Shown here: piece after piece, positions 1 through 64,000 of the stretch | How the letters are laid out: the number at the start of each line of letters is the position of its first letter | Numbering within the stretch: the stretch's first letter is position 1 | Origin: an uncultured Bacteroidota bacterium | GTDB taxonomy: Bacteria > Bacteroidota > Bacteroidia > Bacteroidales > WCHB1-69 | NCBI GenBank assembly: GCA_902786595.1 | Contig: CADADB010000001.1 | Coordinates: 191,172-255,171, forward strand | Reading direction: 5' to 3' | DNA: 64,000 nt | Notes under the pieces: model-generated | Databases searched by the model: none | The model's input: the letters and a program-made list of their open reading frames with translations, nothing else | Told to the model about the DNA's origin: nothing | Made by a program: the position numbers and the translations under genes

Positions 1-1
1 T

Positions 2-3000
2 CACCACATCACCTCGCAGAGCAAAATCGCCGCATACGCCAGCTACGGCTTCGACGCTTCGATAGAGGAGATCTATGGCCCGCTCACCATCGGGGCCCAA
101 CTCTATATCATCCCGGAGGAAATCCGTCTTGACTTGATGGCCTTGAAAGACTATTTCGAGCAGAACGGCATCACCCACGCCTTCATGACCACGCAGGTGG
201 CTTTCCAGTTCGCCTCCAACTTTGAATGCAAGTCGCTGGAGCGGCTCCTCACAGGTGGTGAAAAACTGCCGTCACTGGTGCCGCCCGCGAACTATATCGT
301 GGGCAATGGCTATGGTCCGTCCGAGTCCATCTGTTATGTGACCAACTACGATGTGACCGACCGGCGTAAGAACATCCCCGTCGGCAAGGCGCAGCAAAAC
401 GTGAAATGCTACATTGTTGACAAACAAGGGCATAGACTTCCCATCGGGGCACCCGGCGAACTTTGGGTGGCGGGTCCGCAGGTGACGCGCGGTTACCTCA
501 ACCGGCCGGAAAAGACCGCCGAGGTCTATCTGCCCAATCCGTTTGACCACGAGGAAAAATACGACCGGGTCTATCGTTCCGGCGACATTGTGCGCTACCT
601 GCCGTCGGGCGATGTCGAGTTTGTGGGGCGCAAGGACGGACAGGTGAAAATCCGTGGCTTCCGTGTCGAACTTAAGGAGGTGGAGAGCATCGTCCGGGAG
701 TTTCCCGGCATCAAAGACGCCACCGTGCAAGCTTTCGAGGAGGAAGGCGGCGGCAAGTTCATCGCCGCGTATGTCGTGGCGGATGAGCCAATTGACATCG
801 AGGCACTGAACAACTTCATCCTGGACGAGAAGCCGCCCTATATGGTTCCGGCCGTCACGATGCAGATTGAGGCAATTCCGCTCAACCAGAACCAGAAAGT
901 CAACAAGAAAGCCCTCCCGAAACCCGAGAAAAAAGCGGAAACCGTGGAGGAAAGCCATGTACCGATGAACATCCTCGAAGAGGAACTGCACGACATCGTG
1001 GCCGGCATCGTCGGCACGAAAGATTTCGGCGTGACCACCGTGCTCGGCTACGTTGGACTTACCTCCATCTCCGCCATCAAACTGGCCGTGCAACTCAACA
1101 AAAAGTACGGCGTCGCGGTGGATCCCAAAGAATTGGTCAAGAAAGGCAATATCCAATATATCGAAAATGATATTCTCAACCTTCTACTGAATGCAGCGGC
1201 GCATACACCGCAAGAATCGGAAGAACAACGTGCGGAATCCGCCACTCATCATGCGGAATCAAGCGATGTTCCGCTTTCTTACGCGCAGATGGGTGTGTAT
1301 GTCGAATGCATGAAGCAACCAACCTCCACCATCTACAACATCCCATCGTTGGTCGGTTTCCCCAAGGATACTGACACGGCGCGGCTGGCGCAGTCCGTTG
1401 AGACTATCATCAAGACGCATCCGCAGTTCAACGTGCATTTCGGCAGCGAAGGCAGCGACATCGTGCAAATCGTGGATGCCAACCAGCCTGTGGTTATCAC
1501 ACAGAGCAAGTTAAGCGAAGCGGAATTGGAGAAATACAAATTGGCGTTTGTTAAGCCGTTCAACCTGAAAAAAGGACCCTTGTACCGTATGGAAATCGTC
1601 ACGACGGAAAAGCGGGTTTACCTTTTGGCCGATGTCCATCACTTGATATTCGATGGCGGTTCTTTTGATTTGTTTGTCAACCAGTTATGCGATTTGATGA
1701 ACGGTCGTGAAATCGAATCCGAGGCCATCAGCTATGCCGATTTCGTCGCCGACGAGAAGGCGGCTGAGGAGAGTCCGAAACATGCCGAAGCCCAAGCCTT
1801 CTTCCAGGAACGTTTGGGCAAGTTGGAAGGCGTCACCGAGATTCCGTCCGATCTGACCAATCCCTTGGAGCAAGGTTCCGTCAGCGAGGTCTTCAGCCAA
1901 CTGGATTTCAACACGATAGAGGGCTTCTGCAAACAACACAACCTTTCGCCCGCGCACCTCACCTTGGCGGCGGTATTCTATGCGCTCTCGCGCTTCACCA
2001 ACAACGAGCAAATCTGCATCACCACCATCAGCAACGGCCGTTCCGACTTGCGCATCCGCAACACGGTGGGCATGTTTGTCAACACATTGGCTTTGAGTAC
2101 ACAGATTGGCGAGCAAAGCGTGACGGAGTTCCTGAATGAGACCAGCGCGAACTTTGACGAGACGCTTCGTCACGAGAACTACCCGTTCGCGCAAATCGCT
2201 GCGGATTATGATTTGTCAGCGGAGATAATGTTTGCCTATCAAATAGGGGTTATTGACAATTATTTGGTCAACGGACAAAAACTGGAGATAGAGCCTCTTG
2301 AACTGGACGTGCCGAAGTTCCGCGTTGCGTTCTACATTCAGGAGAAAGACGGCGTGCCGAGTGTTTGCATCGAATACGACAACGGCCGATATAGCGAAAG
2401 CCTGATGCAAAGTTTGGCGCAGTCGGTAAGCAATGCGGTTAACGCCTTCATCCGTCAGCCAGAAAAGGCATTGCTGCAGGTTTCCCTGCTGGATGCCGAA
2501 CAAACCGCTGTCCTCGACAGTTTCAACAAAACGGAAGTGCCTTACGACAACACGCAGAACATCGTCTCGCTGTTCCGTCGTCAAGCGGAGCAAACGCCTG
2601 ATAATTTGGCGGTTGTATATCACGAAAAGAAATATACCTATCGTGAGGTGGATGAGATTTCGGAACGTATTGCCGCTTATATCGCCTCGCAAGGTCTTGG
2701 AAAAGAAGATGTTGTGTCAGTGCTCATCCCGCGTTGCGAGTGGATGGCCATTGCTTCGCTTGGTGTGCTGAAAGCCGGTTGCGCCTATCAACCACTCGAC
2801 CCGAGTTATCCCGCTGAACGTCTTAACTTCATGATGAAAGATGCCAATGCCAAACTGCTGATTGTCAACGAGGAGTTGCGCGACATCGTGAACGAATATC
2901 AAGGCAAAGTGCTCTTGACCAAGGATATTGCGACATTGAAGACGGTAGAGACGTTTCATGAAACGTCTCTACTAACCCCGTCAAGCCTTTTCATTCTGCT

Positions 3001-5473
3001 CTACACTTCCGGTTCTACCGGCACGCCGAAAGGCTGTCAGCTCGAACACGGCAACCTCGTGGCCTTCTGTCATTGGTACCAGCGGCATTATGGCCTCACC
3101 GCCAACGACCGCGTGGCCGCCTACGCCAGCTACGGTTTCGACGCCTGCATGATGGACATGTACCCGGCGCTGACTTGCGGTGCCTGCGTCCATATCATTG
3201 GCGACGATATTCGCCTGAATCTGCCCGACTTGAACGAATACTTCAACACGCAGGGCATCACCCATTCTTTCATCACGACGCAGGTGGGCTACCAGTTCGC
3301 CTCCAATGTCGAGAACCATTCTTTGCGCTGTTTTGCCGTGGGCGGTGAGAAGCTGTCGGCTCTCAACCCGCCGACGAATTACAAGATGTACAACGGCTAC
3401 GGTCCCACGGAGTGTACCATCTTCACCACCAATTACTGGGTGAAGGATTACGAATTGGACATCCCGATCGGGAAACCGTTAGACAATCTGAAACTCTATA
3501 TCGTGGACAAGCAATTCAACAGACTGCCCATTGGAGCGGCCGGCGAATTGTGGGTGAGCGGAGCGCAAGTCAGTCGCGGCTATCTCAACCGGCCTGAAAA
3601 GACAGCGGAGACCTTCTTGAAGAATCCATTTAGCCAAGACTCTGGCTATGAGCGCATTTATCGCACTGGCGACATCGTGCGCTACCTCCCTGACGGCAAC
3701 ATCCAGTTTGTGGGTCGCAAGGACGGCCAGGTAAAGATTCGCGGTTTCCGCATCGAGTTGAAAGAGGTGGAGGCCGTCATCCGCGAGTTCCCAGGCATCA
3801 AGGATGTTACCGTGCAAGCTTTCGATTATGAGAACGGAGGCAAGTATATTGCCGCCTATATCGTCAGCGACAATAAAGTCGATGTCAAGGAGTTGAATGC
3901 CTTCATCGGCCAGCGGAAACCGCCGTATATGATTCCGGCGGCCACGATGCAGATTGACGCTATCCCGCTGAACCAGAACCAGAAGGTGAACCGCAAAGCG
4001 TTGCCAACGCCTGTCATGCAGGCCTCGGACCGCGAATACGTGGCGCCGGCCAACGAGACGGAACGCCAGTTCTGCAAAATCTTCAGCGACATTCTGTCTA
4101 TGGACAAGATCGGGACTACCGACAACTTCTTCGACTTGGGCGGCACCTCTCTCATGGTGACTCGCGTCATCCTCGAGGCCGACAAAATCGGGTATCACGT
4201 GGCCTACGGCGATGTCTTTGCCAACAACACCCCGCGGAAGCTCGCCGCGCTCGTTACGGGCGCAACCGTCCTCAACACGGAAGAGGAAGATGTGACTAAT
4301 TTTGATTATACCACCATCCACAACTTATTGAGCAACAACACACTGGATGGCTTCCGGAATGGTGAACGCCAGTCGTTGGGCAACGTGCTGCTCACTGGCG
4401 CAACGGGTTACTTAGGCATCCATGTGTTGCAGGAACTGATTTGTTCGGACGTGCCGAAGATTTACTGTCTGGTACGTGACAAGAATCTGGATGCCGCTGA
4501 ACACCGGCTGAAGACGCTGCTGTTTTACTACTTCGAATCAACCTACGATGAACTGTTCGGCAAACGCCTGAACATCGTGCTCGGCGATGTCACCAACGAC
4601 CTGACCGACCTTGTCAAAGCGAAGATTGACACGGTTTTCAACTGCGCGGCGGTGGTGAAACATTTTAGCGAAGGCACTGAGATTGAAGATGTTAACATTG
4701 GTGGTGCGCAACGCTGCGTTGATTTCTGTCTGAAATCCGGTGCGCGTTTGGTACACATTTCCACATACAGCACTGCCGGTATCAACGTCAACGACACCAT
4801 GTCTCCCGATTATGTCTTCAATGAGCAGCGGCTCTACGACGGACAATATCTTGGCAACCAGTACGTCCACTCCAAGTTCATAGCGGAGCGGGTAGTCTTG
4901 CAGGCCATTGCGGAAAACGGGCTGTCGGCCAAGGTCATCCGCGTCGGTAATCTCGCGGCACGTGCCAAAGACGGCGAGTTCCAGATCAACTTCTCCACGA
5001 ACGCCTTCATGGGCCGCATCAAGGTCTATAACATGTTGGGATGCTGTCCTTATTCCATTTATGAGAGCAAGGTGGAGTTCTCGCCCATTGATGAGGTCGC
5101 GCAGGCAATCATCCTGCTCAGCACCACGCCCAAGGAATGCTGTGTGTTCCACACCTACAACAACCACGCGCTGTTCCTCGGCGACGTGCTCAGCGGCCTC
5201 AACAACATCGGCACGGACATCCGCTTCGTGGAGGATGAGGAGTACAACACTGCGATGGAAAGTGCGGGCAATGATCCTCAGAAGGCCAAAACCCTTTCCA
5301 GTCTGCTCGCCTACAAGGATGCAGCCCACGGAAAGAAAGCCACCAGCGTACCCGTTGTCAACGCTTACACCACGCAGGTGCTCTATCGTCTGGGCTTCAA
5401 ATGGTCGCCCACCACGTGGGATTATGTGGACCAGATGTTGGGTGCCATCAGCGGGTTGGGGTTCTTTGATTAA
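2..5473 (+). CDS. Nonribosomal peptide synthetase with terminal reductase domain (5' end outside window)
   Basis: The frame is open from base 2, so the gene starts upstream; 1,823 codons are visible. Domain order: the C-terminal part of an adenylation domain (about 1-320; YGFDAS, YGPSES), a carrier domain (Ser354 in GLTSIS), a condensation domain (about 425-840; intact HHLIFDG at 546-552), a complete adenylation domain (about 858-1335; YTSGSTGTPKG, YGFDAC, YGPTEC), a second carrier (Ser1383 in LGGTSL) and a NAD(P)H-dependent thioester reductase (TGATGYLG at 1465-1472, Tyr1621/Lys1625). Both adenylation pockets keep the Asp that binds the amino group. A hand alignment to GrsA gives pocket codes near DAEFLGCY and DAMFAGIF, suggesting hydrophobic substrates (weak inference). 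Reductive release normally gives an aldehyde, alcohol or cyclic imine. A 28-bp palindromic repeat lies in frame at 2945-2972. A strong terminator follows the stop codon. Confidence 0.93.
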   Translation, partial: HHITSQSKIAAYASYGFDASIEEIYGPLTIGAQLYIIPEEIRLDLMALKDYFEQNGITHAFMTTQVAFQFASNFECKSLERLLTGGEKLPSLVPPANYIVGNGYGPSESICYVTNYDVTDRRKNIPVGKAQQNVKCYIVDKQGHRLPIGAPGELWVAGPQVTRGYLNRPEKTAEVYLPNPFDHEEKYDRVYRSGDIVRYLPSGDVEFVGRKDGQVKIRGFRVELKEVESIVREFPGIKDATVQAFEEEGGGKFIAAYVVADEPIDIEALNNFILDEKPPYMVPAVTMQIEAIPLNQNQKVNKKALPKPEKKAETVEESHVPMNILEEELHDIVAGIVGTKDFGVTTVLGYVGLTSISAIKLAVQLNKKYGVAVDPKELVKKGNIQYIENDILNLLLNAAAHTPQESEEQRAESATHHAESSDVPLSYAQMGVYVECMKQPTSTIYNIPSLVGFPKDTDTARLAQSVETIIKTHPQFNVHFGSEGSDIVQIVDANQPVVITQSKLSEAELEKYKLAFVKPFNLKKGPLYRMEIVTTEKRVYLLADVHHLIFDGGSFDLFVNQLCDLMNGREIESEAISYADFVADEKAAEESPKHAEAQAFFQERLGKLEGVTEIPSDLTNPLEQGSVSEVFSQLDFNTIEGFCKQHNLSPAHLTLAAVFYALSRFTNNEQICITTISNGRSDLRIRNTVGMFVNTLALSTQIGEQSVTEFLNETSANFDETLRHENYPFAQIAADYDLSAEIMFAYQIGVIDNYLVNGQKLEIEPLELDVPKFRVAFYIQEKDGVPSVCIEYDNGRYSESLMQSLAQSVSNAVNAFIRQPEKALLQVSLLDAEQTAVLDSFNKTEVPYDNTQNIVSLFRRQAEQTPDNLAVVYHEKKYTYREVDEISERIAAYIASQGLGKEDVVSVLIPRCEWMAIASLGVLKAGCAYQPLDPSYPAERLNFMMKDANAKLLIVNEELRDIVNEYQGKVLLTKDIATLKTVETFHETSLLTPSSLFILLYTSGSTGTPKGCQLEHGNLVAFCHWYQRHYGLTANDRVAAYASYGFDACMMDMYPALTCGACVHIIGDDIRLNLPDLNEYFNTQGITHSFITTQVGYQFASNVENHSLRCFAVGGEKLSALNPPTNYKMYNGYGPTECTIFTTNYWVKDYELDIPIGKPLDNLKLYIVDKQFNRLPIGAAGELWVSGAQVSRGYLNRPEKTAETFLKNPFSQDSGYERIYRTGDIVRYLPDGNIQFVGRKDGQVKIRGFRIELKEVEAVIREFPGIKDVTVQAFDYENGGKYIAAYIVSDNKVDVKELNAFIGQRKPPYMIPAATMQIDAIPLNQNQKVNRKALPTPVMQASDREYVAPANETERQFCKIFSDILSMDKIGTTDNFFDLGGTSLMVTRVILEADKIGYHVAYGDVFANNTPRKLAALVTGATVLNTEEEDVTNFDYTTIHNLLSNNTLDGFRNGERQSLGNVLLTGATGYLGIHVLQELICSDVPKIYCLVRDKNLDAAEHRLKTLLFYYFESTYDELFGKRLNIVLGDVTNDLTDLVKAKIDTVFNCAAVVKHFSEGTEIEDVNIGGAQRCVDFCLKSGARLVHISTYSTAGINVNDTMSPDYVFNEQRLYDGQYLGNQYVHSKFIAERVVLQAIAENGLSAKVIRVGNLAARAKDGEFQINFSTNAFMGRIKVYNMLGCCPYSIYESKVEFSPIDEVAQAIILLSTTPKECCVFHTYNNHALFLGDVLSGLNNIGTDIRFVEDEEYNTAMESAGNDPQKAKTLSSLLAYKDAAHGKKATSVPVVNAYTTQVLYRLGFKWSPTTWDYVDQMLGAISGLGFFD
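2945..2972. repeat. 28-bp palindrome, copy 1, inside the peptide synthetase gene
   Basis: A perfect palindrome whose half-site is GTAGAGACGTTTCA. It lies inside the second adenylation domain, about 8 codons before the YTSGSTG motif, and is read as [10 protein letters not shown]. Of the three reading frames of this palindrome, only the one used here lacks a stop codon. Identical copies are intergenic elsewhere in the window. Confidence 0.95.
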
Positions 5474-5487
5474 GCAAAAAGCAATAG

Positions 5488-5520
5488 AAAAAAGAGACGC
5501 GATGATTCGCGTCTCTTTTT
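5488..5520 (+). terminator. Intrinsic terminator of the peptide synthetase gene
   Basis: A hairpin with stem AGAGACGCG/CGCGTCTCT and a short loop, flanked by A and T runs, lies 15 bp after the stop codon. The A run makes it usable by the convergent minus-strand gene as well. Its stem resembles the arms of the 28-bp palindrome family. Confidence 0.9.
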
Positions 5521-5544
5521 GATTTCGTTCAATTTACCGATGAA

Positions 5545-6075
5545 TTATTTCTTGACGATGTTGGAGATCTTGTAGGTGGTCACAATGCCGTTAAATTCCT
5601 CGAACACCAGTTCTATCGGAAGGTTGTCGGATTTGCGGTAGGTGATGATGATCTTGGAATAGCCGCGCGGGGCCGTCTTTTTCGCGCTCAACGTCACCAC
5701 CTTGTTGGCGCCCTTCTCGGTCACGGAGGTCTCGGCGTTGTTGTCGGAGGCCGCCTGCTTCCAATTGCCGTTGACACAGTTCATCAGGGTGTTGCGGTGG
5801 GTGCGCATGGCGGCGTTTTTCTCAGTGTCCACAACAGTCTTCTTGCCCTTGACACTCGTGCTCATCGTCTTGCCGTCGATGATGAAATAGTCGCCGGCCG
5901 GCTTGGTGTAGCGAAGCTCCATCTTGTCAGCGGAGAACAGTTTGAGATTTCCTTCTGCCTCGATGGTTTTGCCGGAGGCCTTGATGAATTTGGATTCGGT
6001 GAAACGGGCCTCCACTTTCTGGGCGGAAGCGGCAAATGCCAGCAGGGCAATGACAATGGTCAGTATTTTCTTCAT
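5545..6075 (-). CDS. LolA-like periplasmic lipid/lipoprotein carrier
   Basis: A 176-residue protein with a Sec signal peptide (hydrophobic 4-17, probable cut after SA at about 18). It is followed by a beta-rich domain typical of the LolA/LolB fold (antiperspirant-like order of short strands with little sequence identity, e.g. RFTESKFIKASGKTIEAEG and PAGDYFIIDGK). LolA proteins carry lipidated cargo across the periplasm. It lies downstream of the MMPL exporter gene on the same strand, 51 bp apart, with its own promoter at 6112-6120. LolA/MMPL pairs also occur in other bacterial lipid and pigment clusters. A carrier for a sphingolipid or lipopeptide is inferred from the neighbours; a general lipoprotein carrier is the alternative. 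Confidence 0.72.
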   Translation of the reverse strand: MKKILTIVIALLAFAASAQKVEARFTESKFIKASGKTIEAEGNLKLFSADKMELRYTKPAGDYFIIDGKTMSTSVKGKKTVVDTEKNAAMRTHRNTLMNCVNGNWKQAASDNNAETSVTEKGANKVVTLSAKKTAPRGYSKIIITYRKSDNLPIELVFEEFNGIVTTYKISNIVKK

Positions 6076-6111
6076 ATTTCGATAATAATTTTTGCTAGAC
6101 TGAAATGGGCG

Positions 6112-6120
6112 GCAAAAGTA
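6112..6120 (-). promoter_or_regulatory. Promoter -7 element of the LolA-like gene
   Basis: TACTTTTGC on the minus strand matches the Bacteroidota -7 consensus TAnnTTTGC and lies 37 bp before the start codon. Confidence 0.6.
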
Positions 6121-6126
6121 AAATTT

Positions 6127-8547
6127 TTATTTTTCCACTCTCCGCTTCATGAACGGCCATTTCATCAGCCAGCGGAACAACAGCGGCTGCAACGTGTAGG
6201 TGATCAGGATGGTGGAGATCATGCCAATCAACGCGCATTCGCCGATGGAAACGATGGTTGGGTGTTTGGCGAACAACATCGCCCCCATCACGACAATCAA
6301 CACCAAAGCCGAAAAGAAAATGGCCACTTTATGATACTCTAACAGACGACTCTCTTCCTGACGTTGCCCCTCGATCAGCCCTTTCATGACGAAAATGCTG
6401 TAATCCACGCCGATACCGAAGATAAACGTGGAGATTACAATGTTGATCATGTTGAATGACAACCCAAGGATGGCCATCCAGCCCTGCACCACATACCAAC
6501 TCAGGAACATCGGCAGGAAAGCGAGGATCGATATTAGAATGTTTCTGAAAGAAAGCAGCAGTACAACGAACACAAAGACGGACGAGATGATCAATGCCAT
6601 GTTGAAGTCCTTGTGAATCATGGAGATCAATCCTCCCGTGTAGTATAAGGGATCGACCACCACGGCGTGCGGCTTGGCGGCAACGCAGTCATCGACCTCT
6701 TTCAGTTTCTCTTTGGACAACTGTGGGGCGTTGAAAATCAAGAATTTGCCATCAGTTTCTTCGATGAAGTTGCAGAGAAGGCCGTCGGGGACGATACCCG
6801 ATTCGTATAGGTTTCCGGGTTCGTATTCCGCCTCGATCATGGCCTGGAAAGGCACGAAAATGTCAGTCGGGAGCTCGTTTTTCAAAGCCGCTGCCTTGAC
6901 GACTGACATCGCTTGCGCCACCTTTTCAGGGGTCCAGTAACGCTGCCAGGCGGCAATTCGGCGTTCCTGTTCCGCCTGCGACTGGAACAACAACGATGCT
7001 ACCGGCGTGTAGGAGAAGACGTCCCCAGCCCTGCGCAACGAATCCAAAGTGGTGGCAAGCACCATATTGGCCTCCAAGGCCTCGTCCAAATCCGCCGCGG
7101 TGACGGCATAATACCGTTGCATACCGCCCTGGTCGTTCTTCTCCTCATACAATTGTCGCGATTTCTGAAAATCTTCGCTCTCATAACCGATATGTTTCAG
7201 ATCATTGTCGAACTGAACCTTGCCTGAAAAGATGAACCCAATCAGAATGACAATACATAAAGCAATGATAATAACAGGGTTACGGTCGTATGGATAGTTG
7301 TTGATTTTGTTAATCAATTTGAATGCCTTCTTGCTGTGTTTGGCGTCTTTCACATTCAGGAAATGGGGCAGGAAGATTAACGCGAAGAAGGTGCTTCCGA
7401 GGAGCGCGAAGGTGGCGAACAGTCCGAAATCCTTCAACAGCTCGCTTTCGGTGAACATCAGTCCGAGGAATGCGCCGATGGTGGTGAGGCAGCCGAGGCA
7501 AACAGGGACGGCTTCATCCTTCAGCATCTGCTCCACATCGCCTACAAACCGTTGATGCACGATGATATGCAAGCAATAACTGAGTGCAACGCCCAAAATC
7601 ACGGCGCCCACCCCCAAGGCCATCAATGACATGCCGCCCTTGATCCAATACATGCAGGCCAACGCAAAGACGGTTCCATAAAGGATGGGCAGCACATTCT
7701 GCCAGATGATATTGTAACTCTTGAAACTGAGGCATAAATAGAGGAGAATCAGCACCAAAGAGATGCCGATGGTGAGGGCAATATCCCGTTTCATGGTGCT
7801 GGCGTTGTTGGCAGATTCCACCACGGCTCCATGCATCAGCACCTCCACATCCGGATGCATTTTGTTGAATTGCTGGATGCAGTCGCGGAGATGATTGATC
7901 AGTTTCCCGCCTTCCTGGGAGTTGAATGTTTGGAAATCTGGGGCGATAAAGATCAAAGCCACAGAACTGTCGGGACAGAACAGATGACCGTCGATGAGGG
8001 CGAAGCCCATACCGCTGGAGATGTCGGGCATCAGGCACTCTCGCAGTCCTAACGGGTCGGTGGAGACCAGCTCCGAGACCATGCCGGTTTCGTCGTTCAT
8101 GATCAACTCGTGATTGCGAGCCATGGTCTCGTCGGCGTGGGCGATGGCGGAATCGAATCGGGCGTAAAGGGTCGTGTCCACAAACGACGGCACGTGCATC
8201 ATGGCGTAATCGAGCGCGTTGAGCGCCATATCGGGCTCCAGACGGTAAAGCGTGTTGGCGATGCCCTCGTCGTTGGTGAGGATGGAGTCCATCAACTCAT
8301 CAACATAGCCGACCATCACTTCCGGCTCCGCCCCCGTCATCTGCATGAAGAGCTTGTCCTTGACTTTCACATTGCCGAACACCAAGTCACATTCTGACTT
8401 TTCAGACTTCGGCAAAAGTTTCATCAAATCTTCTTCAAATTTAGATTTTGTGGCGAAAAACGCAAAAACAACACTGCTTAAAACCAAAAGTGCATATAAA
8501 AGGAATTTATGCTGTGTGAAAAATCGGTAGATCTTTACGAAAACCAT
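6127..8547 (-). CDS. MMPL/RND-superfamily lipid exporter
   Basis: An 806-residue inner-membrane protein with the duplicated RND layout. There is one helix near 14-33, a large periplasmic domain to about 250, a block of helices from about 252 to 400, a second lone helix near 420-440, another periplasmic domain, and a second helix block from about 647 to 795. The motif FGIGVDYSIF in the last block matches the proton-relay helix of MMPL transporters. MMPL proteins export lipids and lipid conjugates (MmpL3 in mycobacteria is the best-known case). Its start faces the serine palmitoyltransferase gene across a shared 225-bp promoter region, and the LolA-like gene follows. Export of the sphingolipid or of the synthetase product is inferred. 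Confidence 0.85.
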   Translation of the reverse strand: MVFVKIYRFFTQHKFLLYALLVLSSVVFAFFATKSKFEEDLMKLLPKSEKSECDLVFGNVKVKDKLFMQMTGAEPEVMVGYVDELMDSILTNDEGIANTLYRLEPDMALNALDYAMMHVPSFVDTTLYARFDSAIAHADETMARNHELIMNDETGMVSELVSTDPLGLRECLMPDISSGMGFALIDGHLFCPDSSVALIFIAPDFQTFNSQEGGKLINHLRDCIQQFNKMHPDVEVLMHGAVVESANNASTMKRDIALTIGISLVLILLYLCLSFKSYNIIWQNVLPILYGTVFALACMYWIKGGMSLMALGVGAVILGVALSYCLHIIVHQRFVGDVEQMLKDEAVPVCLGCLTTIGAFLGLMFTESELLKDFGLFATFALLGSTFFALIFLPHFLNVKDAKHSKKAFKLINKINNYPYDRNPVIIIALCIVILIGFIFSGKVQFDNDLKHIGYESEDFQKSRQLYEEKNDQGGMQRYYAVTAADLDEALEANMVLATTLDSLRRAGDVFSYTPVASLLFQSQAEQERRIAAWQRYWTPEKVAQAMSVVKAAALKNELPTDIFVPFQAMIEAEYEPGNLYESGIVPDGLLCNFIEETDGKFLIFNAPQLSKEKLKEVDDCVAAKPHAVVVDPLYYTGGLISMIHKDFNMALIISSVFVFVVLLLSFRNILISILAFLPMFLSWYVVQGWMAILGLSFNMINIVISTFIFGIGVDYSIFVMKGLIEGQRQEESRLLEYHKVAIFFSALVLIVVMGAMLFAKHPTIVSIGECALIGMISTILITYTLQPLLFRWLMKWPFMKRRVEK

Positions 8548-8596
8548 ATTGAATTTACAATTTTTTTTATAAAAAAAGCCCGTTTTTTAAGCGGCG

Positions 8597-8605
8597 GCAA
8601 AAGTA
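8597..8605 (-). promoter_or_regulatory. Promoter -7 element of the MMPL exporter gene
   Basis: TACTTTTGC on the minus strand, 50 bp before the MMPL start codon. It faces a plus-strand -7 element only 12 bp away; the two lie in an imperfect inverted repeat (GCGGCAAAAGTAC against GTATTTTTGCCGC). Confidence 0.65.
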
Positions 8606-8617
8606 CAAAAATTTATG

Positions 8618-8626
8618 TATTTTTGC
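8618..8626 (+). promoter_or_regulatory. Promoter -7 element of the serine palmitoyltransferase operon
   Basis: TATTTTTGC on the plus strand matches the Bacteroidota -7 element. It is about 147 bp before the start codon, giving a long leader with no recognised riboswitch. Confidence 0.6.
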
Positions 8627-8772
8627 CGCTCGTCAAAAACAATTGATTTGATGCATTTTACAAATGTTAAAGAAACTTAAAATCAGAGAGATATGAAAAA
8701 TTATTATTCCGGTTTGTTGTTTTTGATTTTTCATAATTTGTTAGTTAAGTTTGCAGAATAATAGTGTCACCT

Positions 8773-9963
8773 ATGAGAAATCATCTTCTACAAAACAAAT
8801 GTGCGCAATACAGAGCGCCTCAAATCGCAAAAGCAAAGGGAATCTATCCATATTATAAAGAAATAGAGTCGGAACAGAGCACGGTGGTGAAGATTAAAGG
8901 TAAAGATGTGCTGATGTTCAGCTCGAACAGTTATCTGGGTCTTTCCAACGACCCGCGTCTGAAGGAGGCGGCCAAAGCCGCCATCGACAAATACGGCACG
9001 AGTTGCTCCGGCTCTCGTTTTCTCAACGGAACACTCGATATTCACGTGGAATTGGAGAATAAGTTGGCCCAATTGGTGGGCAAGGACGGTGCGTTGTGCT
9101 TCAGCACGGGCTTCCAAGTCAACTTGGGGGTGGTTTCCGCTTTGTGCGGCCGCAACGATTATCTGCTTCTCGACCGCCTCAACCACGCCTCCATCATTGA
9201 GGGCAGCCGTTTGGCGTTCGGCAAATCGTTGAAGTACGCCCACAACGACATGGAGAGTCTGGAGAAGTGCCTGCAACAATGCGAACCCGAATCCGTCAAG
9301 CTGATCGTGGCCGACGGTGTTTTCTCCATGGAAGGCGACATCGTCCCGTTGCCTGAAATGGTGGCCTTGGCGGACAAATACGATGCGGAAATCATGCTCG
9401 ACGATGCCCATTCCTTGGGTGTTTTGGGACATCAGGGCAGAGGCACTGCCGACCATTTTGGACTGACAGACAAGGTGGACCTCATCATGGGCACCTTCTC
9501 GAAGTCGTTCGGCTCGTTGGGCGGTTTCATCGCTTCCGATGCCGACACCATCAACTATCTGAAACACAATGCCCGCTCGCTGATTTTCAGTGCCAGTATG
9601 CCGCCGTCCAACGTGGCTGCGGTCAGTAAGGCCATCGATATCATGTTGGACGAGCCGGAGCGCATCCAGCATCTGTGGGACGTGAGCAACTACGCCCGCA
9701 ACCAGTTCAAGGAGCGCGGTTTCGACACGGGCCGCAGCGAGACACCCATCATCCCGCTGTTTGTACGGAATTCCGAGAAGGCCTTCTGGCTTTGCTCTCG
9801 CTTGCTGGAGGATGGTGTTTTCGTCACGCCGGTCATCGCGCCTGCGGTGCCCGAAAATGACGTGCTGATCCGTTTCGCCCTGATGGCCACGCACACCTTC
9901 GAGCAGGTTGACGAAGCTATCGACAAGATCACCAAAGCGTTCAAGGACGCGGAAATCCTATAA
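8773..9963 (+). CDS. spt: Serine palmitoyltransferase (alpha-oxoamine synthase)
   Basis: A PLP-dependent enzyme that condenses L-serine with a fatty-acyl thioester to 3-ketosphinganine, the first step of sphingolipid synthesis. The 396-residue length fits soluble bacterial SPT. The PLP lysine is Lys244 in GTFSKSFGS; the family motifs GSRFLNGT, DRLNHASI and DDAHSLGVLG are intact. The sequence resembles Bacteroides SPT more than BioF or KBL (MFSSNSYLGL, FSMEGDIVPLPE). ATG at 8773 was chosen; an in-frame GTG at 8764 is the alternative. The SDR gene follows after 3 bp, and the ACP, acyl-ACP synthetase and ceramide-synthase-like genes are nearby. A cysteate-using sulfonolipid enzyme cannot be excluded by eye. 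Confidence 0.92.
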   Translation: MRNHLLQNKCAQYRAPQIAKAKGIYPYYKEIESEQSTVVKIKGKDVLMFSSNSYLGLSNDPRLKEAAKAAIDKYGTSCSGSRFLNGTLDIHVELENKLAQLVGKDGALCFSTGFQVNLGVVSALCGRNDYLLLDRLNHASIIEGSRLAFGKSLKYAHNDMESLEKCLQQCEPESVKLIVADGVFSMEGDIVPLPEMVALADKYDAEIMLDDAHSLGVLGHQGRGTADHFGLTDKVDLIMGTFSKSFGSLGGFIASDADTINYLKHNARSLIFSASMPPSNVAAVSKAIDIMLDEPERIQHLWDVSNYARNQFKERGFDTGRSETPIIPLFVRNSEKAFWLCSRLLEDGVFVTPVIAPAVPENDVLIRFALMATHTFEQVDEAIDKITKAFKDAEIL

Positions 9964-9966
9964 GCC

Positions 9967-10761
9967 ATGGTTGTTCTGATCACAGGGGTTTCATCGGGTT
10001 TCGGTTTGGAGACTGCCCGGCTGCTTTCGCAAGAGGAGCACACTGTTTATGGTACCGTTCGTCGCGACGTGGAGCCGCTGCCAGGGGTGCATTATTTGAA
10101 AGTGGATGTACGCGACTGCGAAGCCGTGGAAAGTGCTGTGCAACAGATTGTTGAACAAGAAGGTCGTGTTGATGTGCTGGTCAACAATGCCGGCATGGGT
10201 ATCGGTGGGCCTGTGGAGTTTGCCACCGAAGAGGAAATCCGTGAGCAGATGGACGCCAACTTCATGGGGCTGGTACATTTCGTGACCGCCGTGTTGCCCA
10301 TAATGCGTAAGCAAGGAAAAGGCAAAATCATTGCGCTGAGCTCCATCGGTGGTGTGATGGGACTGCCGTTCCAAGGTTTCTACTCCGCCAGCAAGTTTGC
10401 CATCGAGGGCTATTGCGAAGCGTTGCGGCTTGAAACACAACAGTTTGGTGTTCAGGTTGTGGTGGTGCGCCCGGGCGATTTTTCGACGGGCTTCACGGCC
10501 AGTCGGAAAAAGACTGCCGACACCGAGGCGATGCAGGTCTATCGCACCTACGCCGAATCGATGGGAAAGGTGGAGCACGATGAAACTGGCGGTCTGAAAC
10601 CGCAGGTGTTAGCGTCTAAAATCAGCCAAATTATCCGTAAAAAGACCCCGCGTCACGGCTATGTGGTGGCCTCGCTTGAGCAACGCCTTTCGGTGTTCCT
10701 CAAACGCATCCTGCCGTCGCGCTGGTTCGCGAAAATCCTCGGAAGTTATTACAAATTGTAG
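9967..10761 (+). CDS. Short-chain dehydrogenase, probable 3-ketosphinganine reductase
   Basis: A classical 264-residue SDR. The cofactor motif TGVSSGFG is at 6-13, NNAGMG near 76-81, catalytic Tyr139 and Lys143 in YSASK, and the ending (SRWFAKILGSYYKL) is typical of Bacteroidota ketosphinganine reductases related to the B. theta enzyme. It should reduce 3-ketosphinganine to sphinganine with NADPH. It begins 3 bp after the SPT stop, so the two are co-translated. Its own TAG stop lies in a 28-bp palindrome (10758-10785) that also holds the stop of the convergent gene. Confidence 0.85.
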   Translation: MVVLITGVSSGFGLETARLLSQEEHTVYGTVRRDVEPLPGVHYLKVDVRDCEAVESAVQQIVEQEGRVDVLVNNAGMGIGGPVEFATEEEIREQMDANFMGLVHFVTAVLPIMRKQGKGKIIALSSIGGVMGLPFQGFYSASKFAIEGYCEALRLETQQFGVQVVVVRPGDFSTGFTASRKKTADTEAMQVYRTYAESMGKVEHDETGGLKPQVLASKISQIIRKKTPRHGYVVASLEQRLSVFLKRILPSRWFAKILGSYYKL

Positions 10762-10785
10762 AAACGCAGCTTGCTACGTCTCTAC
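10758..10785. repeat. 28-bp palindrome, copy 2, at the junction of two convergent genes
   Basis: Same outer arms as copy 1 (GTAGAAACG...CGTCTCTAC) but with a different centre, CAGCTTGCTA. It supplies TAG stop codons to both convergent genes: 10759-10761 for the SDR and 10782-10784 (minus strand) for the GNAT protein. It probably also acts as a shared terminator. Confidence 0.9.
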
Positions 10786-11897
10786 ATGTGACGTTTGTAC
10801 GCCCTTCTGCGCATAAACGGGTGGGTGGTGTATTCCCCGAACAACGACTGTACCTTGTAGTTTTCCTCCAATTGGGGGTTCATAATGATGGTGTCGATGC
10901 CCCGTTTGATGCAGTTTTCGTGTAGGTATTTGAACAGCAGCACGGGAATGCCACATTGCTGATACTCAGGCATCACGCCCATGATGAGCGCTTCCAAGGT
11001 GTCGTTCTTCTTCAGTGCCTTCAGAATGTTGATGAAGCCGAAGGGGAAAAGGCGTCCGTTGGACTTTTTCACCGCCTTGGAGAGCGAGGGCACGCAGAAG
11101 AGGAATCCTATGGGCTTGTCTTGGTCGTTGACGGCCACCGCCACGAAGTCTTTGTCCAAAATGGGCACGTAAGTGTTCAGGTAAGCGGCTATCTGTTTGT
11201 CAGTCAGCGGAGAGAAACCGTGCAGGGGCGCGAATGCCTCGTTGTACATGTGGAAAATCTCCATGCCGTAGCGTTTGCCCATGTCTTTCATGCTCTTGGG
11301 CTGCACCACGTGTACGTTGGATCTTTCTTCGATCAGGTGGGCGAACTGGAACATGGACGGGAGGGTAGGGCTCACGTCCAGCGTCCGTTGGGTCCAATCG
11401 ACCTCCTTGGTGAAGCCGAGCTTCTCCAACATGGGGCCGTAATAGGCATAGTTGTAGAGGCAGGTGAACGGGCTCAGATGCTCGAAACCTTCCACCAAAA
11501 GGCCTTCCTTGTCCATATCGGTGAATCCCCAGGGACCGCGCATATCGGTGCGTCCCCGTTGTCTGCCCCATTCGGCCACGGTGTCGATCAGCGCTTTCAG
11601 AACCGCCTCGTCTTCAATGAAGTCCAGCCAGCCGAAGCGGACGAGTTTCTGCTCGTCGTCGGCCTTGTGGTTGATGATGGCGGCCACGCGGCCCACAATC
11701 TCACTGCCGCGATAAGCCAGGAAGCAGTCTGCTTCGCAGAAATCGTAAGCCCCGTTCTTCTCGGGATTGAAAGTGTCGTATTCGTCACCCTCCAACGCGG
11801 GCACCCAATTCGCGCAGCCCTTATACAAATGAAGCGGAAAAGTCACAAACAGCTTCAGCTGCCTGCGACTTTCCACCTTAACAATATCAATATTCAT
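10782..11897 (-). CDS. GNAT-fold acyltransferase, probable bacterial ceramide synthase
   Basis: A 371-residue soluble protein. The N-terminal block (FPLHLYKGCANWVPAL, then VGRVAAIINH) and the GPWGFTDMDKEG segment define a family common in sphingolipid-making Bacteroidota. The C-terminal half has GNAT character (PIGFLFCVPSL, MGVMPEYQQCGIPVLLFKYL). In Caulobacter the bacterial ceramide synthase is a GNAT-fold protein encoded with SPT, ACP and an acyl-ACP synthetase, the same set as here, so N-acylation of sphinganine is the inferred role. It is the last gene of a minus-strand operon after the ACP gene (80-bp gap filled with heptamer repeats). A paralogue lies at 28850-29971. Confidence 0.72.
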   Translation of the reverse strand: MNIDIVKVESRRQLKLFVTFPLHLYKGCANWVPALEGDEYDTFNPEKNGAYDFCEADCFLAYRGSEIVGRVAAIINHKADDEQKLVRFGWLDFIEDEAVLKALIDTVAEWGRQRGRTDMRGPWGFTDMDKEGLLVEGFEHLSPFTCLYNYAYYGPMLEKLGFTKEVDWTQRTLDVSPTLPSMFQFAHLIEERSNVHVVQPKSMKDMGKRYGMEIFHMYNEAFAPLHGFSPLTDKQIAAYLNTYVPILDKDFVAVAVNDQDKPIGFLFCVPSLSKAVKKSNGRLFPFGFINILKALKKNDTLEALIMGVMPEYQQCGIPVLLFKYLHENCIKRGIDTIIMNPQLEENYKVQSLFGEYTTHPFMRRRAYKRHM

Positions 11898-11903
11898 ATA
11901 CTA

Positions 11904-11977
11904 AAATCAATAACCAAAATCAATAACCAAAGCCCAATAACCTAATTCAATAACCAATAACCCATAACCCATAACCA
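11904..11977. repeat. Degenerate tandem heptamer repeat
   Basis: About ten 7-bp units related to CAATAAC (variants CCATAAC, CAAAGCC) fill the gap between the ACP and GNAT genes. A similar unit recurs at 52735-52798 and 57412-57442. Confidence 0.8.
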
Positions 11978-12220
11978 TTAAATAGAGGCATGTTCGCTCA
12001 CATAGTCAATCACCTCTCCCACGGTCTCAAACTTTGGCGTGCCTTCGAACTTGAATCCGAACTTGTTCTCCACGGCGAGACTGAGGAGCAGGATGGTGAG
12101 GGAGTCGAGGCCGACGTCGCGGACGAGCTGTGAGTCTTCGGTCACGGAAGACAAATCCATGGAGGGTTTGATGAGAATCAGGATTTCTTTCAGTTCTTTA
12201 AAAATAGCTTCTCTTTCCAT
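11978..12220 (-). CDS. Acyl carrier protein
   Basis: An 80-residue acidic helical protein. The 4'-phosphopantetheine site is Ser40 in DVGLDSLTILLL. It differs from the housekeeping AcpP (no DSLD-TVEL pattern) and starts 4 bp after the acyl-ACP synthetase stop, so it is a dedicated carrier for this pathway. The inferred job is to hold the acyl chain made by the synthetase and present it to SPT or to the ceramide synthase, as in the Caulobacter ceramide locus. Confidence 0.92.
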   Translation of the reverse strand: MEREAIFKELKEILILIKPSMDLSSVTEDSQLVRDVGLDSLTILLLSLAVENKFGFKFEGTPKFETVGEVIDYVSEHASI

Positions 12221-12224
12221 TATT

Positions 12225-13721
12225 TTATTGATTACGTGAAACTTTCAGAGCGCCAGTACGTTTGAAGTCCTCTTTGCGCACAGTGATTTTGCTGACTTGG
12301 TGTGTGCCGGGCAGTGTGGCGTTGACCTTGCCGACGAGTTCTTTGAAGTAAGCTTCCACCTTTTCCCAGGGCTCGTTGCCGAATTCTTCCATACGCGGCA
12401 GGATTTCGATGGCAATCACCTTGCGGCCGTCCATCTCGTCCTCTTTCACAAGGCAGTCGCGGAGCTTGTTGTCCTTGTAGAACGGTTCTTCGATGCTTTC
12501 GGGGCTGATGTTTTCGCCGTTGGAGAGGATGATGAGGTTTTTGATGCGGCCCACGATGTACATGAAGCCGTCTTCGTCGAAGCGGACGAGGTCGCCGGTC
12601 TTGACCCAGCCGTCGGGCGTGAGGGTCTCGGCGGTCTTTTCGGGTTCGCCGTAATAGCCGAGGAACACGTTGTCGCCACGGAACCACAGCTCACCATCCA
12701 CGACCTTGGCTTCCTGTCCCGGATAGAGCTTGCCGACAGATGTGGGTCTGGTTTTCACGTCGATGTTGCCGGTGGTGAGGTTGGCGCCTTCGGTCATGCC
12801 GTAGCCGCCGAAGAGGTTGATGCCCAGTTCGTCAAACTCGCCGATGAGTTTCGGGGGTACGTTTGCTGCGCCGGAGATGATAACTTTCAGCTCGCCGCCA
12901 AGGAAGGGTTTGCCATACATCTTGACGAGTCCGAGGAGGATTTCGCAGATGCCGGGCACTGCGACGATCATGGTAGGTCTGATCACGGGCAGTTTGCCGA
13001 TGGTGTCTTTGGTGTTGCCTACGGAATACCAGGAAGCTCCTTTGTAGAGAACCGACATAGTGCTGTAAATCAAACCGAAAACGTGGCTGAGAGGCAGCAC
13101 GCAGGCGTAGCGGTGGCAACCGAGTTGGTGCCCCGGGGCGTAGAGGCCGTTGAGTGCACCGCGCATGATGGCACGGTGGGGGAGGATGGCGCCTTTGGGT
13201 GCGCCGGTGGTGCCGCCTGTGAAGAAGATGGCGGCGGGATCGTTCTTGTCAACCGTGGCGACCGGTGCGGTCTGGTCGGCGAGTTCCGTGATGGCGACGA
13301 CCTTGCACGGCGCCTCTTTCACAGATTCCATAAAGGCATTGCCGGCGGCCAGCACCTTCACGCCGAACTTCATGCAGCAGCCGACGATGGCTTGGGCAGG
13401 CAGCATTGCCGGCAGGTTGATGGCCACATAGCCGGCTGAGGTGACGGCGAGGAACATCTCCACGGCGTCTGTGGTGGAGTTGTCGAGGATGGCGACTTTG
13501 TCGCCTTTCTGCAGGCCGAAGCTGTTTAGGAGGGCGCGTTTGCGTGCAACCCTCTCGCAGACTTGGCTGTATGTATAAGTGTTCACCGTATCGGAAAGAC
13601 ACGGAAGATCAGACCATTTTTGTTCAATCCAAGTTACAAATTCCGGTATTGTGGGAATGTACTTCACCTGCGCGAGCTCCTCGGCAGGAAGCATTGACGG
13701 AAAATAATTGTTCTCTTGCAT
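12225..13721 (-). CDS. Acyl-ACP/acyl-CoA synthetase (AMP-forming)
   Basis: A 498-residue adenylate-forming enzyme with intact core motifs: FFTGGTTGAPKG, YGMTEG, GWVKTGD and a C-terminal Lys in GALKVSRNQ. It activates a fatty acid as acyl-AMP and loads it on a thiol; the ACP gene 4 bp downstream makes ACP the likely acceptor. The start at 13721 (MQENNYF) was chosen because the promoter -7 element at 13751-13759 lies across the longer possible start at 13754. It is the first gene of the operon synthetase-ACP-GNAT. Confidence 0.88.
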   Translation of the reverse strand: MQENNYFPSMLPAEELAQVKYIPTIPEFVTWIEQKWSDLPCLSDTVNTYTYSQVCERVARKRALLNSFGLQKGDKVAILDNSTTDAVEMFLAVTSAGYVAINLPAMLPAQAIVGCCMKFGVKVLAAGNAFMESVKEAPCKVVAITELADQTAPVATVDKNDPAAIFFTGGTTGAPKGAILPHRAIMRGALNGLYAPGHQLGCHRYACVLPLSHVFGLIYSTMSVLYKGASWYSVGNTKDTIGKLPVIRPTMIVAVPGICEILLGLVKMYGKPFLGGELKVIISGAANVPPKLIGEFDELGINLFGGYGMTEGANLTTGNIDVKTRPTSVGKLYPGQEAKVVDGELWFRGDNVFLGYYGEPEKTAETLTPDGWVKTGDLVRFDEDGFMYIVGRIKNLIILSNGENISPESIEEPFYKDNKLRDCLVKEDEMDGRKVIAIEILPRMEEFGNEPWEKVEAYFKELVGKVNATLPGTHQVSKITVRKEDFKRTGALKVSRNQ

Positions 13722-13750
13722 ATCTTTAACTATGTATTTTTTTTGAGGGC

Positions 13751-13759
13751 GCAAAGATA
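13751..13759 (-). promoter_or_regulatory. Promoter -7 element of the acyl-ACP synthetase operon
   Basis: TATCTTTGC on the minus strand, an exact match to TAnnTTTGC, 30 bp before the chosen start codon. Confidence 0.7.
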
Positions 13760-13829
13760 CACAAAATCTTAATTTGTGTTAATTTTGGGTTGAAAATGCG
13801 CAGGGAGGTTACTTACCTGGTTTTCAGTT

Positions 13830-14363
13830 CTATTTGACAATCCTCCACTCGCCGGGCTGGAGCGTACCCAAGTTAAGGTCGCCGATTTGGACGCGGATAA
13901 GCCGCAGGGTCGGGAAGCCGACAGCGGCGGTCATGTGCCGCACTTGGCGGTTCTTGCCCTCGGTAAGGGTGAGGCGCACCCAGCTGGTGGGGATGTTGGC
14001 GCGATAGCGGATGGGGGGCACTCGCTCCCATAGGTTCTCCGGCGGCAGCGCTTTCTCGGCCTTGCAGGGACGGGTGCGATAACCCTTGATGACGACCCCT
14101 TTCCTTAGTTTTTGCAAGGCCTCGTCGGTGATTTCGCCATCCACTTGCGCGAGATAGGTGCGCGGGTGGGCGTTCTTCGGATCCAGCAGCCGCTTCACCA
14201 ACCGTCCGTCGTCGGTCAGCAACAGGGCGCCCTCGCTGTCGTGGTCCAGCCGTCCCGCGGCATAGACGCCGGGCGGGAATCCGAACTCGTTGAGGGCCCG
14301 ATGTCCCGCCTCGGGGGTGAACTGGCTCAGCACGCCGTAGGGTTTGTTGAAGAGGATGACCAT
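13830..14363 (-). CDS. rluE: 23S rRNA pseudouridine synthase, RluE type
   Basis: A 177-residue RsuA-family enzyme without an S4 domain, as in RluE. The catalytic Asp is in [17 protein letters not shown], and the family motifs [10 protein letters not shown] and [23 protein letters not shown] are present. RluE modifies U2457 of 23S rRNA in E. coli. The start at 14363 was chosen because the -7 element at 14383-14391 lies inside the longer frame. Monocistronic. Confidence 0.88.
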
Positions 14364-14382
14364 AGGTGGTTCTTTTTGGGTG

Positions 14383-14391
14383 GCAAAGATA
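14383..14391 (-). promoter_or_regulatory. Promoter -7 element of rluE
   Basis: TATCTTTGC on the minus strand, 20 bp before the start codon; it excludes the longer start at 14429. Confidence 0.65.
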
Positions 14392-14431
14392 GGATTTTTC
14401 GGAGAAGGAGAATGTGTTGCTTTAAACAAAC

Positions 14432-14459
14432 ATAGAGACGTTTCATGAAACGTCTCTAC
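14432..14459. repeat. 28-bp palindrome, copy 3, next to tRNA-Ser
   Basis: Same sequence as copy 1 except the first base (A for G). It lies 4 bp beyond the encoded CCA end of tRNA-Ser(UGA). Confidence 0.95.
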
Positions 14460-14463
14460 AACT

Positions 14464-14551
<88 letters not shown>

Positions 14552-14562
14552 ATTTTCGGGCG

Positions 14563-14571
14563 GCAAAAATA
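14563..14571 (-). promoter_or_regulatory. Promoter -7 element of tRNA-Ser(UGA)
   Basis: TATTTTTGC on the minus strand, 12 bp before the mature tRNA 5' end. Confidence 0.7.
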
Positions 14572-14644
14572 GTATTTTTTCCGATACGAAATGCATTTGT
14601 AATCCGGAATTTCATGTTTCATTCCTATTTTATTCATAATCGTC

Positions 14645-14723
14645 TGGCTATTAGCTTTTGGCTCTTGGCTTTTAGCTTTTAACATTCGGCTATTCACAGC
14701 CAATAGCTAATAGCCAAAAGCTA
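14645..14723. repeat. Degenerate heptamer repeat with inverted halves
   Basis: Seven-base units related to TTTTGGC/TATTAGC run for about 45 bp. Complementary units (AATAGCT, AATAGCC) follow, so the block can fold on itself. The last unit contains the TAG stop of the ABC ATPase gene. Related units occur at 24560-24624, 28035-28080 and 46938-46978. Confidence 0.75.
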
Positions 14724-15488
14724 AAGTCTCTTCGTAATAAACCCCTCCTCGGACACGGCGTACCGCTCCGTCAGATTGAAACAGTTCCGGATGTTTTCCT
14801 CCGTCAGGACTGCGTTTTTGTCGCCGAAGTGCAGCATCTTTCCCTCTTTGAGTAACAACACCTGCTTGGAATAGGCCTTGGCGATCGGGAGGTCGTGGAG
14901 GATGATGAGCACCGTGACGTTCCGCTCTTCGTTGAGTTCCTGCAATATGTCCATGATCTCGAACTTGTGCGTGACATCGATGTTCGACAGCGGCTCATCC
15001 AGGAGCATGATGCCGGTCTGCTGCGCCATGGCACGAGCGATCATCACCCGCTGACGCTCGCCGCCGCTCAACGACTGTATCAACGTGTCGCGGTAGTGCC
15101 ATACATTGCACTTTTGCAACATTGCCTCCACAATCTCTTTGTCCTCAGTGCGTTGCATCTCCCATGGGGTCTGATAAGGGTTGCGCCCCAACATCACGTA
15201 GTCGAACACGGAAATATCGAACACGATGTCCTGATATTGCGGCACGTAGGCGATTTTCCTCGCCAAATCCATCATCTTGTACTCGGACATGGGCTTCCCT
15301 TCCAACAAGATTGTGCCCCCACTCGGCTGCAACAACCCGACGATGCACTTCAACAATGTGGTCTTGCCCGAACCGTTCGGCCCCAGAATCGAGCAGAAGC
15401 CGCCATGCGGGAAGCTAACGGACAAGTCGTTGAAAATCACGCGGTCGTCGTAGGCGAATGTCAGATTGTTTATGCTGATACAGTCCAT
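14721..15488 (-). CDS. ABC transporter ATPase, FecE/BtuD-like (iron-siderophore, heme or cobalamin type)
   Basis: A 255-residue nucleotide-binding subunit. Walker A GPNGSGKTT is near 37-45, Q-loop AYVPQYQD, signature LSGGERQR, Walker B IMLLDEPLSNID and the H-loop LIILHDL. The spacing and the VFDYVMLGRNPY segment fit importers of iron chelates, heme or vitamin B12. No permease or binding-protein gene is adjacent, since mutL lies upstream on the same strand, so the partner subunits must be encoded elsewhere and the substrate is open. Confidence 0.85.
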   Translation of the reverse strand: MDCISINNLTFAYDDRVIFNDLSVSFPHGGFCSILGPNGSGKTTLLKCIVGLLQPSGGTILLEGKPMSEYKMMDLARKIAYVPQYQDIVFDISVFDYVMLGRNPYQTPWEMQRTEDKEIVEAMLQKCNVWHYRDTLIQSLSGGERQRVMIARAMAQQTGIMLLDEPLSNIDVTHKFEIMDILQELNEERNVTVLIILHDLPIAKAYSKQVLLLKEGKMLHFGDKNAVLTEENIRNCFNLTERYAVSEEGFITKRL

Positions 15489-15605
15489 GTTTCAAGTTTC
15501 AGGTTTCAGGTTTCAAGGTTCAAAGTTCAAAGTTAATGGTTTTTAGGTCTCAAGTCTTAAGTCTTAAGTCTCAAGTCTTACGTCTTACGTCTCGCGTCTC
15601 ACGTC
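15489..15605. repeat. Degenerate heptamer repeat, 16-17 units
   Basis: The whole gap between the ABC ATPase start and the mutL stop is 7-bp units that drift from CAGGTTT through CAAAGTT to CTTAAGT and CTTACGT. No promoter of the -7 type is seen in it. Confidence 0.85.
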
Positions 15606-17471
15606 TCATTCAAAATAGTGTCGCAACTCTTCCGCGCCGAAGATGTGCAACGTGCTTTTGCCAGACGGCGTCAACGTGGGCATGTCGCTTTCGAACAGTT
15701 TGCGGATCAACGCTTTGACCTCCTCTTGGGTGGCGGGCACGCGCTGGCGGGAGCGTTTCTGCCGGGCCAGACTCTGCGCGATGCCGGAGATTTTGTCGCC
15801 CTTGTGGATGACTTGGTTGGTCTGGTAGGCGGTCAGCACGTTTTCGATAAGTGCCTGCACGTCACCTTCTTCCTCCTCATCGTTGGGGGTGGCGTTGACG
15901 GCCAAGTGGGTGTTATCGATCTTTTCGAGGTCGTAGCCCAATCGGAGGAAATCTTCTTTCAGCGAGATGGCCAAGTCGGTTTGGGCGGCGGTGAGCGTGA
16001 CCGTTTGCGGGAACAAACTCTGTTGAGGCCGTATCGGGGTGTTCTTCAGGGCGTTGACGTACATATCGTAAAGGATGCGTTCCTGCACGTTGGGCAGGTC
16101 GGCGGCCATTACCTGACCGTTCAGCTCGAAAAAGAGGTAACGACCTCCGAATACGAAAAACGGGATATTTTCGGGAATGTCGAGTTGGTTCTCTTCAGTA
16201 TAATGTTGGAAATCAACCTGTTGCTGTTCCTCTTTCGGGTATTCCACCTTCTCCACATTCAGCTCTTTGAGGAAGTTCTCCCAGTCGTTGGATGTGGGCG
16301 TCTCGCGACGGAAATTGCCGCCTCCGAACTGCTGGAACGGGGAATTGTGCTTCTTTTCCGGTACTTTGTCGAAAGGATTGTAGTTGGGATTCGTGCGGAT
16401 GGTGGGTGCGACAATCTCTTTGTTCTCGGGACGGTCGGTGATAATGTCGGGAAATGAGTCGTCAAAGTCGATCATCGGGGTGAGCGACATGGTGCCGAGG
16501 GCTTTCTTCACCGTGGAGTTGAGGAACCCGAAGAACAACCGTTCGTCCTGCAACTTGACCTCCACTTTGGTGGGGCTGACGTTGACGTCAATCATGGCGG
16601 GGTCGATTTCGAGGGCGATGAAGTAGGCGGGGTGCGAACCCTGCGGGATGAGGTCGGCGTACGCCTTCTCGACTGCGAAGTTGAGCAGACTGTGACGAAC
16701 GTAGCGATGGTTGACGAACATGTATTGCTCGCTTTTCCGCTTGGCGTTCTCGGGCTTGGCGATGAAGCCGGTGACGCGCATCAGCTCGTGGTTGAGCTCC
16801 ACGGGGAAAAGTTTGTCGTTGAAGTGCTGCCCGAAAACGTTGACGATGCGCTGGCGCATGTTGGAGGCGGGCAGCAGCAAGACGAGCTTGCCGTCATTAT
16901 AGTATTGGAAGGTGAGGTCGTGATGGATGAGCGCGACGCGGTAAAATTCCTCTTCGATGTGGGTGAGCTCCACCTTGTCGGACTTGAGGAAGTTTCGGCG
17001 GGCGGGCACATTGAAGAAGAGGTTCTTGACGGCGATGGAGGTGCCGTCGGCGCAGGTGACGGGCGCATGTTCCTTGATGTCAGCACCTTCGATAAGCACG
17101 AGGGTGCCCATTTCGTCGGCGGCGGGCTTGGTTTTGAGCTCCACGTGCGCGATGGCCGCGATGGAGGCGAGGGCTTCGCCGCGGAATCCCTTGGTGCAGA
17201 TGTGGAACAGGTCGTCGGCCTTGCGCAGCTTGGAGGTGGCGTGCCGCTCGAAGCAGAGGCGCGCGTCGTTGAACGACATGCCTTTGCCGTTGTCGGTCAC
17301 CTGGATGAGCGTTTTGCCGGCATCCTTAATGATGAGTTGGATCTGGGTCGCGCCGGCATCCACGGCGTTTTCAAGCAGCTCCTTGACCACAGAGGCGGGT
17401 CGCTGCACGACCTCTCCGGCCGCTATCTGGTTCGCCACCGCATCGGGCAGCAGGCGTATGATGTCTTCCAT
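15606..17471 (-). CDS. mutL: DNA mismatch repair protein MutL
   Basis: A 621-residue MutL. The GHKL ATPase is clear: IAAGEVVQRP, ELLENAVDAGAT, DNGKGM, GFRGEALASI and a transducer ending before 330. A low-complexity linker follows and then the C-terminal dimerisation domain (about 425-621). The endonuclease metal site DQHA(x)2E(x)4E found in many MutL proteins reads DLPNVQERILYD here, and the later C-x-x-GRP segment reads TPSGKST, so nicking activity by the usual site looks lost. The gene lies downstream of a small membrane protein gene. Confidence 0.95.
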   Translation of the reverse strand: MEDIIRLLPDAVANQIAAGEVVQRPASVVKELLENAVDAGATQIQLIIKDAGKTLIQVTDNGKGMSFNDARLCFERHATSKLRKADDLFHICTKGFRGEALASIAAIAHVELKTKPAADEMGTLVLIEGADIKEHAPVTCADGTSIAVKNLFFNVPARRNFLKSDKVELTHIEEEFYRVALIHHDLTFQYYNDGKLVLLLPASNMRQRIVNVFGQHFNDKLFPVELNHELMRVTGFIAKPENAKRKSEQYMFVNHRYVRHSLLNFAVEKAYADLIPQGSHPAYFIALEIDPAMIDVNVSPTKVEVKLQDERLFFGFLNSTVKKALGTMSLTPMIDFDDSFPDIITDRPENKEIVAPTIRTNPNYNPFDKVPEKKHNSPFQQFGGGNFRRETPTSNDWENFLKELNVEKVEYPKEEQQQVDFQHYTEENQLDIPENIPFFVFGGRYLFFELNGQVMAADLPNVQERILYDMYVNALKNTPIRPQQSLFPQTVTLTAAQTDLAISLKEDFLRLGYDLEKIDNTHLAVNATPNDEEEEGDVQALIENVLTAYQTNQVIHKGDKISGIAQSLARQKRSRQRVPATQEEVKALIRKLFESDMPTLTPSGKSTLHIFGAEELRHYFE

Positions 17472-17524
17472 TTGGTTAAGGGTTAAGGGTTAAGGGTTAA
17501 GGGTTAAAGGTTAAGGGTTAAAGG
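17472..17524. repeat. Tandem heptamer repeat (GGTTAAG)
   Basis: Seven to eight nearly perfect GGTTAAG units fill the gap just before the mutL start codon, covering its ribosome-binding region. Confidence 0.9.
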
Positions 17525-17767
17525 TTAGAAGAATTTCCAGAGTACGAGGGCGAGTACGATCACGAAGAATATCATGAAAAGGATGGTTATCGAAGAGTTG
17601 TTCTTTTTTTCGCCGGTATGGTTGCGCTTGCTTTGCCACTCGTCGTGGAGGTTGCGGGCGAAATCTCTCCGTGCGTCGCCGGTGGATTCCTCTTTCTTCG
17701 GGTCGTAGTACCTGGGTTTGTAATTAAACTGCCGGGGTTCTCTGTTGTTGAAAAACGTGAATGCCAT
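17525..17767 (-). CDS. Small membrane-anchored protein of unknown function
   Basis: An 80-residue protein with a charged N-terminal part (FNNREPRQFNYKPRYYDPKKEE) and one C-terminal hydrophobic helix (about 60-78) ending in KFF, so it is probably tail-anchored with the charged part in the cytoplasm. The start at 17767 was chosen because the -7 element at 17786-17794 lies inside the longer frame. It is upstream of mutL on the same strand and may share its transcript. I do not recognise a family. Confidence 0.75.
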   Translation of the reverse strand: MAFTFFNNREPRQFNYKPRYYDPKKEESTGDARRDFARNLHDEWQSKRNHTGEKKNNSSITILFMIFFVIVLALVLWKFF

Positions 17768-17785
17768 AATCGTGAATTTTGTTTG

Positions 17786-17794
17786 GCAAAGATA
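17786..17794 (-). promoter_or_regulatory. Promoter -7 element of the small membrane protein/mutL transcript
   Basis: TATCTTTGC on the minus strand, 18 bp before the start codon. Confidence 0.65.
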
Positions 17795-17838
17795 CGATTT
17801 TTTCGGTAAAAAGGCGGTGAAAGAAAAATTTTTCAACA

Positions 17839-17872
17839 TTTGAAAAACTATCCAAAAAAAGTGTATTTTTGC
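17839..17872 (+). promoter_or_regulatory. Promoter of tRNA-Met
   Basis: TTTG at 17839-17842 and TATTTTTGC at 17864-17872 with a 21-bp spacer, a full match to the Bacteroidota -33/-7 promoter, 12 bp before the tRNA. Confidence 0.8.
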
Positions 17873-17884
17873 AGCCACAAAAAA

Positions 17885-17958
17885 GGCGGGGTAGCTCAGT
17901 TGGTTAGAGCGTCGGATTCATAACCCGGAGGTCTCGAGTTCAACTCTCGATCCCGCCA
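17885..17958 (+). tRNA. tRNA-Met (anticodon CAU)
   Basis: A full cloverleaf: GGCGGGG/TCCCGCC acceptor, GCTC/GAGC D arm, loop TTCATAA with CAT, and TCGAG/CTCGA T arm. The anticodon stem has an A:C pair next to the loop. CCA is not encoded. The elongator Met assignment rests on resemblance to Bacteroidota tRNA-Met; a lysidine-modified tRNA-Ile is the alternative. Confidence 0.93.
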
Positions 17959-17961
17959 CAG

Positions 17962-17990
17962 AAAAAGGCGACTATGCAGTCGCCTTTTTT
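17962..17990 (+). terminator. Intrinsic terminator after tRNA-Met
   Basis: Stem AAGGCGACT/AGTCGCCTT with a 4-base loop and a T run, starting 4 bp after the tRNA. Confidence 0.92.
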
Positions 17991-17998
17991 GTTTTTTT

Positions 17999-18026
17999 GT
18001 AGAGACGTTTCATGAAACGTCTCTAC
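17999..18026. repeat. 28-bp palindrome, copy 4, after tRNA-Met
   Basis: Identical to copy 1. It follows the tRNA-Met terminator and precedes the promoter of the glutaminyl cyclase gene. The ATG in its centre opens a spurious N-terminal extension of that gene. Confidence 0.95.
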
Positions 18027-18050
18027 CGTTTGTCCGTCCATCTTTTTTTG

Positions 18051-18059
18051 TATCTTCGC
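18051..18059 (+). promoter_or_regulatory. Promoter -7 element of the glutaminyl cyclase/aspartokinase operon
   Basis: TATCTTCGC with TTTG 18 bp upstream (18029-18032), a one-base variant of TAnnTTTGC. Confidence 0.55.
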
Positions 18060-18104
18060 ACGTCTTTTTTTAAACATAGAAAAACCTTAATAGTCTATTG
18101 TAAT

Positions 18105-19088
18105 ATGCTGAAAATTAAGTCGATATTTGTGTTATTGATGGCTGCGGTTCTCCTTCTTCCGGCTTGCGACCGCACCAAGAAAACCCCAAAGGATGCTCCT
18201 CAGTCCACTGTTACCCTGCCCGCATTTGATAACGATTCCGCTTACGCTTTCGTGAAGGCGCAAACCGATTTCGGACCACGCGTGCTCGGTACGGAAGCGC
18301 ACGAAAACTGCCGCGTTTGGCTCCTCAACAAACTCCACGAATATTGCGACACGGTCTATAATCAGTCATTTACCGCGAAAACCTACGATGGCAAATCGTG
18401 GCCGTGTGCCAACCTCATTGGCAGTTTCGGCCCCGAAAAAAACAAGCGTATAGTGCTGGCCGCGCATTGGGATGCCCGTCCTTTCGCCGACCACGACCCG
18501 AATCCCGCCAACCGCGACAAGGCAATTGACGGGGCCAATGATGGTGCCAGCGGGGTGGGGGTGTTGCTCGAAATCGCCCGCCAACTGCATAATTCCCATC
18601 CCAATGTGGGTGTTGATATCATCTTCTTCGATGCGGAGGACTATGGTCCGAAAGAGAGTGAGAGCGTTCCCGGCGATTGGTGGGGCTTGGGCGCGCAGCA
18701 TTGGGCTAGAAATCCTCATATCCAAGGATATACGGCTAATTACGGCATCTTGCTTGATATGGTCGGCAGCCCGAACGCGCAGTTCATGCAGGAACAATTC
18801 TCCTTACGCGACGCGCAGGAGGTGGTGCGCAAAGTGTGGTCCACGGCCTATGAGCTTGGCCACGGCCAGTATTTCCAGAACAAACCAGGCGGCATCATCA
18901 CCGACGACCACTACTATGTAAACAAATATGCCCCGTTCAAGATGATTGACATCATCCATTACGATGCGGTTTCTGGTACGGGCTTCGATCCTGTATGGCA
19001 TACGTTGGACGACAATATCCAGCATATTGACAAGAACACCCTTGGCGTGGTCGGTACAACTTTATTGCAAGTCCTTAAAAACGAATAA
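18105..19088 (+). CDS. Lipoprotein of the M28 family, probable glutaminyl-peptide cyclotransferase
   Basis: A 327-residue lipoprotein (lipobox LLPAC, Cys21). The zinc/active-site set of the M28/glutaminyl cyclase fold is visible: AHWDARP, DGANDGASGVG, FFDAEDYG and a late HTLDDN. The ordering and the FGPRVLGTEAH segment fit Bacteroidota type II glutaminyl cyclases, which turn N-terminal Gln of exported proteins into pyroglutamate; an aminopeptidase is the alternative. The start at 18105 was chosen because it begins the signal peptide; the longer frame starts in a repeat and crosses the promoter. lysC follows after 8 bp. Confidence 0.8.
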   Translation: MLKIKSIFVLLMAAVLLLPACDRTKKTPKDAPQSTVTLPAFDNDSAYAFVKAQTDFGPRVLGTEAHENCRVWLLNKLHEYCDTVYNQSFTAKTYDGKSWPCANLIGSFGPEKNKRIVLAAHWDARPFADHDPNPANRDKAIDGANDGASGVGVLLEIARQLHNSHPNVGVDIIFFDAEDYGPKESESVPGDWWGLGAQHWARNPHIQGYTANYGILLDMVGSPNAQFMQEQFSLRDAQEVVRKVWSTAYELGHGQYFQNKPGGIITDDHYYVNKYAPFKMIDIIHYDAVSGTGFDPVWHTLDDNIQHIDKNTLGVVGTTLLQVLKNE

Positions 19089-19096
19089 GTTAAACT

Positions 19097-20377
19097 ATGA
19101 AAGTATTTAAATTCGGTGGCGCATCCGTGAAAGACGCTCCGGCTATTGAGAACTTAAAAAGTATTTTACAACGCTATGGTAATGATCAGCTTGTGGTGGT
19201 GATTTCCGCCATGGGCAAGACTACCAATTTTTTGGAGAAGCTGTTGGATGCTTATTACCACGCTCCGGAAAATGTACCCGCGTTGTTAGCCGAGTTGCGT
19301 ACGAACCATGAGACTGTTGCAGCGCAACTTATGGGTAACGAGAACCCTTTCCTGCCCCAGTCCGAACGGCTCTTCACCCTGCTGAACGAACAGTTGCAAC
19401 GGCCCACTTCCGACAATTTCGACTACGACTATGACCGTATTGTCAGTTTCGGTGAACTGCTCTCCACAACGTTGATTTCCACGTATCTTAATGCCCAAGG
19501 TCTTGAGACGCAATGGCTTGACGCGCGTCAGCTCATTCGTACAGACAACACCTACCGTGAAGGGCATGTGGATTGGACCGTGACGCAGAAGTTGGTCTGC
19601 AACACCATTTACCCGTATTATCAGGGCAAGTCGCACGGCATTGTGCTGACGCAGGGCTTCATTGCGGGCACGGCCGAGAACCAGACCACCACTTTGGGTC
19701 GCGAGGGCTCCGACTATTCAGCCGCTATTTTGGCTTACACGCTTGATGCTGAATCTGTTACGGTTTGGAAGGATGTCCCGGGCATCCTCAATGCCGATCC
19801 GAAGCGTTTCCAGAATGCGGTCAAAATCGACACGTTGACGTATCATGAGACGGTAGAGTTGGCCTATTACGGCGCCAGCGTTATCCATCCAAAAACTCTT
19901 AAACCTCTCCATAACAAACAGATACCTTTATTCGTCAAATCCTTCTTCCATCCGGAGAACGAAGGCAGCAAGATTACGCAAGAAGCTGAAAATGTGGAGG
20001 TTCCGTCTTACATCGTGAAAGACAACCAGCTGCTTATCTCAGTTTCCCCGCGCGATTTTTCCATCATCGGAGTCGAGAATTTGTCCAAAATTCTGGATAT
20101 TCTGTCCGAGTATAGGGTGAAGATCAACTTGATCCAGAATTCCGCGCTCACCTTTTCGGTATGTACCGACAATGTGCCGCTCCGGTTGCAGCCATGTATC
20201 GAAGCCCTAAGCAAAGAGTTTGTGGTGAAATTCAACGATGACATCCGTTTGGTCACGATTCGGCATTATGGCCCTGAATCGGAACAAGAGATTCTTAAAA
20301 TGTTTGATAAAGAAGACGTTATCATTCGTCAAAACAATCGCCACACGATTCAACTCGTCCTCAAGCAAATAAACTGA
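19097..20377 (+). CDS. lysC: Aspartate kinase
   Basis: A 426-residue monofunctional aspartokinase. The N-terminal motif KFGGASVKD, the nucleotide segment TTTLGREGSDYSA, the VWKDVPGI substrate segment and two C-terminal ACT repeats (about 300-425) are present. It catalyses the first step to lysine/diaminopimelate, threonine and methionine; diaminopimelate is also what the MurE enzyme in this window adds to peptidoglycan. It is co-transcribed with the lipoprotein gene 8 bp upstream. No lysine riboswitch is seen. Confidence 0.94.
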   Translation: MKVFKFGGASVKDAPAIENLKSILQRYGNDQLVVVISAMGKTTNFLEKLLDAYYHAPENVPALLAELRTNHETVAAQLMGNENPFLPQSERLFTLLNEQLQRPTSDNFDYDYDRIVSFGELLSTTLISTYLNAQGLETQWLDARQLIRTDNTYREGHVDWTVTQKLVCNTIYPYYQGKSHGIVLTQGFIAGTAENQTTTLGREGSDYSAAILAYTLDAESVTVWKDVPGILNADPKRFQNAVKIDTLTYHETVELAYYGASVIHPKTLKPLHNKQIPLFVKSFFHPENEGSKITQEAENVEVPSYIVKDNQLLISVSPRDFSIIGVENLSKILDILSEYRVKINLIQNSALTFSVCTDNVPLRLQPCIEALSKEFVVKFNDDIRLVTIRHYGPESEQEILKMFDKEDVIIRQNNRHTIQLVLKQIN

Positions 20378-20465
20378 AAAAAACTATCCGGTCAATTCTC
20401 GAAGTCCCGAATCATAAGCCATAGTCATCCATAAAATTTTTTCTTGACTTTTTCCAACAAAAGTG

Positions 20466-20474
20466 TATTTTTGC
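20466..20474 (+). promoter_or_regulatory. Promoter -7 element of the Omp28-like gene
   Basis: TATTTTTGC with CTTG 19 bp upstream (20443-20446), 46 bp before the start codon. Confidence 0.7.
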
Positions 20475-20520
20475 AAAGTTATTTTATAGACAAATTTTTG
20501 TTCAAATAAATTATCAAAAA

Positions 20521-22245
20521 ATGAAGAAAACTTTACTTGTTTTAAGTATTGCGCTATTGACCAGCTTGGTCGCTTCCGCGCAGGTAACCGACACGATAGT
20601 GTCAACAACCCCTTCCAACCGCAATGTGCTGCTCGAGGAATACACGGGTATCAATTGCCAGTATTGTCCTGACGGGCACAAACGTGCCAACCAACTCAAG
20701 GCCGCCAACCCTGATAGAGTGTGCCTTATTAACGTTCACCAAGGTGGCTATGCCAACAACACTTACACCACTATTTTTGGTGATGCTTTGGCAAACCAAA
20801 CCGGTTTGGACGGCTATCCTTCCGGTACAATCAACCGTCACGTTTTCAGTGGTAACAAAACTGCTTTGAACAGAGACCAATGGGCGACCAGAGCTAACCA
20901 AATCATGGCCATGGAATCTCCTGTGAACATCGCCGCCGAAGCCACCTATGATTGGGCAACGAGTGTCGTGACGATTCGCGTGCAGTTGTACTACACCGCA
21001 GATCAAACTGTCAGCTCCAATATGTTGAATGTGGCCATTTTGCAAGATAGCGTGCTGGGTTCCCAAACGGGTGGTTCCACCTACAACCCTGCCCAGATGG
21101 TCGGCAGCCAATACCGTCATATGCACATGCTCCGTCATCTGATCACAGGTCAGTGGGGTGAGGAAATTGAAACCATTTCCGCCGGTACTTTGGTGGAGAA
21201 AGTCTATTCGTATGAGATTCCCAGCGTGTTAGGTTCCCCGAATCCTATTACCGCTGTCCCCAAAGATTTGAGCTTCATTGCTTTCGTGACCGAAGGTCAT
21301 CAGGAAGTTATTACGGCATGTGATGTTGAGTTGACGAATATTATCCCTGAAAAGTTGGCGAAAGTTACCGATTTCACCCCGATCTCCAATACTCGTTGCG
21401 ATGACGAAATCGAAGGTAAATTCACCATTTCCAACTATGGTTCAAATGTGTTGACATCCGCTAGTATTGCTTACACTGTTGCCGGAACGACCCTTGGACC
21501 TATTGACTGGACGGGATCCCTGAATCCTAATGCTACTGCTACCATTGATCTTCCCACTTTGCATATACCCACTGGTGTGGATGTTGCGATTACCGCAAAT
21601 GTGGTTTCTATTAATGGAGAAACTTTTGATGGAACTGAAAGTAATTATAACGTCCGCAAGGAAGTTTACACCGGAGGCGGTCACATGAAGCTTGTCCTTT
21701 ACACGGATGCTTACGCTTCAGAAACCCGTGTTAAGATTTTTGACCCCAACAATTCCATTGTGGTGAGTGGCGGCCCTTGGACTAACGCTTCTGCAGTAAC
21801 GACCACTCTTCACGAGTTCGCTTTTGACCCGATGATGATCGGATGCTACCGCTTGGAAGTTACCGACTCTTATGGTGATGGTATCAATGCTGGTTATGGT
21901 GCTGGTTATTTCGAACTGCACGATCCGCAAGGCAATGTGATTTTCCACAATGATGGTAAATTCGGAAGCAAGGCCACTTACATGATTGATGTCACTGAAA
22001 CTGTTGGCGTGGAAGATTTCACGAACGAGGCGGTTGTCTATCCTAACCCTGCCACCGAACTGGTCAATATCAACACTTCTGACAATGTGCAACGCGTTGA
22101 GATTTTCAACATGCAAGGTCAATTGGTGAAAGTTGAGACTGGCGAAGTGAAGAGCGTTTCTGTGAAAGACCTGGCCAATGGTCTTTACACCTTGAAGCTC
22201 ACTACCGACAACGGTGTTTCCATGCACAAAATCATCAAGAAGTAA
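20521..22245 (+). CDS. Omp28-related secreted protein with type IX sorting domain
   Basis: A 574-residue exported protein with a signal peptide (1-20, ASAQ). An Omp28/thioredoxin-like domain at about 33-280 has a CxxC pair (Cys46, Cys49 in NCQYCPDG). Beta-rich middle domains follow, and a C-terminal type A sorting domain (from about 500: VYPNPATELVNI, LANGLYTLKL, MHKIIKK). It is expected to be exported by the type IX system and attached to the surface. The CxxC pair suggests a redox or disulfide role, not shown. Own promoter and terminator. Confidence 0.85.
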   Translation: MKKTLLVLSIALLTSLVASAQVTDTIVSTTPSNRNVLLEEYTGINCQYCPDGHKRANQLKAANPDRVCLINVHQGGYANNTYTTIFGDALANQTGLDGYPSGTINRHVFSGNKTALNRDQWATRANQIMAMESPVNIAAEATYDWATSVVTIRVQLYYTADQTVSSNMLNVAILQDSVLGSQTGGSTYNPAQMVGSQYRHMHMLRHLITGQWGEEIETISAGTLVEKVYSYEIPSVLGSPNPITAVPKDLSFIAFVTEGHQEVITACDVELTNIIPEKLAKVTDFTPISNTRCDDEIEGKFTISNYGSNVLTSASIAYTVAGTTLGPIDWTGSLNPNATATIDLPTLHIPTGVDVAITANVVSINGETFDGTESNYNVRKEVYTGGGHMKLVLYTDAYASETRVKIFDPNNSIVVSGGPWTNASAVTTTLHEFAFDPMMIGCYRLEVTDSYGDGINAGYGAGYFELHDPQGNVIFHNDGKFGSKATYMIDVTETVGVEDFTNEAVVYPNPATELVNINTSDNVQRVEIFNMQGQLVKVETGEVKSVSVKDLANGLYTLKLTTDNGVSMHKIIKK

Positions 22246-22263
22246 TTTTGATTGAGTTGCAAT

Positions 22264-22298
22264 AAAAAAGACCGGCAGTGATGTCGGTCTTTTTTTTT
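22264..22298 (+). terminator. Intrinsic terminator of the Omp28-like gene
   Basis: Hairpin AGACCG...CGGTCT flanked by A6 and T9 runs, 18 bp after the stop; usable in both directions. Confidence 0.88.
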
Positions 22299-22384
22299 GT
22301 TGTTAGCTATGCCAGTTACTATTAGCACGTTGGCTTAGTTGCCAGTAATCCTGTTGAAATTTATCCTTGTTATGTCTCTTTGGG

Positions 22385-22413
22385 GTAAGAGACGTTTCAG
22401 GAAACGTCTCTAC
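22385..22413. repeat. 28-bp palindrome, copy 5, at the 3' end of tex
   Basis: Core AGAGACGTTTC/GAAACGTCTCT with AG in the centre and one extra base in the left arm. It ends 3 bp from the tex stop codon, between convergent genes. Confidence 0.88.
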
Positions 22414-22416
22414 TTC

Positions 22417-24555
22417 TTACTTGTTGGGCTCGAGGGAGAGACTGATGCGTTTGCGGTCGATTTCGACGTTTTCCACGCGCACCATGACTTTTTGGTTGAG
22501 GTGGACCACTTCCGATGGGTCGGAAATGCGGTGGTCGCTCAGACGGCTGATGTGGATGAGGCCGTCCTGGTGAACGCCGATATCGACGAAGCATCCGAAA
22601 TTGGTCATGTTGGTGATGATTCCCGGCAGCACCATGCCGATGTAAAGATCGTTGATGGTGTGCACGTTTTTGTCGAACTCGAACATCTCAAAATGGGAGC
22701 GGGGGTCGCGGCCGGGCTTGTCAAGTTCATTCATGATGTCCTGCAGGGTGGGCATCCCGACCGTTTTGGAGAGGTAGTTGTTCAGTTTGATTTGTTGGCG
22801 GAGCTGTTTGTTGGCCATAAGGTCGGCCACGGAACAGTCCAGGTCGGCGGCCATCTTGCTGACCACAGCGTAGCTTTCGGGGTGTACGGCACTGGCATCC
22901 AAGGGGTTCTCGGCTCCGCGGATGCGGAGGAATCCCGCTGCTTGCTGGAATGCTTTGGCGCCGAAACGGGGCACCTTCTTCAAGGCCTCGCGGGAAGCAA
23001 AGGCGCCGTTCTCGTTGCGGTAATCGACAATGTTCTGGGCCAATGCCGGGCCGACTCCGGACACGTACGACAGCAGTTGCTTGCTGGCGGTGTTCAGTTC
23101 CACGCCCACGTAGTTGACGCAGCTCTCGACGGTGGTTTGCAAGCTTTCCTGCAGCATCTTTTGGTTCACATCGTGCTGGTATTGTCCTACCCCGATGGAT
23201 TTCGGGTCTATTTTCACCAGTTCGGCCAGGGGATCCATCAGACGTCGTCCGATGGAAACCGCACCGCGCACTGTGACATCGTAGTTCGGGAACTCCTCGC
23301 GGGCGACGGGCGATGCCGAATAAACAGATGCGCCACTCTCGTTCACCATGAAGGCCTTGACATCCCGCTCGAAGGGGATGTGCCGGACGAAATTCTCCGT
23401 TTCGCGGCCGGCGGTGCCGTTTCCGATGGCGATGGCATCCACCTTGTACTGGAGCACCAATCGTTTCAGCTTGTCGGAAGCGAGTTTGTATTGTGCCACC
23501 GGCGGGTGTGGGTAGATAGTCTCGTTGTAGAGCAGTTTGCCTTGTGGGTCGAGAATGACGACTTTGCAGCCGGTGCGGAAGCCGGGGTCGATGGCCAGGG
23601 TGGTAACTTGTCCCAGCGGGGCTGCCAGCAGCAGCTGCCGGGCGTTCTTCGAGAAGACGGCGATGGCCTCTTTGTCGGCTTTCTCCTTGTAGTATTTGCG
23701 CATTTCGGTCTCCATCTGGGGCTGTAGCAGTCGCTTGTAGGAGTCGGTGGCTGCCTGCCAGACCTGCTGCGCGGAGTTGCTGTTGTTCTTGAGGATGCGG
23801 CGTTTCATGTCCGCCAGCGTACGCTCCTCATCGGGGGCGATGTGTACGCGGAGGATGCCCTCCTCCTCACCCCGGAACATGGCTAATATGCGGTGCGACG
23901 GAGCTTTGGCGAGAGATTCCTCAGATTTGTAATAGATGCGGTATTTCTCGTCCTCGTCAATCTTGTCGGGGATTTGCTGGGTGGAGATGCGGCTGTGGCG
24001 GAGGAAAGTGTCGCGGAGGCGGGCGCGAATGTTGGGGTTTTCGCTGATTTTCTCAGCAATGATGTCGCGTGCGCCAGCCAGGGCCTCTTCCACATTCGCT
24101 ACCCCTTTCTCGGGGTTGACGAACTTGGCGGCTTCGCGGTGCAGATCCAGCTGGCGTTGCGCCCAAAGCAGTTTCGACAACGGCTGCAATCCTTTTTCCA
24201 CGGCCACGGAGGCGCGGGTTTTTCGTTTTGGGCGATAAGGAAGGTATAAATCCTCCAAAACGCTCATGGTCTCGGCCTCTTCGATTTGTTTGCGCAGCTC
24301 AGGGGTGAGCTTGCCCTGTTCGGCAATGGAGTCCAAAATGGCGGCGCGGCGTTTGTCCAGCTCCAGCCACTTGGCGTACAAATCCTTGATATTTCCGATT
24401 TGCACCTCGTCCAATGAGCCGGTGGCCTCTTTCCTGTAGCGCGAGATAAACGGGATTGTGGCGCCGGTTTCCAGCAGGTTCAGGGTGTTCTGCACCTGCT
24501 CCTCCGTCAGTTGGAGCGCCTGCGCAATCCGTAGGGCGTAATTTTGTTCAGACAT
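22417..24555 (-). CDS. tex: Tex-family transcription accessory/RNA-binding protein
   Basis: A 712-residue protein with the Tex layout: an N-terminal helical domain (RYRKEATGSLDEVQI, DLYLPYRPKRKT), a YqgF-like nuclease fold (about 318-440; LAIDPGFRTGCK), helix-hairpin-helix segments (about 475-600; YVSGVGPALAQNIVDYR) and a C-terminal S1 RNA-binding domain (about 640-708; GMVLPGIITNMTNFGCFVDIGVHQDG). Tex proteins bind nucleic acid and influence transcription and translation. Single gene; the upstream gap is a heptamer repeat. Confidence 0.95.
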   Translation of the reverse strand: MSEQNYALRIAQALQLTEEQVQNTLNLLETGATIPFISRYRKEATGSLDEVQIGNIKDLYAKWLELDKRRAAILDSIAEQGKLTPELRKQIEEAETMSVLEDLYLPYRPKRKTRASVAVEKGLQPLSKLLWAQRQLDLHREAAKFVNPEKGVANVEEALAGARDIIAEKISENPNIRARLRDTFLRHSRISTQQIPDKIDEDEKYRIYYKSEESLAKAPSHRILAMFRGEEEGILRVHIAPDEERTLADMKRRILKNNSNSAQQVWQAATDSYKRLLQPQMETEMRKYYKEKADKEAIAVFSKNARQLLLAAPLGQVTTLAIDPGFRTGCKVVILDPQGKLLYNETIYPHPPVAQYKLASDKLKRLVLQYKVDAIAIGNGTAGRETENFVRHIPFERDVKAFMVNESGASVYSASPVAREEFPNYDVTVRGAVSIGRRLMDPLAELVKIDPKSIGVGQYQHDVNQKMLQESLQTTVESCVNYVGVELNTASKQLLSYVSGVGPALAQNIVDYRNENGAFASREALKKVPRFGAKAFQQAAGFLRIRGAENPLDASAVHPESYAVVSKMAADLDCSVADLMANKQLRQQIKLNNYLSKTVGMPTLQDIMNELDKPGRDPRSHFEMFEFDKNVHTINDLYIGMVLPGIITNMTNFGCFVDIGVHQDGLIHISRLSDHRISDPSEVVHLNQKVMVRVENVEIDRKRISLSLEPNK

Positions 24556-24559
24556 AATT

Positions 24560-24624
24560 TTGGCTTTTGGCTATTAGCTATTAGCTTTTAGCAAATGGCC
24601 AATAGCCAAAAGCTAATAGCCAAT
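24560..24624. repeat. Degenerate heptamer repeat with inverted halves
   Basis: Units TTTTGGC/TATTAGC followed by complementary AATAGCC/AAAAGCT units between tex and the first FKBP gene, closely like the block at 14645-14723. Confidence 0.8.
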
Positions 24625-24627
24625 AAA

Positions 24628-25488
24628 TTATTCGTTCACGATTTCCAACAGTTCGATGTCGAATTCCAGCGGAGAGTAGGGCGGGATTCCGCGGGTGCCC
24701 TCGCCGTAGGCCATATTGGAGGGGATGAGTACGGTCACCTTGTCGCCAACTTTCATTTCGGACACCACCGCATCCCAGCCGGGAATCACCTGACCGGCGC
24801 CCACTGTAAAGGTGAACGGTTCACCGCGTTCAACGGAACTGTCAAAGACGGTGCCATCGGTGAAACGACCCGTATAGTGGACCTTCACGGTCTGCAACGG
24901 TTCCACTTTGGCTCCATTGCCTTTCTTCACTGTTTTCAAATAAACGCCCGTGGGGGTCTGCTTCATGCCGGGATGTTTTTGCAGATATTGGTCGATTTCC
25001 TCCACCTCTTTCACTTTCCGGTCGTCCAGCTGGGCCTCGAATTCCGCTTTGGCTTTTTCGTAATCCGCTTTTTTCATCATTCCGTAGAGTTTTACGTCAA
25101 GATAGAGCGGATCTTCGCCGAATTCGTACTCCTGGGCGGGGTTCATCATCTTTTCGAAGAACTGTTTGCCGTCAAGGATAAAGGTGGCGCTGTCGCCCAC
25201 ATGCATCATGCGGATGGCCTCAAAAAGGTCGCCTTCGTAAAGGGAATCCATCAACATTTCATTCGGCATCATGGGGATGAGCAAGGAGTCGCCGGCACGC
25301 AACGACATCAGAACACCCACCAAATCGCCGGTCTTGGGCTGGTCGGCTGTGTCATTCTGTTCATGGAACTGATAATATAAACCGGAAGAGTGCTTTTTGA
25401 ATCCTTTGTATTTGCTACAAGCTCCGAGAGAGAATAAAAGGGTTACAGCAAGCCCGAACAGGGCTAATTTCGTTACATTTTTCTTCAT
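24628..25488 (-). CDS. FKBP-type peptidyl-prolyl isomerase lipoprotein
   Basis: A 286-residue lipoprotein (LFSLGACS, Cys24). The C-terminal domain (about 170-284) is a complete FKBP: VHYTGRFTDGTVFDSS, VIPGWDAVVSEMKVGDKV, IPSNMAYGEG, PYSPLEFDIELL. The N-terminal domain (about 30-140) is a degenerate FKBP-like fold. It should catalyse proline isomerisation in folding of envelope proteins. It is the last gene of the run nrnA-GldI-like-FKBP-FKBP, all on the minus strand. Confidence 0.88.
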   Translation of the reverse strand: MKKNVTKLALFGLAVTLLFSLGACSKYKGFKKHSSGLYYQFHEQNDTADQPKTGDLVGVLMSLRAGDSLLIPMMPNEMLMDSLYEGDLFEAIRMMHVGDSATFILDGKQFFEKMMNPAQEYEFGEDPLYLDVKLYGMMKKADYEKAKAEFEAQLDDRKVKEVEEIDQYLQKHPGMKQTPTGVYLKTVKKGNGAKVEPLQTVKVHYTGRFTDGTVFDSSVERGEPFTFTVGAGQVIPGWDAVVSEMKVGDKVTVLIPSNMAYGEGTRGIPPYSPLEFDIELLEIVNE

Positions 25489-25526
25489 TTTCTTGTTTTT
25501 CTCTGATGAATATTATTAATTGATTT

Positions 25527-26381
25527 TTATTTTATAATTTTCAGTAATTCAATGTCATACACGACTGGAGTGTATGGCGGGATTTGGAAGACCTCGTTCC
25601 CCTTGTCTCCGAAAGCGAGCGATGAGGGAAAAACAACCGTCACCTGGTCCCCCACGCACATATTCTGCACCATGGCATCGACGCCGCGTGAGATTTGGTC
25701 TTTCCCTACCTCGAAACTGATGGGATGTTCGGGGTCGGTACTGTTGTCAAACACGGAATTGTCCAACCGGCGGCCACGCAGCAACACTTGAACGGTTTGA
25801 TTCTTTTCTGCTTTCGGTCCGTCCCCTTTCTTGTTCCAAGTGCAATACAGCCCGCTGGTTTTAGTATCGATGCGGTATTCGGCCACATAATCCAGAATCA
25901 AGGAGTCCTCAATGTGCCGAATCAATTTCTTTTGTTCCTGATAGCGTTCTTCGGCTTTCTCCAGGTCTTGTTTAGGCATGATTTTCAGTAGCTTAAGATC
26001 AACAAAGATGGGGGATTTCCCATAAGGATACTCTCCCATGCCTAAAAATTCCTCATAGAACTGCGGGCCGTCGAAAATAAAGGTGGCACTGTCACCCAAG
26101 TGCATGTCGCGAAGGGCGCAATAGATGTCGCCCTTGTAGAGCTCGTCAATCAACATGTTGTTCTGAGTCATGGGGGAGATGACGGTGTCTTTTGTGTGAA
26201 TCCCCATGTTGACCACCACAAAGTCGCCAGTCTGCGGTTGCCCATTTTTCTCATTGCAGCTGAAATAGTGGTAGTAATACCCCGAAGAGTCATGCTTGAA
26301 GCCGCTGTATTTATGGCATGAGACAGCGGTCAGGCAGATCAAGATTGATAGAGCAGACAGTGTTAAGAGTTTGTTTTTCAT
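25527..26381 (-). CDS. FKBP-like lipoprotein, divergent second copy
   Basis: A 284-residue lipoprotein (LTAVSC, Cys22) with the same two-domain layout as the downstream neighbour. Its C-terminal FKBP is more divergent (VQVLLRGRRLDNSVFDNS, PISFEVGKDQISRGVDAMVQ, FPSSLAFGDKG); the Trp of the classic VIPGW pocket is absent (ISRGVD), so it may be a chaperone more than an isomerase. It starts 4 bp after the GldI-like gene stops and is separated by 38 bp from the next FKBP gene. Probably a tandem duplicate. Confidence 0.83.
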   Translation of the reverse strand: MKNKLLTLSALSILICLTAVSCHKYSGFKHDSSGYYYHYFSCNEKNGQPQTGDFVVVNMGIHTKDTVISPMTQNNMLIDELYKGDIYCALRDMHLGDSATFIFDGPQFYEEFLGMGEYPYGKSPIFVDLKLLKIMPKQDLEKAEERYQEQKKLIRHIEDSLILDYVAEYRIDTKTSGLYCTWNKKGDGPKAEKNQTVQVLLRGRRLDNSVFDNSTDPEHPISFEVGKDQISRGVDAMVQNMCVGDQVTVVFPSSLAFGDKGNEVFQIPPYTPVVYDIELLKIIK

Positions 26382-26385
26382 CGTT

Positions 26386-26994
26386 TTAATTATATGGGTT
26401 AGGGATAAAAGCGTTTGTTGAAGGATTGTTGGCGTTTTCCAAAAGTTTGATTTCCATCATGATAGGTTGGAGGCCGCTGATGCGGTTGCCGTCGCCGGCC
26501 ACGCCGTAAGCCAGATAGGAGGGGATGACCAGTCGTGCCTTTGCGCCCGGCCGCAACAGTTGAACCGCCTCGTGCAGTGCGTCAATCTCTTCAGAGCGGT
26601 TCACCACGAAGTGCTTCTCCCCGAGACTGTCGGAACTGTAGATCATCTCGCCGGAAAGCAGGAACGTGCGGTATTCCATGTTCACGGGGTCGTTTTCCTT
26701 GTACTGCTCGCCATTTCCCGGCTCCAGGATTTCGATGTACAGACCCGTGGGCGTGCGTTGCATGTCCCATCCGTAACGTTTCAAGAACATCTGCATCTCC
26801 TCGTTCTCACGGCGCATGATGTTCTTGTTGCCCTCCACGTAAGGATCAGCTTTCTCCGTTGTTTCCCCCTCTGCCGACACCACCACGCTGCCCGTGGCAT
26901 CATGCCGGTGGCAGGAGAGTTGCGCGCTGGCGAGGAACGCCAGAAACGCCAAGAACCAGAATCTGCGGGTTTTCGTGTTAAGCTTGTTGCGCAT
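26386..26994 (-). CDS. GldI-like FKBP peptidyl-prolyl isomerase lipoprotein
   Basis: A 202-residue lipoprotein (ASAQLSC, Cys28) with a single FKBP-like domain (about 80-190; PTGLYIEILEPGNGEQY, IDALHEAVQLLRPGAKA, IPSYLAYGVAGDGN, LQPIMMEIKLL). It resembles GldI, which is needed for gliding motility and type IX-related protein folding in flavobacteria, and it is next to nrnA as gldI often is. It overlaps the 3' end of nrnA by 17 bp. The role here is probably envelope protein folding; gliding is not implied. Confidence 0.78.
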   Translation of the reverse strand: MRNKLNTKTRRFWFLAFLAFLASAQLSCHRHDATGSVVVSAEGETTEKADPYVEGNKNIMRRENEEMQMFLKRYGWDMQRTPTGLYIEILEPGNGEQYKENDPVNMEYRTFLLSGEMIYSSDSLGEKHFVVNRSEEIDALHEAVQLLRPGAKARLVIPSYLAYGVAGDGNRISGLQPIMMEIKLLENANNPSTNAFIPNPYN

Positions 26995-27991
26995 TTTCCC
27001 TTACCGCGTTTTCAAAGTGAGCAATGGCATCTTCCATGGAGCCATGATAAAAGGCACCGGCGGCGTTGGCGTGTCCGCCGCCTTCAAAGTATTTGCGGGC
27101 AAAAAGGTTGACATCCACAATCCCTTTCGATCGGAAAGAGACCCGGATCCGGTTGTCGCGCTCCGTGAAGAAGGCCGTGAAGTGCACAATGCCCATGGAT
27201 AGGCCGTAGTTGACAAACCCTTCCGTGTCGCCGATTTGGAAACCGTTGTCTGTCAGGTCTTTCTTGGTCAGATACATGTAGGAGGCGCCGAATTCCGGCA
27301 TCACCACCATGCGCTGAGACAAGGCCAGTCCCAACAGTTTCATGCGGCTCTCAGTGTAGTTGTCATATACTTTACGGTGAATTTCCTCCCCGTTGATGCC
27401 GGACTCGATAAGTTTGCGCAACACGGAGTAGGAGTCGGGAAAATCGCAGGTGTAAGACATGGAACCCGTGTCGGTGATGATTCCCACATACAGGCATTCC
27501 GCAATCGCTTTGGAGATTCTTTTTTGAGGTGTAAGATATTGATACAGAAAATTATATACCAATTCGGAGGCAGAGGTGGTAAGATGAGTGGAGTACATGA
27601 CATCGCATTTGATGTCGGGCTGCACATGATGGTCAATCAGCACTTTGAAATGGGTGGACTTGGAAATCGCATTCTGAAGGTCTTGGCCGGCGCGGTGCGG
27701 AGCGTTCATGTCAACCACGAAGAGCATGTCGGCGTCACGGATGCGTTTTCGCGCCTCCACGAGGTTTTCCTGCGCCACGAGTATTTGGTCAGCCCCGGGC
27801 ATCCATTGCAGGAAATTCGGGAACGGATTGGGTGAGATGACAGAGGCATCATATCCTTCGTCCTTGAAATAGTGGTATAAGGCCAGAGCACTGCCCAAAG
27901 CATCCCCGTCGGGATTGAAATGGAAGACAATGGCGATGGTCTTTGTCTCTTTCAGCGCCGCCTGAATTTTCTGTATATCCTGTTCTTCCAA
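26978..27991 (-). CDS. nrnA: DHH-family oligoribonuclease/pAp phosphatase NrnA
   Basis: A 337-residue DHH/DHHA1 protein: FNPDGDALGSALAL, VVDMNAP, LIDHHVQPD (the DHH triad), GIITDTGSM, and the C-terminal GGGHANAAGA of DHHA1. NrnA degrades short RNA oligonucleotides and 3'-phosphoadenosine 5'-phosphate. The start is a TTG at 27991; no in-frame ATG lies between it and the -7 element 20 bp upstream. First gene of a four-gene transcript with the FKBP lipoproteins. Confidence 0.92.
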   Translation of the reverse strand: MEEQDIQKIQAALKETKTIAIVFHFNPDGDALGSALALYHYFKDEGYDASVISPNPFPNFLQWMPGADQILVAQENLVEARKRIRDADMLFVVDMNAPHRAGQDLQNAISKSTHFKVLIDHHVQPDIKCDVMYSTHLTTSASELVYNFLYQYLTPQKRISKAIAECLYVGIITDTGSMSYTCDFPDSYSVLRKLIESGINGEEIHRKVYDNYTESRMKLLGLALSQRMVVMPEFGASYMYLTKKDLTDNGFQIGDTEGFVNYGLSMGIVHFTAFFTERDNRIRVSFRSKGIVDVNLFARKYFEGGGHANAAGAFYHGSMEDAIAHFENAVRENAQQA

Positions 27992-28010
27992 TGTATCAGA
28001 TTTTGAGGGT

Positions 28011-28019
28011 GCAAAGATA
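28011..28019 (-). promoter_or_regulatory. Promoter -7 element of the nrnA transcript
   Basis: TATCTTTGC on the minus strand, 19 bp before the TTG start; it limits how far upstream nrnA can begin. Confidence 0.65.
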
Positions 28020-28034
28020 GTAAAAATATTGTCA

Positions 28035-28080
28035 TGTTTGGATTATAGCTTTTGGCTTTTAGCTATTGGCTTTTGGCTAT
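28035..28080. repeat. Degenerate heptamer repeat
   Basis: Six units related to TTTTGGC/TATTGGC after the SDR gene. Confidence 0.75.
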
Positions 28081-28082
28081 CG

Positions 28083-28853
28083 TTAAAGTTCCCGTTTTAC
28101 GACGCGGGAGAGCAGGTGTATGCGCCATCGTTCGGGAATGATTTTGGTCAGAAAGTAGCTGAGCGGGTTGAGGATAATCTGCCGTTTGCCGCGGAGCATC
28201 CCGTCGATATATTTGCGGGCGATGTCGGAGGTGGATTTCAGGGTGGCGCGGCCGAAAAAGCCCTGTTTAGCGATGCGGGCACTCACTTCCGTGTTGGTGG
28301 CCATCGCGCCGGGTGCGGCAAGCGTGACCGACACTCCCGTGCCTTTCAGCTCCTCGCGCAAACTTTTCGAGAAGGCATGGACGTATGCTTTGGATGCAGG
28401 ATATACCGTCTTGTAGGCGGTGGCGGTGAATCCTGCCATACTGCCGACATTTAAGATGTGGGCGGGTGTGTTTTGTTGCAGATTTTGGAGCAGGGACTTT
28501 GTCAAAATGGTGGTGCACAGAATGTTGAGGTGGAGAATTCGCAGCAGGTAGTCCATGTCGGCGGTTTTGATGGCGCGACTGCCGCCCGTGCCCACGTTGT
28601 TGACGAGGATACTTATTGGGTATTCTTCCGCGATGGATTCCGCCCATTCCCGCACCGCCTTCTCGTCCGATAGGTCCACGATAAACGACTGGCAGTCAAC
28701 GGAATATTTGTTGACAATTTCTTCGCGCACGGCATGAACGGCATCAGTGGAGCTGACCAATAGGGTGGGGTAACCCCGCCGCGCCAACTCAAATGCAAGC
28801 TCCCGGCCCAAACCTTTGCTGGCTCCTGTAATTATGGCATATTTGTTGTTCAT
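28083..28853 (-). CDS. Short-chain dehydrogenase paired with a ceramide-synthase-like gene
   Basis: A 256-residue classical SDR: TGASKGLG at 9-16, NNVGTGG near 90, catalytic YPASK near 150. The C-terminal 30 residues are hydrophobic/basic (SYFLTKIIPERWRIHLLSR), as in membrane-associated steroid/ketosphinganine-type SDRs. Its start overlaps the stop of the upstream GNAT gene (ATGA), so the pair is translationally coupled. With the SPT-linked SDR it is one of two candidate lipid ketoreductases; the exact substrate is unknown. Confidence 0.82.
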   Translation of the reverse strand: MNNKYAIITGASKGLGRELAFELARRGYPTLLVSSTDAVHAVREEIVNKYSVDCQSFIVDLSDEKAVREWAESIAEEYPISILVNNVGTGGSRAIKTADMDYLLRILHLNILCTTILTKSLLQNLQQNTPAHILNVGSMAGFTATAYKTVYPASKAYVHAFSKSLREELKGTGVSVTLAAPGAMATNTEVSARIAKQGFFGRATLKSTSDIARKYIDGMLRGKRQIILNPLSYFLTKIIPERWRIHLLSRVVKREL

Positions 28854-29971
28854 TTTTCAATTCTTTTCCGATAGCACCTCCTTCTTGCAATCACCTCCGA
28901 ATCGTATTTCTGCCAGATGCGGGCGGCGATGTTGTCTTCGAGTTGCTGCGAGGTGTAAGCGTATTCGAAGCCGTGGCGCAGGAAGGCCTCGTGGAGCTGT
29001 TTGTGGTAAATAGCGTGGATGCCGGTGTGCGCGTATTCGGGCAGTACGCCCGTGAGCAGCAAATCGACGTTTTTGTTCTTGCGGAGCGCGTGCAGAATAT
29101 GGAGCGCCCCAAATGGCCACATCTTCCCGTTGGCTTTCTTGAACGCTTCGTTCAGCGAAGGTATGCTCATGGCGATGCCTACCAGCTGACCGTTGTCATC
29201 TTCCAAAAAGGAAACCAAATCCAAAATCCCGACGGAGAGGTTTTCGTCAATAATCCAGGTCATCTCCTCATGGGTGAGCGGGATGAAGTTGAAAATGTCG
29301 TGGTAGCTTTCGTTTAGGACCTCCAGAAAGGCGTAGCCGTCCCTTTTCAATTGCTCCTTGTCCTTGATTTCGCGCAGATGCACGTGATATTTCTTGCCTA
29401 AAAGGTCGGCCATGCGGGAAATCCGTTCGGAAACGGGCGTCACTTTTACCTTGTACTGGATGTAGTCCACTTCTTTTTCGAAGCCCATAAGATCCATGTA
29501 CTCAGGATAATAGGGGAAGTTGTAATCTGCACCTAGAGAGGTGATGTGGTCGAATCCATCCACGAGCATGGCCTGTTTCTCCATGTTGGAGTATCGCGAA
29601 GGACCGCAGATTTCCTCCAGACCTTGCGACTTTCCCCATTCTTCCACCGTCTGGAACAGCTTTTTAGCCACTTCGGGGTCTTCAATGACATCGAACCAGG
29701 CGAAGCGGATGCGTTTCTGTCCTTTGATTTCGTTGCACCTGTGGTTGATGATGCCCGCGATGCGCCCGACGATTTTGCCGTCGCGAAGGGCGAGCCACAT
29801 CCGTAAGTCGCAGAATGCCAGAGCCGGATGCTTGGTTAGCAGCTTCTCCTCGCCCTTGTCCAACGCAGGCACGTAATAAGGACAGTTTTTATACAGTTTC
29901 CGGGGAAATTGTATAAACTTCTTCAAGTCCTCACTGTTTTTAACTTCTTTTATTTCAATAGTTTGTGCCAT
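28850..29971 (-). CDS. Second GNAT-fold protein, paralogue of the ceramide-synthase-like protein
   Basis: A 373-residue paralogue of the protein at 10782-11897: the same N-terminal pattern (FPRKLYKNCPYYVPAL, VGRIAGIINHR, RFAWFDVIEDPEVAKKLF) and C-terminal GNAT-like part (LLTGVLPEYAHTGIHAIYHK, QLEDNIAARIW). Both paralogues sit with an SDR gene, here coupled by ATGA. An acyltransferase with a different amine or acyl preference is inferred. Own promoter at 29994-30002. Confidence 0.75.
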   Translation of the reverse strand: MAQTIEIKEVKNSEDLKKFIQFPRKLYKNCPYYVPALDKGEEKLLTKHPALAFCDLRMWLALRDGKIVGRIAGIINHRCNEIKGQKRIRFAWFDVIEDPEVAKKLFQTVEEWGKSQGLEEICGPSRYSNMEKQAMLVDGFDHITSLGADYNFPYYPEYMDLMGFEKEVDYIQYKVKVTPVSERISRMADLLGKKYHVHLREIKDKEQLKRDGYAFLEVLNESYHDIFNFIPLTHEEMTWIIDENLSVGILDLVSFLEDDNGQLVGIAMSIPSLNEAFKKANGKMWPFGALHILHALRKNKNVDLLLTGVLPEYAHTGIHAIYHKQLHEAFLRHGFEYAYTSQQLEDNIAARIWQKYDSEVIARRRCYRKRIEK

Positions 29972-29993
29972 AATCGGAAGTTTGAATCAGCGA

Positions 29994-30002
29994 GCAAAGA
30001 TA
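29994..30002 (-). promoter_or_regulatory. Promoter -7 element of the second GNAT-SDR pair
   Basis: TATCTTTGC on the minus strand, 22 bp before the start codon. Confidence 0.65.
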
Positions 30003-30012
30003 CTAATTTTTG

Positions 30013-30120
30013 TGAATAGTGAATAGTGATTTGTTTTTATTGTTGTCCGCAAAAGTCATAGTCTTAAGTCTTTGTTTAAGTTTATGTCAATTCACTAATC
30101 ACAAATCACAAATCACAAAA
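30013..30120. repeat. Short heptamer repeats between divergent genes
   Basis: GTGAATA units at about 30013-30034, AGTCTTA-like units near 30060, and CACAAAT units at about 30092-30119 lie in the gap between the two divergent genes. No gene is seen here. Confidence 0.65.
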
Positions 30121-30125
30121 AAATG

Positions 30126-30134
30126 TATTTTTGC
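30126..30134 (+). promoter_or_regulatory. Promoter -7 element of the cytidylate-kinase-like gene
   Basis: TATTTTTGC, 30 bp before the chosen start; it lies inside the longer frame that begins at 30123. Confidence 0.65.
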
Positions 30135-30164
30135 CCCCATCAATTGAAATTAGCAACAAAAGAT

Positions 30165-30800
30165 ATGGAAAACCCCAAATTCATCATCACCATCAACCGT
30201 GAATTCGGCTCCGGAGGCCATGAAATAGCCCTGAAGCTCAGCGAACTGCTCGACGTGAAGCTCTATGACAAAACGTTCCTCGCTACCATTCGCGAAAAAT
30301 TCAACCTTACCGAAGAGGAAGCGGAGAAAATCAAAGCGGAGAAAACCAACTGGTGGTCCGAGTTCTGCCGTTTCTACCAACAGTTCGGTATTGCTACTAC
30401 TTACACTCAACAGCCCTTTGAGGTGACTTCCCAACAGCTCTACTATGCAGAAGCCAAGGCCCTGCGCGATCTTGCCGAGCATGAGTCCTGCATCGTGGTC
30501 GGTCGTTCTGGCTTCCATGTTTTCAAGGACACCCCCGACACTATCAAAATCTTCCTCATCGCCGATATGGAGCATCGTGTGAAGCGCATTATGGAAAAGT
30601 ACAAAGTCGATGAAAAGGAGGCGCGCAAACTGATTGATGACATTGACAAGGCCCGTGAGAATTACACGAAGACCTTCGCCGGGAAATCCCGCTACGACGC
30701 CCGCAACTACGATCTCGTCATCAATGTCACCCCCTTCACCACCGACCAGGTGGCGCAGTTCCTCGCCTATAACCTCCGGCTGAAATATAAGACAAAGTAG
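30165..30800 (+). CDS. Cytidylate kinase-like family protein
   Basis: A 211-residue P-loop protein of the cytidylate-kinase-like family. Its N-terminal motif NREFGSGGHEIALKLSELL matches that family; VVGRSGFHVF and the LID-like RVKRIMEKYKVDEKEARKLI segment (typical YxVDExEAxKxI) follow. These proteins probably phosphorylate a nucleotide or small molecule; the substrate is unknown. The start at 30165 was chosen because the promoter overlaps the earlier ATG. A membrane protein gene with its own promoter follows. Confidence 0.82.
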   Translation: MENPKFIITINREFGSGGHEIALKLSELLDVKLYDKTFLATIREKFNLTEEEAEKIKAEKTNWWSEFCRFYQQFGIATTYTQQPFEVTSQQLYYAEAKALRDLAEHESCIVVGRSGFHVFKDTPDTIKIFLIADMEHRVKRIMEKYKVDEKEARKLIDDIDKARENYTKTFAGKSRYDARNYDLVINVTPFTTDQVAQFLAYNLRLKYKTK

Positions 30801-30871
30801 AAACGATTTGCACATTGTTAGCAGATTTTTATCCTTTTGCGTTTTCTTTTCATTCAATTCACAAAAAAATG

Positions 30872-30880
30872 TATTTTTGC
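30872..30880 (+). promoter_or_regulatory. Promoter -7 element of the DUF975-like gene
   Basis: TATTTTTGC, 32 bp before the chosen start; it excludes the longer start at 30808. Confidence 0.65.
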
Positions 30881-30912
30881 CCCATAATTATTCACCAAAA
30901 AATCGAAACATT

Positions 30913-31695
30913 ATGGGAAAAATCAACGATTTAAAAGACCAGGCCTTGGCCACGCTGAGAGGCAAATGGGGCTCATTCATCGGCCTCACGTTCATCTTCA
31001 TCCTGCTGTATGGAATTGTCCAATTTCTGGCACAATGCGGCACCATATTCCAAGGCAGCTCATTCACCACCTTGGCTGTCGTGTTCCTGATAATCGGAGG
31101 GATACTGGGTCTCCTTATGCTTCCCATGCAGTACGGCTATTACGTTGCCTATCTGAACTCCTCTCGCCAGGACTTGCCGGCAGACATCGGCGACCTGTTC
31201 TGCGGCTACAAGCGCTTCGGGCACGTCATCGGCACGTTGTTGCTGATGTCTATTCTCATCTTCGCCGTCGCATTGCCCTGTGTCATGTTAGCTGTCATAG
31301 CGGGTGTTGGCTTTGCAAACGGCTCTGTTAGCTACGCATGGCTGATCTGCCTGATGGTTCTGATGATGATACCCGTCTGCATCTTCGCCCTCGCCTATTC
31401 GATGGTGCCGTACCTTCTCCATGACGACAAGGAGCTATTTGCCGGAGATATTCTTCGCAAAAGCCGCATGATGATGCGTGGTCACAAATGGGAACTCTTC
31501 CTGCTGGAGCTCAGCTTCATCGGCTGGATGCTGTTGGGTGTTTTGACCTTGTTTATCGGCTATTTGTGGCTGATCCCCTATATGCAGATGACCGTCACCA
31601 AATTCTACGAGCAACTCCGCGCGGAATACGAGAGCGTTGGCGAAGAGGAAATGCCGGTACAAGAGGAAGCTTTGCCTGTAGAAGATAACGAATAA
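30913..31695 (+). CDS. DUF975-like multi-pass membrane protein
   Basis: A 260-residue inner-membrane protein with about five to six hydrophobic helices. It opens with a short amphipathic stretch (MGKINDLKDQALATLRGKW), common in the DUF975 group, and has the YSMVPYLLHDDKELFAGDILRKSR segment between helices that the group conserves. The C-terminus is acidic (GEEEMPVQEEALP). Function unknown. A strong terminator follows the gene. Confidence 0.75.
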   Translation: MGKINDLKDQALATLRGKWGSFIGLTFIFILLYGIVQFLAQCGTIFQGSSFTTLAVVFLIIGGILGLLMLPMQYGYYVAYLNSSRQDLPADIGDLFCGYKRFGHVIGTLLLMSILIFAVALPCVMLAVIAGVGFANGSVSYAWLICLMVLMMIPVCIFALAYSMVPYLLHDDKELFAGDILRKSRMMMRGHKWELFLLELSFIGWMLLGVLTLFIGYLWLIPYMQMTVTKFYEQLRAEYESVGEEEMPVQEEALPVEDNE

Positions 31696-31711
31696 TTTAC
31701 AGTAATAATCT

Positions 31712-31741
31712 AAAAAAGCGTGTTTCCAAACACGCTTTTTT
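31712..31741. terminator. Bidirectional intrinsic terminator
   Basis: Perfect stem AAAGCGTGTTT/AAACACGCTTT with flanking A and T runs, between two convergent genes. Confidence 0.92.
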
Positions 31742-31761
31742 AATATTGTTTCGTTATACTC

Positions 31762-32172
31762 TCACGCGCACACCGGCTTCGGTAGCATCATCGCGCAGTG
31801 GTCGATGATGTGGTTGGTGATTTCGAATCCTCTGTCACAGATTTTCTTATCCGTTGTACCGTCATAGCCCATATACAGATGGGTGACGTCGTATCCGTTA
31901 TTAACAAAACTCAGCAATTTCCCGTCCCGTTTTGCAACAGCATCACGATACTTTTCGATTGACGGACGACCTTTGCCCTTGCGCACCTGAAAGACCGTGT
32001 CAAGGGCAATCAAGCAACCTTTCCACAGAATATCCCCAGCGGTCCGGACATATTTGCTATCCATATAAGACTGTGTCTCAGGATTGTACTTGGCCTTTTG
32101 GATAACATCTTCGGCGTTGGCCACATATCTCCGGGCCTCTTCGATGGAATACGTGATTTTAGTGTCTTTCAT
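31762..32172 (-). CDS. Small helical protein, DUF5618-like
   Basis: A 136-residue, all-helical, soluble protein found in many Bacteroidota and annotated as DUF5618 from memory. Visible features are an N-terminal EEARRYVANAEDVI helix, a basic RKGKGRPSIEKYRDAVAKRDGK segment, and a C-terminal HIIDHCAMML helix. Its size and helix pattern are loosely like HEPN proteins, but no RxxxxH motif is clear. Own promoter; function unknown. Confidence 0.7.
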   Translation of the reverse strand: MKDTKITYSIEEARRYVANAEDVIQKAKYNPETQSYMDSKYVRTAGDILWKGCLIALDTVFQVRKGKGRPSIEKYRDAVAKRDGKLLSFVNNGYDVTHLYMGYDGTTDKKICDRGFEITNHIIDHCAMMLPKPVCA

Positions 32173-32198
32173 TTTATTTCAGGTTTGAATTTAACGCG

Positions 32199-32207
32199 GC
32201 AAAGATA
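32199..32207 (-). promoter_or_regulatory. Promoter -7 element of the DUF5618-like gene
   Basis: TATCTTTGC on the minus strand, 26 bp before the start codon. Confidence 0.65.
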
Positions 32208-32358
32208 CACTTTTTCTGATAAGCTTCGCCATTACATTAATATTATTTTGAATATTGATTTTTTAACAATTAACTAAATGTTTTCTGCACGAAAAGACAT
32301 GAAAGATGCACTCTGCATTCTGCATTGCGTTTCTAATGTCGCAATAACATGTCCCGTT

Positions 32359-32386
32359 GTAGAGACGCAATGCATTGCGTCTCTAC
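32359..32386. repeat. 28-bp palindrome, copy 6, alternative centre
   Basis: A perfect palindrome with arms GTAGAGACG/CGTCTCTAC as in copy 1 but with CAATGCATTG in the centre. Confidence 0.93.
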
Positions 32387-32407
32387 GGTTTACGATGCCA
32401 TGTCGTT

Positions 32408-32435
32408 GTAGAGACGTGCCATGGCGCGCCTCTAC
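32408..32435. repeat. 28-bp palindrome, copy 7, alternative centre
   Basis: Arms GTAGAGACG/CGCCTCTAC with centre TGCCATGGCG, 21 bp after copy 6. It contains the TAG stop (32432-32434, minus strand) of the DUF3857 gene. Confidence 0.9.
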
Positions 32436-34093
32436 AGGGAAAACACCACCTTCACCGGCGTCTCCCATTCTCCCATCATCGCCTTGAACTTCTTCGACGA
32501 TTTGGCGGAAATGCCCTCTTTGGGCAGACTTAACGTCCTTGTAATCATTACCGTATTACCGCCCACCACAACATCAATCAGGAGTTTGGCGCCCTCGACG
32601 GTGATTTCTTTGTGTGAGGTTTTCGTCAGACAACGGACGTTGGCAGGCAATTTGACGGCATAACCATATTTCTCGCTCGATTCTTTCGTGTCCACATCGT
32701 ATTTGCGGTCGTTGTGGATGTTCACGGAACGGACTTCAGTGCCGTATTCGCCGTCGTCGATGGTCATTTCGTAATATTTGTCAGAGAGCTGCGAAACAGA
32801 CACTTTTGTGGCGCCGATTCCATGCACTTGCAGATATTTCATCTGTGGCGATTCCACTTTCTGTTCCATTTTCACCACCGGATCATCCAATTTTCCGCTT
32901 TCAAGCGTGATTTCGGCCACTCTTTCCACGGATATGGGCTGTGCCGTCACATTCTCTATTTTGCCGTCCTGCATGATGAGTGTGGCGGGCGCGAAGAAAG
33001 CGTCCAAACTCAGTTCTTCAATCTCGTTAGCAGAAATATAATCGGTTGCTCCATTTCGTTGGATGCGCACAATGGTCTTCAAATCAGAGGCTAGCGAGTT
33101 TCCCATAAACGCTAATTGCGCATCGTTCCCCAAACTTTGCAATACGCCCGCCAACAGGATGTTCTTCTCGATGGGCAATGCGCAGTTGCTCTCCCACACC
33201 TGCTGCGGCGAGGCGAACATATAGTTCAACACGCTGGCATCCAGATGGTTGGTCTGGATATTGTCGTGGATGTAATCTCTGACTGACAAAACTTTGTCCA
33301 TATCGGTCATCTCTTCCGTGAATCGACTTGTGAAGAAGTCTGTAATCTTCTGATTGCTGAATTTTTGCATTGCATTTTGCTGGGCGATTTTGCCGACGAT
33401 ATAATGCGGTTCATCCATCGTGTAAAACGTGACGGCCTTATAATCACCAGGGAAAATGTACTCATCCGTAGGATATTCTGGCAGATTGGTGAAGGTCATT
33501 ACGGTGGTTTTCATCCCTTTGTCGGTGTTCTCGGTTTCCGTGTAGGAAAGTTTCCCGTTCAACACAAATTTCGCGGGCTTGTAGTCCGGCGTGGTCACAC
33601 TGACCACGTACTTCTCCACCGGCACCTCCTCCTGCAAATCCACCTTTTCCAACAACTCCTGGAAGAAGAAGTTCTTGGAGCGGATGGTGTAGTCGAGGAC
33701 GATGACAGCGTCGTACTCCAACGCCGTGTGCGTCACCACCATGGTGCGGATGCCGTTGAGCCGCTCGCATCTTGTGCAGCCCTCCGGCAGCATCGGGTTG
33801 AAGGCGTTTTCGGGAGTTTCCACCTTGCTGCCGTCTTTACGGATGGTGTAGGCCTCGTTGATGATAAGCTCCTGGAAATCAGGGTTGTATGTGATGAACG
33901 TCTCCCCGAAATGGTCGAACGTCATCCGCGTGAAAATCTGCAGCTCCGTGCGCTTGCGGAACTCCGTGGAACCGTCCGTGTTCAACGTGTAACTCTCGGA
34001 AATGAGTTTATAGACGGCGTCCTTTTCGGGGGCCTTGGCCATGACGGTTGACATGGCGCATATTGCGATGATTATGAGTATGTATCTTTTCAT
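32432..34093 (-). CDS. Exported DUF3857/transglutaminase-like protein, degenerate catalytic site
   Basis: A 553-residue exported protein (signal peptide 1-19, VMAKA). An N-terminal DUF3857-type beta domain (about 30-240) is followed by a transglutaminase-like helical part (about 270-345; YIHDNIQTNHLD, ESNCALPIEKNILLAGVLQSLG) and C-terminal beta domains. The Cys-bearing helix is present, but the His and Asp strands expected after it are not recognisable, so it is probably not an active enzyme. It lies next to a paralogue with a complete triad. The stop codon is in a palindromic repeat. Confidence 0.75.
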   Translation of the reverse strand: MKRYILIIIAICAMSTVMAKAPEKDAVYKLISESYTLNTDGSTEFRKRTELQIFTRMTFDHFGETFITYNPDFQELIINEAYTIRKDGSKVETPENAFNPMLPEGCTRCERLNGIRTMVVTHTALEYDAVIVLDYTIRSKNFFFQELLEKVDLQEEVPVEKYVVSVTTPDYKPAKFVLNGKLSYTETENTDKGMKTTVMTFTNLPEYPTDEYIFPGDYKAVTFYTMDEPHYIVGKIAQQNAMQKFSNQKITDFFTSRFTEEMTDMDKVLSVRDYIHDNIQTNHLDASVLNYMFASPQQVWESNCALPIEKNILLAGVLQSLGNDAQLAFMGNSLASDLKTIVRIQRNGATDYISANEIEELSLDAFFAPATLIMQDGKIENVTAQPISVERVAEITLESGKLDDPVVKMEQKVESPQMKYLQVHGIGATKVSVSQLSDKYYEMTIDDGEYGTEVRSVNIHNDRKYDVDTKESSEKYGYAVKLPANVRCLTKTSHKEITVEGAKLLIDVVVGGNTVMITRTLSLPKEGISAKSSKKFKAMMGEWETPVKVVFSL

Positions 34094-34160
34094 TTTTTTG
34101 TTTGTTTTTATCGTTATTGCTGTTCCCGCAGTTCGGAGCAGTTTCCTGTGTCAACCCTTA

Positions 34161-34263
34161 CACTGCGCTGCGCTTGTGTGGGGTTATTAGCGCTTCGCGC
34201 GTCTTGTCTTACCCCCCTGCCCTTCGGGCATCCCCCCTAAAGGGGGGAATGGTGCTTCGACCG
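34161..34263. repeat. GC-rich multi-hairpin repeat, copy A
   Basis: About 100 bp with consecutive hairpins (GCGCTTCGCGC, TGCCCTTCGGGCA, CCCCCCTAAAGGGGGG). A second copy in the same orientation is at 36235-36355; together they bracket the transglutaminase gene. Confidence 0.88.
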
Positions 34264-34286
34264 AGACATTTTCGTTTAACTGCTAA

Positions 34287-36206
34287 CTATTTGACGAACA
34301 CCACGGGATTCCACATGTACCCCCGTTGGCACTGCACCGCTTTGCGGAACGCGGGCCACTCGGAGGCGTCATAGATGCGCTTGCCGAGAGAGATGGTCTC
34401 GTTGAATGTCACCATGTTGTAGCCGATGGTGTAACCGCCTTTGAACGAGATGCTTGGCGTGACGAACTGCTGGGCCGGGGGCGCGCTCACGCGGGTGTAG
34501 CCCGACGGCACCTTCATCGTTTCGCTGATGGCGACGTAGCGCGAGCAGCGGTCGGTGAAGGGGTAGTCGCGCTTTTCGAGATTCGTGTTGTAGTAGAGGT
34601 GGCGCATGGCGAAGGTGTAGAAACCGTTGGCGAGGAACGGCGTGGCGATGACCTCGTTATCGGTAACCACCGCGTAATCAGGGATTTCAAACTTGTAGGT
34701 AATGCTCACCGGCTGCTTGAGGTAGTCGTCTTCACTGGTGTATTTCACACTCTTGAGCTTCGCGTTGGGGTACTCTTGGTAGAACATCTCCTCTACGCTG
34801 CGTCGCCACTCTGTGCGGAAGCCGTAGAAGACACCGCGCACGGTACGGTCGCTCTGGCGGTCGGCGGTGATGGTGACGGTGCCCTTCAGCGTGCCGTTCT
34901 TGGTAACCTGCGTGTTGGCGGTCATCCTGACGTAGTGGTTCTTCGGGTCGGAAACGGGCGTGAGTCCTAACTTCGCGCCGTTGGGAAGTCCCATGAGGTA
35001 GTTCTGCTGCTGTTCTGCGCTGGACCAGAGCTCACCCCTCACGCCCGGCACCCACGTGGGGTCGAGGAGCTGGTAGTTGCCGTTGCGCCGCTGCACCACC
35101 GTGATGCAGTGGTTGAACTGGTCGGCGGGGATGTCCTCGATGCGCTCGCCAGCCATCGTCATCGCCGCGTAGGCCTTGAACCCGGCCGCCCGCAACATGC
35201 CGATGAGCATCCCGGCCTTGTCTTTGCAGACGCCGCAGCGGTCGCGGAAGGTCATCTCGCACTTGTGGAGCGTGAACCCCTCGCCCTCGCCCATCGAAAT
35301 GCCGGAGTAGCGCACGTTGTCGGCCACCCAGTGCGTGAGGATGTCCAAGCTGTCGTTCTCGGTCTTGGCCGGCTTCAGCAGTTCGTTGACTTTCTGCTGG
35401 ATTTCCGGTGTGGCCTCGAAGCTGCCGAAATCCTCGTTCACGCCGTAGAACCACATCGACTTGGCCTCCCAGTCTTTCGCGGTGGTCACGATGAGCTTCG
35501 GCTCGATGTCGTTGCTCGCCACCGTGTAGCGCGGAGTTTTCAACGGGAAATAATCTTTGTTCTCGAAAGTGAAGATAGTGCGGTCACCGTCCTTCTTCGT
35601 TTTCACGCTGACGTTGCCGTTATAAATTTTGTATTGCAAGTTCTTGCTCGTCAGCACGCTGACTTGATACACCTTCTCCCTCACGGGTTGGTTGTTCCAG
35701 AAGGGGACGATGTCGTAGAAGTGGCCGCGCATGGGCGGGATGTACTTCGCATCGGGGTCGTCGCCTTGCAGGAGGGCGTAGGTGAAGCCCTTCTTGTAGG
35801 TGAGGAACTCCACTTCGTCGCCGGGTTCGAGGCGGCCGAGGGCGACCATCTTCTGCCGCGCGCCCCAGTAGATCATGTGGGCCGGGGCGGGGTAGTCGCA
35901 GACCATGAAGTCGGGATGTTCCTCGGTGCCGTCGTGGCGATAGACGACCACGTCACGGATCTCGCAGTAGGCCGACAGGGGGTCGTAATCGACGATGACA
36001 GTGTTGTAGTCGCGCCCGCCGGCATCGCTCAAGATCCGGTAGCGCTGGTGGTTGACATAGTGGCTGAGCCCGTTCTCCTCCATGCGCACGGTCATGCTGT
36101 CGTAGAGGGTCACGCGGTCGTAGCCAGCGTAGGGATTGCTCTCCTGCGCGGTGGCTGCCATGCCGAGGCATAGCAGCAGGGTTGATAGTAGGGTTCTTAT
36201 GTTCAT
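34287..36206 (-). CDS. Exported DUF3857/transglutaminase-like protein with complete catalytic triad
   Basis: A 639-residue exported protein (signal peptide 1-20, MAATAQ). DUF3857 beta domain, about 40-240. The transglutaminase core, about 280-400, has Cys in DRCGVCKDKAG, His in QFNHCITVV and Asp in LLDPTWVPG. A C-terminal beta region follows. Such proteins are predicted peptidases or cross-linkers of the cell envelope; the substrate is unknown. The start at 36206 was chosen because it begins the signal peptide. Direct repeats lie at both ends of the gene. Confidence 0.82.
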   Translation of the reverse strand: MNIRTLLSTLLLCLGMAATAQESNPYAGYDRVTLYDSMTVRMEENGLSHYVNHQRYRILSDAGGRDYNTVIVDYDPLSAYCEIRDVVVYRHDGTEEHPDFMVCDYPAPAHMIYWGARQKMVALGRLEPGDEVEFLTYKKGFTYALLQGDDPDAKYIPPMRGHFYDIVPFWNNQPVREKVYQVSVLTSKNLQYKIYNGNVSVKTKKDGDRTIFTFENKDYFPLKTPRYTVASNDIEPKLIVTTAKDWEAKSMWFYGVNEDFGSFEATPEIQQKVNELLKPAKTENDSLDILTHWVADNVRYSGISMGEGEGFTLHKCEMTFRDRCGVCKDKAGMLIGMLRAAGFKAYAAMTMAGERIEDIPADQFNHCITVVQRRNGNYQLLDPTWVPGVRGELWSSAEQQQNYLMGLPNGAKLGLTPVSDPKNHYVRMTANTQVTKNGTLKGTVTITADRQSDRTVRGVFYGFRTEWRRSVEEMFYQEYPNAKLKSVKYTSEDDYLKQPVSITYKFEIPDYAVVTDNEVIATPFLANGFYTFAMRHLYYNTNLEKRDYPFTDRCSRYVAISETMKVPSGYTRVSAPPAQQFVTPSISFKGGYTIGYNMVTFNETISLGKRIYDASEWPAFRKAVQCQRGYMWNPVVFVK

Positions 36207-36234
36207 AGTGGATGGGTGTTCTTTTTGGGGTGTC

Positions 36235-36355
36235 CCCACACTGCGCTTCGCTTGTGTGGGGTTATTAGCGCTTCGCGCGCCTTGCCCCTTCGGGGCTGCT
36301 TTTTACCCCCCTGCCCTTCGGGCATCCCCCCTAAAGGGGGGAATGGTCCTTCGAC
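36235..36355. repeat. GC-rich multi-hairpin repeat, copy B
   Basis: The same elements as copy A plus two more hairpins (CCCCACAC/GTGTGGGG and GCCCCTTCGGGGC). It lies upstream of the transglutaminase gene start and downstream of the LuxR-type regulator gene region. Confidence 0.88.
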
Positions 36356-36359
36356 CGTA

Positions 36360-36394
36360 TTATTCTACATTCATCATTCTACATTCTACATTAA
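36360..36394. repeat. Tandem heptamer repeat (ATTCTAC)
   Basis: Five units of ATTCTAC with one variant, ending at the stop of the regulator gene. Confidence 0.8.
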
Positions 36395-36981
36395 ATAATG
36401 TCTTTTTCTTCGATGAGGTTGTTCAGGATGGCATAGACAGTGAGGGCTGCGACAGACTTGATGCCGGTTTTGCGGACGATGTTCTTGCGGTGGGTGATGA
36501 CGGTGTGGACGGAGATGTTGAGGGTGTCGGCGATTTCGTTGTTTTTCAGTCCTTTGGAGAGGCAGACGAGCACTTCTTTCTCGCGGTCGGAGAGGGGGTC
36601 GGTGTCGGGTTCGTCGCCGTCGGATTGGAGGGAGTTGGTCACCTGGTTGAGGGTCGATTTGATGCGTTGGAAGTCGTCGTTGAGTTCGATGACGCCGGCG
36701 AACTGCCGCTGGTGCTGCGATTCAACGTAGGAGGTGACCAATCCGATGAGACGCAGGTTCGGCAAGTTGTCAAACTCGGCGCGGATGGTGGCGCGTTTTG
36801 CGTAGTCGTACAGCAACGGGTTGACAATCAGAATGTCAGGGTGCAGGGCGTTGATTCTCGCATAGAGGGAGCTCAGGTTGTCGGTGGAGAAGATGATTTC
36901 CGCGTCCGGCAGCTCGTGCAGCAACTGTTCCAGTCCTGTGCGCAGCAGGATGGAGGGTTCGGCGATGGCGATCTTAGTCAT
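36391..36981 (-). CDS. LuxR/NarL-family regulator with pseudo-receiver domain
   Basis: A 196-residue protein with a receiver-like domain (1-115) and a LuxR-type helix-turn-helix (about 130-190; LSDREKEVLVCLSKGLKNNEIADTL, SVHTVITHRKNI). At the phosphorylation position (DILIVNPLL) an Asn replaces the Asp, and the acidic pair near the N-terminus is reduced (IAEPS), so it is probably not phosphorylated by a histidine kinase. It overlaps the upstream hemerythrin-like gene by 8 bp, suggesting that they work together, perhaps in sensing iron, oxygen or nitric oxide (inference). Confidence 0.88.
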   Translation of the reverse strand: MTKIAIAEPSILLRTGLEQLLHELPDAEIIFSTDNLSSLYARINALHPDILIVNPLLYDYAKRATIRAEFDNLPNLRLIGLVTSYVESQHQRQFAGVIELNDDFQRIKSTLNQVTNSLQSDGDEPDTDPLSDREKEVLVCLSKGLKNNEIADTLNISVHTVITHRKNIVRKTGIKSVAALTVYAILNNLIEEKDII

Positions 36982-37693
36982 GGCGTTTGGATTCTAACAG
37001 TTGGATATAAGGAACTAAGATGCGGTTTTCCATCATGGCATGTCTGGCGATGTCGTTGGAGAGGGCATAAACGTCTAACAGCATATCGACGCGCTCCACG
37101 GGGGAGATTTCGGCGGGGATATACTTGAGCAGCAGGTTGGAGAGGTCGTTGAGGGTGTCCTCGATGTCATCGTGTTGCTGGTGGAAGGTGTTCTTCTGGT
37201 AGGTGGCGGACTCGGTGGCCTCTTGCTCCGAGAGAATCTGCCGCAGGTAGGGGAAAATCACCTCCTCCTCGTAACGGAAATGTTTTTCCATCTCTTTGCG
37301 AAATTCGGCGTAGAAGTTGGAGATGAGGGTGATGTATTTCTTGTCCATGGAAGCCAACTGAGTGAGGAGATGTTGCTCAATATGGGGCAGTTTGTTCTCC
37401 AGGTAGTCCTTGTGTGAGGAGACAAGATATTGCAGGATGTCGGTCATGGGGCACTGTTGCAACTCGTTGGCCGTCGGGAAGTAATCCTCCTGACAATAGA
37501 CACGGCTGATGAGGGTGAACAGGGTCAGCGAGACGTGGTGTTCGGAGCAGAGCTGTTCGATACTTTTCTCCCCGAAGCCGAGGGGGATGCCGAGTCGAGG
37601 CAGAACGGTCAACAGACTGTGGTACTGGTTGATAGCATCGGCCATTTTCATTTTCGGCGACAGTTGCGGAAGATTGTTGGGGGTAAAACTCAT
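36974..37693 (-). CDS. Hemerythrin-like protein related to RIC/ScdA
   Basis: A 239-residue cytoplasmic protein. Residues 15-70 resemble the ScdA N-terminal domain, but its Cys-Cys motif is replaced (LGIPLGFGEKSI). A hemerythrin-type four-helix bundle follows (about 80-235) with di-iron ligand candidates HKDYLENKLPHIEQH, HFRYEEEVIFPY, FHQQHDDIE and ARHAMMENRILVPY. RIC proteins repair iron-sulfur clusters after nitrosative or oxidative stress. The start at 37693 was chosen because the -7 element at 37710-37718 lies within the longer frame. Confidence 0.82.
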   Translation of the reverse strand: MSFTPNNLPQLSPKMKMADAINQYHSLLTVLPRLGIPLGFGEKSIEQLCSEHHVSLTLFTLISRVYCQEDYFPTANELQQCPMTDILQYLVSSHKDYLENKLPHIEQHLLTQLASMDKKYITLISNFYAEFRKEMEKHFRYEEEVIFPYLRQILSEQEATESATYQKNTFHQQHDDIEDTLNDLSNLLLKYIPAEISPVERVDMLLDVYALSNDIARHAMMENRILVPYIQLLESKRHD

Positions 37694-37709
37694 TGTCGAA
37701 TATTTTTCG

Positions 37710-37718
37710 GCAAAGATA
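37710..37718 (-). promoter_or_regulatory. Promoter -7 element of the hemerythrin-regulator pair
   Basis: TATCTTTGC on the minus strand, 16 bp before the start codon. Confidence 0.65.
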
Positions 37719-37745
37719 GTATTTTTAAGGCAATAGGCAACAGGC

Positions 37746-37777
37746 AAAAGAGGCGCGAATCATCATCGCGCCTCTTT
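37746..37777 (-). terminator. Terminator of the large chitobiase-domain gene
   Basis: Stem AAAGAGGCGCGA/TCGCGCCTCTTT. On the minus strand it reads much like the terminator at 5488-5520 with a slightly longer loop. Confidence 0.8.
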
Positions 37778-37789
37778 CGTGTATGGTCT

Positions 37790-37817
37790 GTAGAGACGTT
37801 TCATGAAACGTCTCTAC
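37790..37817. repeat. 28-bp palindrome, copy 8
   Basis: Identical to copy 1; 14 bp beyond the stop codon of the minus-strand chitobiase-domain gene and before its terminator. Confidence 0.95.
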
Positions 37818-37831
37818 AAAGGGACAAATTA

Positions 37832-40800
37832 TTATTTCCGTATCACCGGCATCGTAACAACACCCTTGTCAGTGTAAACCTTGGCGAAGTAGGTGCCCGT
37901 GGCGAATGCCTGGACAGAAACTTCTGTCGTGTTTCCGTTCACATACATCGTATTCAGCAGTTGACCATAAATGTTGTAAAGTTCCACTTTCTCAATCGTG
38001 ACATTATCATTCTTCACACTGATGATCACATTGTTGATGGCAGGATTGGGATAAACGCTGAGGTTATCGCGCAACTCATAGCTGTTGATGCCGCTTGGAT
38101 TGTAGTTGTAAACGGCGATGGCGCTGTTCACCATACCCTCTTTCATGGCGATGGCCTTCAGGGTGCGGGGTTGCATGTTCAACGGGAAAATGCCGTTGAA
38201 AAAGTTGGAGGATTCGTCAGGGTCGGTGCCGTCGATAGTGTAGTAAATGCTGGCACCTTCCGTGGCGCAAGTGATATTCACTCTATAGAACTCGCCGTCC
38301 TTGAACAGGTCAAATTCGGGCGTGGCGACCGTGTCCATAACCACCACAGGATGGATGTCAATGTCCTCATCACCGCGAGGATAAATCTGATAGCCGTGGC
38401 TGGTGGAGTAGCTGACAAAGCCAGTCACATCAGCCATGTCGCCGGCGGAAATCTCCGTGGTGACAGTGTTGAAGCGGTTGAAGATGGCCATTGTGTCGCC
38501 GTTCTGCACAAACGTGGTGGCGTTGATGAATTCCACATCGCTCAAGTGTACCAATTTGGACTCATAAACATCCGTATATTGTGCCTTAATATCGGTGACG
38601 GTGGCATTCGCAGGTGTGACGGTTACCGGCGTGCCGGTGGCTTCATTGGCATTGTGGGTGGGTACCATTTCCACCATTCCTTGGTACGTGGTATATCTGC
38701 CGAAGATTCCGGCTTCAATCACGTCGCCTTCGTTGTAGGTGGTGGTGATCACGGGAGTTGAATTGTCATAGATGAGCATGGCGGCGGTGTTGTCCTCCAC
38801 GAACATGTAACGACCGCTGCGGAACACGAAGGTCACATCGCTCATGATCTGTTGCGGATCATTGGAAGCGGCGGCCTTGAAAGCGGCGATGTTGGCGACC
38901 TGAGCGGGGAATGAGATAGTGGCCGTAGCCGTAAAGCTCGGGGTCATATTGACTTTCCACGCTTTGGCCGAGATGGTCGTGGTGGCGCTTACAGTCAACG
39001 GCTGGCTATAGAGGGTGGAGTTCTCCGTGGGCTCGGTGCCGTCGGTGGTGTAACGGATCACCGCGTCAGCGTCAGAACAGGTGATGCTGACGGTCTGGGG
39101 CTCGTAGTAGAAACCGTTGTTCGGGCTGATAACCGGAGTTGCCACCGTGGATGGGGCTATTCCGGGAATACCGAAGGCCACCAAACTGTCAATGACTACA
39201 CGTGAGGTGGAGGTGGGATTGGTCTCGGGCAGCTCAATGGCGAATTTCAGACGCACGAAGTTGTAGCTACCTTCCTCATCCACCATATAGTTGAAAACTT
39301 GTGCGGTGGAACCCAGCGTGAACACTTGTCCGGCCGAGTAGGTGCTTCCGCCGTCAGTGGAGTGGGAAACCTTGACATTCAAGCCGTTGGAGCTTGCTGC
39401 CGCGAAAGTGACGTGGGTCACGTTGTGCAGGTCGAAATTCGTGTATGTGTAACCGATGTTCTCCGTGGCGGAGGTGTACCAGCGCATCTGCATGGACTGA
39501 GCGCCGGCAATATGGTTGTTAGTAGAAGGTGTGCCATAGAAAGTGCCCCATTGTGCCCCTTCCGCACCGGTGAATTCAACCGTGGTGTTGTTATAGACGT
39601 TGCTGGCGGTGAATCCCTCCTCATCTTCAAATCCGACGGAATAGATCACCGTGTCGTTGGATGCGGGTTGGTTGATGGTGTAGTTGCCAGTGGCGACCTC
39701 GCTGTTCTCCCAACCTGCTTTCGTGGCAAGTGCCTTCACCGTGTAGGTGCCGGGCGTGCTGAAAACGATGGGCTGACTATAGACAGCGGAATTCTCGGTG
39801 GGCTCGGTGCCGTCGGTGGTGTAATGGATGGCGGCATCGGCAACGGTGCAGCTCATCGTCACCGTGATGGCGTCATCACTGGTTTCAGTGACGGGGGTGA
39901 GGGTGGGAGCGGATAAACGGGCCGTAGCATTCAGGGCGACTTGTTCGCTCAAGGTGCCCGATACAACAGTGACTGTTCCCGTTGCCGGCTCCGTACCGTC
40001 AAAGGTGACGGTGACCTCCGTGGTGGTGTTCGGATTGCTGATGGAGGACGTGCTCACTGTGAAGTGCGGGTCGCTGCTGGTCAACGTGACAGGATCGGTA
40101 AGATGGGCGCCGATCACGGTGAACGTTTGGGCCAGTTGGGTGCTGTTGAAGTTCAAAGTCAAGGGCGTAACGGCCATAACCGGTTCATAGACAATGGTAT
40201 AGACGGCAGTAGCGGTTTCGCTGGCAATCCAGTTGGTCATGAAAGCTTTGGCGTTCACCGTTGTCGTGGCTGTCAAGGTGACCGGTGCGGTGTAGAGCGT
40301 GGAAGCTTCGGCCGGTTCGGAACCATCGGTGGTGTAGCGGATCTCCGCCCCCTCGTTCGCGCAAGCGATGCTGAAGGTCACACTGTCGGCGTAAGTGCCG
40401 GTAACCGGGGTGAACACAGGTGTCTCTAACACAGATGCATCGGCGGCCATTACCATGATATTGTCAACTTCCCATCCGGCGGCGGAAGAGCTCTCGCTGG
40501 AATAAACCCAAGCGATATAAACAGGGGTTGCTCCCGGAATCTCCACATCACCGGACTCGACCCACGTCCAACTGCCGCTGCTCAACGCGCAATCTGCTGT
40601 GATGTCCGTCCAAGTGGCGGAAGCGGGGGAACCGCTGCCACTGTAGTCAGTGGAATACTTCACCTGAAGGCCAGGACCATTGTAGTTCTTGGCAGTGGAG
40701 AAAGACAGAATCACGCCGCCGGCATTCGAGGGTGTAATGGCCGGAGTGAGCAGCCAAGTCTCTGTGGCTCCTTGGTTGTAAGCGTTGGCGTAAGCATAAG

Positions 40801-41710
40801 TATTGTTGTTGTAAGACGCTGTTGTCCAAGTGTATGAGCCAGACACGTTGGTTGCTGTCATCTGGTTCAGTCCGTTCGATTCAAAGTTCTCAAAGAACAG
40901 CGGATCAAGGTCAATGATGGTGATGGTCTTGGTGAAAACGCTGCTGCTGTTGCCGTTCAACGCTGCAATGGCTTTCAGAGTGCTGGTCTCCGTGAGCGTG
41001 ATAGGGGAGTTGTAAAGAGTGGAAGCATCGGTGGGCTCAGTGCCGTCCAACGTGTAATAGATGGAGGCGCCTTCGGTGGTAGTGCTCAAAGCGATTGTAG
41101 CCGAAGCGAAGTATGTGTCTGTGGAGAACAAGTTGCCGGTAATCGTGGCTGTCGGCTCCGCGACAAAATCATCGTTTACAATGGCAGTTACGGTCGCGTC
41201 ATCCACAATCAGGTGGTCGCCGTTGGCATTGGTGTTGCGGACGGAAAGGATGAATTCGCCAGCGTCAGTGGTGTTGACGGCCTCAACGGTGTCCGTGCAT
41301 AGTTGATAGCTGGTGCTGTTAATGCTATGGTAAGCGGAGTAGGGCGAATAGCCGGATCCTGTTTCGCGACCATCGTACATGGCCACGCGAATGTCGCCTT
41401 CACCTTTAACCCAAAAAGAAATGACATATTGGGTGCCGTTATCCACATGGATCGTCTGGGTGGAGAAACGCTTGTGACCAGAAGCTGTGTTGATGAGCTG
41501 ACAGGCATAGTCTCCTGCGTGAGCTCCGCTGGTGACTTGCACAACATTGGCGGTGCCAATGTTGCTTTTGCTGCCGTACCATCCGTCAGGCGAGGTTCCA
41601 GTCCAACTCTCGAATCCGCTGTTGGTGTTTACTATCTGGGCAAATCCCATTGCTGTGAACAGCATCATACATAAAGTGAGAATGCTGTGAAGTAATAAAT
41701 TTTTCTTCAT
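37832..41710 (-). CDS. Large type IX secreted protein with repeated chitobiase-type domains
   Basis: A 1,292-residue secreted protein with a signal peptide (1-24, MGFAQ). Five chitobiase/beta-hexosaminidase C-terminal-type domains are recognisable by the pattern YTxDGTxP (for example ASIYYTLDGTEPTDAS). They alternate with jelly-roll segments (WLLTPAITPS, choice-of-anchor-like), a small OB-fold-like segment (AFKAAASNDPQQIMSDV) and end in a type A sorting domain (VYPNPAINNVIISV, TGTYFAKVYTDKG). No catalytic domain was recognised; adhesion or glycan binding on the surface is inferred. Confidence 0.85.
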   Translation of the reverse strand: MKKNLLLHSILTLCMMLFTAMGFAQIVNTNSGFESWTGTSPDGWYGSKSNIGTANVVQVTSGAHAGDYACQLINTASGHKRFSTQTIHVDNGTQYVISFWVKGEGDIRVAMYDGRETGSGYSPYSAYHSINSTSYQLCTDTVEAVNTTDAGEFILSVRNTNANGDHLIVDDATVTAIVNDDFVAEPTATITGNLFSTDTYFASATIALSTTTEGASIYYTLDGTEPTDASTLYNSPITLTETSTLKAIAALNGNSSSVFTKTITIIDLDPLFFENFESNGLNQMTATNVSGSYTWTTASYNNNTYAYANAYNQGATETWLLTPAITPSNAGGVILSFSTAKNYNGPGLQVKYSTDYSGSGSPASATWTDITADCALSSGSWTWVESGDVEIPGATPVYIAWVYSSESSSAAGWEVDNIMVMAADASVLETPVFTPVTGTYADSVTFSIACANEGAEIRYTTDGSEPAEASTLYTAPVTLTATTTVNAKAFMTNWIASETATAVYTIVYEPVMAVTPLTLNFNSTQLAQTFTVIGAHLTDPVTLTSSDPHFTVSTSSISNPNTTTEVTVTFDGTEPATGTVTVVSGTLSEQVALNATARLSAPTLTPVTETSDDAITVTMSCTVADAAIHYTTDGTEPTENSAVYSQPIVFSTPGTYTVKALATKAGWENSEVATGNYTINQPASNDTVIYSVGFEDEEGFTASNVYNNTTVEFTGAEGAQWGTFYGTPSTNNHIAGAQSMQMRWYTSATENIGYTYTNFDLHNVTHVTFAAASSNGLNVKVSHSTDGGSTYSAGQVFTLGSTAQVFNYMVDEEGSYNFVRLKFAIELPETNPTSTSRVVIDSLVAFGIPGIAPSTVATPVISPNNGFYYEPQTVSITCSDADAVIRYTTDGTEPTENSTLYSQPLTVSATTTISAKAWKVNMTPSFTATATISFPAQVANIAAFKAAASNDPQQIMSDVTFVFRSGRYMFVEDNTAAMLIYDNSTPVITTTYNEGDVIEAGIFGRYTTYQGMVEMVPTHNANEATGTPVTVTPANATVTDIKAQYTDVYESKLVHLSDVEFINATTFVQNGDTMAIFNRFNTVTTEISAGDMADVTGFVSYSTSHGYQIYPRGDEDIDIHPVVVMDTVATPEFDLFKDGEFYRVNITCATEGASIYYTIDGTDPDESSNFFNGIFPLNMQPRTLKAIAMKEGMVNSAIAVYNYNPSGINSYELRDNLSVYPNPAINNVIISVKNDNVTIEKVELYNIYGQLLNTMYVNGNTTEVSVQAFATGTYFAKVYTDKGVVTMPVIRK

Positions 41711-41777
41711 GTTTTTTGATATTTAATTATTTGAATTTCAAAATATTATAGCAATCATCCAAGATGATTTTCCAACG

Positions 41778-41786
41778 GCAAAGATA
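41778..41786 (-). promoter_or_regulatory. Promoter -7 element of the large chitobiase-domain gene
   Basis: TATCTTTGC on the minus strand, 67 bp before the start codon. Confidence 0.6.
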
Positions 41787-41832
41787 CATTTATTTTTGGA
41801 CTGAGGACTGAGGACTTAAAGGGTTCCAACTG

Positions 41833-42753
41833 CTAACTACTCACTTTCACGAATTCCTGTAAATCGCAAATCCGCAACAACTGTTGCAGTTTTTCATCTG
41901 AAGTATGCGTGAAATGGGTGAAATAGTGCCATAATTCCTTCAGATTAGCCAAGGTGCCCGACTCGCCACGGATAGGCAGCAGCTTATCGACAAGGTCATG
42001 ATAGAATGCGTTGAACCGTCCGTTTTTGTCGCCAGTGTCTTGGCCTTTGATCTCTTCCGCCAAAAAAGGATTTCGCAACATTCCGCGCCCCAGCATCCAC
42101 GCCTCCACTTGCGGGAACCGTTCTGACAATCTCTCGTAGTCCTCCACCGTGAAAACATCACCGCTATAGACGATTCGATGCTTCGTCAGGTGGCAAAATT
42201 CCTCAAAAAGGACCAGATTCGGAGTTCCTTCGTATAGATCATCTCCCAAACGGGGATGGATGACCAGAAACTCCAACGGATAGTCGTCAAGGCGAGTGAG
42301 CAACTGTCGTCCTTCGTCGGCATTGTGCAGACCAAGTCGCATCTTCAGTGATAGATGAAAGGGTGTCGCTTTCGTTACTTCAGCCACGATTTCTTCCACC
42401 GAGTCAGGATGCGGCATCAAACCGCAGCCCCGCCTATGGCGCACCACGGGCGATGAAGGGCATCCGATGTTGATGTTAAAATGCTCATAACCAAACTGTT
42501 CGTTCAGCAAACGCATCGTGTCCACAAATTGTTCCGGGCGGTTGCCCATCAGTTGCGGAACGAGTGGCAGGGCAGTGTTGTTGGCGGGTGCAATGTCTTG
42601 CCACACTTTCGGGCGGAACTTGCCCGTCGGCTGTGCGGGCAGAAACGGGGCCATAAAACAATCTATGCCGCCAAAGTGACGGCATAGGGTGTTTCGGAAT
42701 GTATAGGAGGTGATCCCATGCAAAGGAGCCAGCCAAAGTTGCGGTGTCCTCAT
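41833..42753 (-). CDS. tRNA-dihydrouridine synthase
   Basis: A 306-residue FMN-dependent Dus enzyme. N-terminal APLHGITSYTFRN, catalytic Cys in NINIGCPSSPVVRHRRGCGLM, LKMRLGL, IHPR, YSGDVFTVEDY and the FMN-binding LGRGMLRNPF are present. It reduces uridine to dihydrouridine in tRNA D loops; DusB- or DusC-like from the length, exact position unknown. Its ATG overlaps the TGA of the upstream secreted-protein gene, so it is translationally coupled to an unrelated gene. Confidence 0.92.
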   Translation of the reverse strand: MRTPQLWLAPLHGITSYTFRNTLCRHFGGIDCFMAPFLPAQPTGKFRPKVWQDIAPANNTALPLVPQLMGNRPEQFVDTMRLLNEQFGYEHFNINIGCPSSPVVRHRRGCGLMPHPDSVEEIVAEVTKATPFHLSLKMRLGLHNADEGRQLLTRLDDYPLEFLVIHPRLGDDLYEGTPNLVLFEEFCHLTKHRIVYSGDVFTVEDYERLSERFPQVEAWMLGRGMLRNPFLAEEIKGQDTGDKNGRFNAFYHDLVDKLLPIRGESGTLANLKELWHYFTHFTHTSDEKLQQLLRICDLQEFVKVSS

Positions 42754-43724
42754 CGAATCAAAACCTTGCAGGTACTGGTGTTGTTATCCGAGATGATTTG
42801 GAGCATGTACATGCCTGAGGCAAAGGATCTTGTGTCAAGGATGGTCTCCCCGGTGGATTTGCCTGTCAGAAGAGCTCTTCCCGACAAATCGGTCAGGATC
42901 CATTCATACGCATTCTCGTTGTCTGGCTGGATGCGCAACTGGCCGCTGGTAGGGTTGGGGTAGATTTTTCCATCGAAATTGTCAAGTTCGGAGATGCCTA
43001 CGCCACTGTATTCCAGTGAAATATCGTCCACATACAGGACGGAGCTGCTGTTGAGTTGAGAAGAGGAGAGGATAACAATCATAATGGAGTCACACTCCGC
43101 ATTAGGCGTGTCAAAGTCAATCCCGATTTTCTGATAAGCGTTGGGATCTTCTGTTTGGAAGACGCCATAGTTGTAGCTTATCGGCATGCCCTCTTTTTTC
43201 GCTATGGCGAACATCATAAACTGGTCGCCTTCCTGCGGTTGGTATTTCACCCAAGCGGTGACCGAAGCTGGTACGCTGGAGCAGGGGACACCTTTGGAGA
43301 GCAGCTGTAATAGCGATGACATGGCGGAGAGATTTTCAGGGTCGAAACCAGAGGAACCCGTGGTGTCCTGGATGGCTTGGATGATGGCCATGATGTCTTC
43401 CAACGGAATGGAGAAACCCTCAGACTCTCCGGCTTGAAGAATGCCGGGCAGGTTCAGGGAATAACCTACGTAGGGGATTGTGAAGTCGCTGGAGGCCAGC
43501 ATGACGGAAGAGTTCCCTCCATGCGCATCATTGCTTTGTGTCCCGAAATTGACCTCCACGGGGATGTTCACGAAAGAGGTGATGTTACCATGCAACCCTA
43601 CCGTCCAACCCACCGGTTTCCCGTAAGACCATAACTCAAAATCACTGTTCAGAATGTTGTTTTGCGCCTGCACTGTACACAAAAACAGTAAAGAAACAAC
43701 AACAGATGTCAATAATTTTTTCAT
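42750..43724 (-). CDS. Secreted protein with type A sorting domain
   Basis: A 324-residue secreted protein with a signal peptide (about 1-20, CTVQAQ). A lectin-like beta-sandwich domain of the kind that begins ILNSDFELW is typical of Bacteroidota surface proteins with carbohydrate-binding modules. It ends in a type A sorting domain (IYPNPTSGQLRI, ASGMYMLQI). Function unknown; surface attachment is expected. The start at 43724 was preferred because it begins the signal peptide; an in-frame ATG at 43739 is possible. Coupled to dus. Confidence 0.8.
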   Translation of the reverse strand: MKKLLTSVVVSLLFLCTVQAQNNILNSDFELWSYGKPVGWTVGLHGNITSFVNIPVEVNFGTQSNDAHGGNSSVMLASSDFTIPYVGYSLNLPGILQAGESEGFSIPLEDIMAIIQAIQDTTGSSGFDPENLSAMSSLLQLLSKGVPCSSVPASVTAWVKYQPQEGDQFMMFAIAKKEGMPISYNYGVFQTEDPNAYQKIGIDFDTPNAECDSIMIVILSSSQLNSSSVLYVDDISLEYSGVGISELDNFDGKIYPNPTSGQLRIQPDNENAYEWILTDLSGRALLTGKSTGETILDTRSFASGMYMLQIISDNNTSTCKVLIR

Positions 43725-43737
43725 ATCTACGATTTTC

Positions 43738-43771
43738 AAACTCTAAACTCTAAATTTTGAACTTTGAACCA
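43738..43771. repeat. Tandem heptamer repeat
   Basis: Units CTAAACT, CTAAATT, TTGAACT, TTGAACC between two secreted-protein genes. Confidence 0.7.
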
Positions 43772-43775
43772 CACA

Positions 43776-46031
43776 TTACAGTATCGTAATCGACCCCTTA
43801 TGATTCGACGCCACTCCCTCGTAATCGACGATCCGTAGGATATAGGTATAAGTGGCTCCTACAAAGAACTTGCCGTTTACGGAGCCGTTCCATTCAAAGT
43901 CTTTGTTTGTAGTGTGATAGACCACTTCGCCATAACGGTTGTAAACCGTGAACTCCAATTCCTGGATGAGACTTTTTTGCGGGATGCTGAAGTAGTCGTT
44001 GATTCCGTCCATGTTGGTCGGTGTGATGGAGTTAGGAAGATTCAGGAAGGGCTTGCAGGCAGGGATGTTAATGCTGTTGGTAGCGGCGCATCCCTCCTCG
44101 TTGAGGATATCAACCGTGTAAGTACCTGGTGCGTTGATGGTTATAGACGGGGTGGTTTCCCCCGTGCTCCACTTGTATTGGGAGATTTCGTCGTTGCAGG
44201 TGGCGGTCAAGGTGGTGGAGAACGCGTCGCAGTAGTCCAAGTCAAAGGTTATTTCTACTTTGGGTTTGCGGATGATGAGGGTGACATCCACCAGACTGTC
44301 GCAGCCGTTCCAAGCCATGCTTTGGTACAGGACGCGGCGAGTGCCCTCGGTTGACCATGTTTGGGTTTCGCCGAAGTAGGGCTGGTCGAATATATACGGA
44401 AGCTTCTCCTCACATGTGTAAACGGTGTCTCTGGTCAAAGTGTCTCTGATGGCCGACAAATCAAGAAAAATGCTTTTTGTCGTGTCCATGATGCATTTCT
44501 GCAGCGAATCCTGGATGATGATTTTGATGACGGCTTCTCCGGTGAGAGTGTCCACGTAAGGATAATTGAAGACATAAGTGGGGGTGGTGTTGTTTTCATT
44601 AATGAGAGTGAAGCTGTTCGTCATAAGGTTTTTGGCATACCACTGGATGAGCTGCGTGTTCTGGTAGTTGGTGTCCCAGTCTGCGGTTGCCGAAGTAGGC
44701 GGAGTCACTGTGTAGATAGTGCTGGAGTCAATGAGAATGGCGCTGAGGTCACAATTGTCGAATTTCTGTTGGAAGGTGAAATCCGGTTTCAAGAAGTAGG
44801 ACATGATATCCGCTTCATAGATGAAGGGGACGCCCGTATAAGACTTCATCTCACAACGGTAGTAGGGCCACAATCTTCCTCCTGGCTGGGAGAGCAGCAG
44901 ATCTCTGTCGATGTAAATGTCGTAGTTACCATCACTGGTAATGCCCAATGGCGGATTGTCCAGGTCAAAGTAACGGTTTTTTGCGTCTTCCGCATTATAG
45001 CCGTAATGCCATTCGTAAGTGTTCTCTAAGAAGCCCCACGGCACGGACAGGTGGATGGGCTCAAGTCCGCAGGCATCCACTTGGATGGCTCCGGGAATCA
45101 TCTTGGCGGAAAACAGAGCGTATGCCCAGTGGTATTGAGCACCGCAAGCTCTCACGCGGATACGCAGTTTCACCGATCTGTTCTGCTCGGCATAGGAGCT
45201 GAGGTCAAAAGCGATGGGCTTGGCCTCAAACCAAGCGACCGTATATTCGGAGTGTCCGGATGTCTGACTAGAGGGACATTGTCTGTAGGGGAAGGTCGTA
45301 GGGGTGGCTTGCGGAAATGCCCAATAGTAGGTGTTGAGCTGCAAGGCATCCGACCATACGTGGTGGTCTTGGGAGGAATTCTCCCCGCTGGGCACTGCGA
45401 GGAAACGGTTGTACGGCCAGTTGGTGTTTGGCACTTCGTTCGCAGTGCCGTTGCTGGCTTCTGTCGGATAGTACCCGCCAGGAATCACATTTCCGGTCTG
45501 TCCGTCAAGAACTTCTATATAGAAACGCGGGTTGTAATCTGCCGCGTGATAGGTGACATCTTCTTCGGCAAAGGAGAAATAGACCAGCAGAGTACTCTCC
45601 TCCACTTGTGGATAGAACCAGTATTCAATTTGGGAATTTCCGGTGCATACGTCGCAGCCGCTACTGCAGTCGTTGCACCCTAACATAATAACCGTGTCCT
45701 GATGTTCTCCGGGCACACCGCTCCAGGATGGGAGAAGGTAGGACTCGTGCTGATAGGAGCTTCCCACCTGGAAACATCTGCAGGGATCATTCGATGGCGT
45801 GGTAATCAGTTTGTGGGATACACGATTGCCATACGTGTAGATGCCAGGATAGGATTCATAGTTGTCTTGACCTGATCCATGGTTGGTGGAGAGGCGGACA
45901 TAATGGTTGTTCTGATAATCAAGTGTCATGAAATTCAGCGGTCCCTGGGAGGGCTGCCAGGGCGCGTAATTTTGTGCTGTTACTGTTAAGAAAGCTAGAA
46001 CACAAAAGGTTAATGCAAATATTTTTTTCAT
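43776..46031 (-). CDS. Large secreted protein with gliding-associated (CHU_C, type B) sorting domain
   Basis: A 751-residue secreted protein with a signal peptide (1-19, TVTAQ). Much of the length is beta-sandwich sequence with many Cys and Tyr residues (for example GCNDCSSGCDVC near 125-136). It ends in the type B sorting domain (about 665-751; NSITPTNMDGINDYF, VYNRYGEVVYHT, YTYILRIVDYEG, HKGSITIL). Type B domains are exported by the type IX system, often as partners of PorP/SprF-like proteins; none is encoded nearby. Function otherwise unknown. Confidence 0.85.
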   Translation of the reverse strand: MKKIFALTFCVLAFLTVTAQNYAPWQPSQGPLNFMTLDYQNNHYVRLSTNHGSGQDNYESYPGIYTYGNRVSHKLITTPSNDPCRCFQVGSSYQHESYLLPSWSGVPGEHQDTVIMLGCNDCSSGCDVCTGNSQIEYWFYPQVEESTLLVYFSFAEEDVTYHAADYNPRFYIEVLDGQTGNVIPGGYYPTEASNGTANEVPNTNWPYNRFLAVPSGENSSQDHHVWSDALQLNTYYWAFPQATPTTFPYRQCPSSQTSGHSEYTVAWFEAKPIAFDLSSYAEQNRSVKLRIRVRACGAQYHWAYALFSAKMIPGAIQVDACGLEPIHLSVPWGFLENTYEWHYGYNAEDAKNRYFDLDNPPLGITSDGNYDIYIDRDLLLSQPGGRLWPYYRCEMKSYTGVPFIYEADIMSYFLKPDFTFQQKFDNCDLSAILIDSSTIYTVTPPTSATADWDTNYQNTQLIQWYAKNLMTNSFTLINENNTTPTYVFNYPYVDTLTGEAVIKIIIQDSLQKCIMDTTKSIFLDLSAIRDTLTRDTVYTCEEKLPYIFDQPYFGETQTWSTEGTRRVLYQSMAWNGCDSLVDVTLIIRKPKVEITFDLDYCDAFSTTLTATCNDEISQYKWSTGETTPSITINAPGTYTVDILNEEGCAATNSINIPACKPFLNLPNSITPTNMDGINDYFSIPQKSLIQELEFTVYNRYGEVVYHTTNKDFEWNGSVNGKFFVGATYTYILRIVDYEGVASNHKGSITIL

Positions 46032-46216
46032 ATAACTATGTTTTTTTCACACATTGATTTTTGTTAAATAACGAAATACCATAACGATTGTTACAGTCAA
46101 ATCGTTAAAAATCCACAGCCGCGAAAATACGATTTTTTCATATAGAGGACGCGCACATCTTCTATGAAAAGGTGAATTTCCTTTTCTTTGGGTATTATGG
46201 ATATTCATAATTTATG

Positions 46217-46225
46217 TACTTTTGC
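46217..46225 (+). promoter_or_regulatory. Promoter -7 element of the Mpv17-like gene
   Basis: TACTTTTGC, 19 bp before the start codon. Confidence 0.65.
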
Positions 46226-46244
46226 CGCTTAAATAGACAATGGT

Positions 46245-46937
46245 ATGAAAAAATCCGATTTCATTGTGATAGCAGTCATCATTTTATGTCTGCTGCCCTT
46301 TTTCTTGTTTGACAGTGTTTATGACGCATATTGTGCTGCCAGCCAGCGTTTTCCGTTGTGGATGGCATTTTTGAAGTTCGGCATTCTGGCCACTTTCGGC
46401 GAGATGCTCGGTTGCCGCGTGAAAACTGGCCAATACTATCATGAAGGTTTCGGGCTCGCCCCGAAATTCGTGGTTTGGGGACTTTTAGGCATGTGGATTG
46501 CCCTCGCGATGAATGTTTTCCGGCTCGGCATTCCGGCGTTCATGGAACGTTACGCGGCCTTCAGCGGCATCTCTGCCGCCATGTCCGCGCCGATGTCATG
46601 GCTGAAGCTCCTTGGCGCCTTCTGTGTCAGCGTGATGATGAACACCGCTTTCGCACCCGTCTTCATGACGGTCCACAAAATCTCCGACATGCACATCAAT
46701 GAGCATGGCGGCGCCTTCTCCGCGCTGTTCAAGCCGGTAGCCATCAAACGCCATATCTGCGAGATGGACTGGGGGGTGCAGTGGGGCTTTGTCTTCAAGA
46801 AGACCATCCCGTTGTTCTGGATTCCCGCACACACGCTAACCTTCTGCCTCCCGCAAGATCTCCAGGTGCTCTTCGCCGCCTTCTGCAGCGTCATCCTCGG
46901 ACTCTTTTTGTCAATTGCCGCGAAGAAAGGGAAATAG
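46245..46937 (+). CDS. Mpv17-like multi-pass membrane protein
   Basis: A 230-residue inner-membrane protein with about five hydrophobic helices (near 8-26, 42-58, 80-100, 118-142, 205-225). The pattern GFGLAPKFVVWGLLGMW and the C-terminal WGVQWGFVFKKTIPLFWIPAHTLTFCLP resemble the Mpv17/PMP22 group of small membrane channels. Function unknown. Own promoter. A heptamer repeat separates it from the convergent hflX gene. Confidence 0.65.
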   Translation: MKKSDFIVIAVIILCLLPFFLFDSVYDAYCAASQRFPLWMAFLKFGILATFGEMLGCRVKTGQYYHEGFGLAPKFVVWGLLGMWIALAMNVFRLGIPAFMERYAAFSGISAAMSAPMSWLKLLGAFCVSVMMNTAFAPVFMTVHKISDMHINEHGGAFSALFKPVAIKRHICEMDWGVQWGFVFKKTIPLFWIPAHTLTFCLPQDLQVLFAAFCSVILGLFLSIAAKKGK

Positions 46938-46978
46938 CTTTTGGCTTTTGGCTGTTGGCTGTTGGCTGTTGGCTGGTT
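46938..46978. repeat. Tandem heptamer repeat (GGCTGTT)
   Basis: TTTTGGC units followed by four GGCTGTT units between the convergent Mpv17-like and hflX genes. Confidence 0.85.
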
Positions 46979-46990
46979 AATAGCTGAAGA

Positions 46991-48181
46991 CTAGTACAGG
47001 AAGTTGTTGTACGGGTAGATTTGGATGTGCAGCTTCTTGATCTCCTCGTAGAGGAAGTCTTTCATTTCGTTGACATTTTCTTTGGTTTTGGCGGAGATGA
47101 AGAGTGTTTTCGGGCCGAGTTTCGCCATCCAGGTCGCTTTTAGCTCGTCTAAGGTGACGTTCTCTTTGGTCTTCGGCGTGAGGTCGTCTTCCGCCTTCTC
47201 TACCCATGAGTATTGGTCTATCTTGTTGAAAATGATGACGGTGGGCTTTCCGCCGCAGTCTATTTCGTCTAACGTCCGTTGCACGGTCTGAATCTGCTCC
47301 TCGAAGTCGGGGTGACTGATATCGACCACGTGCAGCAGCAGGTGTGTCTCGCGGATTTCGTCTAAGGTGGATTTGAAAGACTCCACCAGTCCGTGCGGCA
47401 GTTTGCGGATAAAACCCACGGTGTCGGAAAGCAGGAACGGCAAATTCTGGAACACGACTTTGCGGACGGTGGTATCGAGGGTGGCGAACAGTTTGTTTTC
47501 AGTGAGCACGTCGGAGTTGCTCAGCAGGTTCATGATGGTGGATTTCCCGACGTTTGTATAGCCCACGAGCGCGACGCGGACGAATTGCTCGCGATGCCCG
47601 CGTTGGGTCTTTTTCTGCTTGTCGATTTCCTTCAACCGCTTTTCCAACAAGGAGATACGGTCGCGGATGATACGGCGGTCGGTCTCGATTTCCTTCTCGC
47701 CGGGACCTCTCATGCCGATACCGCCGCGCTGCTTCTCCAAGTGCGTCCACATACCCGTGAGTCGCGGCAACAGGTACTTGTACTGCGCCAGCTCCACTTG
47801 CGTCTTGGCGTGCGCCGTCTGCGCGTGCTTCGCGAAAATGTCGAGGATGAGGTGTGTGCGATCCATGACTTTGCAGCGTGTAAGCTCTTCGATATTACGC
47901 TGTTGTGACGGCGGAAGCTCGTCGTCAACCACTACCATGTCGATGTCGTTCTCGTGCACGTAGTCGGCCACCTCGCGGATTTTTCCGGAACCGAAATAGG
48001 TGCGCGTGTCAGGGTGGGCGAGGTTCTGGATGAACTTCTTCACGCACTCGCCGCCAGCGGTCTCCACCAGGAAGGCCAGCTCGTCGAGGTACTCCATCGT
48101 TTTTTCTTCCGCCACATCGGGAGTGGAAACGGCAATCAATACGGCCGTTTCGCGGTAGTTGTCAGGGTGTTCTGTCGCCAT
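46991..48181 (-). CDS. hflX: Ribosome-associated GTPase HflX
   Basis: A 396-residue Era/Obg-family GTPase with the HflX layout: an N-terminal ND1 domain (VETAGGECVKKFIQ, TYFGSGKIREV), a coiled-coil linker with the glycine-rich RGGIGMRGPGEKEIETDRR, and a GTPase domain with VGYTNVGKST (G1), LDTTVR, DTVGFI (G3) and FNKID (G4). HflX splits stalled 70S ribosomes. The start at 48181 (MATEHPDNY) was chosen because the -7 element at 48216-48224 precedes it and sits inside the longer frame. Confidence 0.95.
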   Translation of the reverse strand: MATEHPDNYRETAVLIAVSTPDVAEEKTMEYLDELAFLVETAGGECVKKFIQNLAHPDTRTYFGSGKIREVADYVHENDIDMVVVDDELPPSQQRNIEELTRCKVMDRTHLILDIFAKHAQTAHAKTQVELAQYKYLLPRLTGMWTHLEKQRGGIGMRGPGEKEIETDRRIIRDRISLLEKRLKEIDKQKKTQRGHREQFVRVALVGYTNVGKSTIMNLLSNSDVLTENKLFATLDTTVRKVVFQNLPFLLSDTVGFIRKLPHGLVESFKSTLDEIRETHLLLHVVDISHPDFEEQIQTVQRTLDEIDCGGKPTVIIFNKIDQYSWVEKAEDDLTPKTKENVTLDELKATWMAKLGPKTLFISAKTKENVNEMKDFLYEEIKKLHIQIYPYNNFLY

Positions 48182-48215
48182 GATGCTCTTGTTGGTTCGG
48201 TAAAGGTTTTGAACG

Positions 48216-48224
48216 GCAAAAATA
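48216..48224 (-). promoter_or_regulatory. Promoter -7 element of hflX
   Basis: TATTTTTGC on the minus strand, 34 bp before the start codon. Confidence 0.7.
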
Positions 48225-48231
48225 CAAAATT

Positions 48232-48290
48232 TGACGATGACACGATGATACGATGACACGATGATACGATGATACGATGAAGGGATGAGA
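48232..48290. repeat. Tandem octamer repeat (ATACGATG/ACACGATG)
   Basis: Six or seven 8-bp units with two alternating variants, in the 430-bp gap between hflX and mraZ. An octamer array of the same GACGATGA family is at 55552-55618. Confidence 0.85.
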
Positions 48291-48472
48291 GGATTCCAAA
48301 TTATTCCATTTTTTTCCAAAGCTTCTTTCTTTTACAGGGTATAATTTCCTAAAAATTCCAATTGGATTTTTATATATCTGATAATAAATAAGATAACAGT
48401 TTTCTTAACACATTATTTTAAATTACTGTATGTCAATTATTTGATATTGCTGTTGATTTCTGTTGATAACTT

Positions 48473-48489
48473 TTTTCCAATATTTTCCA
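48473..48489. promoter_or_regulatory. Candidate MraZ-binding repeats
   Basis: TTTTCCA occurs twice with a 10-bp period; on the other strand this is TGGAA-5 bp-TGGAA, the spacing of the TGGGN boxes bound by MraZ in E. coli. The base identity differs, so this is inference from geometry and position, about 130 bp before mraZ. Confidence 0.3.
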
Positions 48490-48575
48490 TGTTGAAAATC
48501 AGCAAGATATGATGATTTTTTAACAACATGAGTTAAATAAGTGCAGATTTGTGGAAATTAGTTATGGAAAATTTA

Positions 48576-48584
48576 TATTTTTGT
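48576..48584 (+). promoter_or_regulatory. Promoter -7 element of the mraZ operon
   Basis: TATTTTTGT, one base off TAnnTTTGC, 27 bp before the chosen mraZ start; it lies inside the longer frame that begins at 48549. Confidence 0.6.
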
Positions 48585-48611
48585 CGCTCGAAAATTGACA
48601 TAGAAAAAATT

Positions 48612-49094
48612 ATGACAACCGAATACGGATATTGGGAAGTCTCGATTGAGAAGAGCGGACGGCTGAAGCTGCCCACGGCTCTTTTGCGTGCGTTGCCCGA
48701 GGAGGAGCGCAGGGCTTTCTATGTCACGCACGGTTTCGGTGAGTATATCTTGCTTTGGTCTGAGAAAGCTTATCGTGGGCAGATGGACTACCTGAACTCG
48801 CTGGACCGCAACCTGACTCGCGTCAAGCTCTACCGGAACGCGTTTCTTCGCAACACGGCCCGGCTCGAGTGTGACGCGCAGCAGCGCATTGTCATCCCAA
48901 AGCCGCTGATGGAAATGTATTCCATTGACAAAGAATTGGTCATGGTGATGGACAACGGTCAGATTGAAATGTGGAACAGCCAAAAGTACCACGAGAAGTT
49001 CGACTTGCTGCCTGAGGATTTCGAGAAACTCAACGAGGAGATGCACCTCGGTCACTATTTGCCGGAAAAGGAGGGGGCCAATGGAATATCATAA
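48612..49094 (+). CDS. mraZ: Transcriptional regulator MraZ
   Basis: A 160-residue protein with two SpoVT/AbrB-type MraZ domains (KSGRLKLPTALLRAL in the first, DAQQRIVIPKPLMEMY in the second). MraZ binds upstream of its own operon and tunes the division and cell-wall cluster. The start at 48612 (MTTEYGYWE) was preferred, since the promoter overlaps the longer start. Its 3' end overlaps rsmH by 14 bp. It opens the dcw cluster here. Confidence 0.94.
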   Translation: MTTEYGYWEVSIEKSGRLKLPTALLRALPEEERRAFYVTHGFGEYILLWSEKAYRGQMDYLNSLDRNLTRVKLYRNAFLRNTARLECDAQQRIVIPKPLMEMYSIDKELVMVMDNGQIEMWNSQKYHEKFDLLPEDFEKLNEEMHLGHYLPEKEGANGIS

Positions 49095-50004
49095 CCCCGT
49101 TCTTCTTCAGCTTTCTGTCAATTATTTGGTTACGAGTCCGGAAGGGACTTATGTCGATGTCACCTACGGTGGCGGCGGTCACTCCCGTGCCATTTTGGAG
49201 AAACTGGACGGCGGTCGTCTCATTGCCTTCGACCAGGATGCCGATGCCCAATCGCAGCTTGTCGAGGATGAGCGCTTCACCTTCGTGGCTTCCAACTTCA
49301 AGAATCTCAGTCGTTTTCTGAAATACCACCAGGCCTATCCCGTGGACGGCATAATGGCCGACCTTGGCGTCTCTTCCCATCAGTTCGACACTCCGGAGCG
49401 CGGGTTCTCTTACCGTGAGGATGGCGTTTTGGACATGCGGATGAACAAAAATGCCGGAAAATCAGCGCAAGACATTGTCAACCAGTATGATGAAAAGGCC
49501 CTGAGCGACATTTTCTACCGATATGGGGAGTTGCCTGACGGCCGTGCGCTGGCCAGACGTATCATCAGGGCTCGCGAAGATCAGCCCATCACCACCACGC
49601 AGCAGCTGGTTAATGCGCTGAAACCGTCATTAATTCGAGGAAGGGAAAACAAAAGTCTTTCCAAAATCTTCCAGGCCATCCGCATTGAAGTCAATCAGGA
49701 GATGGCGGTGTTGGAGTCGTTCCTGGAGCAAACCGTTGACGCCCTGAAAGTTGGTGGGCGGCTGGTGGTGATTTCCTATCATTCGCTTGAGGATCGTTTG
49801 GTGAAATGCTTCATGCGTTCGGGAAATCTGGAAGGAGAGGTGGAGAAGGATTTCTACGGCAATCCACAATCCCCATTCAAACTGATTACCAGAAAGGCAA
49901 TCGTGCCTGATTCAGAAGAAATTAACCTTAACCCCCGTGCACGCAGCGCGAAACTGCGCGTCGCGGAGAAAATCACCCCTGTCAATCATGGAGACCACAT
50001 CTAG
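49081..50004 (+). CDS. rsmH: 16S rRNA m4C1402 methyltransferase
   Basis: A 307-residue SAM-dependent methyltransferase: N-terminal HNPVLLQLSVNYL, SAM motif YVDVTYGGGGHSRAIL, ADLGVSSHQFDTPERGFSY, DMRMN, FQAIRIEVNQE and the C-terminal VISYHSLEDRLVK are diagnostic. It methylates the N4 of C1402 in 16S rRNA. ATG at 49081 lies within the 3' end of mraZ; ftsL overlaps its 3' end. Confidence 0.97.
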   Translation: MEYHNPVLLQLSVNYLVTSPEGTYVDVTYGGGGHSRAILEKLDGGRLIAFDQDADAQSQLVEDERFTFVASNFKNLSRFLKYHQAYPVDGIMADLGVSSHQFDTPERGFSYREDGVLDMRMNKNAGKSAQDIVNQYDEKALSDIFYRYGELPDGRALARRIIRAREDQPITTTQQLVNALKPSLIRGRENKSLSKIFQAIRIEVNQEMAVLESFLEQTVDALKVGGRLVVISYHSLEDRLVKCFMRSGNLEGEVEKDFYGNPQSPFKLITRKAIVPDSEEINLNPRARSAKLRVAEKITPVNHGDHI

Positions 50005-50404
50005 AAACAATACGACACCCCAGCCGGAAAAGAGCCGATTCGGTGAGTTCTTCTCCAATATTTTCGGAGGGGAAATACTGGTGAACAAGAAGATGCGTCC
50101 ATGGTATTTCTATGGCTTCTTTTTGCTTGTGCTTGTGACCGTGCTGGTAATCAGTGAACAAAGAATACGCATCAAGGAGAAAAAAATCATCGAGCTGGAG
50201 AACACCTATAAAGCGGAAATCAGCAGATTGAAGGCGAACAACCAGTTCATACCTTACGAAAAGAACAAGATCCTCATTCAAAAGATGCAGGAGAAAGGGT
50301 ATATAACAGACGAAAAACAGAGCTTCACGGTGAAAGCGCCGCCGAAACCGGTGCAGAAACGCCGTTGGTTTGAAAGAAAGGAGCGGAAACATGAGAACAA
50401 GTAA
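49988..50404 (+). CDS. ftsL: FtsL-like cell-division protein
   Basis: A 138-residue bitopic protein with a cytoplasmic N-terminus of about 35 residues, one membrane helix (about 38-58; YFYGFFLLVLVTVLVI) and a periplasmic coiled coil (EKKIIELENTYKAEISRLKANNQ), the FtsL plan. The call depends on topology and position between rsmH and ftsI, since sequence identity in this family is low. The start overlaps the rsmH end by 17 bp, and its end overlaps ftsI by 14 bp. Confidence 0.85.
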   Translation: METTSRNNTTPQPEKSRFGEFFSNIFGGEILVNKKMRPWYFYGFFLLVLVTVLVISEQRIRIKEKKIIELENTYKAEISRLKANNQFIPYEKNKILIQKMQEKGYITDEKQSFTVKAPPKPVQKRRWFERKERKHENK

Positions 50405-52655
50405 GAAACAGGAAGCTTCTCCCACCACTCTGAGGCGCATGTCCATCGTCTATCTGCTGATGGTCCTGGTGGGCGTCGCCTGCCTGATCAAGATTCTGTA
50501 CCTCTCCATCGTGGAGCGCGCCATCGCTTCCGGCACGTCCGAAAAATGCGTCGATACGACTGTTCCCGGCTGGGAGGACAAGGTCACGGACGACACCTAC
50601 TGCTTCGTGCGCGAGAACATGTTGCGGCCTGTCCGCGGCGAGATCTATGACGACCATGGGCGCGTGCTGGTGGCCAATTTCACGGTTTTCGAGGTGGCGT
50701 TCGATGGAAAAGGGTTCGCGCGAGAGTATGCCGACACCCTGCGGAAGAACCCCAAGGCCTTTGACGAGATTTTCCATAAGCTGGCTGACGACTTCTATTA
50801 TCAGTTCAAAGACCGTTTCCCGAGGTACAGCGCCGATTATTACTACAATTTCTTCACGAATAATATTCAAAAGAAGAAGTATGCCACCCTTTTCCCCGTG
50901 AAGGAATGGGACGAGAAGGTTTGGGTGATGGGCGTGGATACGGCATTCATAAAAAACAGGCCGTATTTGTATAAATGTATCTATAAAGAGGACTTGGAAG
51001 ACTCCGTCAGAAGACAGGTCGTTCACACGCATCTCAATTACGTGCCTGCCAATGTGCGCATCAACCCCTACGGGGAGATGGCGAAGCGCACTTTGGGCGT
51101 GGAGGCCCCCGACCGCCAATTCGGGCTGGAACATGTGATGAACGACATTTTGGCGGGTGTGGACGGCAGCAAGAAATACCTTGAGCTCAACCACGCCAAG
51201 GTGCCGTTGCGCGAACGGCTGGATCCGGAAGACGGTTACAACATCCACACAACCATCAACTTGGAGATTCAGCACGCCGTGCATAACGAGATGTCTCGGA
51301 AGTTGTCGGAGCTGAATGCCGAATGGGGCTGTGCCATCGTGATGGAAACCAAGACGGGGGAAATCAAGGCCATCACCAACTTGCGCCGTGCCGCCCCCGA
51401 CGCCTCCTACTATACGGAAAGCATGGAATATGCTTTGAATGCCAAGGTGGAACCTGGCTCCACCTTCAAGTTGGCATCTTTGCTGGCCTATCTCGAAAAA
51501 ACGCCCAACGACACGATTGGACGCTATCCGATTTATAACCACACTTTCGAATATCCTACGAAATCAGGGCAGATCAAGCGTTACACCAAGGTGGACTACA
51601 AATATAACTCCATCGAGGTCTCTCCCATCGAGGTGTTCCAGCGGTCGTCCAATGTCGGTATGGCCAGCATGATTTTCGAGGCCTATGGCAAAAGGGGGTT
51701 CCCGCAATATATGGCCCAGCTGAAGAAGATGGGGCTTCTGGACACGGTCCACAGCCAGATGGGAGATCTTATGCCCGCCCGGATCCGAGATGGCTCCAAC
51801 GATTTCAACACCTACTATGCCACCTGCTTCGGTGCCGGTTTCAACATCCCGATCATCCGGACCTTAATATATTATAACGCTATCGCCAATGGCGGCAAAA
51901 TGATGGCTCCGTTGTTTGTGCGCTATGTCACAGACATGTACGACACCGTGCAACGTTTCGAACCAGAGGTGCTCTTGGATTCCATCGCCTCCCCATCAAC
52001 CGTCCAAAAAGCCCGCCACTATTTGGAGCAGGTGGTGTGGGGCGACAACGGCACGGCACGACGGTTCCGTGACGAGAACTGCATGTTCGCCGGCAAGACG
52101 GGTACCCGTGACATTTGGGACGAGAGTATCGGCAATTACAGAAAAGACATCAACGCAGTGTCGTTCTGCGGTTATTTCCCGATGGACAGGCCGCAATATA
52201 CCGTCATCGTCTATATTTACGGTGTGCCGCACCACAGTACGGTGGCCGCCGACGCGTTTGCCCGCATTGCCCGCAGCATCATGAACAGTTCCAATTACAG
52301 TGCGACGCGCAGTGCCGAGGATTTCCCGTTCACCCCGCTGACCCGCACGGCCCCGATCCGGAAAAAATACTTCAACACGCTGTTGAAAGGGTTGGGCTAT
52401 GACACTGTGGCATACGAGACACAGGCCCCTTACATGCGTGTGGATGCCGCCGATACGAACCGAAAAGTGACGGTTACGGCTTTGCCTGCAAATACATTCC
52501 AGAAAATGCCTGATGTGCGAGGTATGATGGCCTCCGACGCCGTCACCGAACTGATCCGGGCTGGCTACAAACCACAGATTGTCGGAAAAGGTCGTGTCAA
52601 ATCCCAGATTCTTGACGAAAAAACTCATACGGTGAAATTGTACCTTGACCCGTGA
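50391..52655 (+). CDS. ftsI: Septal peptidoglycan transpeptidase FtsI (PBP3-type)
   Basis: A 754-residue class B penicillin-binding protein. One N-terminal membrane helix (about 17-40) is followed by a pedestal domain (about 80-260; RPVRGEIYDDHGRVL) and the transpeptidase, with nucleophile Ser357 and Lys360 in PGSTFKLAS, SSNVG and KTGT at 569-572. A C-terminal PASTA domain (about 695-752; MPDVRGMMASDAV) follows. It cross-links septal peptidoglycan with FtsW. It overlaps ftsL by 14 bp. A palindromic repeat and tandem repeats separate it from murE. Confidence 0.95.
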   Translation: MRTSKKQEASPTTLRRMSIVYLLMVLVGVACLIKILYLSIVERAIASGTSEKCVDTTVPGWEDKVTDDTYCFVRENMLRPVRGEIYDDHGRVLVANFTVFEVAFDGKGFAREYADTLRKNPKAFDEIFHKLADDFYYQFKDRFPRYSADYYYNFFTNNIQKKKYATLFPVKEWDEKVWVMGVDTAFIKNRPYLYKCIYKEDLEDSVRRQVVHTHLNYVPANVRINPYGEMAKRTLGVEAPDRQFGLEHVMNDILAGVDGSKKYLELNHAKVPLRERLDPEDGYNIHTTINLEIQHAVHNEMSRKLSELNAEWGCAIVMETKTGEIKAITNLRRAAPDASYYTESMEYALNAKVEPGSTFKLASLLAYLEKTPNDTIGRYPIYNHTFEYPTKSGQIKRYTKVDYKYNSIEVSPIEVFQRSSNVGMASMIFEAYGKRGFPQYMAQLKKMGLLDTVHSQMGDLMPARIRDGSNDFNTYYATCFGAGFNIPIIRTLIYYNAIANGGKMMAPLFVRYVTDMYDTVQRFEPEVLLDSIASPSTVQKARHYLEQVVWGDNGTARRFRDENCMFAGKTGTRDIWDESIGNYRKDINAVSFCGYFPMDRPQYTVIVYIYGVPHHSTVAADAFARIARSIMNSSNYSATRSAEDFPFTPLTRTAPIRKKYFNTLLKGLGYDTVAYETQAPYMRVDAADTNRKVTVTALPANTFQKMPDVRGMMASDAVTELIRAGYKPQIVGKGRVKSQILDEKTHTVKLYLDP

Positions 52656-52657
52656 TT

Positions 52658-52684
52658 GTCGGGCGTATGCGATACGCCCCCTAC
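52658..52684. repeat. Palindrome copy 11, GGGCG-arm variant
   Basis: A 27-bp member of the second subfamily (GGGCGTATGCGATACGCCC core, GTC...CTAC ends), starting 2 bp after the ftsI stop codon. A small stem, CATCCC/GGGATG, follows at about 52693. Confidence 0.75.
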
Positions 52685-52719
52685 CGAGCTTTCATCCCTG
52701 TCGGGATGTCAAGGAATAA

Positions 52720-52798
52720 ACCATAACCATAACCATAACCTCTTAACCTATAACCCTGCTTCAATAACCAATAACCTATAACCAATAACCTTTAAAAA
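52720..52798. repeat. Hexamer and heptamer tandem repeats before murE
   Basis: Three CCATAA units followed by CAATAAC/CTATAAC heptamers. They end 4 bp before the murE start codon and include its ribosome-binding region. Confidence 0.8.
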
Positions 52799-52802
52799 GA
52801 CA

Positions 52803-54275
52803 ATGAAACCATTGAATATACTGCTGAAAGCGTTGCGCGCGCATGAGCTGACGGGAAATCCGGAGATGGAAATCACGGAAATCCTGTTTGATTCGCGGCG
52901 TGTGGCTGCTCAGCCGAAAGGATCTTCGCAACTTTATGTGGCCCAGCGAGGCACGCAAACCGATGGCCACAAGTACATTGCGGCGGCGATTGAACAGGGC
53001 TGTCGGGTGGTGGTTTGCGAGACGCTGCCTGACACGATAGACAAAGATGTCTGCTATATCAAGGTGGCGGACAGCTCCGTGGCTTTGGGACAGCTTGCTG
53101 ACGCTTTCTACGATCATCCGAGCCGCAAGCTGAAACTGGTGGGCATTACCGGCACCAACGGCAAGACCACTACGGTGACGCTCCTGCACCGGCTGTTCAT
53201 GTCCGCAGGTCACCAGACCGGTCTCCTCTCCACCATTGTCAACAAAATCGGGGAAGAAGAGATTCCGTCCACGCACACCACTCCCGACGCAGTGGAACTC
53301 AACCAATTGCTCGCGCAAATGGTGGATCGTCAGTGCGAATACTGTTTCATGGAGGTGAGTTCGCACGCGCTCTGCCAGCATCGGGTGGCTGGATTGCGGT
53401 TCGCGGGCGCTATCTTCAGCAACATCACCCATGATCATTTGGACTTCCACAAGACCTTCGCCAACTACATAGCGGCGAAAAAATCCTTCTTCGACAAGCT
53501 TCCCAAATCCGCTTTTGCGCTCACCAATATTGATGACAAGAACGGCAAAGTGATGGTGCAGAACACGAAAGCGGCCATCCACACCTACAGTTTGCGCACT
53601 GCCGCCGATTTCAAGGGTGTCGTGATGGAGAATGCCTTTTCAGGTTTGCACATGCGCATCAACAATCGCGAAGTCTTTTTCCGCTTGTGCGGGAAATTCA
53701 ACGCATACAACTTGTTAGCCATATATGGAGCCGCCGTTTTGTTGGGAATGGACGAATATGACGCGCTTGCCCGGATGAGTATGTTGGAGAGCGCTGCAGG
53801 GCGGTTCCAGATGTTGCGTGTTGATAATGGAGGCACGGCCATCGTTGATTATGCACATACGCCCGATGCGCTTGAGAACGTGCTGAAGACCATCCGCGAC
53901 ATTGTGGGCAAGAAGGCGGAAGTGACCACGGTGGTGGGCTGCGGTGGCGACCGTGACGCGCTGAAACGTCCTGAAATGGCAGAAATCGCCTGCAAGTACA
54001 GCTCCAAGGTGTTGCTGACTTCCGACAACCCGCGTACCGAAGACCCCATGGCCATCCTGAGCGATATGAAGAAAGGAATTCCCGCAAGCAAGTCGAAACA
54101 CGTGCTGGTAATAGAAAACCGCCATGAAGCCATCAAGACGGCCTGTATGATGCTGCAGCCCAACGGTGTGCTGTTAGTGGCGGGGAAAGGTCATGAGAAC
54201 TATCAAGAAATCAACCACGTCAAACATCATTTTGACGACACGGAAGAAATAAAGAATTTTTTCAACATCAAATAA
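52803..54275 (+). CDS. murE: UDP-MurNAc-tripeptide ligase MurE (meso-diaminopimelate type)
   Basis: A 490-residue Mur ligase with the full three-domain length. ATP-binding GITGTNGKTTT at about 114-124, the middle-domain EVSSHAL, NITHDHLDFH, and DYAHTPDALENVL are present. DNPRTEDP (Asp408 onwards) marks the enzyme that adds meso-diaminopimelate. It makes UDP-MurNAc-tripeptide in the cytoplasm. mraY follows after 11 bp. Confidence 0.96.
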   Translation: MKPLNILLKALRAHELTGNPEMEITEILFDSRRVAAQPKGSSQLYVAQRGTQTDGHKYIAAAIEQGCRVVVCETLPDTIDKDVCYIKVADSSVALGQLADAFYDHPSRKLKLVGITGTNGKTTTVTLLHRLFMSAGHQTGLLSTIVNKIGEEEIPSTHTTPDAVELNQLLAQMVDRQCEYCFMEVSSHALCQHRVAGLRFAGAIFSNITHDHLDFHKTFANYIAAKKSFFDKLPKSAFALTNIDDKNGKVMVQNTKAAIHTYSLRTAADFKGVVMENAFSGLHMRINNREVFFRLCGKFNAYNLLAIYGAAVLLGMDEYDALARMSMLESAAGRFQMLRVDNGGTAIVDYAHTPDALENVLKTIRDIVGKKAEVTTVVGCGGDRDALKRPEMAEIACKYSSKVLLTSDNPRTEDPMAILSDMKKGIPASKSKHVLVIENRHEAIKTACMMLQPNGVLLVAGKGHENYQEINHVKHHFDDTEEIKNFFNIK

Positions 54276-54286
54276 GTCAGTAGATT

Positions 54287-55549
54287 ATGTTGTATTATCT
54301 GTTTTCTTGGCTTCATAAAAGCGGCTACCACGGAACCCGGATTTTTCAGTACATCTCGTTCCGTTCTGCCTTGGCGTTCGTACTGGCTTTGATTATTTCC
54401 GTCTTCATTGGGAAATATTTCATCCAATATTTGAAGAAGAAACAAATAGGGGAGAGTATTCGCGACCTGGGTCTGGCCGGGCAGAACGAAAAGGCCGGCA
54501 CTCCGACCATGGGCGGCCTCATCATCATTGCGGCTATTTTGATACCCGCCCTGCTGCTATGCGATATAAGCAACATCTACATCATTCTGATGCTGTTCAC
54601 CACGGTTTGGCTTGGCGCGCTTGGCTTTTCGGATGATTACATCAAAGTTTTCAAAAAGAACAAAGAGGGTCTGTCGCCGAGAAAGAAGCTGATAGGCCAG
54701 ATTATCCTCGGTCTTTTGGTGGGCGCGACCATGTATTTCCATCCGGACGCGGTCATCAGTGAAAAAAAAGTGCAAAAGCAGTCCCTGACACAAGTGAGTT
54801 CCACCGAGCTGCTGCAGGTGGAAAATCAAGCGAGCGCACATACACCCAAGTTGTTCGATGAGCCGCACCATTCCTCCAAGACTACCATCCCGTTTGTGAA
54901 GAATCACGAGATGGATTACTCTGCGCTTACCCGTTGGATGGGTGACAAGAGTGGAAAATGGTCGTTTTTGCTTTTCATCCCGATCATTGTGTTTATTATC
55001 GCCGCCGTGTCCAACGGGGCGAATCTCACCGATGGACTGGATGGGCTGGCGACGGGAACCACAGCGTCCGTAGCGGTGGGTATCGCTATTCTTGCATACG
55101 TCTCTGGTAACGTGATATTTGCCAACTATCTGAATATTATGTATATACCGAATATAGGGGAGTTGGTGATTTTCATTTCGGCGGTGATCGGTGCCTGTAT
55201 CGGGTTTTATTGGTGGAATTGTTACCCTGCCCAAGTCTTCATGGGCGATACGGGCAGTCTGACCCTTGGCGGCATCGTGGCCGTTTCGTGCATCATCATT
55301 CGCAAGGAACTTCTCATCCCGATCTTGTGCGGAGTCTATTTGGCCCAATCCATCTCGGTAATCATGCAGGTGTCCTATTTCAAATACACCAAGAAACGCT
55401 ATGGGGAAGGCCGCCGCATCTTCCTGATGGCGCCACTGCACCACCATTATCAGAAAAAAGGACTTCACGAATCGAAAATCGTGCAACGCTTCATCGTGGT
55501 CAGTATGATTCTCGCAGTCTTGGCCATAGTTACCTTGAAAGTCAGGTAG
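54287..55549 (+). CDS. mraY: Phospho-N-acetylmuramoyl-pentapeptide transferase MraY
   Basis: A 420-residue inner-membrane enzyme that makes lipid I. MGGL near residue 71, FSDDYIKVFKKNKEGL, NLTDGLDGLATG and MGDTGSLTLGG are the family motifs; PLHHHYQKKGLHESKIV lies near the C-terminus. An extra segment of about 60 residues (about 165-225) between membrane helices is usual for Bacteroidota MraY. It is preceded by murE and followed by a repeat array and the murD-like remnant. Confidence 0.96.
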   Translation: MLYYLFSWLHKSGYHGTRIFQYISFRSALAFVLALIISVFIGKYFIQYLKKKQIGESIRDLGLAGQNEKAGTPTMGGLIIIAAILIPALLLCDISNIYIILMLFTTVWLGALGFSDDYIKVFKKNKEGLSPRKKLIGQIILGLLVGATMYFHPDAVISEKKVQKQSLTQVSSTELLQVENQASAHTPKLFDEPHHSSKTTIPFVKNHEMDYSALTRWMGDKSGKWSFLLFIPIIVFIIAAVSNGANLTDGLDGLATGTTASVAVGIAILAYVSGNVIFANYLNIMYIPNIGELVIFISAVIGACIGFYWWNCYPAQVFMGDTGSLTLGGIVAVSCIIIRKELLIPILCGVYLAQSISVIMQVSYFKYTKKRYGEGRRIFLMAPLHHHYQKKGLHESKIVQRFIVVSMILAVLAIVTLKVR

Positions 55550-55551
55550 TT

Positions 55552-55618
55552 GGAGGATGAGACGATGAAACGATGAGACGATGAAACGATGAAACGATGA
55601 AACGATGAGACGATGATT
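55552..55618. repeat. Tandem octamer repeat (GAAACGAT/GAGACGAT)
   Basis: Eight 8-bp units directly after mraY, in the place where the N-terminal domains of MurD would be expected. Confidence 0.88.
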
Positions 55619-55675
55619 AGAAAATAAGATAATTGGATAAATAAAAGTAAGTAGAATAATAAAACCAAAACCATT

Positions 55676-56233
55676 ATGCCGACTAAGAAAAATAACAGTT
55701 TTCGTTTGTTTGAACAAGCTCGGGAAACCGCGAACCCGCGTGTGGGCACGCTATCCGAGCAACTCATTAAATTACGTCAACGGAATATCGCCGAGTCTTT
55801 GGCTGATTTCGAAGGAAACGCCCACAAGCTGGAACATGTGAAGAGTTTCTCGGGTGTGGATTTCGTGGACGATGCCCGCTCCACGACGGCCAATGCGGTC
55901 TGGTATTCGCTGCAGTCCATGACGAAACCCACCGTCTGGATCACCAACATAGACACGCTCGAAGCCCTTACGGAAGACATTCTCTCCGAAGTGAAATCGA
56001 AGGTGAAGGAGGTGGTGCTCCAAGGGGTCTATAACATTGACGTTTACCAGAGACTGTCCGAAATGGGTGTTCCTGTGATGATGACGATGAGCATGGAAGA
56101 TGCGGTCAACCATGCCTTCTATTCTTGTCAGAAAGGGGATGTGATACTGTACGCTCCGGGGATTCATGGAAACGCTCAACAGACCTATCGTGAGCGTGGG
56201 GACAAATTCAAGGCAGCGGTCGCTCAACTTTAA
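55676..56233 (+). CDS. MurD C-terminal-domain-only protein
   Basis: A 185-residue protein in the usual murD position between mraY and ftsW. From residue 42 it aligns with domain 3 of MurD: ADFEGNAHKLEHVKSFSGVDFVDDARST fits the HRLE...INDSKAT region, and GDVILYAPGIHGN...YRERGDKFK fits the final GDxVLLSPACAS...ERG segment. The UDP-binding domain and the ATPase domain with its P-loop are absent, so it cannot be a working ligase alone. Its N-terminal 35 residues are unique and in-frame stops precede the start codon, so it looks like a complete small gene. A regulatory or partner role, or a pseudogene remnant, is possible. Confidence 0.78.
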   Translation: MPTKKNNSFRLFEQARETANPRVGTLSEQLIKLRQRNIAESLADFEGNAHKLEHVKSFSGVDFVDDARSTTANAVWYSLQSMTKPTVWITNIDTLEALTEDILSEVKSKVKEVVLQGVYNIDVYQRLSEMGVPVMMTMSMEDAVNHAFYSCQKGDVILYAPGIHGNAQQTYRERGDKFKAAVAQL

Positions 56234-56244
56234 TCCTGCGTGTC

Positions 56245-57402
56245 ATGGAGGCCAATATTGACACCCCAAAGGTGCGGTTTTTGCGAAAAATCAAGCTGAA
56301 AACGGACAATATCATCCCCATTGTGGTGATATTCCTGACGGCCATTTCGATCGTCATGGTCTATAGCATGCGGGGCAACATTGTCTTGCAGCATCTGAAA
56401 CATTTGTTGTTCGGTTATGCCGGCATGTTTGTCATTTATCATTTTGATTATCGCAAGTTGGGGGTGTTCGCACCCTTCCTGCTCTTTCTTGCCGCCGTCT
56501 TGCTGATATTCACCATGTTGTCGCAAGCTGTGCGTGGTGTCACCATCATGGGCCGGGACGTTCAGACGTTCTACTTTATCGGTTTCCTGATTATTTTCTA
56601 CATTTCCAACTATATTGCGCGTCAGTATCATAAGCATGGGGAGCTGACCACAGCCAATGCACGGTACCTGTTTCTACTGTTGGGTGGCTTCTGTGTCGGC
56701 ATCGCCACCATGAACATGTCCACCGCCATTATCTTGTTTATCACAGGCATTGTGATTTTCTTCGTCGGCGGATTCAAGTTGAAAGAGATTTCCAGCATGA
56801 TTGGCATCGTGGCGGCGATTCTTCTGGTGGCTGTCATTGTGGTGGCCAATCTGAGTGATGACAAGAAAGCGAAAATCGGACGTATGGCAACGTTCATCAA
56901 CCGTTGGGAATACTACATCACCAAAGACAATACGGACGGATATGGGGATCAGATGATTTTGGCCCGGTCGGCAATCGCCCGCTCCGGTTTCAATCCCGCG
57001 GGCCCTGGCAAAGGAGTCATCAAAAACCGACTGCCCGAAAAAGAGACGGACTATGCCTTTGCGTCCCTCTTTGAGGAGACCGGCATCGTGGTCGGCGTGC
57101 TGGTACTTCTGTCCTATCTGATCATCTTTTATCGAGCGCGGAAGATTGCTAAAGAGGCGACAGGCACTTTCGGGAGGTTGTTGGCCTTCGGCATAGGATT
57201 CTGGTTCACCTGTCAGGCACTGGTGCATATCGGGGTGAACTGCGAGTTGCTGCCCACCACCGGGCAAACGCTGCCGTTCATCAGCAGCGGCGGTGCCTCC
57301 TTGTTCGTTTCCGGTTGTGCCATGGGAGTGCTGCTCAACATCGGCAAGGTCTCCTATCTTGAAAATCAAAAGGAGGATCCGTTTGAGATGCTGAGACGGT
57401 GA
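56245..57402 (+). CDS. ftsW: Septal peptidoglycan polymerase FtsW
   Basis: A 385-residue SEDS-family membrane protein with about ten helices. Family features: ISIVMVYSM near the N-terminus, LPEKETDYAFASLFEETG in the large loop, and GQTLPFISSGGASLFVSG near the C-terminus. It polymerises septal glycan strands with FtsI. It starts 11 bp after the murD-like gene. murG, murC, ftsQ, ftsA and ftsZ, which usually follow, are not in the window. Confidence 0.95.
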   Translation: MEANIDTPKVRFLRKIKLKTDNIIPIVVIFLTAISIVMVYSMRGNIVLQHLKHLLFGYAGMFVIYHFDYRKLGVFAPFLLFLAAVLLIFTMLSQAVRGVTIMGRDVQTFYFIGFLIIFYISNYIARQYHKHGELTTANARYLFLLLGGFCVGIATMNMSTAIILFITGIVIFFVGGFKLKEISSMIGIVAAILLVAVIVVANLSDDKKAKIGRMATFINRWEYYITKDNTDGYGDQMILARSAIARSGFNPAGPGKGVIKNRLPEKETDYAFASLFEETGIVVGVLVLLSYLIIFYRARKIAKEATGTFGRLLAFGIGFWFTCQALVHIGVNCELLPTTGQTLPFISSGGASLFVSGCAMGVLLNIGKVSYLENQKEDPFEMLRR

Positions 57403-57411
57403 TGCGATACC

Positions 57412-57442
57412 CCAAGCTTCAATAACCCATAACCATTACATA
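57412..57442. repeat. Short CAATAAC-type repeat before the ABC-F gene
   Basis: CAATAAC CCATAAC CATTACA units immediately before the start codon, like those at 11904 and 52735. Confidence 0.6.
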
Positions 57443-59368
57443 ATGATTCAGATCAACAAACTGTCAGTCAATTTCACGGGGGATTTCCTGTTCAAGGATG
57501 TCTCGTTTGTGGCGGGTGACAAGGACCGTATCGGGCTTGTGGGGCATAATGGTGCGGGGAAATCGACGTTGTTGAAGATCATCCATCGGGACATAGAGCC
57601 GGCGTCGGGAACGATGGTCATCACCTCTGGACATAGGGTAGGGTATTTGCCGCAGGAACTCGCCGGAACATCCACACTTTCCGTTTGGGATGAGGCGGTC
57701 TCCGCGTTTGAGGAAATTCGCGTCATGGAGCGCAAAATGCAGCAGATATCCAACGAGCTGGCCGAACGCACGGATTTCGAATCTGAAGGGTATGCCCAAC
57801 TGACCCAACAACTTTCCGACTTGAACGACAGGTATAACCACCTTGGTGGCAATACGATAGAGGCCGAAACCGAGAAGGTGTTGGCAGGTATGGGCTTCCT
57901 GCGCGAGGAGTTCCACCAGCCGATGTCCTCTTTCAGCAATGGCTGGCAGATGCGCGTCTGTCTTGCCAAAATTCTCCTCCAAAAACCCGAAATCATCCTT
58001 TTGGACGAGCCCACCAACCATCTTGACATCGAATCCATCCAGTGGCTGGAGGATTACTTGGCCAATTATGACGGATGTGTCATTTTGGTCTCCCACGACC
58101 GCGCTTTCCTTGACCGCGTGACCAACCGTACCATTGAGATCACGTTGGGGAATATTCAGGATTACAAGTGCAGCTACTCCAAATATGTGGAACAGCGCCT
58201 GGAACGTATTGAGAGCCAGCAGTCCGCGTATGAAAACCAGCAGAAAGAAATCGCGCAGATCGAGCGGTTTATCGAGCGCTTTCGCTATAAGGCCACCAAA
58301 GCGCGGCAGGTGCAGAGCCGAATCAAGATGCTGGAGAAGATGGACCGTGTGGAGGTGGACGAATACGACAAAAGTTCCATTTCGTTCAAATTCCCGCCTG
58401 CGCCGCACTCAGGATTGGTGGTGGTGGAGAGCAAAAATCTCAGCTTGGGTTATGATACCAAACCGGGTGTGCTCAAAGGGGTGGATTTCCGTTTAGAGCG
58501 TGGCGAACGGGTGGCATTCGTCGGGCGCAACGGTGAGGGCAAATCGACTATGGTGAAAGCCATAGTAGGTGCACTGTCCCCAGAGAGCGGTGAATTGCAG
58601 CTTGGTTATCAAGTGGTTGTAGGTTACTACGCGCAGAACCAGGCGCAGCTGCTCAACCCCGAAAAGACGGTTTTCGAGACCATTGACGATGTGGCGGTGG
58701 GCGACATAAGACCCAAAATCCGCACCATCCTCGGCAGTTTTCTCTTCGACACGGAAGATACCGAAAAAAAAGTGAAAGTGCTTTCCGGTGGCGAGAAGGC
58801 GCGGCTCGCGTTGGCGAAACTGTTGCTGTCCCCCTTCAATCTGCTTATCCTTGACGAGCCGACCAACCATTTGGACATGCCCTCCAAGGATGTGCTCAAA
58901 AACGCCCTGCTACAGTACGAAGGCAGTCTGATTCTCGTCTCCCACGACCGTGACTTCCTGCAAGGGTTGACTTCCAAGGTATATGAGTTCAAGAACCATC
59001 AGATGCACGCTTTCGTCGGCGATGTCTATGATTTCTTGGCGCAGCGTAAGATGGAGACGCTCAACGAATTACAAAGTCGGAACGTTACCGCATCCAGTGC
59101 ATCTGGCGAGAAAGTGTCCAGCAACAAAGAGTTGTGGGAACAGAAAAAGCAGCGGGAGGCCGACGATAGGAAGAAGAAGAACCGTCTGCGCAAGTTGGAG
59201 GATGAGTTGGAGTTGCTGCAGCGTCTGTTGGCCGATACCGAAGAGCGGTTGGCCAATCCCGAAGGCAACGCGGAAGCCATCGCCTCTGGCGAGCTGTACC
59301 AAGCTTACGAATCAATCAAGGCCGATATCGAAGCGAAAGAGATGGAATGGCTGGAGTTGAGCGAATAA
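57443..59368 (+). CDS. ABC-F family ATPase (Uup/YdiF type)
   Basis: A 641-residue soluble protein with two ABC domains and no membrane helices. Walker A sites are GHNGAGKST and GRNGEGKST; Walker B is LLDEPTNHLD twice; the P-site tRNA-interaction linker lies between (about 245-320, many Glu/Gln). The first signature reads FSNGWQMR in place of FSGGxRMR; the second is SGGEKAR. The C-terminal coiled coil (about 555-640) is typical of Uup-like proteins. ABC-F proteins act on stalled ribosomes; an antibiotic-resistance role is not indicated. Confidence 0.93.
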   Translation: MIQINKLSVNFTGDFLFKDVSFVAGDKDRIGLVGHNGAGKSTLLKIIHRDIEPASGTMVITSGHRVGYLPQELAGTSTLSVWDEAVSAFEEIRVMERKMQQISNELAERTDFESEGYAQLTQQLSDLNDRYNHLGGNTIEAETEKVLAGMGFLREEFHQPMSSFSNGWQMRVCLAKILLQKPEIILLDEPTNHLDIESIQWLEDYLANYDGCVILVSHDRAFLDRVTNRTIEITLGNIQDYKCSYSKYVEQRLERIESQQSAYENQQKEIAQIERFIERFRYKATKARQVQSRIKMLEKMDRVEVDEYDKSSISFKFPPAPHSGLVVVESKNLSLGYDTKPGVLKGVDFRLERGERVAFVGRNGEGKSTMVKAIVGALSPESGELQLGYQVVVGYYAQNQAQLLNPEKTVFETIDDVAVGDIRPKIRTILGSFLFDTEDTEKKVKVLSGGEKARLALAKLLLSPFNLLILDEPTNHLDMPSKDVLKNALLQYEGSLILVSHDRDFLQGLTSKVYEFKNHQMHAFVGDVYDFLAQRKMETLNELQSRNVTASSASGEKVSSNKELWEQKKQREADDRKKKNRLRKLEDELELLQRLLADTEERLANPEGNAEAIASGELYQAYESIKADIEAKEMEWLELSE

Positions 59369-59416
59369 AAAAATCACACCTGTTTTTTTAGAATTGCTGA
59401 CCAGGGTTTAAAACAC

Positions 59417-59444
59417 GTAGAGACGTTTCATGAAACGTCTCTAC
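59417..59444. repeat. 28-bp palindrome, copy 9, next to tRNA-Ser
   Basis: Identical to copy 1. It ends 9 bp from the 3' end of tRNA-Ser(GCU), on the side of the convergent ABC-F gene. Confidence 0.95.
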
Positions 59445-59453
59445 AGGGTTTCG

Positions 59454-59540
59454 CGGAGAGAGCGAGATTCGAACTCGCGGAAGAGTTACCCCTTCGTCAG
59501 TTTAGCAAACTGGTGGTTTCAGCCACTCACCCACCTCTCC
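59454..59540 (-). tRNA. tRNA-Ser (anticodon GCU)
   Basis: A class II tRNA on the minus strand: acceptor GGAGAGG/TCTCTCC, anticodon loop TTGCTAA with GCT, long variable arm, T arm GCGAG/CTCGC with TTCGAAT, discriminator G; CCA is not encoded (CGA follows). It lies between ABC-F and lpxD. Confidence 0.95.
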
Positions 59541-59564
59541 GTGGTTTCATTTCTGAAATCGGCG

Positions 59565-59573
59565 GCAAAAATA
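59565..59573 (-). promoter_or_regulatory. Promoter -7 element of tRNA-Ser(GCU)
   Basis: TATTTTTGC on the minus strand, 24 bp before the mature 5' end. Confidence 0.65.
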
Positions 59574-59635
59574 CATTTTTTTTTGATACGACGACATCTT
59601 GTGAAAAAAATCTTTTTTCCGAGAAATGATTGTTC

Positions 59636-59663
59636 GTAGGGGCGAATGATTATTCGCCCCTAC
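59636..59663. repeat. 28-bp palindrome, copy 10, GGGGCG-arm subfamily
   Basis: Arms GTAGGGGCGAAT/ATTCGCCCCTAC around a short centre. It has the same length and the same GTAG...CTAC ends as copy 1 but a different stem; copy 11 belongs to this type. Confidence 0.9.
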
Positions 59664-59685
59664 TTAGTCATTACCAAAAAAAGTG

Positions 59686-59694
59686 TACCTTTGC
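59686..59694 (+). promoter_or_regulatory. Promoter -7 element of lpxD
   Basis: TACCTTTGC, 20 bp before the chosen lpxD start; it excludes the longer start at 59646. Confidence 0.65.
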
Positions 59695-59714
59695 ACCCTC
59701 AAAATTGTCAAACA

Positions 59715-60725
59715 ATGAAGTACTCCGTTGCACAAATCGCAGAATTGATTTCTGCCGAAGTGGTGGGCGATTCCAATGCCGAGATCACCACGATATGCAA
59801 AATTGAGGAGGGCGTGCCTGGCGGCCTGACTTTCCTTTCCAATCCGAAATACACACAATATTTATATACCACAAAAGCTACGGCGGCTATCGTCAACACG
59901 GACTTTGTGCCCGAACATGAAGTTCCCTGCACGCTCATCAAGGTGGCCAACTCCTACCTCGCCTTCGCGCAGCTCCTGAACTTCTACCAGCAGAACAAAC
60001 CGCGCAAGACGGGCGTTTCCGACAAGGCCTGCATCGCCCCGACCGCCAAAATCGGGCAAAACGTCTATATCGGCGAGTTCGTGAGCATCGGTGACGGGGC
60101 GGAAATCGGCGACGGTGTGAGTCTCTACCCGCAGACCGTTGTCGGTGACCGCGTGAAGATCGGCGCCCGTACGACTTTGTATGCCGGAGTCAAGGTCTAT
60201 GAGGACTGCCACATCGGCACCGACTGCATCTTGCATGCAGGGGCAGTCATCGGAGCGGACGGCTTCGGCTTTGCCCAGCAGGACGGCGAGTACCTGAAGA
60301 TCCCGCAGGTCGGCAACGTGGAGATCGGCAACCATGTGGAGATCGGTGCCAACACCTGTATCGACCGCGCCACGATGGGTTCGACCCGCATCCACGACCA
60401 TGTGAAGATCGACAATCTCGTGCAGATCGCGCATAACGTCACGGTAGGGGAGGGCACCGCTTTCGCCGCACAGGCGGGCGTGGCCGGTTCCGCCAAACTC
60501 GGAAGCCGCTGTATCATTGCGGGCCAGGCGGGCATCGCAGGCCACATTTCCATAGCCGACGGTACCGTTATCGGAGCCCAGTCCGGCGTGTCGCACTCCC
60601 TCAAGCAGGGCGTTTACCTCGGAAGTCCGGCACTGCCTGCTTCCGAAGAGCGCAAACTCATGGTGCTGCGCCGCAAATTACCTGAACTGTATCAACAATA
60701 TATAAACAACAAAAAGAACCAATAA
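59715..60725 (+). CDS. lpxD: UDP-3-O-acyl-glucosamine N-acyltransferase LpxD
   Basis: A 336-residue lipid A enzyme. An N-terminal uridine-binding domain (about 1-95; GVPGGLTFLSNPKY) is followed by a long left-handed beta-helix of hexapeptide repeats (about 100-310), with the catalytic His in HAGAVIGADGFGFA, and a C-terminal helix. It adds the N-linked hydroxyacyl chain to lipid A precursor. lpxC follows after 5 bp, so the two form an operon. Confidence 0.95.
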   Translation: MKYSVAQIAELISAEVVGDSNAEITTICKIEEGVPGGLTFLSNPKYTQYLYTTKATAAIVNTDFVPEHEVPCTLIKVANSYLAFAQLLNFYQQNKPRKTGVSDKACIAPTAKIGQNVYIGEFVSIGDGAEIGDGVSLYPQTVVGDRVKIGARTTLYAGVKVYEDCHIGTDCILHAGAVIGADGFGFAQQDGEYLKIPQVGNVEIGNHVEIGANTCIDRATMGSTRIHDHVKIDNLVQIAHNVTVGEGTAFAAQAGVAGSAKLGSRCIIAGQAGIAGHISIADGTVIGAQSGVSHSLKQGVYLGSPALPASEERKLMVLRRKLPELYQQYINNKKNQ

Positions 60726-60730
60726 CCTTC

Positions 60731-61660
60731 ATGACATCATTACAAACCACCATCGCCTCTCCGGTTTCCGTATCGGGGAGAGGTTTACATACGGCTCAAC
60801 AGGTGACGGTCACCTTTGTGCCCGCACCCGCCGATTTCGGAATCCAATTTGAACGCACCGACCTACCCGGGAATCCGATTGTAAAGGCAACCCCGAATTC
60901 GGTTTTTGACACCTCCCGCGGCACTTCTATCAAAGAAGGCGAAGCGCAAGTGCACACGATAGAGCATCTTATGGCCGCTCTCGCCGGACTCGGCATCGAC
61001 AATGTCCTTGTGAAGACCGTCGGTCCGGAAACCCCCATTCTTGACGGCAGCTCCCGTATTTATGTGGAGATGCTCAAGGAGGTTGGCATCGTGACGCTCG
61101 ATTCCCCGAAAAAAATCGGATTTGTGAAAGAGGAAATCACGTTCTCCATCCCTGAGAAGCAGATAGAACTCACCATTAAGCCCGCGAAACGCTTCAAAAT
61201 GACCGTGCATGTGGATTACGGCACGAAGGTTTTGGCTGAGCAGGAGGCGGTCCTTGACAATTTGGAGAATTTCGTTCCGGATGTCTATAACTGCCGCACT
61301 TTCGTCTTTCTTGACGAGCTGCAGTTCCTGATCCAGAACAACCTGGCGCGCGGCGGCGACCTCGACAACGCCATCGTTTTCGTTGACAAAGTGCCCGACA
61401 GCAAAGTGCTGACTCAACTCGGCGACTTTTTCCACATGAAAGACATCACCGTGACCCCGGATCATATTCTTAATAATACGCATTTGCGTCATCCCAATGA
61501 GCCGGCCCGTCACAAGCTGCTCGACCTCATCGGAGACCTTTATTTACTGGGGGTTCCGTTGTGCGCGGAGATTACCGCAAGCCGACCTGGCCACTTCGCC
61601 AACACGGCCTTTGCAAAAAAAATTATGGAAAGTTGTAACTTTTTTATACAACCTGCGTAA
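60731..61660 (+). CDS. lpxC: UDP-3-O-acyl-N-acetylglucosamine deacetylase LpxC (unfused)
   Basis: A 309-residue zinc deacetylase, first committed step of lipid A synthesis. Zinc and catalytic motifs: HTIEHLMAALAGLGIDN, LDGSS, FVFLDELQFL, and the late LRHPNEPARHKLLDLIGDL. In most Bacteroidota LpxC is fused to the dehydratase FabZ (about 460 residues in total). Here the frame ends right after the LpxC domain (GHFANTAFAKKI...FFIQPA) and no FabZ sequence follows in any frame before the terminator. It is co-transcribed with lpxD. Confidence 0.94.
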   Translation: MTSLQTTIASPVSVSGRGLHTAQQVTVTFVPAPADFGIQFERTDLPGNPIVKATPNSVFDTSRGTSIKEGEAQVHTIEHLMAALAGLGIDNVLVKTVGPETPILDGSSRIYVEMLKEVGIVTLDSPKKIGFVKEEITFSIPEKQIELTIKPAKRFKMTVHVDYGTKVLAEQEAVLDNLENFVPDVYNCRTFVFLDELQFLIQNNLARGGDLDNAIVFVDKVPDSKVLTQLGDFFHMKDITVTPDHILNNTHLRHPNEPARHKLLDLIGDLYLLGVPLCAEITASRPGHFANTAFAKKIMESCNFFIQPA

Positions 61661-61715
61661 GAGTACAATGATTATGAATTAATTTTCATTGTCTTACATA
61701 GGTTAATGGTTTTGG

Positions 61716-61744
61716 ACAGCGGTAGCATCTACCGCTGTTTTTTT
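61716..61744. terminator. Bidirectional terminator shared with the mtgA coding end
   Basis: Stem ACAGCGGTAG/CTACCGCTGT with a 3-base loop and a T run. The TAG stop of the convergent mtgA gene is inside the stem. Confidence 0.88.
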
Positions 61745-62547
61745 GTCTCGTGCTTTATGAAATCCCAAACGCCATTTTTGCTTTTGCCCTTCTTCCTGCT
61801 TTTCCTTTTTTCCATTTTTTCCACCGACTTCAGATAACGCTCGCGCACATGGGAGATATATTCATCTGTGAATTTGGGAGTTCCGTATCTGGCCATTTTC
61901 CCTTCGATATTGGCGGCGCGACCGAGCAAATAAGATGTCGGCTTGGCAGGATTCCGCTTTTGGGGACTGGGGTAACAAGCTGTGATTAAGGCCGCCTGAT
62001 GAGCAGTCAGCTGAGAAGCGTGGCAGTGGAAGTAAGTTTGCGCCGCCTTTTCCGCACCATAGATGCCGGGCCCCATCTCAATCACGTTCAGATAGACCTC
62101 CATGATGCGCTCCTTCGACCAGAAAGTCTCAATCAGGAAGGTGAAGTAGGTTTCCACGCCTTTGCGCACCCAGGAACTTTTCGGCCAGCAGAACACGTTC
62201 TTTGCCGTTTGCTGCGAGATGGTGCTGCCTCCACGATGCCGGCGACCGCTTTTGCGTTCCTCCATCACCGTATTGAGGGCGATCACGTCGAAACCGCGAT
62301 GCCCGAGGAAGTAGTTGTCCTCCGAGGCGATGGCCGCCCGGTACATGTAAGGGGAGATTTTCTCAATCGGCACCCATTTCTTGTGGATTCCGGTGCCGTT
62401 GCTAATGGCTTGCACACACTGGAATGTCGTCACGGGCGGATTGACCCAACGATACAAAATCGGCAATAATATGCTGAGAATAAACAGAATGAGAATGATC
62501 TTCCCGAATGTTTTCCAAAACTTTCTTCCTTTCGATTTCTTTGCCAT
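61729..62547 (-). CDS. mtgA: Monofunctional peptidoglycan glycosyltransferase MtgA
   Basis: A 272-residue GT51 enzyme: one N-terminal helix (about 14-34), then the glycosyltransferase with the catalytic Glu in AAIASEDNYFLGHRGFD, RRHRGGSTISQQTAKNVF, SKERIMEVYLNVIEMG and GAEKAAQTYF. The C-terminal 40 residues are highly basic (KRKSRKKGKSKNG). It polymerises lipid II without transpeptidase activity. Own promoter; the stop codon sits in a terminator stem. Confidence 0.94.
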   Translation of the reverse strand: MAKKSKGRKFWKTFGKIILILFILSILLPILYRWVNPPVTTFQCVQAISNGTGIHKKWVPIEKISPYMYRAAIASEDNYFLGHRGFDVIALNTVMEERKSGRRHRGGSTISQQTAKNVFCWPKSSWVRKGVETYFTFLIETFWSKERIMEVYLNVIEMGPGIYGAEKAAQTYFHCHASQLTAHQAALITACYPSPQKRNPAKPTSYLLGRAANIEGKMARYGTPKFTDEYISHVRERYLKSVEKMEKRKSRKKGKSKNGVWDFIKHETKKQR

Positions 62548-62589
62548 AACACCTCTTATCTTACGCTGATGCCTCTTTTTTTTGAGGCG

Positions 62590-62598
62590 GCAAAAATA
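62590..62598 (-). promoter_or_regulatory. Promoter -7 element of mtgA
   Basis: TATTTTTGC on the minus strand, 42 bp before the start codon. Confidence 0.65.
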
Positions 62599-62633
62599 AT
62601 TTTTTTATGAAGGTGTTGTAATCAAAAAAAAAA

Positions 62634-62642
62634 TATATTTGC
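62634..62642 (+). promoter_or_regulatory. Promoter -7 element of the coiled-coil protein gene
   Basis: TATATTTGC, an exact match to TAnnTTTGC, 87 bp before the start codon; the leader between is extremely A-rich. Confidence 0.55.
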
Positions 62643-62729
62643 ACTTAAATAATTCTGAAATATCAATATACAAAAAATTTATAAAATTAACAAAATATTC
62701 AAAAATTAAATAATCATAAAAAGCAGAGT

Positions 62730-63248
62730 ATGAATAAGATAATTGAAGTGTTGCAAATTTTAACAGAAAGTCCAATTGGTATGTTTTCTACTATTTTCAG
62801 TCTTCTTTTGATTGCTGCTTGGCTTCTCTTTCGGTTCGCAAGAAAAGTGACCCGGCTTGACCTTTCCCAAAAACATCTGGAAGAGGGCCATAAAGAGATT
62901 CTTAAAAGAATTGACCAATTGTCCGCTGATATGCGCGATGGATTCAGAAAAGTGGACAAGCGGTTCGAGAAAGTGGACGAGCGGTTTGAAAAATTAGAAC
63001 AGAAGATGGACGAGCGGTTCGAGAAAATGGATGATCGGTTTGAGAGTATGGATAAGAAGTTTGACCGGAAAATAGAAAACCTTTCTGAAAAGCTGGATCG
63101 GAACACAGAAGAACTTCGAAAAGACATTGCAAATTTACGGACAGACGTGAGGATCTTACAGCATGATCGCCATAACACAGCTGTTTCTGTTATGAAGACG
63201 AAGAAAAGTCGTCCAAGCAATAAAAGGAAATCGGTGGCAAGTTTCTGA
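62730..63248 (+). CDS. Membrane-anchored coiled-coil protein of unknown function
   Basis: A 172-residue protein with one membrane helix (about 18-36; MFSTIFSLLLIAAWLLF) and then a long charged coiled coil (about 45-145). The centre is a series of seven-residue repeats of the form F-E-K-x-D-E-R (RFEKVDERFEKLEQKMDERF and onward). The tail is basic (KTKKSRPSNKRK). Cytoplasmic coiled coil is expected. Codon use is more A-rich than in its neighbours, and the DNA repeats of 21 bp suggest growth by duplication. I do not recognise a functional family. Confidence 0.75.
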   Translation: MNKIIEVLQILTESPIGMFSTIFSLLLIAAWLLFRFARKVTRLDLSQKHLEEGHKEILKRIDQLSADMRDGFRKVDKRFEKVDERFEKLEQKMDERFEKMDDRFESMDKKFDRKIENLSEKLDRNTEELRKDIANLRTDVRILQHDRHNTAVSVMKTKKSRPSNKRKSVASF

Positions 63249-63250
63249 GA

Positions 63251-64000
63251 TTACCACCCTGGTGCGTCGCCGCGGTTCACGTTAATCTTGTAGCCCGTTG
63301 ACGCGATTCTGACACCCAGGCAGTTGACGCATTGCGCCGATTCGTCCCCGGTACAGATTTTATTGTCGTACAAGTCGTATTTTTTGCGTACGGATACCGG
63401 CGAAAGATTCGGCATCACCACGTTGGCACCGGCTAACAGCCCTTTTTCGCGACCGGTTTTGTCGATCGTGCCCAATGCGGTGGTGGAAGGCAGAAGCAAT
63501 TGCGGCATCATCAGTCGCAAAAGACCGAGCATGAAGAGGGTCTGCTCCACGGTGCCGCCTTGCTCGTTGGCGAACGGCGTGGCGTGGTGCGGCACAAACG
63601 GCCCAATTCCCACCATCTGCGGCTGCAACTCCTTGATGAAGAGCATGTCCTCCGCTAACAGTTCGGGCGTTTGGAAGGGAGTGCCCACCATGAAACCCGT
63701 TCCCACCTGATAGCCGATCTCCTTCAAATCCCATAAACATTGGATTCTCCTCGCATGCGACATCCACGCGGGGTGCAGCTGTGCGTAATGCTGCGCGTTG
63801 GCCGTCTCGTGGCGAAGCAGATAGCGGTCGGCACCCGCGTCAAAGAGCTTTTGGTAACGTTCTCTCGTGCGCTCTCCTAATGACAGGGTTACGGCACAAT
63901 TAGGATAACGCGATTTGATGTTGCCAATCAATCGGACCAACACTTCATCGGTAAAATGCGCGTCTTCGCCGCCCTGCATCACGAACGTCCTGAACCCCAG
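63251..64000 (-). CDS. hydE: [FeFe]-hydrogenase maturation radical SAM protein HydE (5' end outside window)
   Basis: The last 250 codons of a radical SAM protein; the frame is open to the window edge. FRTFVMQGGED near the edge, LSLGERTRERYQKLFDAGADRYLLRHETAN, GYQVGTGFMVGTPFQT and GIGPFVPHHATPF match HydE, and the C-terminus ends MPNLSPVSVRKKYDLYDNK with a late Cys pair. HydE helps assemble the H-cluster of [FeFe]-hydrogenases. The CxxxCxxC cluster motif lies upstream of the window. PylB-like or BioB-like paralogues are less likely. Confidence 0.86.
   Translation of the reverse strand: MGFRTFVMQGGEDAHFTDEVLVRLIGNIKSRYPNCAVTLSLGERTRERYQKLFDAGADRYLLRHETANAQHYAQLHPAWMSHARRIQCLWDLKEIGYQVGTGFMVGTPFQTPELLAEDMLFIKELQPQMVGIGPFVPHHATPFANEQGGTVEQTLFMLGLLRLMMPQLLLPSTTALGTIDKTGREKGLLAGANVVMPNLSPVSVRKKYDLYDNKICTGDESAQCVNCLGVRIASTGYKINVNRGDAPGW

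Follow-up and report, generated by a model that had tools for sequence, protein, structure and literature searches.

Organization and extent of the locus

The window, i.e. the whole stretch of DNA that was analyzed (64,000 nucleotides), carries linked genes encoding a predicted serine palmitoyltransferase (SPT), an SDR, a GNAT, an ACP and an acyl ligase, with the genes of two putative transport proteins on one side. An ORF check of the window found the five linked genes within 5.2 kb, where the initial annotation had placed them:

5545-6075, minus strand: LolA-like periplasmic lipid carrier, included only in larger copies of the cassette
6127-8547, minus strand: MMPL-family lipid transporter, divergent from SPT
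8773-9963, plus strand: SPT, with an ATG at 8773 (mechanical ORF start: the GTG at 8764)
9967-10761, plus strand: SDR, 3 nt after SPT
10757-10786, no strand assigned: hairpin of 13 pairs at the SDR/GNAT 3' junction, member of a dispersed palindrome
10782-11897, minus strand: GNAT, 80 nt from ACP
11978-12220, minus strand: ACP, 4 nt from the ligase
12225-13721, minus strand: ligase, with its start ATG at 13719-13721 (the query used in searches was 12225-13718, the first Met being excluded)

The SPT-SDR and ligase-ACP-GNAT genes form two facing units with 20 nt separating their 3' ends. It had been proposed that two facing operons end in a shared palindrome: the facing units and the 13-pair hairpin are indeed present, but the arms of the latter (GTAGAGACG/CGTCTCTAC) are found at nine places within the window, and a palindrome unique to the ceramide locus was therefore rejected. 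At this junction, hairpins of a related kind were seen in at least seven copies related to the window (L150, L152, L153, L157, L159, L160 and L162) and are absent from some others (e.g. L154, L155, L164 and L200). Since a terminator scan of the whole window performed no better than chance (eight found, 9.9 expected), promoter and terminator scans were drawn on for this hairpin only, which is possibly a two-way terminator.

The cassette unit exceeds 8548-13721, the interval in which the initial annotation had considered the locus complete: all five genes do lie there, but the MMPL and LolA genes belong to a larger form. The shared block including both of them (about 5543-13787) was found in 10 of the 19 other copies; two copies have MMPL without LolA and seven have neither in the block. 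It starts at 5543/5546 in L297, L298, L299, L151, L157, L158, L161 and L163. The MMPL protein matches PF03176 (72.4 bits, cut-off 20.5), its best NCBIfam being HpnN (TIGR03480; 141.5 bits, below the cut-off of 751.85), and the LolA-like protein matches PF03548 (29.8 bits, cut-off 23.6), its best NCBIfam being LolA2_flexi (57.7 bits, below the cut-off of 125). The locus thus resembles systems with HpnN-type MMPL and LolA-like carriers in having both families beside lipid genes, but differs in that the window proteins remain under the cut-offs of the named NCBIfams. These two proteins may export the ceramide product. The initial annotation had overlooked this transport pair; it had also missed that the block was horizontally transferred and that the genome encodes SulA.

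Identity of the encoded proteins

The AOS encoded in the window is predicted to be an SPT of the Bacteroidota type. It passes the cut-off of NF047600, the NCBIfam of Bacteroidota SPTs (661.1 bits, cut-off 640), whereas the SulA encoded elsewhere in its own genome reaches only 267.7 bits, and it scores 539.6 bits with the SPT 3a2b versus 246-264 bits with cysteate acyltransferases. According to PMC9304779, Lys281 of SulA separates this cysteate-using enzyme from SPT, which has an alanine; the window protein has the alanine (FSASM, aligned to FSASM of 3a2b), SulA having YAKSL. It does not group with SulA, and the candidate identification as SulA was rejected.

The product of 9967-10761 is a classical SDR and probably a KdsR-like 3-ketosphinganine reductase. 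Its best NCBIfam is NF049977, which we take to be the family of BT_0972; its score (327.7 bits) is under the cut-off of 400, which is reached in only one of the 149 genomes of the order. Its best Pfam is adh_short, not the epimerase architecture, and BLASTP gave no significant match with the epimerase-type reductase of E. coli BL21 (CerR/epi).

The product of 10782-11897 is a candidate ceramide synthase of the tandem-GNAT N-acyltransferase type, linkage and co-occurrence suggesting that it N-acylates a sphingoid base. It shares a family with the bacterial ceramide synthases, being homologous over its full length with YghO, which in E. coli corresponds to the ceramide synthase of Caulobacter (28% over 385 columns, 143 bits). 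Its AF2 model (pLDDT 87.7) matched GNATs in Foldseek at E 1e-14 to 1e-13, among them the tandem GNATs 2wpw and 7q3a, and no sequence relatives were found in the PDB at E 0.01. This family is wider than ceramide synthesis, since relatives occur in 124 of the 149 genomes of the order versus 49 for SPT.

The product of 12225-13721 is an AMP-forming acyl ligase (PF00501, 197.8 bits; no PDB sequence relatives at E 1e-40) and probably an acyl-ACP synthetase, which would act on the dedicated ACP (PF00550, 25.3 bits, cut-off 20.8). Over the loci of the best 80 of 535 ligase relatives, the serine of the ACP motif GLDSL is conserved at the aligned position in all 80, whereas a strict motif pattern matched only 60, so that this pattern is too strict. 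BLASTP gave no alignment between the window ACP and E. coli AcpR (23% in a multiple alignment), the ligase shares 25% identity with E. coli AasR in the AMP-binding core only, and the NCBIfam fatty acyl-AMP ligase family of AasR is missing from the 25 best families of the window ligase.

Comparison with known systems

The "Caulobacter composition" claimed by the initial annotation is only analogous. Compared with the five-gene set of E. coli BL21 (aasR, acpR, spt, epi/cerR and aca/bCerS), which was used as a stand-in for Caulobacter, the window has five matching functions in one place and homologous SPT (35%) and N-acyltransferase; however, its reductase is of a different SDR type and its ACP and ligase lack a sequence relation with AcpR/AasR beyond the AMP-binding core. 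The looser linkage that the initial annotation gave for Bacteroides agrees with what PMC9278070 and PMC11334938 report for known Bacteroidota. Bacteroides thetaiotaomicron shares the Bacteroidota-type SPT and probably the kind of reductase (BT_0972), but its SPT and reductase genes (BT_0870 and BT_0972) are unclustered (PMC9278070), while five to seven genes are contiguous here. The sulfonolipid path (SulA/CapB) is similar in its AOS, N-acylation and acyl-ACP chemistry, and SulA is present in the same genome; it differs in that the AOS of the window has the SPT alanine and a much higher score with SPT (540 bits) than with cysteate acyltransferases. The initial annotation had named two outcomes that would refute it, a GNAT unrelated to bacterial ceramide synthases and an SPT grouping with the sulfonolipid enzymes, and neither was obtained. 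Overall, a ceramide-type locus, as first proposed, is the best reading given the YghO-like GNAT and the SPT-like AOS, and this block of uncultured gut bacteria very probably makes ceramide-type lipids with its own fatty-acid carrier.

Horizontal transfer of the block

Comparison with MutL indicates that the ceramide block has been passed between species by horizontal transfer. Of the 14 further carriers in the family, six encode an SPT and a ligase with 90-97% identity to the window proteins, while their MutL is at 52-69%. It is very improbable that misbinned contigs or slow evolution produced this pattern. Every genome used is a draft or metagenome assembly and MutL is a single control gene; however, in G247, MutL (59%) lies on one contig with SPT (96%) and ligase (94%), less than 7 kb apart, and in L157, MutL (63%) is next to a 92-95% identical cassette on a 475-kb contig. 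In G184, where MutL is at 89%, ligase is at 88% and GNAT at 89%. Furthermore, several genomes with different flanks share block ends near 5543 and 13787.

Linkage, co-occurrence and proposed pathway

SPT, ligase and the GNAT orthologue are present in an identical set of 17 of the 40 genomes of the genus. Therefore, their clustering is not due to chance, and a chance neighbourhood was rejected. Among 58 genomes of the family, 15 have SPT and ligase, two SPT only, three ligase only and 38 neither.

Confirmed relatives of the ligase numbered 535; the gene neighbours were counted by tblastn over the best 80 of them, a sample of the nearest ones. In these best 80, (i) ACP adjoins the ligase in all loci, (ii) GNAT lies within 1.5 kb of ligase-ACP in 67, in four arrangements, and (iii) SPT lies within 6 kb in only 11. 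Unlike these tblastn counts, neighbourhood rows obtained by picking the longest ORFs are lower bounds, because some genes were masked under longer antisense ORFs (e.g. SPT of L093, several ACPs, GNAT of L150). Distant paralogues account for two of the 67 GNAT neighbours: that of L212 (37%), whose true partner is PlsC, and that of L257 (35%), which has a 52% GNAT fragment on the opposite side, at a contig end. With L212 set aside, the best 80 comprise 66 loci with GNAT, seven with PlsC and seven with neither. The occurrence of the ligase-ACP pair with a PlsC-type acyltransferase as an alternative partner suggests a reusable acyl-supply module. In the GNAT tree, which omits GNATs with fewer than 330 aligned residues and L197, L198, L199 and L218 (the genomes of L157, L159, L160 and L153), 66 of the 68 ligase-adjacent GNATs fall in a single clade of 72 rows (100/100), outside which lie the SPT-adjacent GNATs of other Bacteroidales.

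SPT is present in 35 of the 43 genomes where the partner of the ligase is GNAT, versus one of the six where it is PlsC; this comparison covers 50 ligase genomes, of which 48 come from the 69 whose block lacks SPT and two (L200 and L208) from the 11 whose block has it, L254 being unclassed and G217, with its SPT in two pieces, being scored as present. Fisher values calculated in the analysis take no account of relatedness. In G003, ligase-ACP-GNAT and SPT-SDR are on different contigs.

We consider it rather likely that the horizontally transferred block at 5545-13721 is a self-contained cassette for sphingolipids in which acyl-ACP goes to the GNAT and the product is then exported. SPT would condense serine with an acyl thioester into 3-ketosphinganine, and a cytoplasmic reduction by the SDR would yield sphinganine. 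The ligase would load a fatty acid on the dedicated ACP, from which the tandem-GNAT ceramide synthase would transfer the acyl chain to sphinganine to form dihydroceramide. Where the cassette is of the larger form, MMPL and the LolA-like carrier would bring the lipid towards the outer membrane. The families, linkage, co-occurrence and transfer come from the sequences; we infer what the substrates are, that the GNAT receives the acyl-ACP, in which order the steps proceed and that the product is exported. The ACP and ligase are tied to the N-acyl step because the ligase-ACP pair of the best 80 relatives adjoins GNAT far more often than SPT, and the ceramide synthase thus seems to be the enzyme supplied by the dedicated carrier protein. 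The initial annotation had proposed acyl delivery on ACP; this is kept in a modified form, as gene linkage points here to the N-acyltransferase. According to PMC9386255, SPT of Caulobacter is fed by acyl-AcpR, and Rhodobacteria have an acpR-spt operon, whereas the ACP-ligase of the window is linked to the N-acyltransferase.

The Caulobacter precedent (AcpR/AasR) favors a different supply route, in which the ligase makes acyl-ACP for use by SPT, either alone or together with GNAT; so do the preference of Alistipes SulA for acyl-ACP (PMC9304779), the inseparability of ligase, SPT and GNAT within the genus, and a fused ligase-ACP-AOS protein in three genomes devoid of SPT. We regard it as unlikely given the neighbour counts above, the lack of a BLAST match with AcpR, and the absence of ligase (at E 1e-60) from 47 of the 49 SPT genomes of the order sample. 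One genome, G126, has SPT and a cassette-clade GNAT but no ligase at this threshold.

Returning to the proposed sphingolipid cassette as a whole, several points run against it: the SDR score under the KdsR cut-off, the ligase-ACP-GNAT genomes without SPT (8/43), G126, the wide GNAT family, the SPT-adjacent GNATs outside the clade and the copies without MMPL and LolA (7/19). A broader proposal is put forward tentatively: gut Bacteroidales would have evolved a private ACP and ligase, apart from AcpR/AasR, that serve ceramide synthase and not SPT, within a mobile make-and-export cassette, comprising also SPT, a KdsR-type reductase and the MMPL/LolA pair for export, that is gained and lost by species of a lineage encoding SulA, the first enzyme of sulfonolipid synthesis.

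The all-or-none co-occurrence, the horizontal transfer of the block and the association of ligase-ACP with an N-acyltransferase are new: no earlier account of these features was found in the open-licence literature, nor, in the portions available, a description of the source of the N-acyl chain in the Bacteroidota path. Bacteroidota sphingolipids reach the animal host, yet the species investigated to date have the genes of this path at scattered sites. This compact transferable cassette provides a portable set to reconstitute the path, predicts that ceramide production varies among close rumen relatives and makes a ceramide synthase with its own carrier protein a testable idea.

Finally, it is improbable that GNAT and ligase-ACP serve to acylate a different amine, for example the capnine of sulfonolipid synthesis, with a lineage-specific adjacency to SPT-SDR. 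The SulA gene of the genome would fit this, as would the mostly non-adjacent SPT in the best 80 loci and the ligase-GNAT genomes without SPT, including G218, which has an 80% relative of SulA. However, the three genes coincide in the genus and SPT accompanies most ligase-GNAT pairs. Moreover, 28083-29971 encodes a separate paralogue of the GNAT together with an SDR of its own; this paralogue, also present in G120, a member of the genus without SPT, is a better candidate for another path than the cassette GNAT.

Organization of the locus and assignment of its enzymes

Judged from its gene content, the block is a coherent predicted ceramide cassette, whose five ORFs are present as the initial annotation described them:

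8773-9963, + strand, SPT
9967-10761, + strand, SDR, 3 nt after SPT
10782-11897, - strand, GNAT
11978-12220, - strand, ACP
12225-13721, - strand, AMP-forming ligase

The two facing sets that had been proposed, SPT-SDR and ligase-ACP-GNAT, were also recovered, with 3′ ends 20 nt apart. As for the palindrome said to be shared by these sets, a 13-pair hairpin does span the junction (at least seven related copies carry such a hairpin there), but the palindrome is dispersed and some copies lack it at this place. Its arms, GTAGAGACG / CGTCTCTAC, were located by sequence at nine places of the window, often close to gene ends:

2945, 10757-10786, 14431-14460, 17999, 22405, 32359, 32408, 37790 and 59417, dispersed palindrome

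The window also carries a two-module NRPS with a C-terminal thioester reductase (134-5473, + strand), probably cut by the window start, which is nearest to aureusimine AusA (942.6 bits, below the cut-off of 2500). The own assembly comprises 40 contigs (2.84 Mb).

The SPT exceeds the NCBIfam cut-off for Bacteroidota SPTs (661.1 versus 640 bits), its nearest solved relative is the Sphingobacterium SPT 3a2b (539.6 bits, compared to 263.8 for 28eh and 246.3 for 7u7h, both cysteate acyltransferases) and it carries an alanine (FSASM) at the position of SulA Lys281, described as distinguishing SulA from SPT (PMC9304779). All this argues against the cysteate-using type that the initial annotation had considered. 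A second AOS of the own genome is SulA-like (576 bits to 7u7h, YAKSLP motif) and has the diagnostic lysine; therefore, this genome encodes both SPT and SulA. The gene adjoining this SulA scores below every NCBIfam cut-off, cysteate synthase included. On contig C3 (locus L006), these genes are:

1366-2628, SulA-like AOS with the diagnostic lysine
2705-3931, threonine-synthase-like gene

The GNAT aligns over its length with E. coli YghO (28% identity, 143 bits), reported as the counterpart of Caulobacter CC_1154 (PMC9386255), and thus matches the bacterial ceramide synthase family, as had been anticipated. Its AF2 model (pLDDT 87.7) retrieves GNATs, including tandem ones. This family is wide, with matches in 124 of the 149 order genomes (SPT at ≥416 bits in 49), and membership in it is by itself no proof of ceramide synthesis. 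The window contains an adjoining second SDR (28083-28853, - strand) and second YghO-like GNAT (28850-29971, - strand; 36% identity to the first). This pair, similar to one found in G120, a genus genome devoid of SPT, is a candidate for the ketoreduction and N-acylation steps of a different aminolipid pathway, perhaps that of a sulfonolipid.

The best NCBIfam model for the cassette SDR is 3-ketodihydrosphingosine reductase (327.7 bits, below the cut-off of 400, which one of the 149 order genomes passes); this model has 11 matches in the own genome, and the window SDR is the only one of them among the matches listed. The SDR showed no similarity to the epimerase-type reductase of E. coli. The glycine motif of the SDR starts at residue 6, too close to the N-terminus for a signal peptide to precede it; the ceramide reductase of Caulobacter, by contrast, is described as periplasmic (PMC11087976). 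This points to reduction before N-acylation as the likelier order.

The ACP gave no BLAST alignment with E. coli AcpR (23% identity in a multiple alignment); between the ligase and E. coli AasR, identity is 25%, across the AMP-binding core. Tested for membership, the pair did not fall within AcpR/AasR, but may work like them. With the E. coli BL21 proteins as stand-ins, the Caulobacter composition initially attributed to the block is supported for SPT and the YghO-like GNAT but neither for the reductase, unlike the epimerase type, nor for the ACP and ligase. Acyl-AcpR is reported as the preferred SPT substrate; of the Rhodobacteria compared in that study, C. crescentus and E. coli BL21 alone have all five genes clustered (PMC9386255).

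SPT, bCerS and CerR are described as not close together in sphingolipid-producing Bacteroidota (PMC11334938) and BT_0972 as not clustered with SPT (PMC9278070), in agreement with the looser linkage previously noted for Bacteroides. In the order sample, SPT-SDR pairs were seen, and eight loci from other Bacteroidales families (L094, L106, L110, L120, L126, L130, L131 and L133) carry clusters of SPT, GNAT and an extended, CerR-like SDR, which resemble the Caulobacter composition more closely than the window block does. The open-licence literature searched yielded no description of a ceramide synthase with an ACP and ligase dedicated to it.

Partner of the ACP

The best 80 of 535 relatives confirmed in a ligase alignment scan were kept as loci; the named contigs among them are metagenome-derived, for the most part from ruminant gut and labelled Bacteroidales or Bacteroidia, and one of the 80 bears the label Ruminococcus. 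All of these best 80 loci have an ACP with its phosphopantetheine serine next to the ligase. In 67, a GNAT gene is found no more than 1.5 kb away, either co-oriented with the ligase (36 downstream, seven upstream) or in the opposite orientation (17 divergent, seven convergent); SPT occurs at up to 6 kb from the ligase in 11. The 13 loci without a GNAT neighbour have a PlsC-type acyltransferase (n = 6) or neither enzyme (n = 7). Two of the 67 GNATs are distant paralogues (L212 and L257). In the GNAT tree, 66 of 68 ligase-adjacent rows fall in one clade of 72 rows (support 100/100); of its remaining six rows, four belong to ligase loci that ORF picking had overlooked, one to a contig end (L149) and one to G126, a genome without such a ligase. 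SPT-adjacent GNATs of other Bacteroidales fall outside it, in several places. In G003, ligase-ACP and a divergent GNAT share one contig and SPT-SDR lies on another.

A search of 50 ligase genomes found SPT in 36: in 35 of the 43 whose ligase has GNAT as partner, in one of the six with a PlsC partner, which also holds a second, complete locus (L275), and not in the single unclassed genome (Fisher p 0.003). The two order-sample genomes in which a PlsC-type gene neighbours the ligase (G018 and G081) have neither SPT nor a window-type GNAT. The conserved unit is thus ligase-ACP-acyltransferase, with which SPT goes when the partner is GNAT; therefore, the acyl-ACP most likely feeds GNAT. Against this reading count G126, which has SPT and the ligase-clade GNAT without ligase, and the eight of 43 GNAT-partner genomes devoid of SPT. 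Three of these eight (G208, G212 and G216) encode a protein of about 1,110-1,160 residues in which ligase, ACP and AOS are fused (domains by Pfam in two), G218 has a SulA relative and the other four have neither explanation. The fused proteins are:

L285, 1086-4409, fused AMP-ligase, ACP and AOS
L286, 3721-7095, fused AMP-ligase, ACP and AOS
L287, 377-3862, fused AMP-ligase, ACP and AOS

Distribution and boundaries of the cassette

In the genus, SPT, ligase and a GNAT orthologue (≥89%) occur in the same 17 of 40 genomes; among the 23 others, a distant GNAT paralogue is all that 17 have, and six have none at E 1e-20. The 58 family genomes (≥90% complete) include 15 with SPT and ligase, two with SPT only (divergent, 66% and 58%), three with ligase only and 38 with neither (Fisher p 3e-9, kinship ignored). 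In the two ligase-only genomes inspected (G252 and G255), a PlsC-type gene adjoins ligase and ACP. The same kind of ligase lies beside a PlsC-type acyltransferase (PF01553) in L182 (7985-10122), L183 (8445-10865), L300 and L301, with ACP seen in the last three; their genomes lack SPT at the thresholds used.

Identities to the window were compared in the 14 other family genomes with SPT and ligase, and indicate that the cassette has been transferred horizontally. In G153, G162, G181, G245, G247 and G248, SPT (93-96%) and ligase (90-97%) are far closer to the window than MutL, the control gene (only 57-69%; two fragments of 69 and 52% in G181). In G247, MutL (59%) and the cassette share one contig. 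The eight others have roughly matching MutL (89-99%) and cassette (88-100%).

Nucleotide homology starts at about 5543 and stops at about 13787 in several genomes with different flanks. The 19 other ligase-bearing copies (genus and g139) carry LolA and MMPL (n = 10), MMPL only (n = 2) or neither (n = 7), and in L202, L204, L213 and L274 the ligase likewise has an MMPL or LolA relative nearby. G181 has two partial cassettes (L151 and L165): one lacks SDR, and the other has SPT, SDR and a GNAT split in two ORFs, but neither ligase nor ACP within the stretch retrieved.
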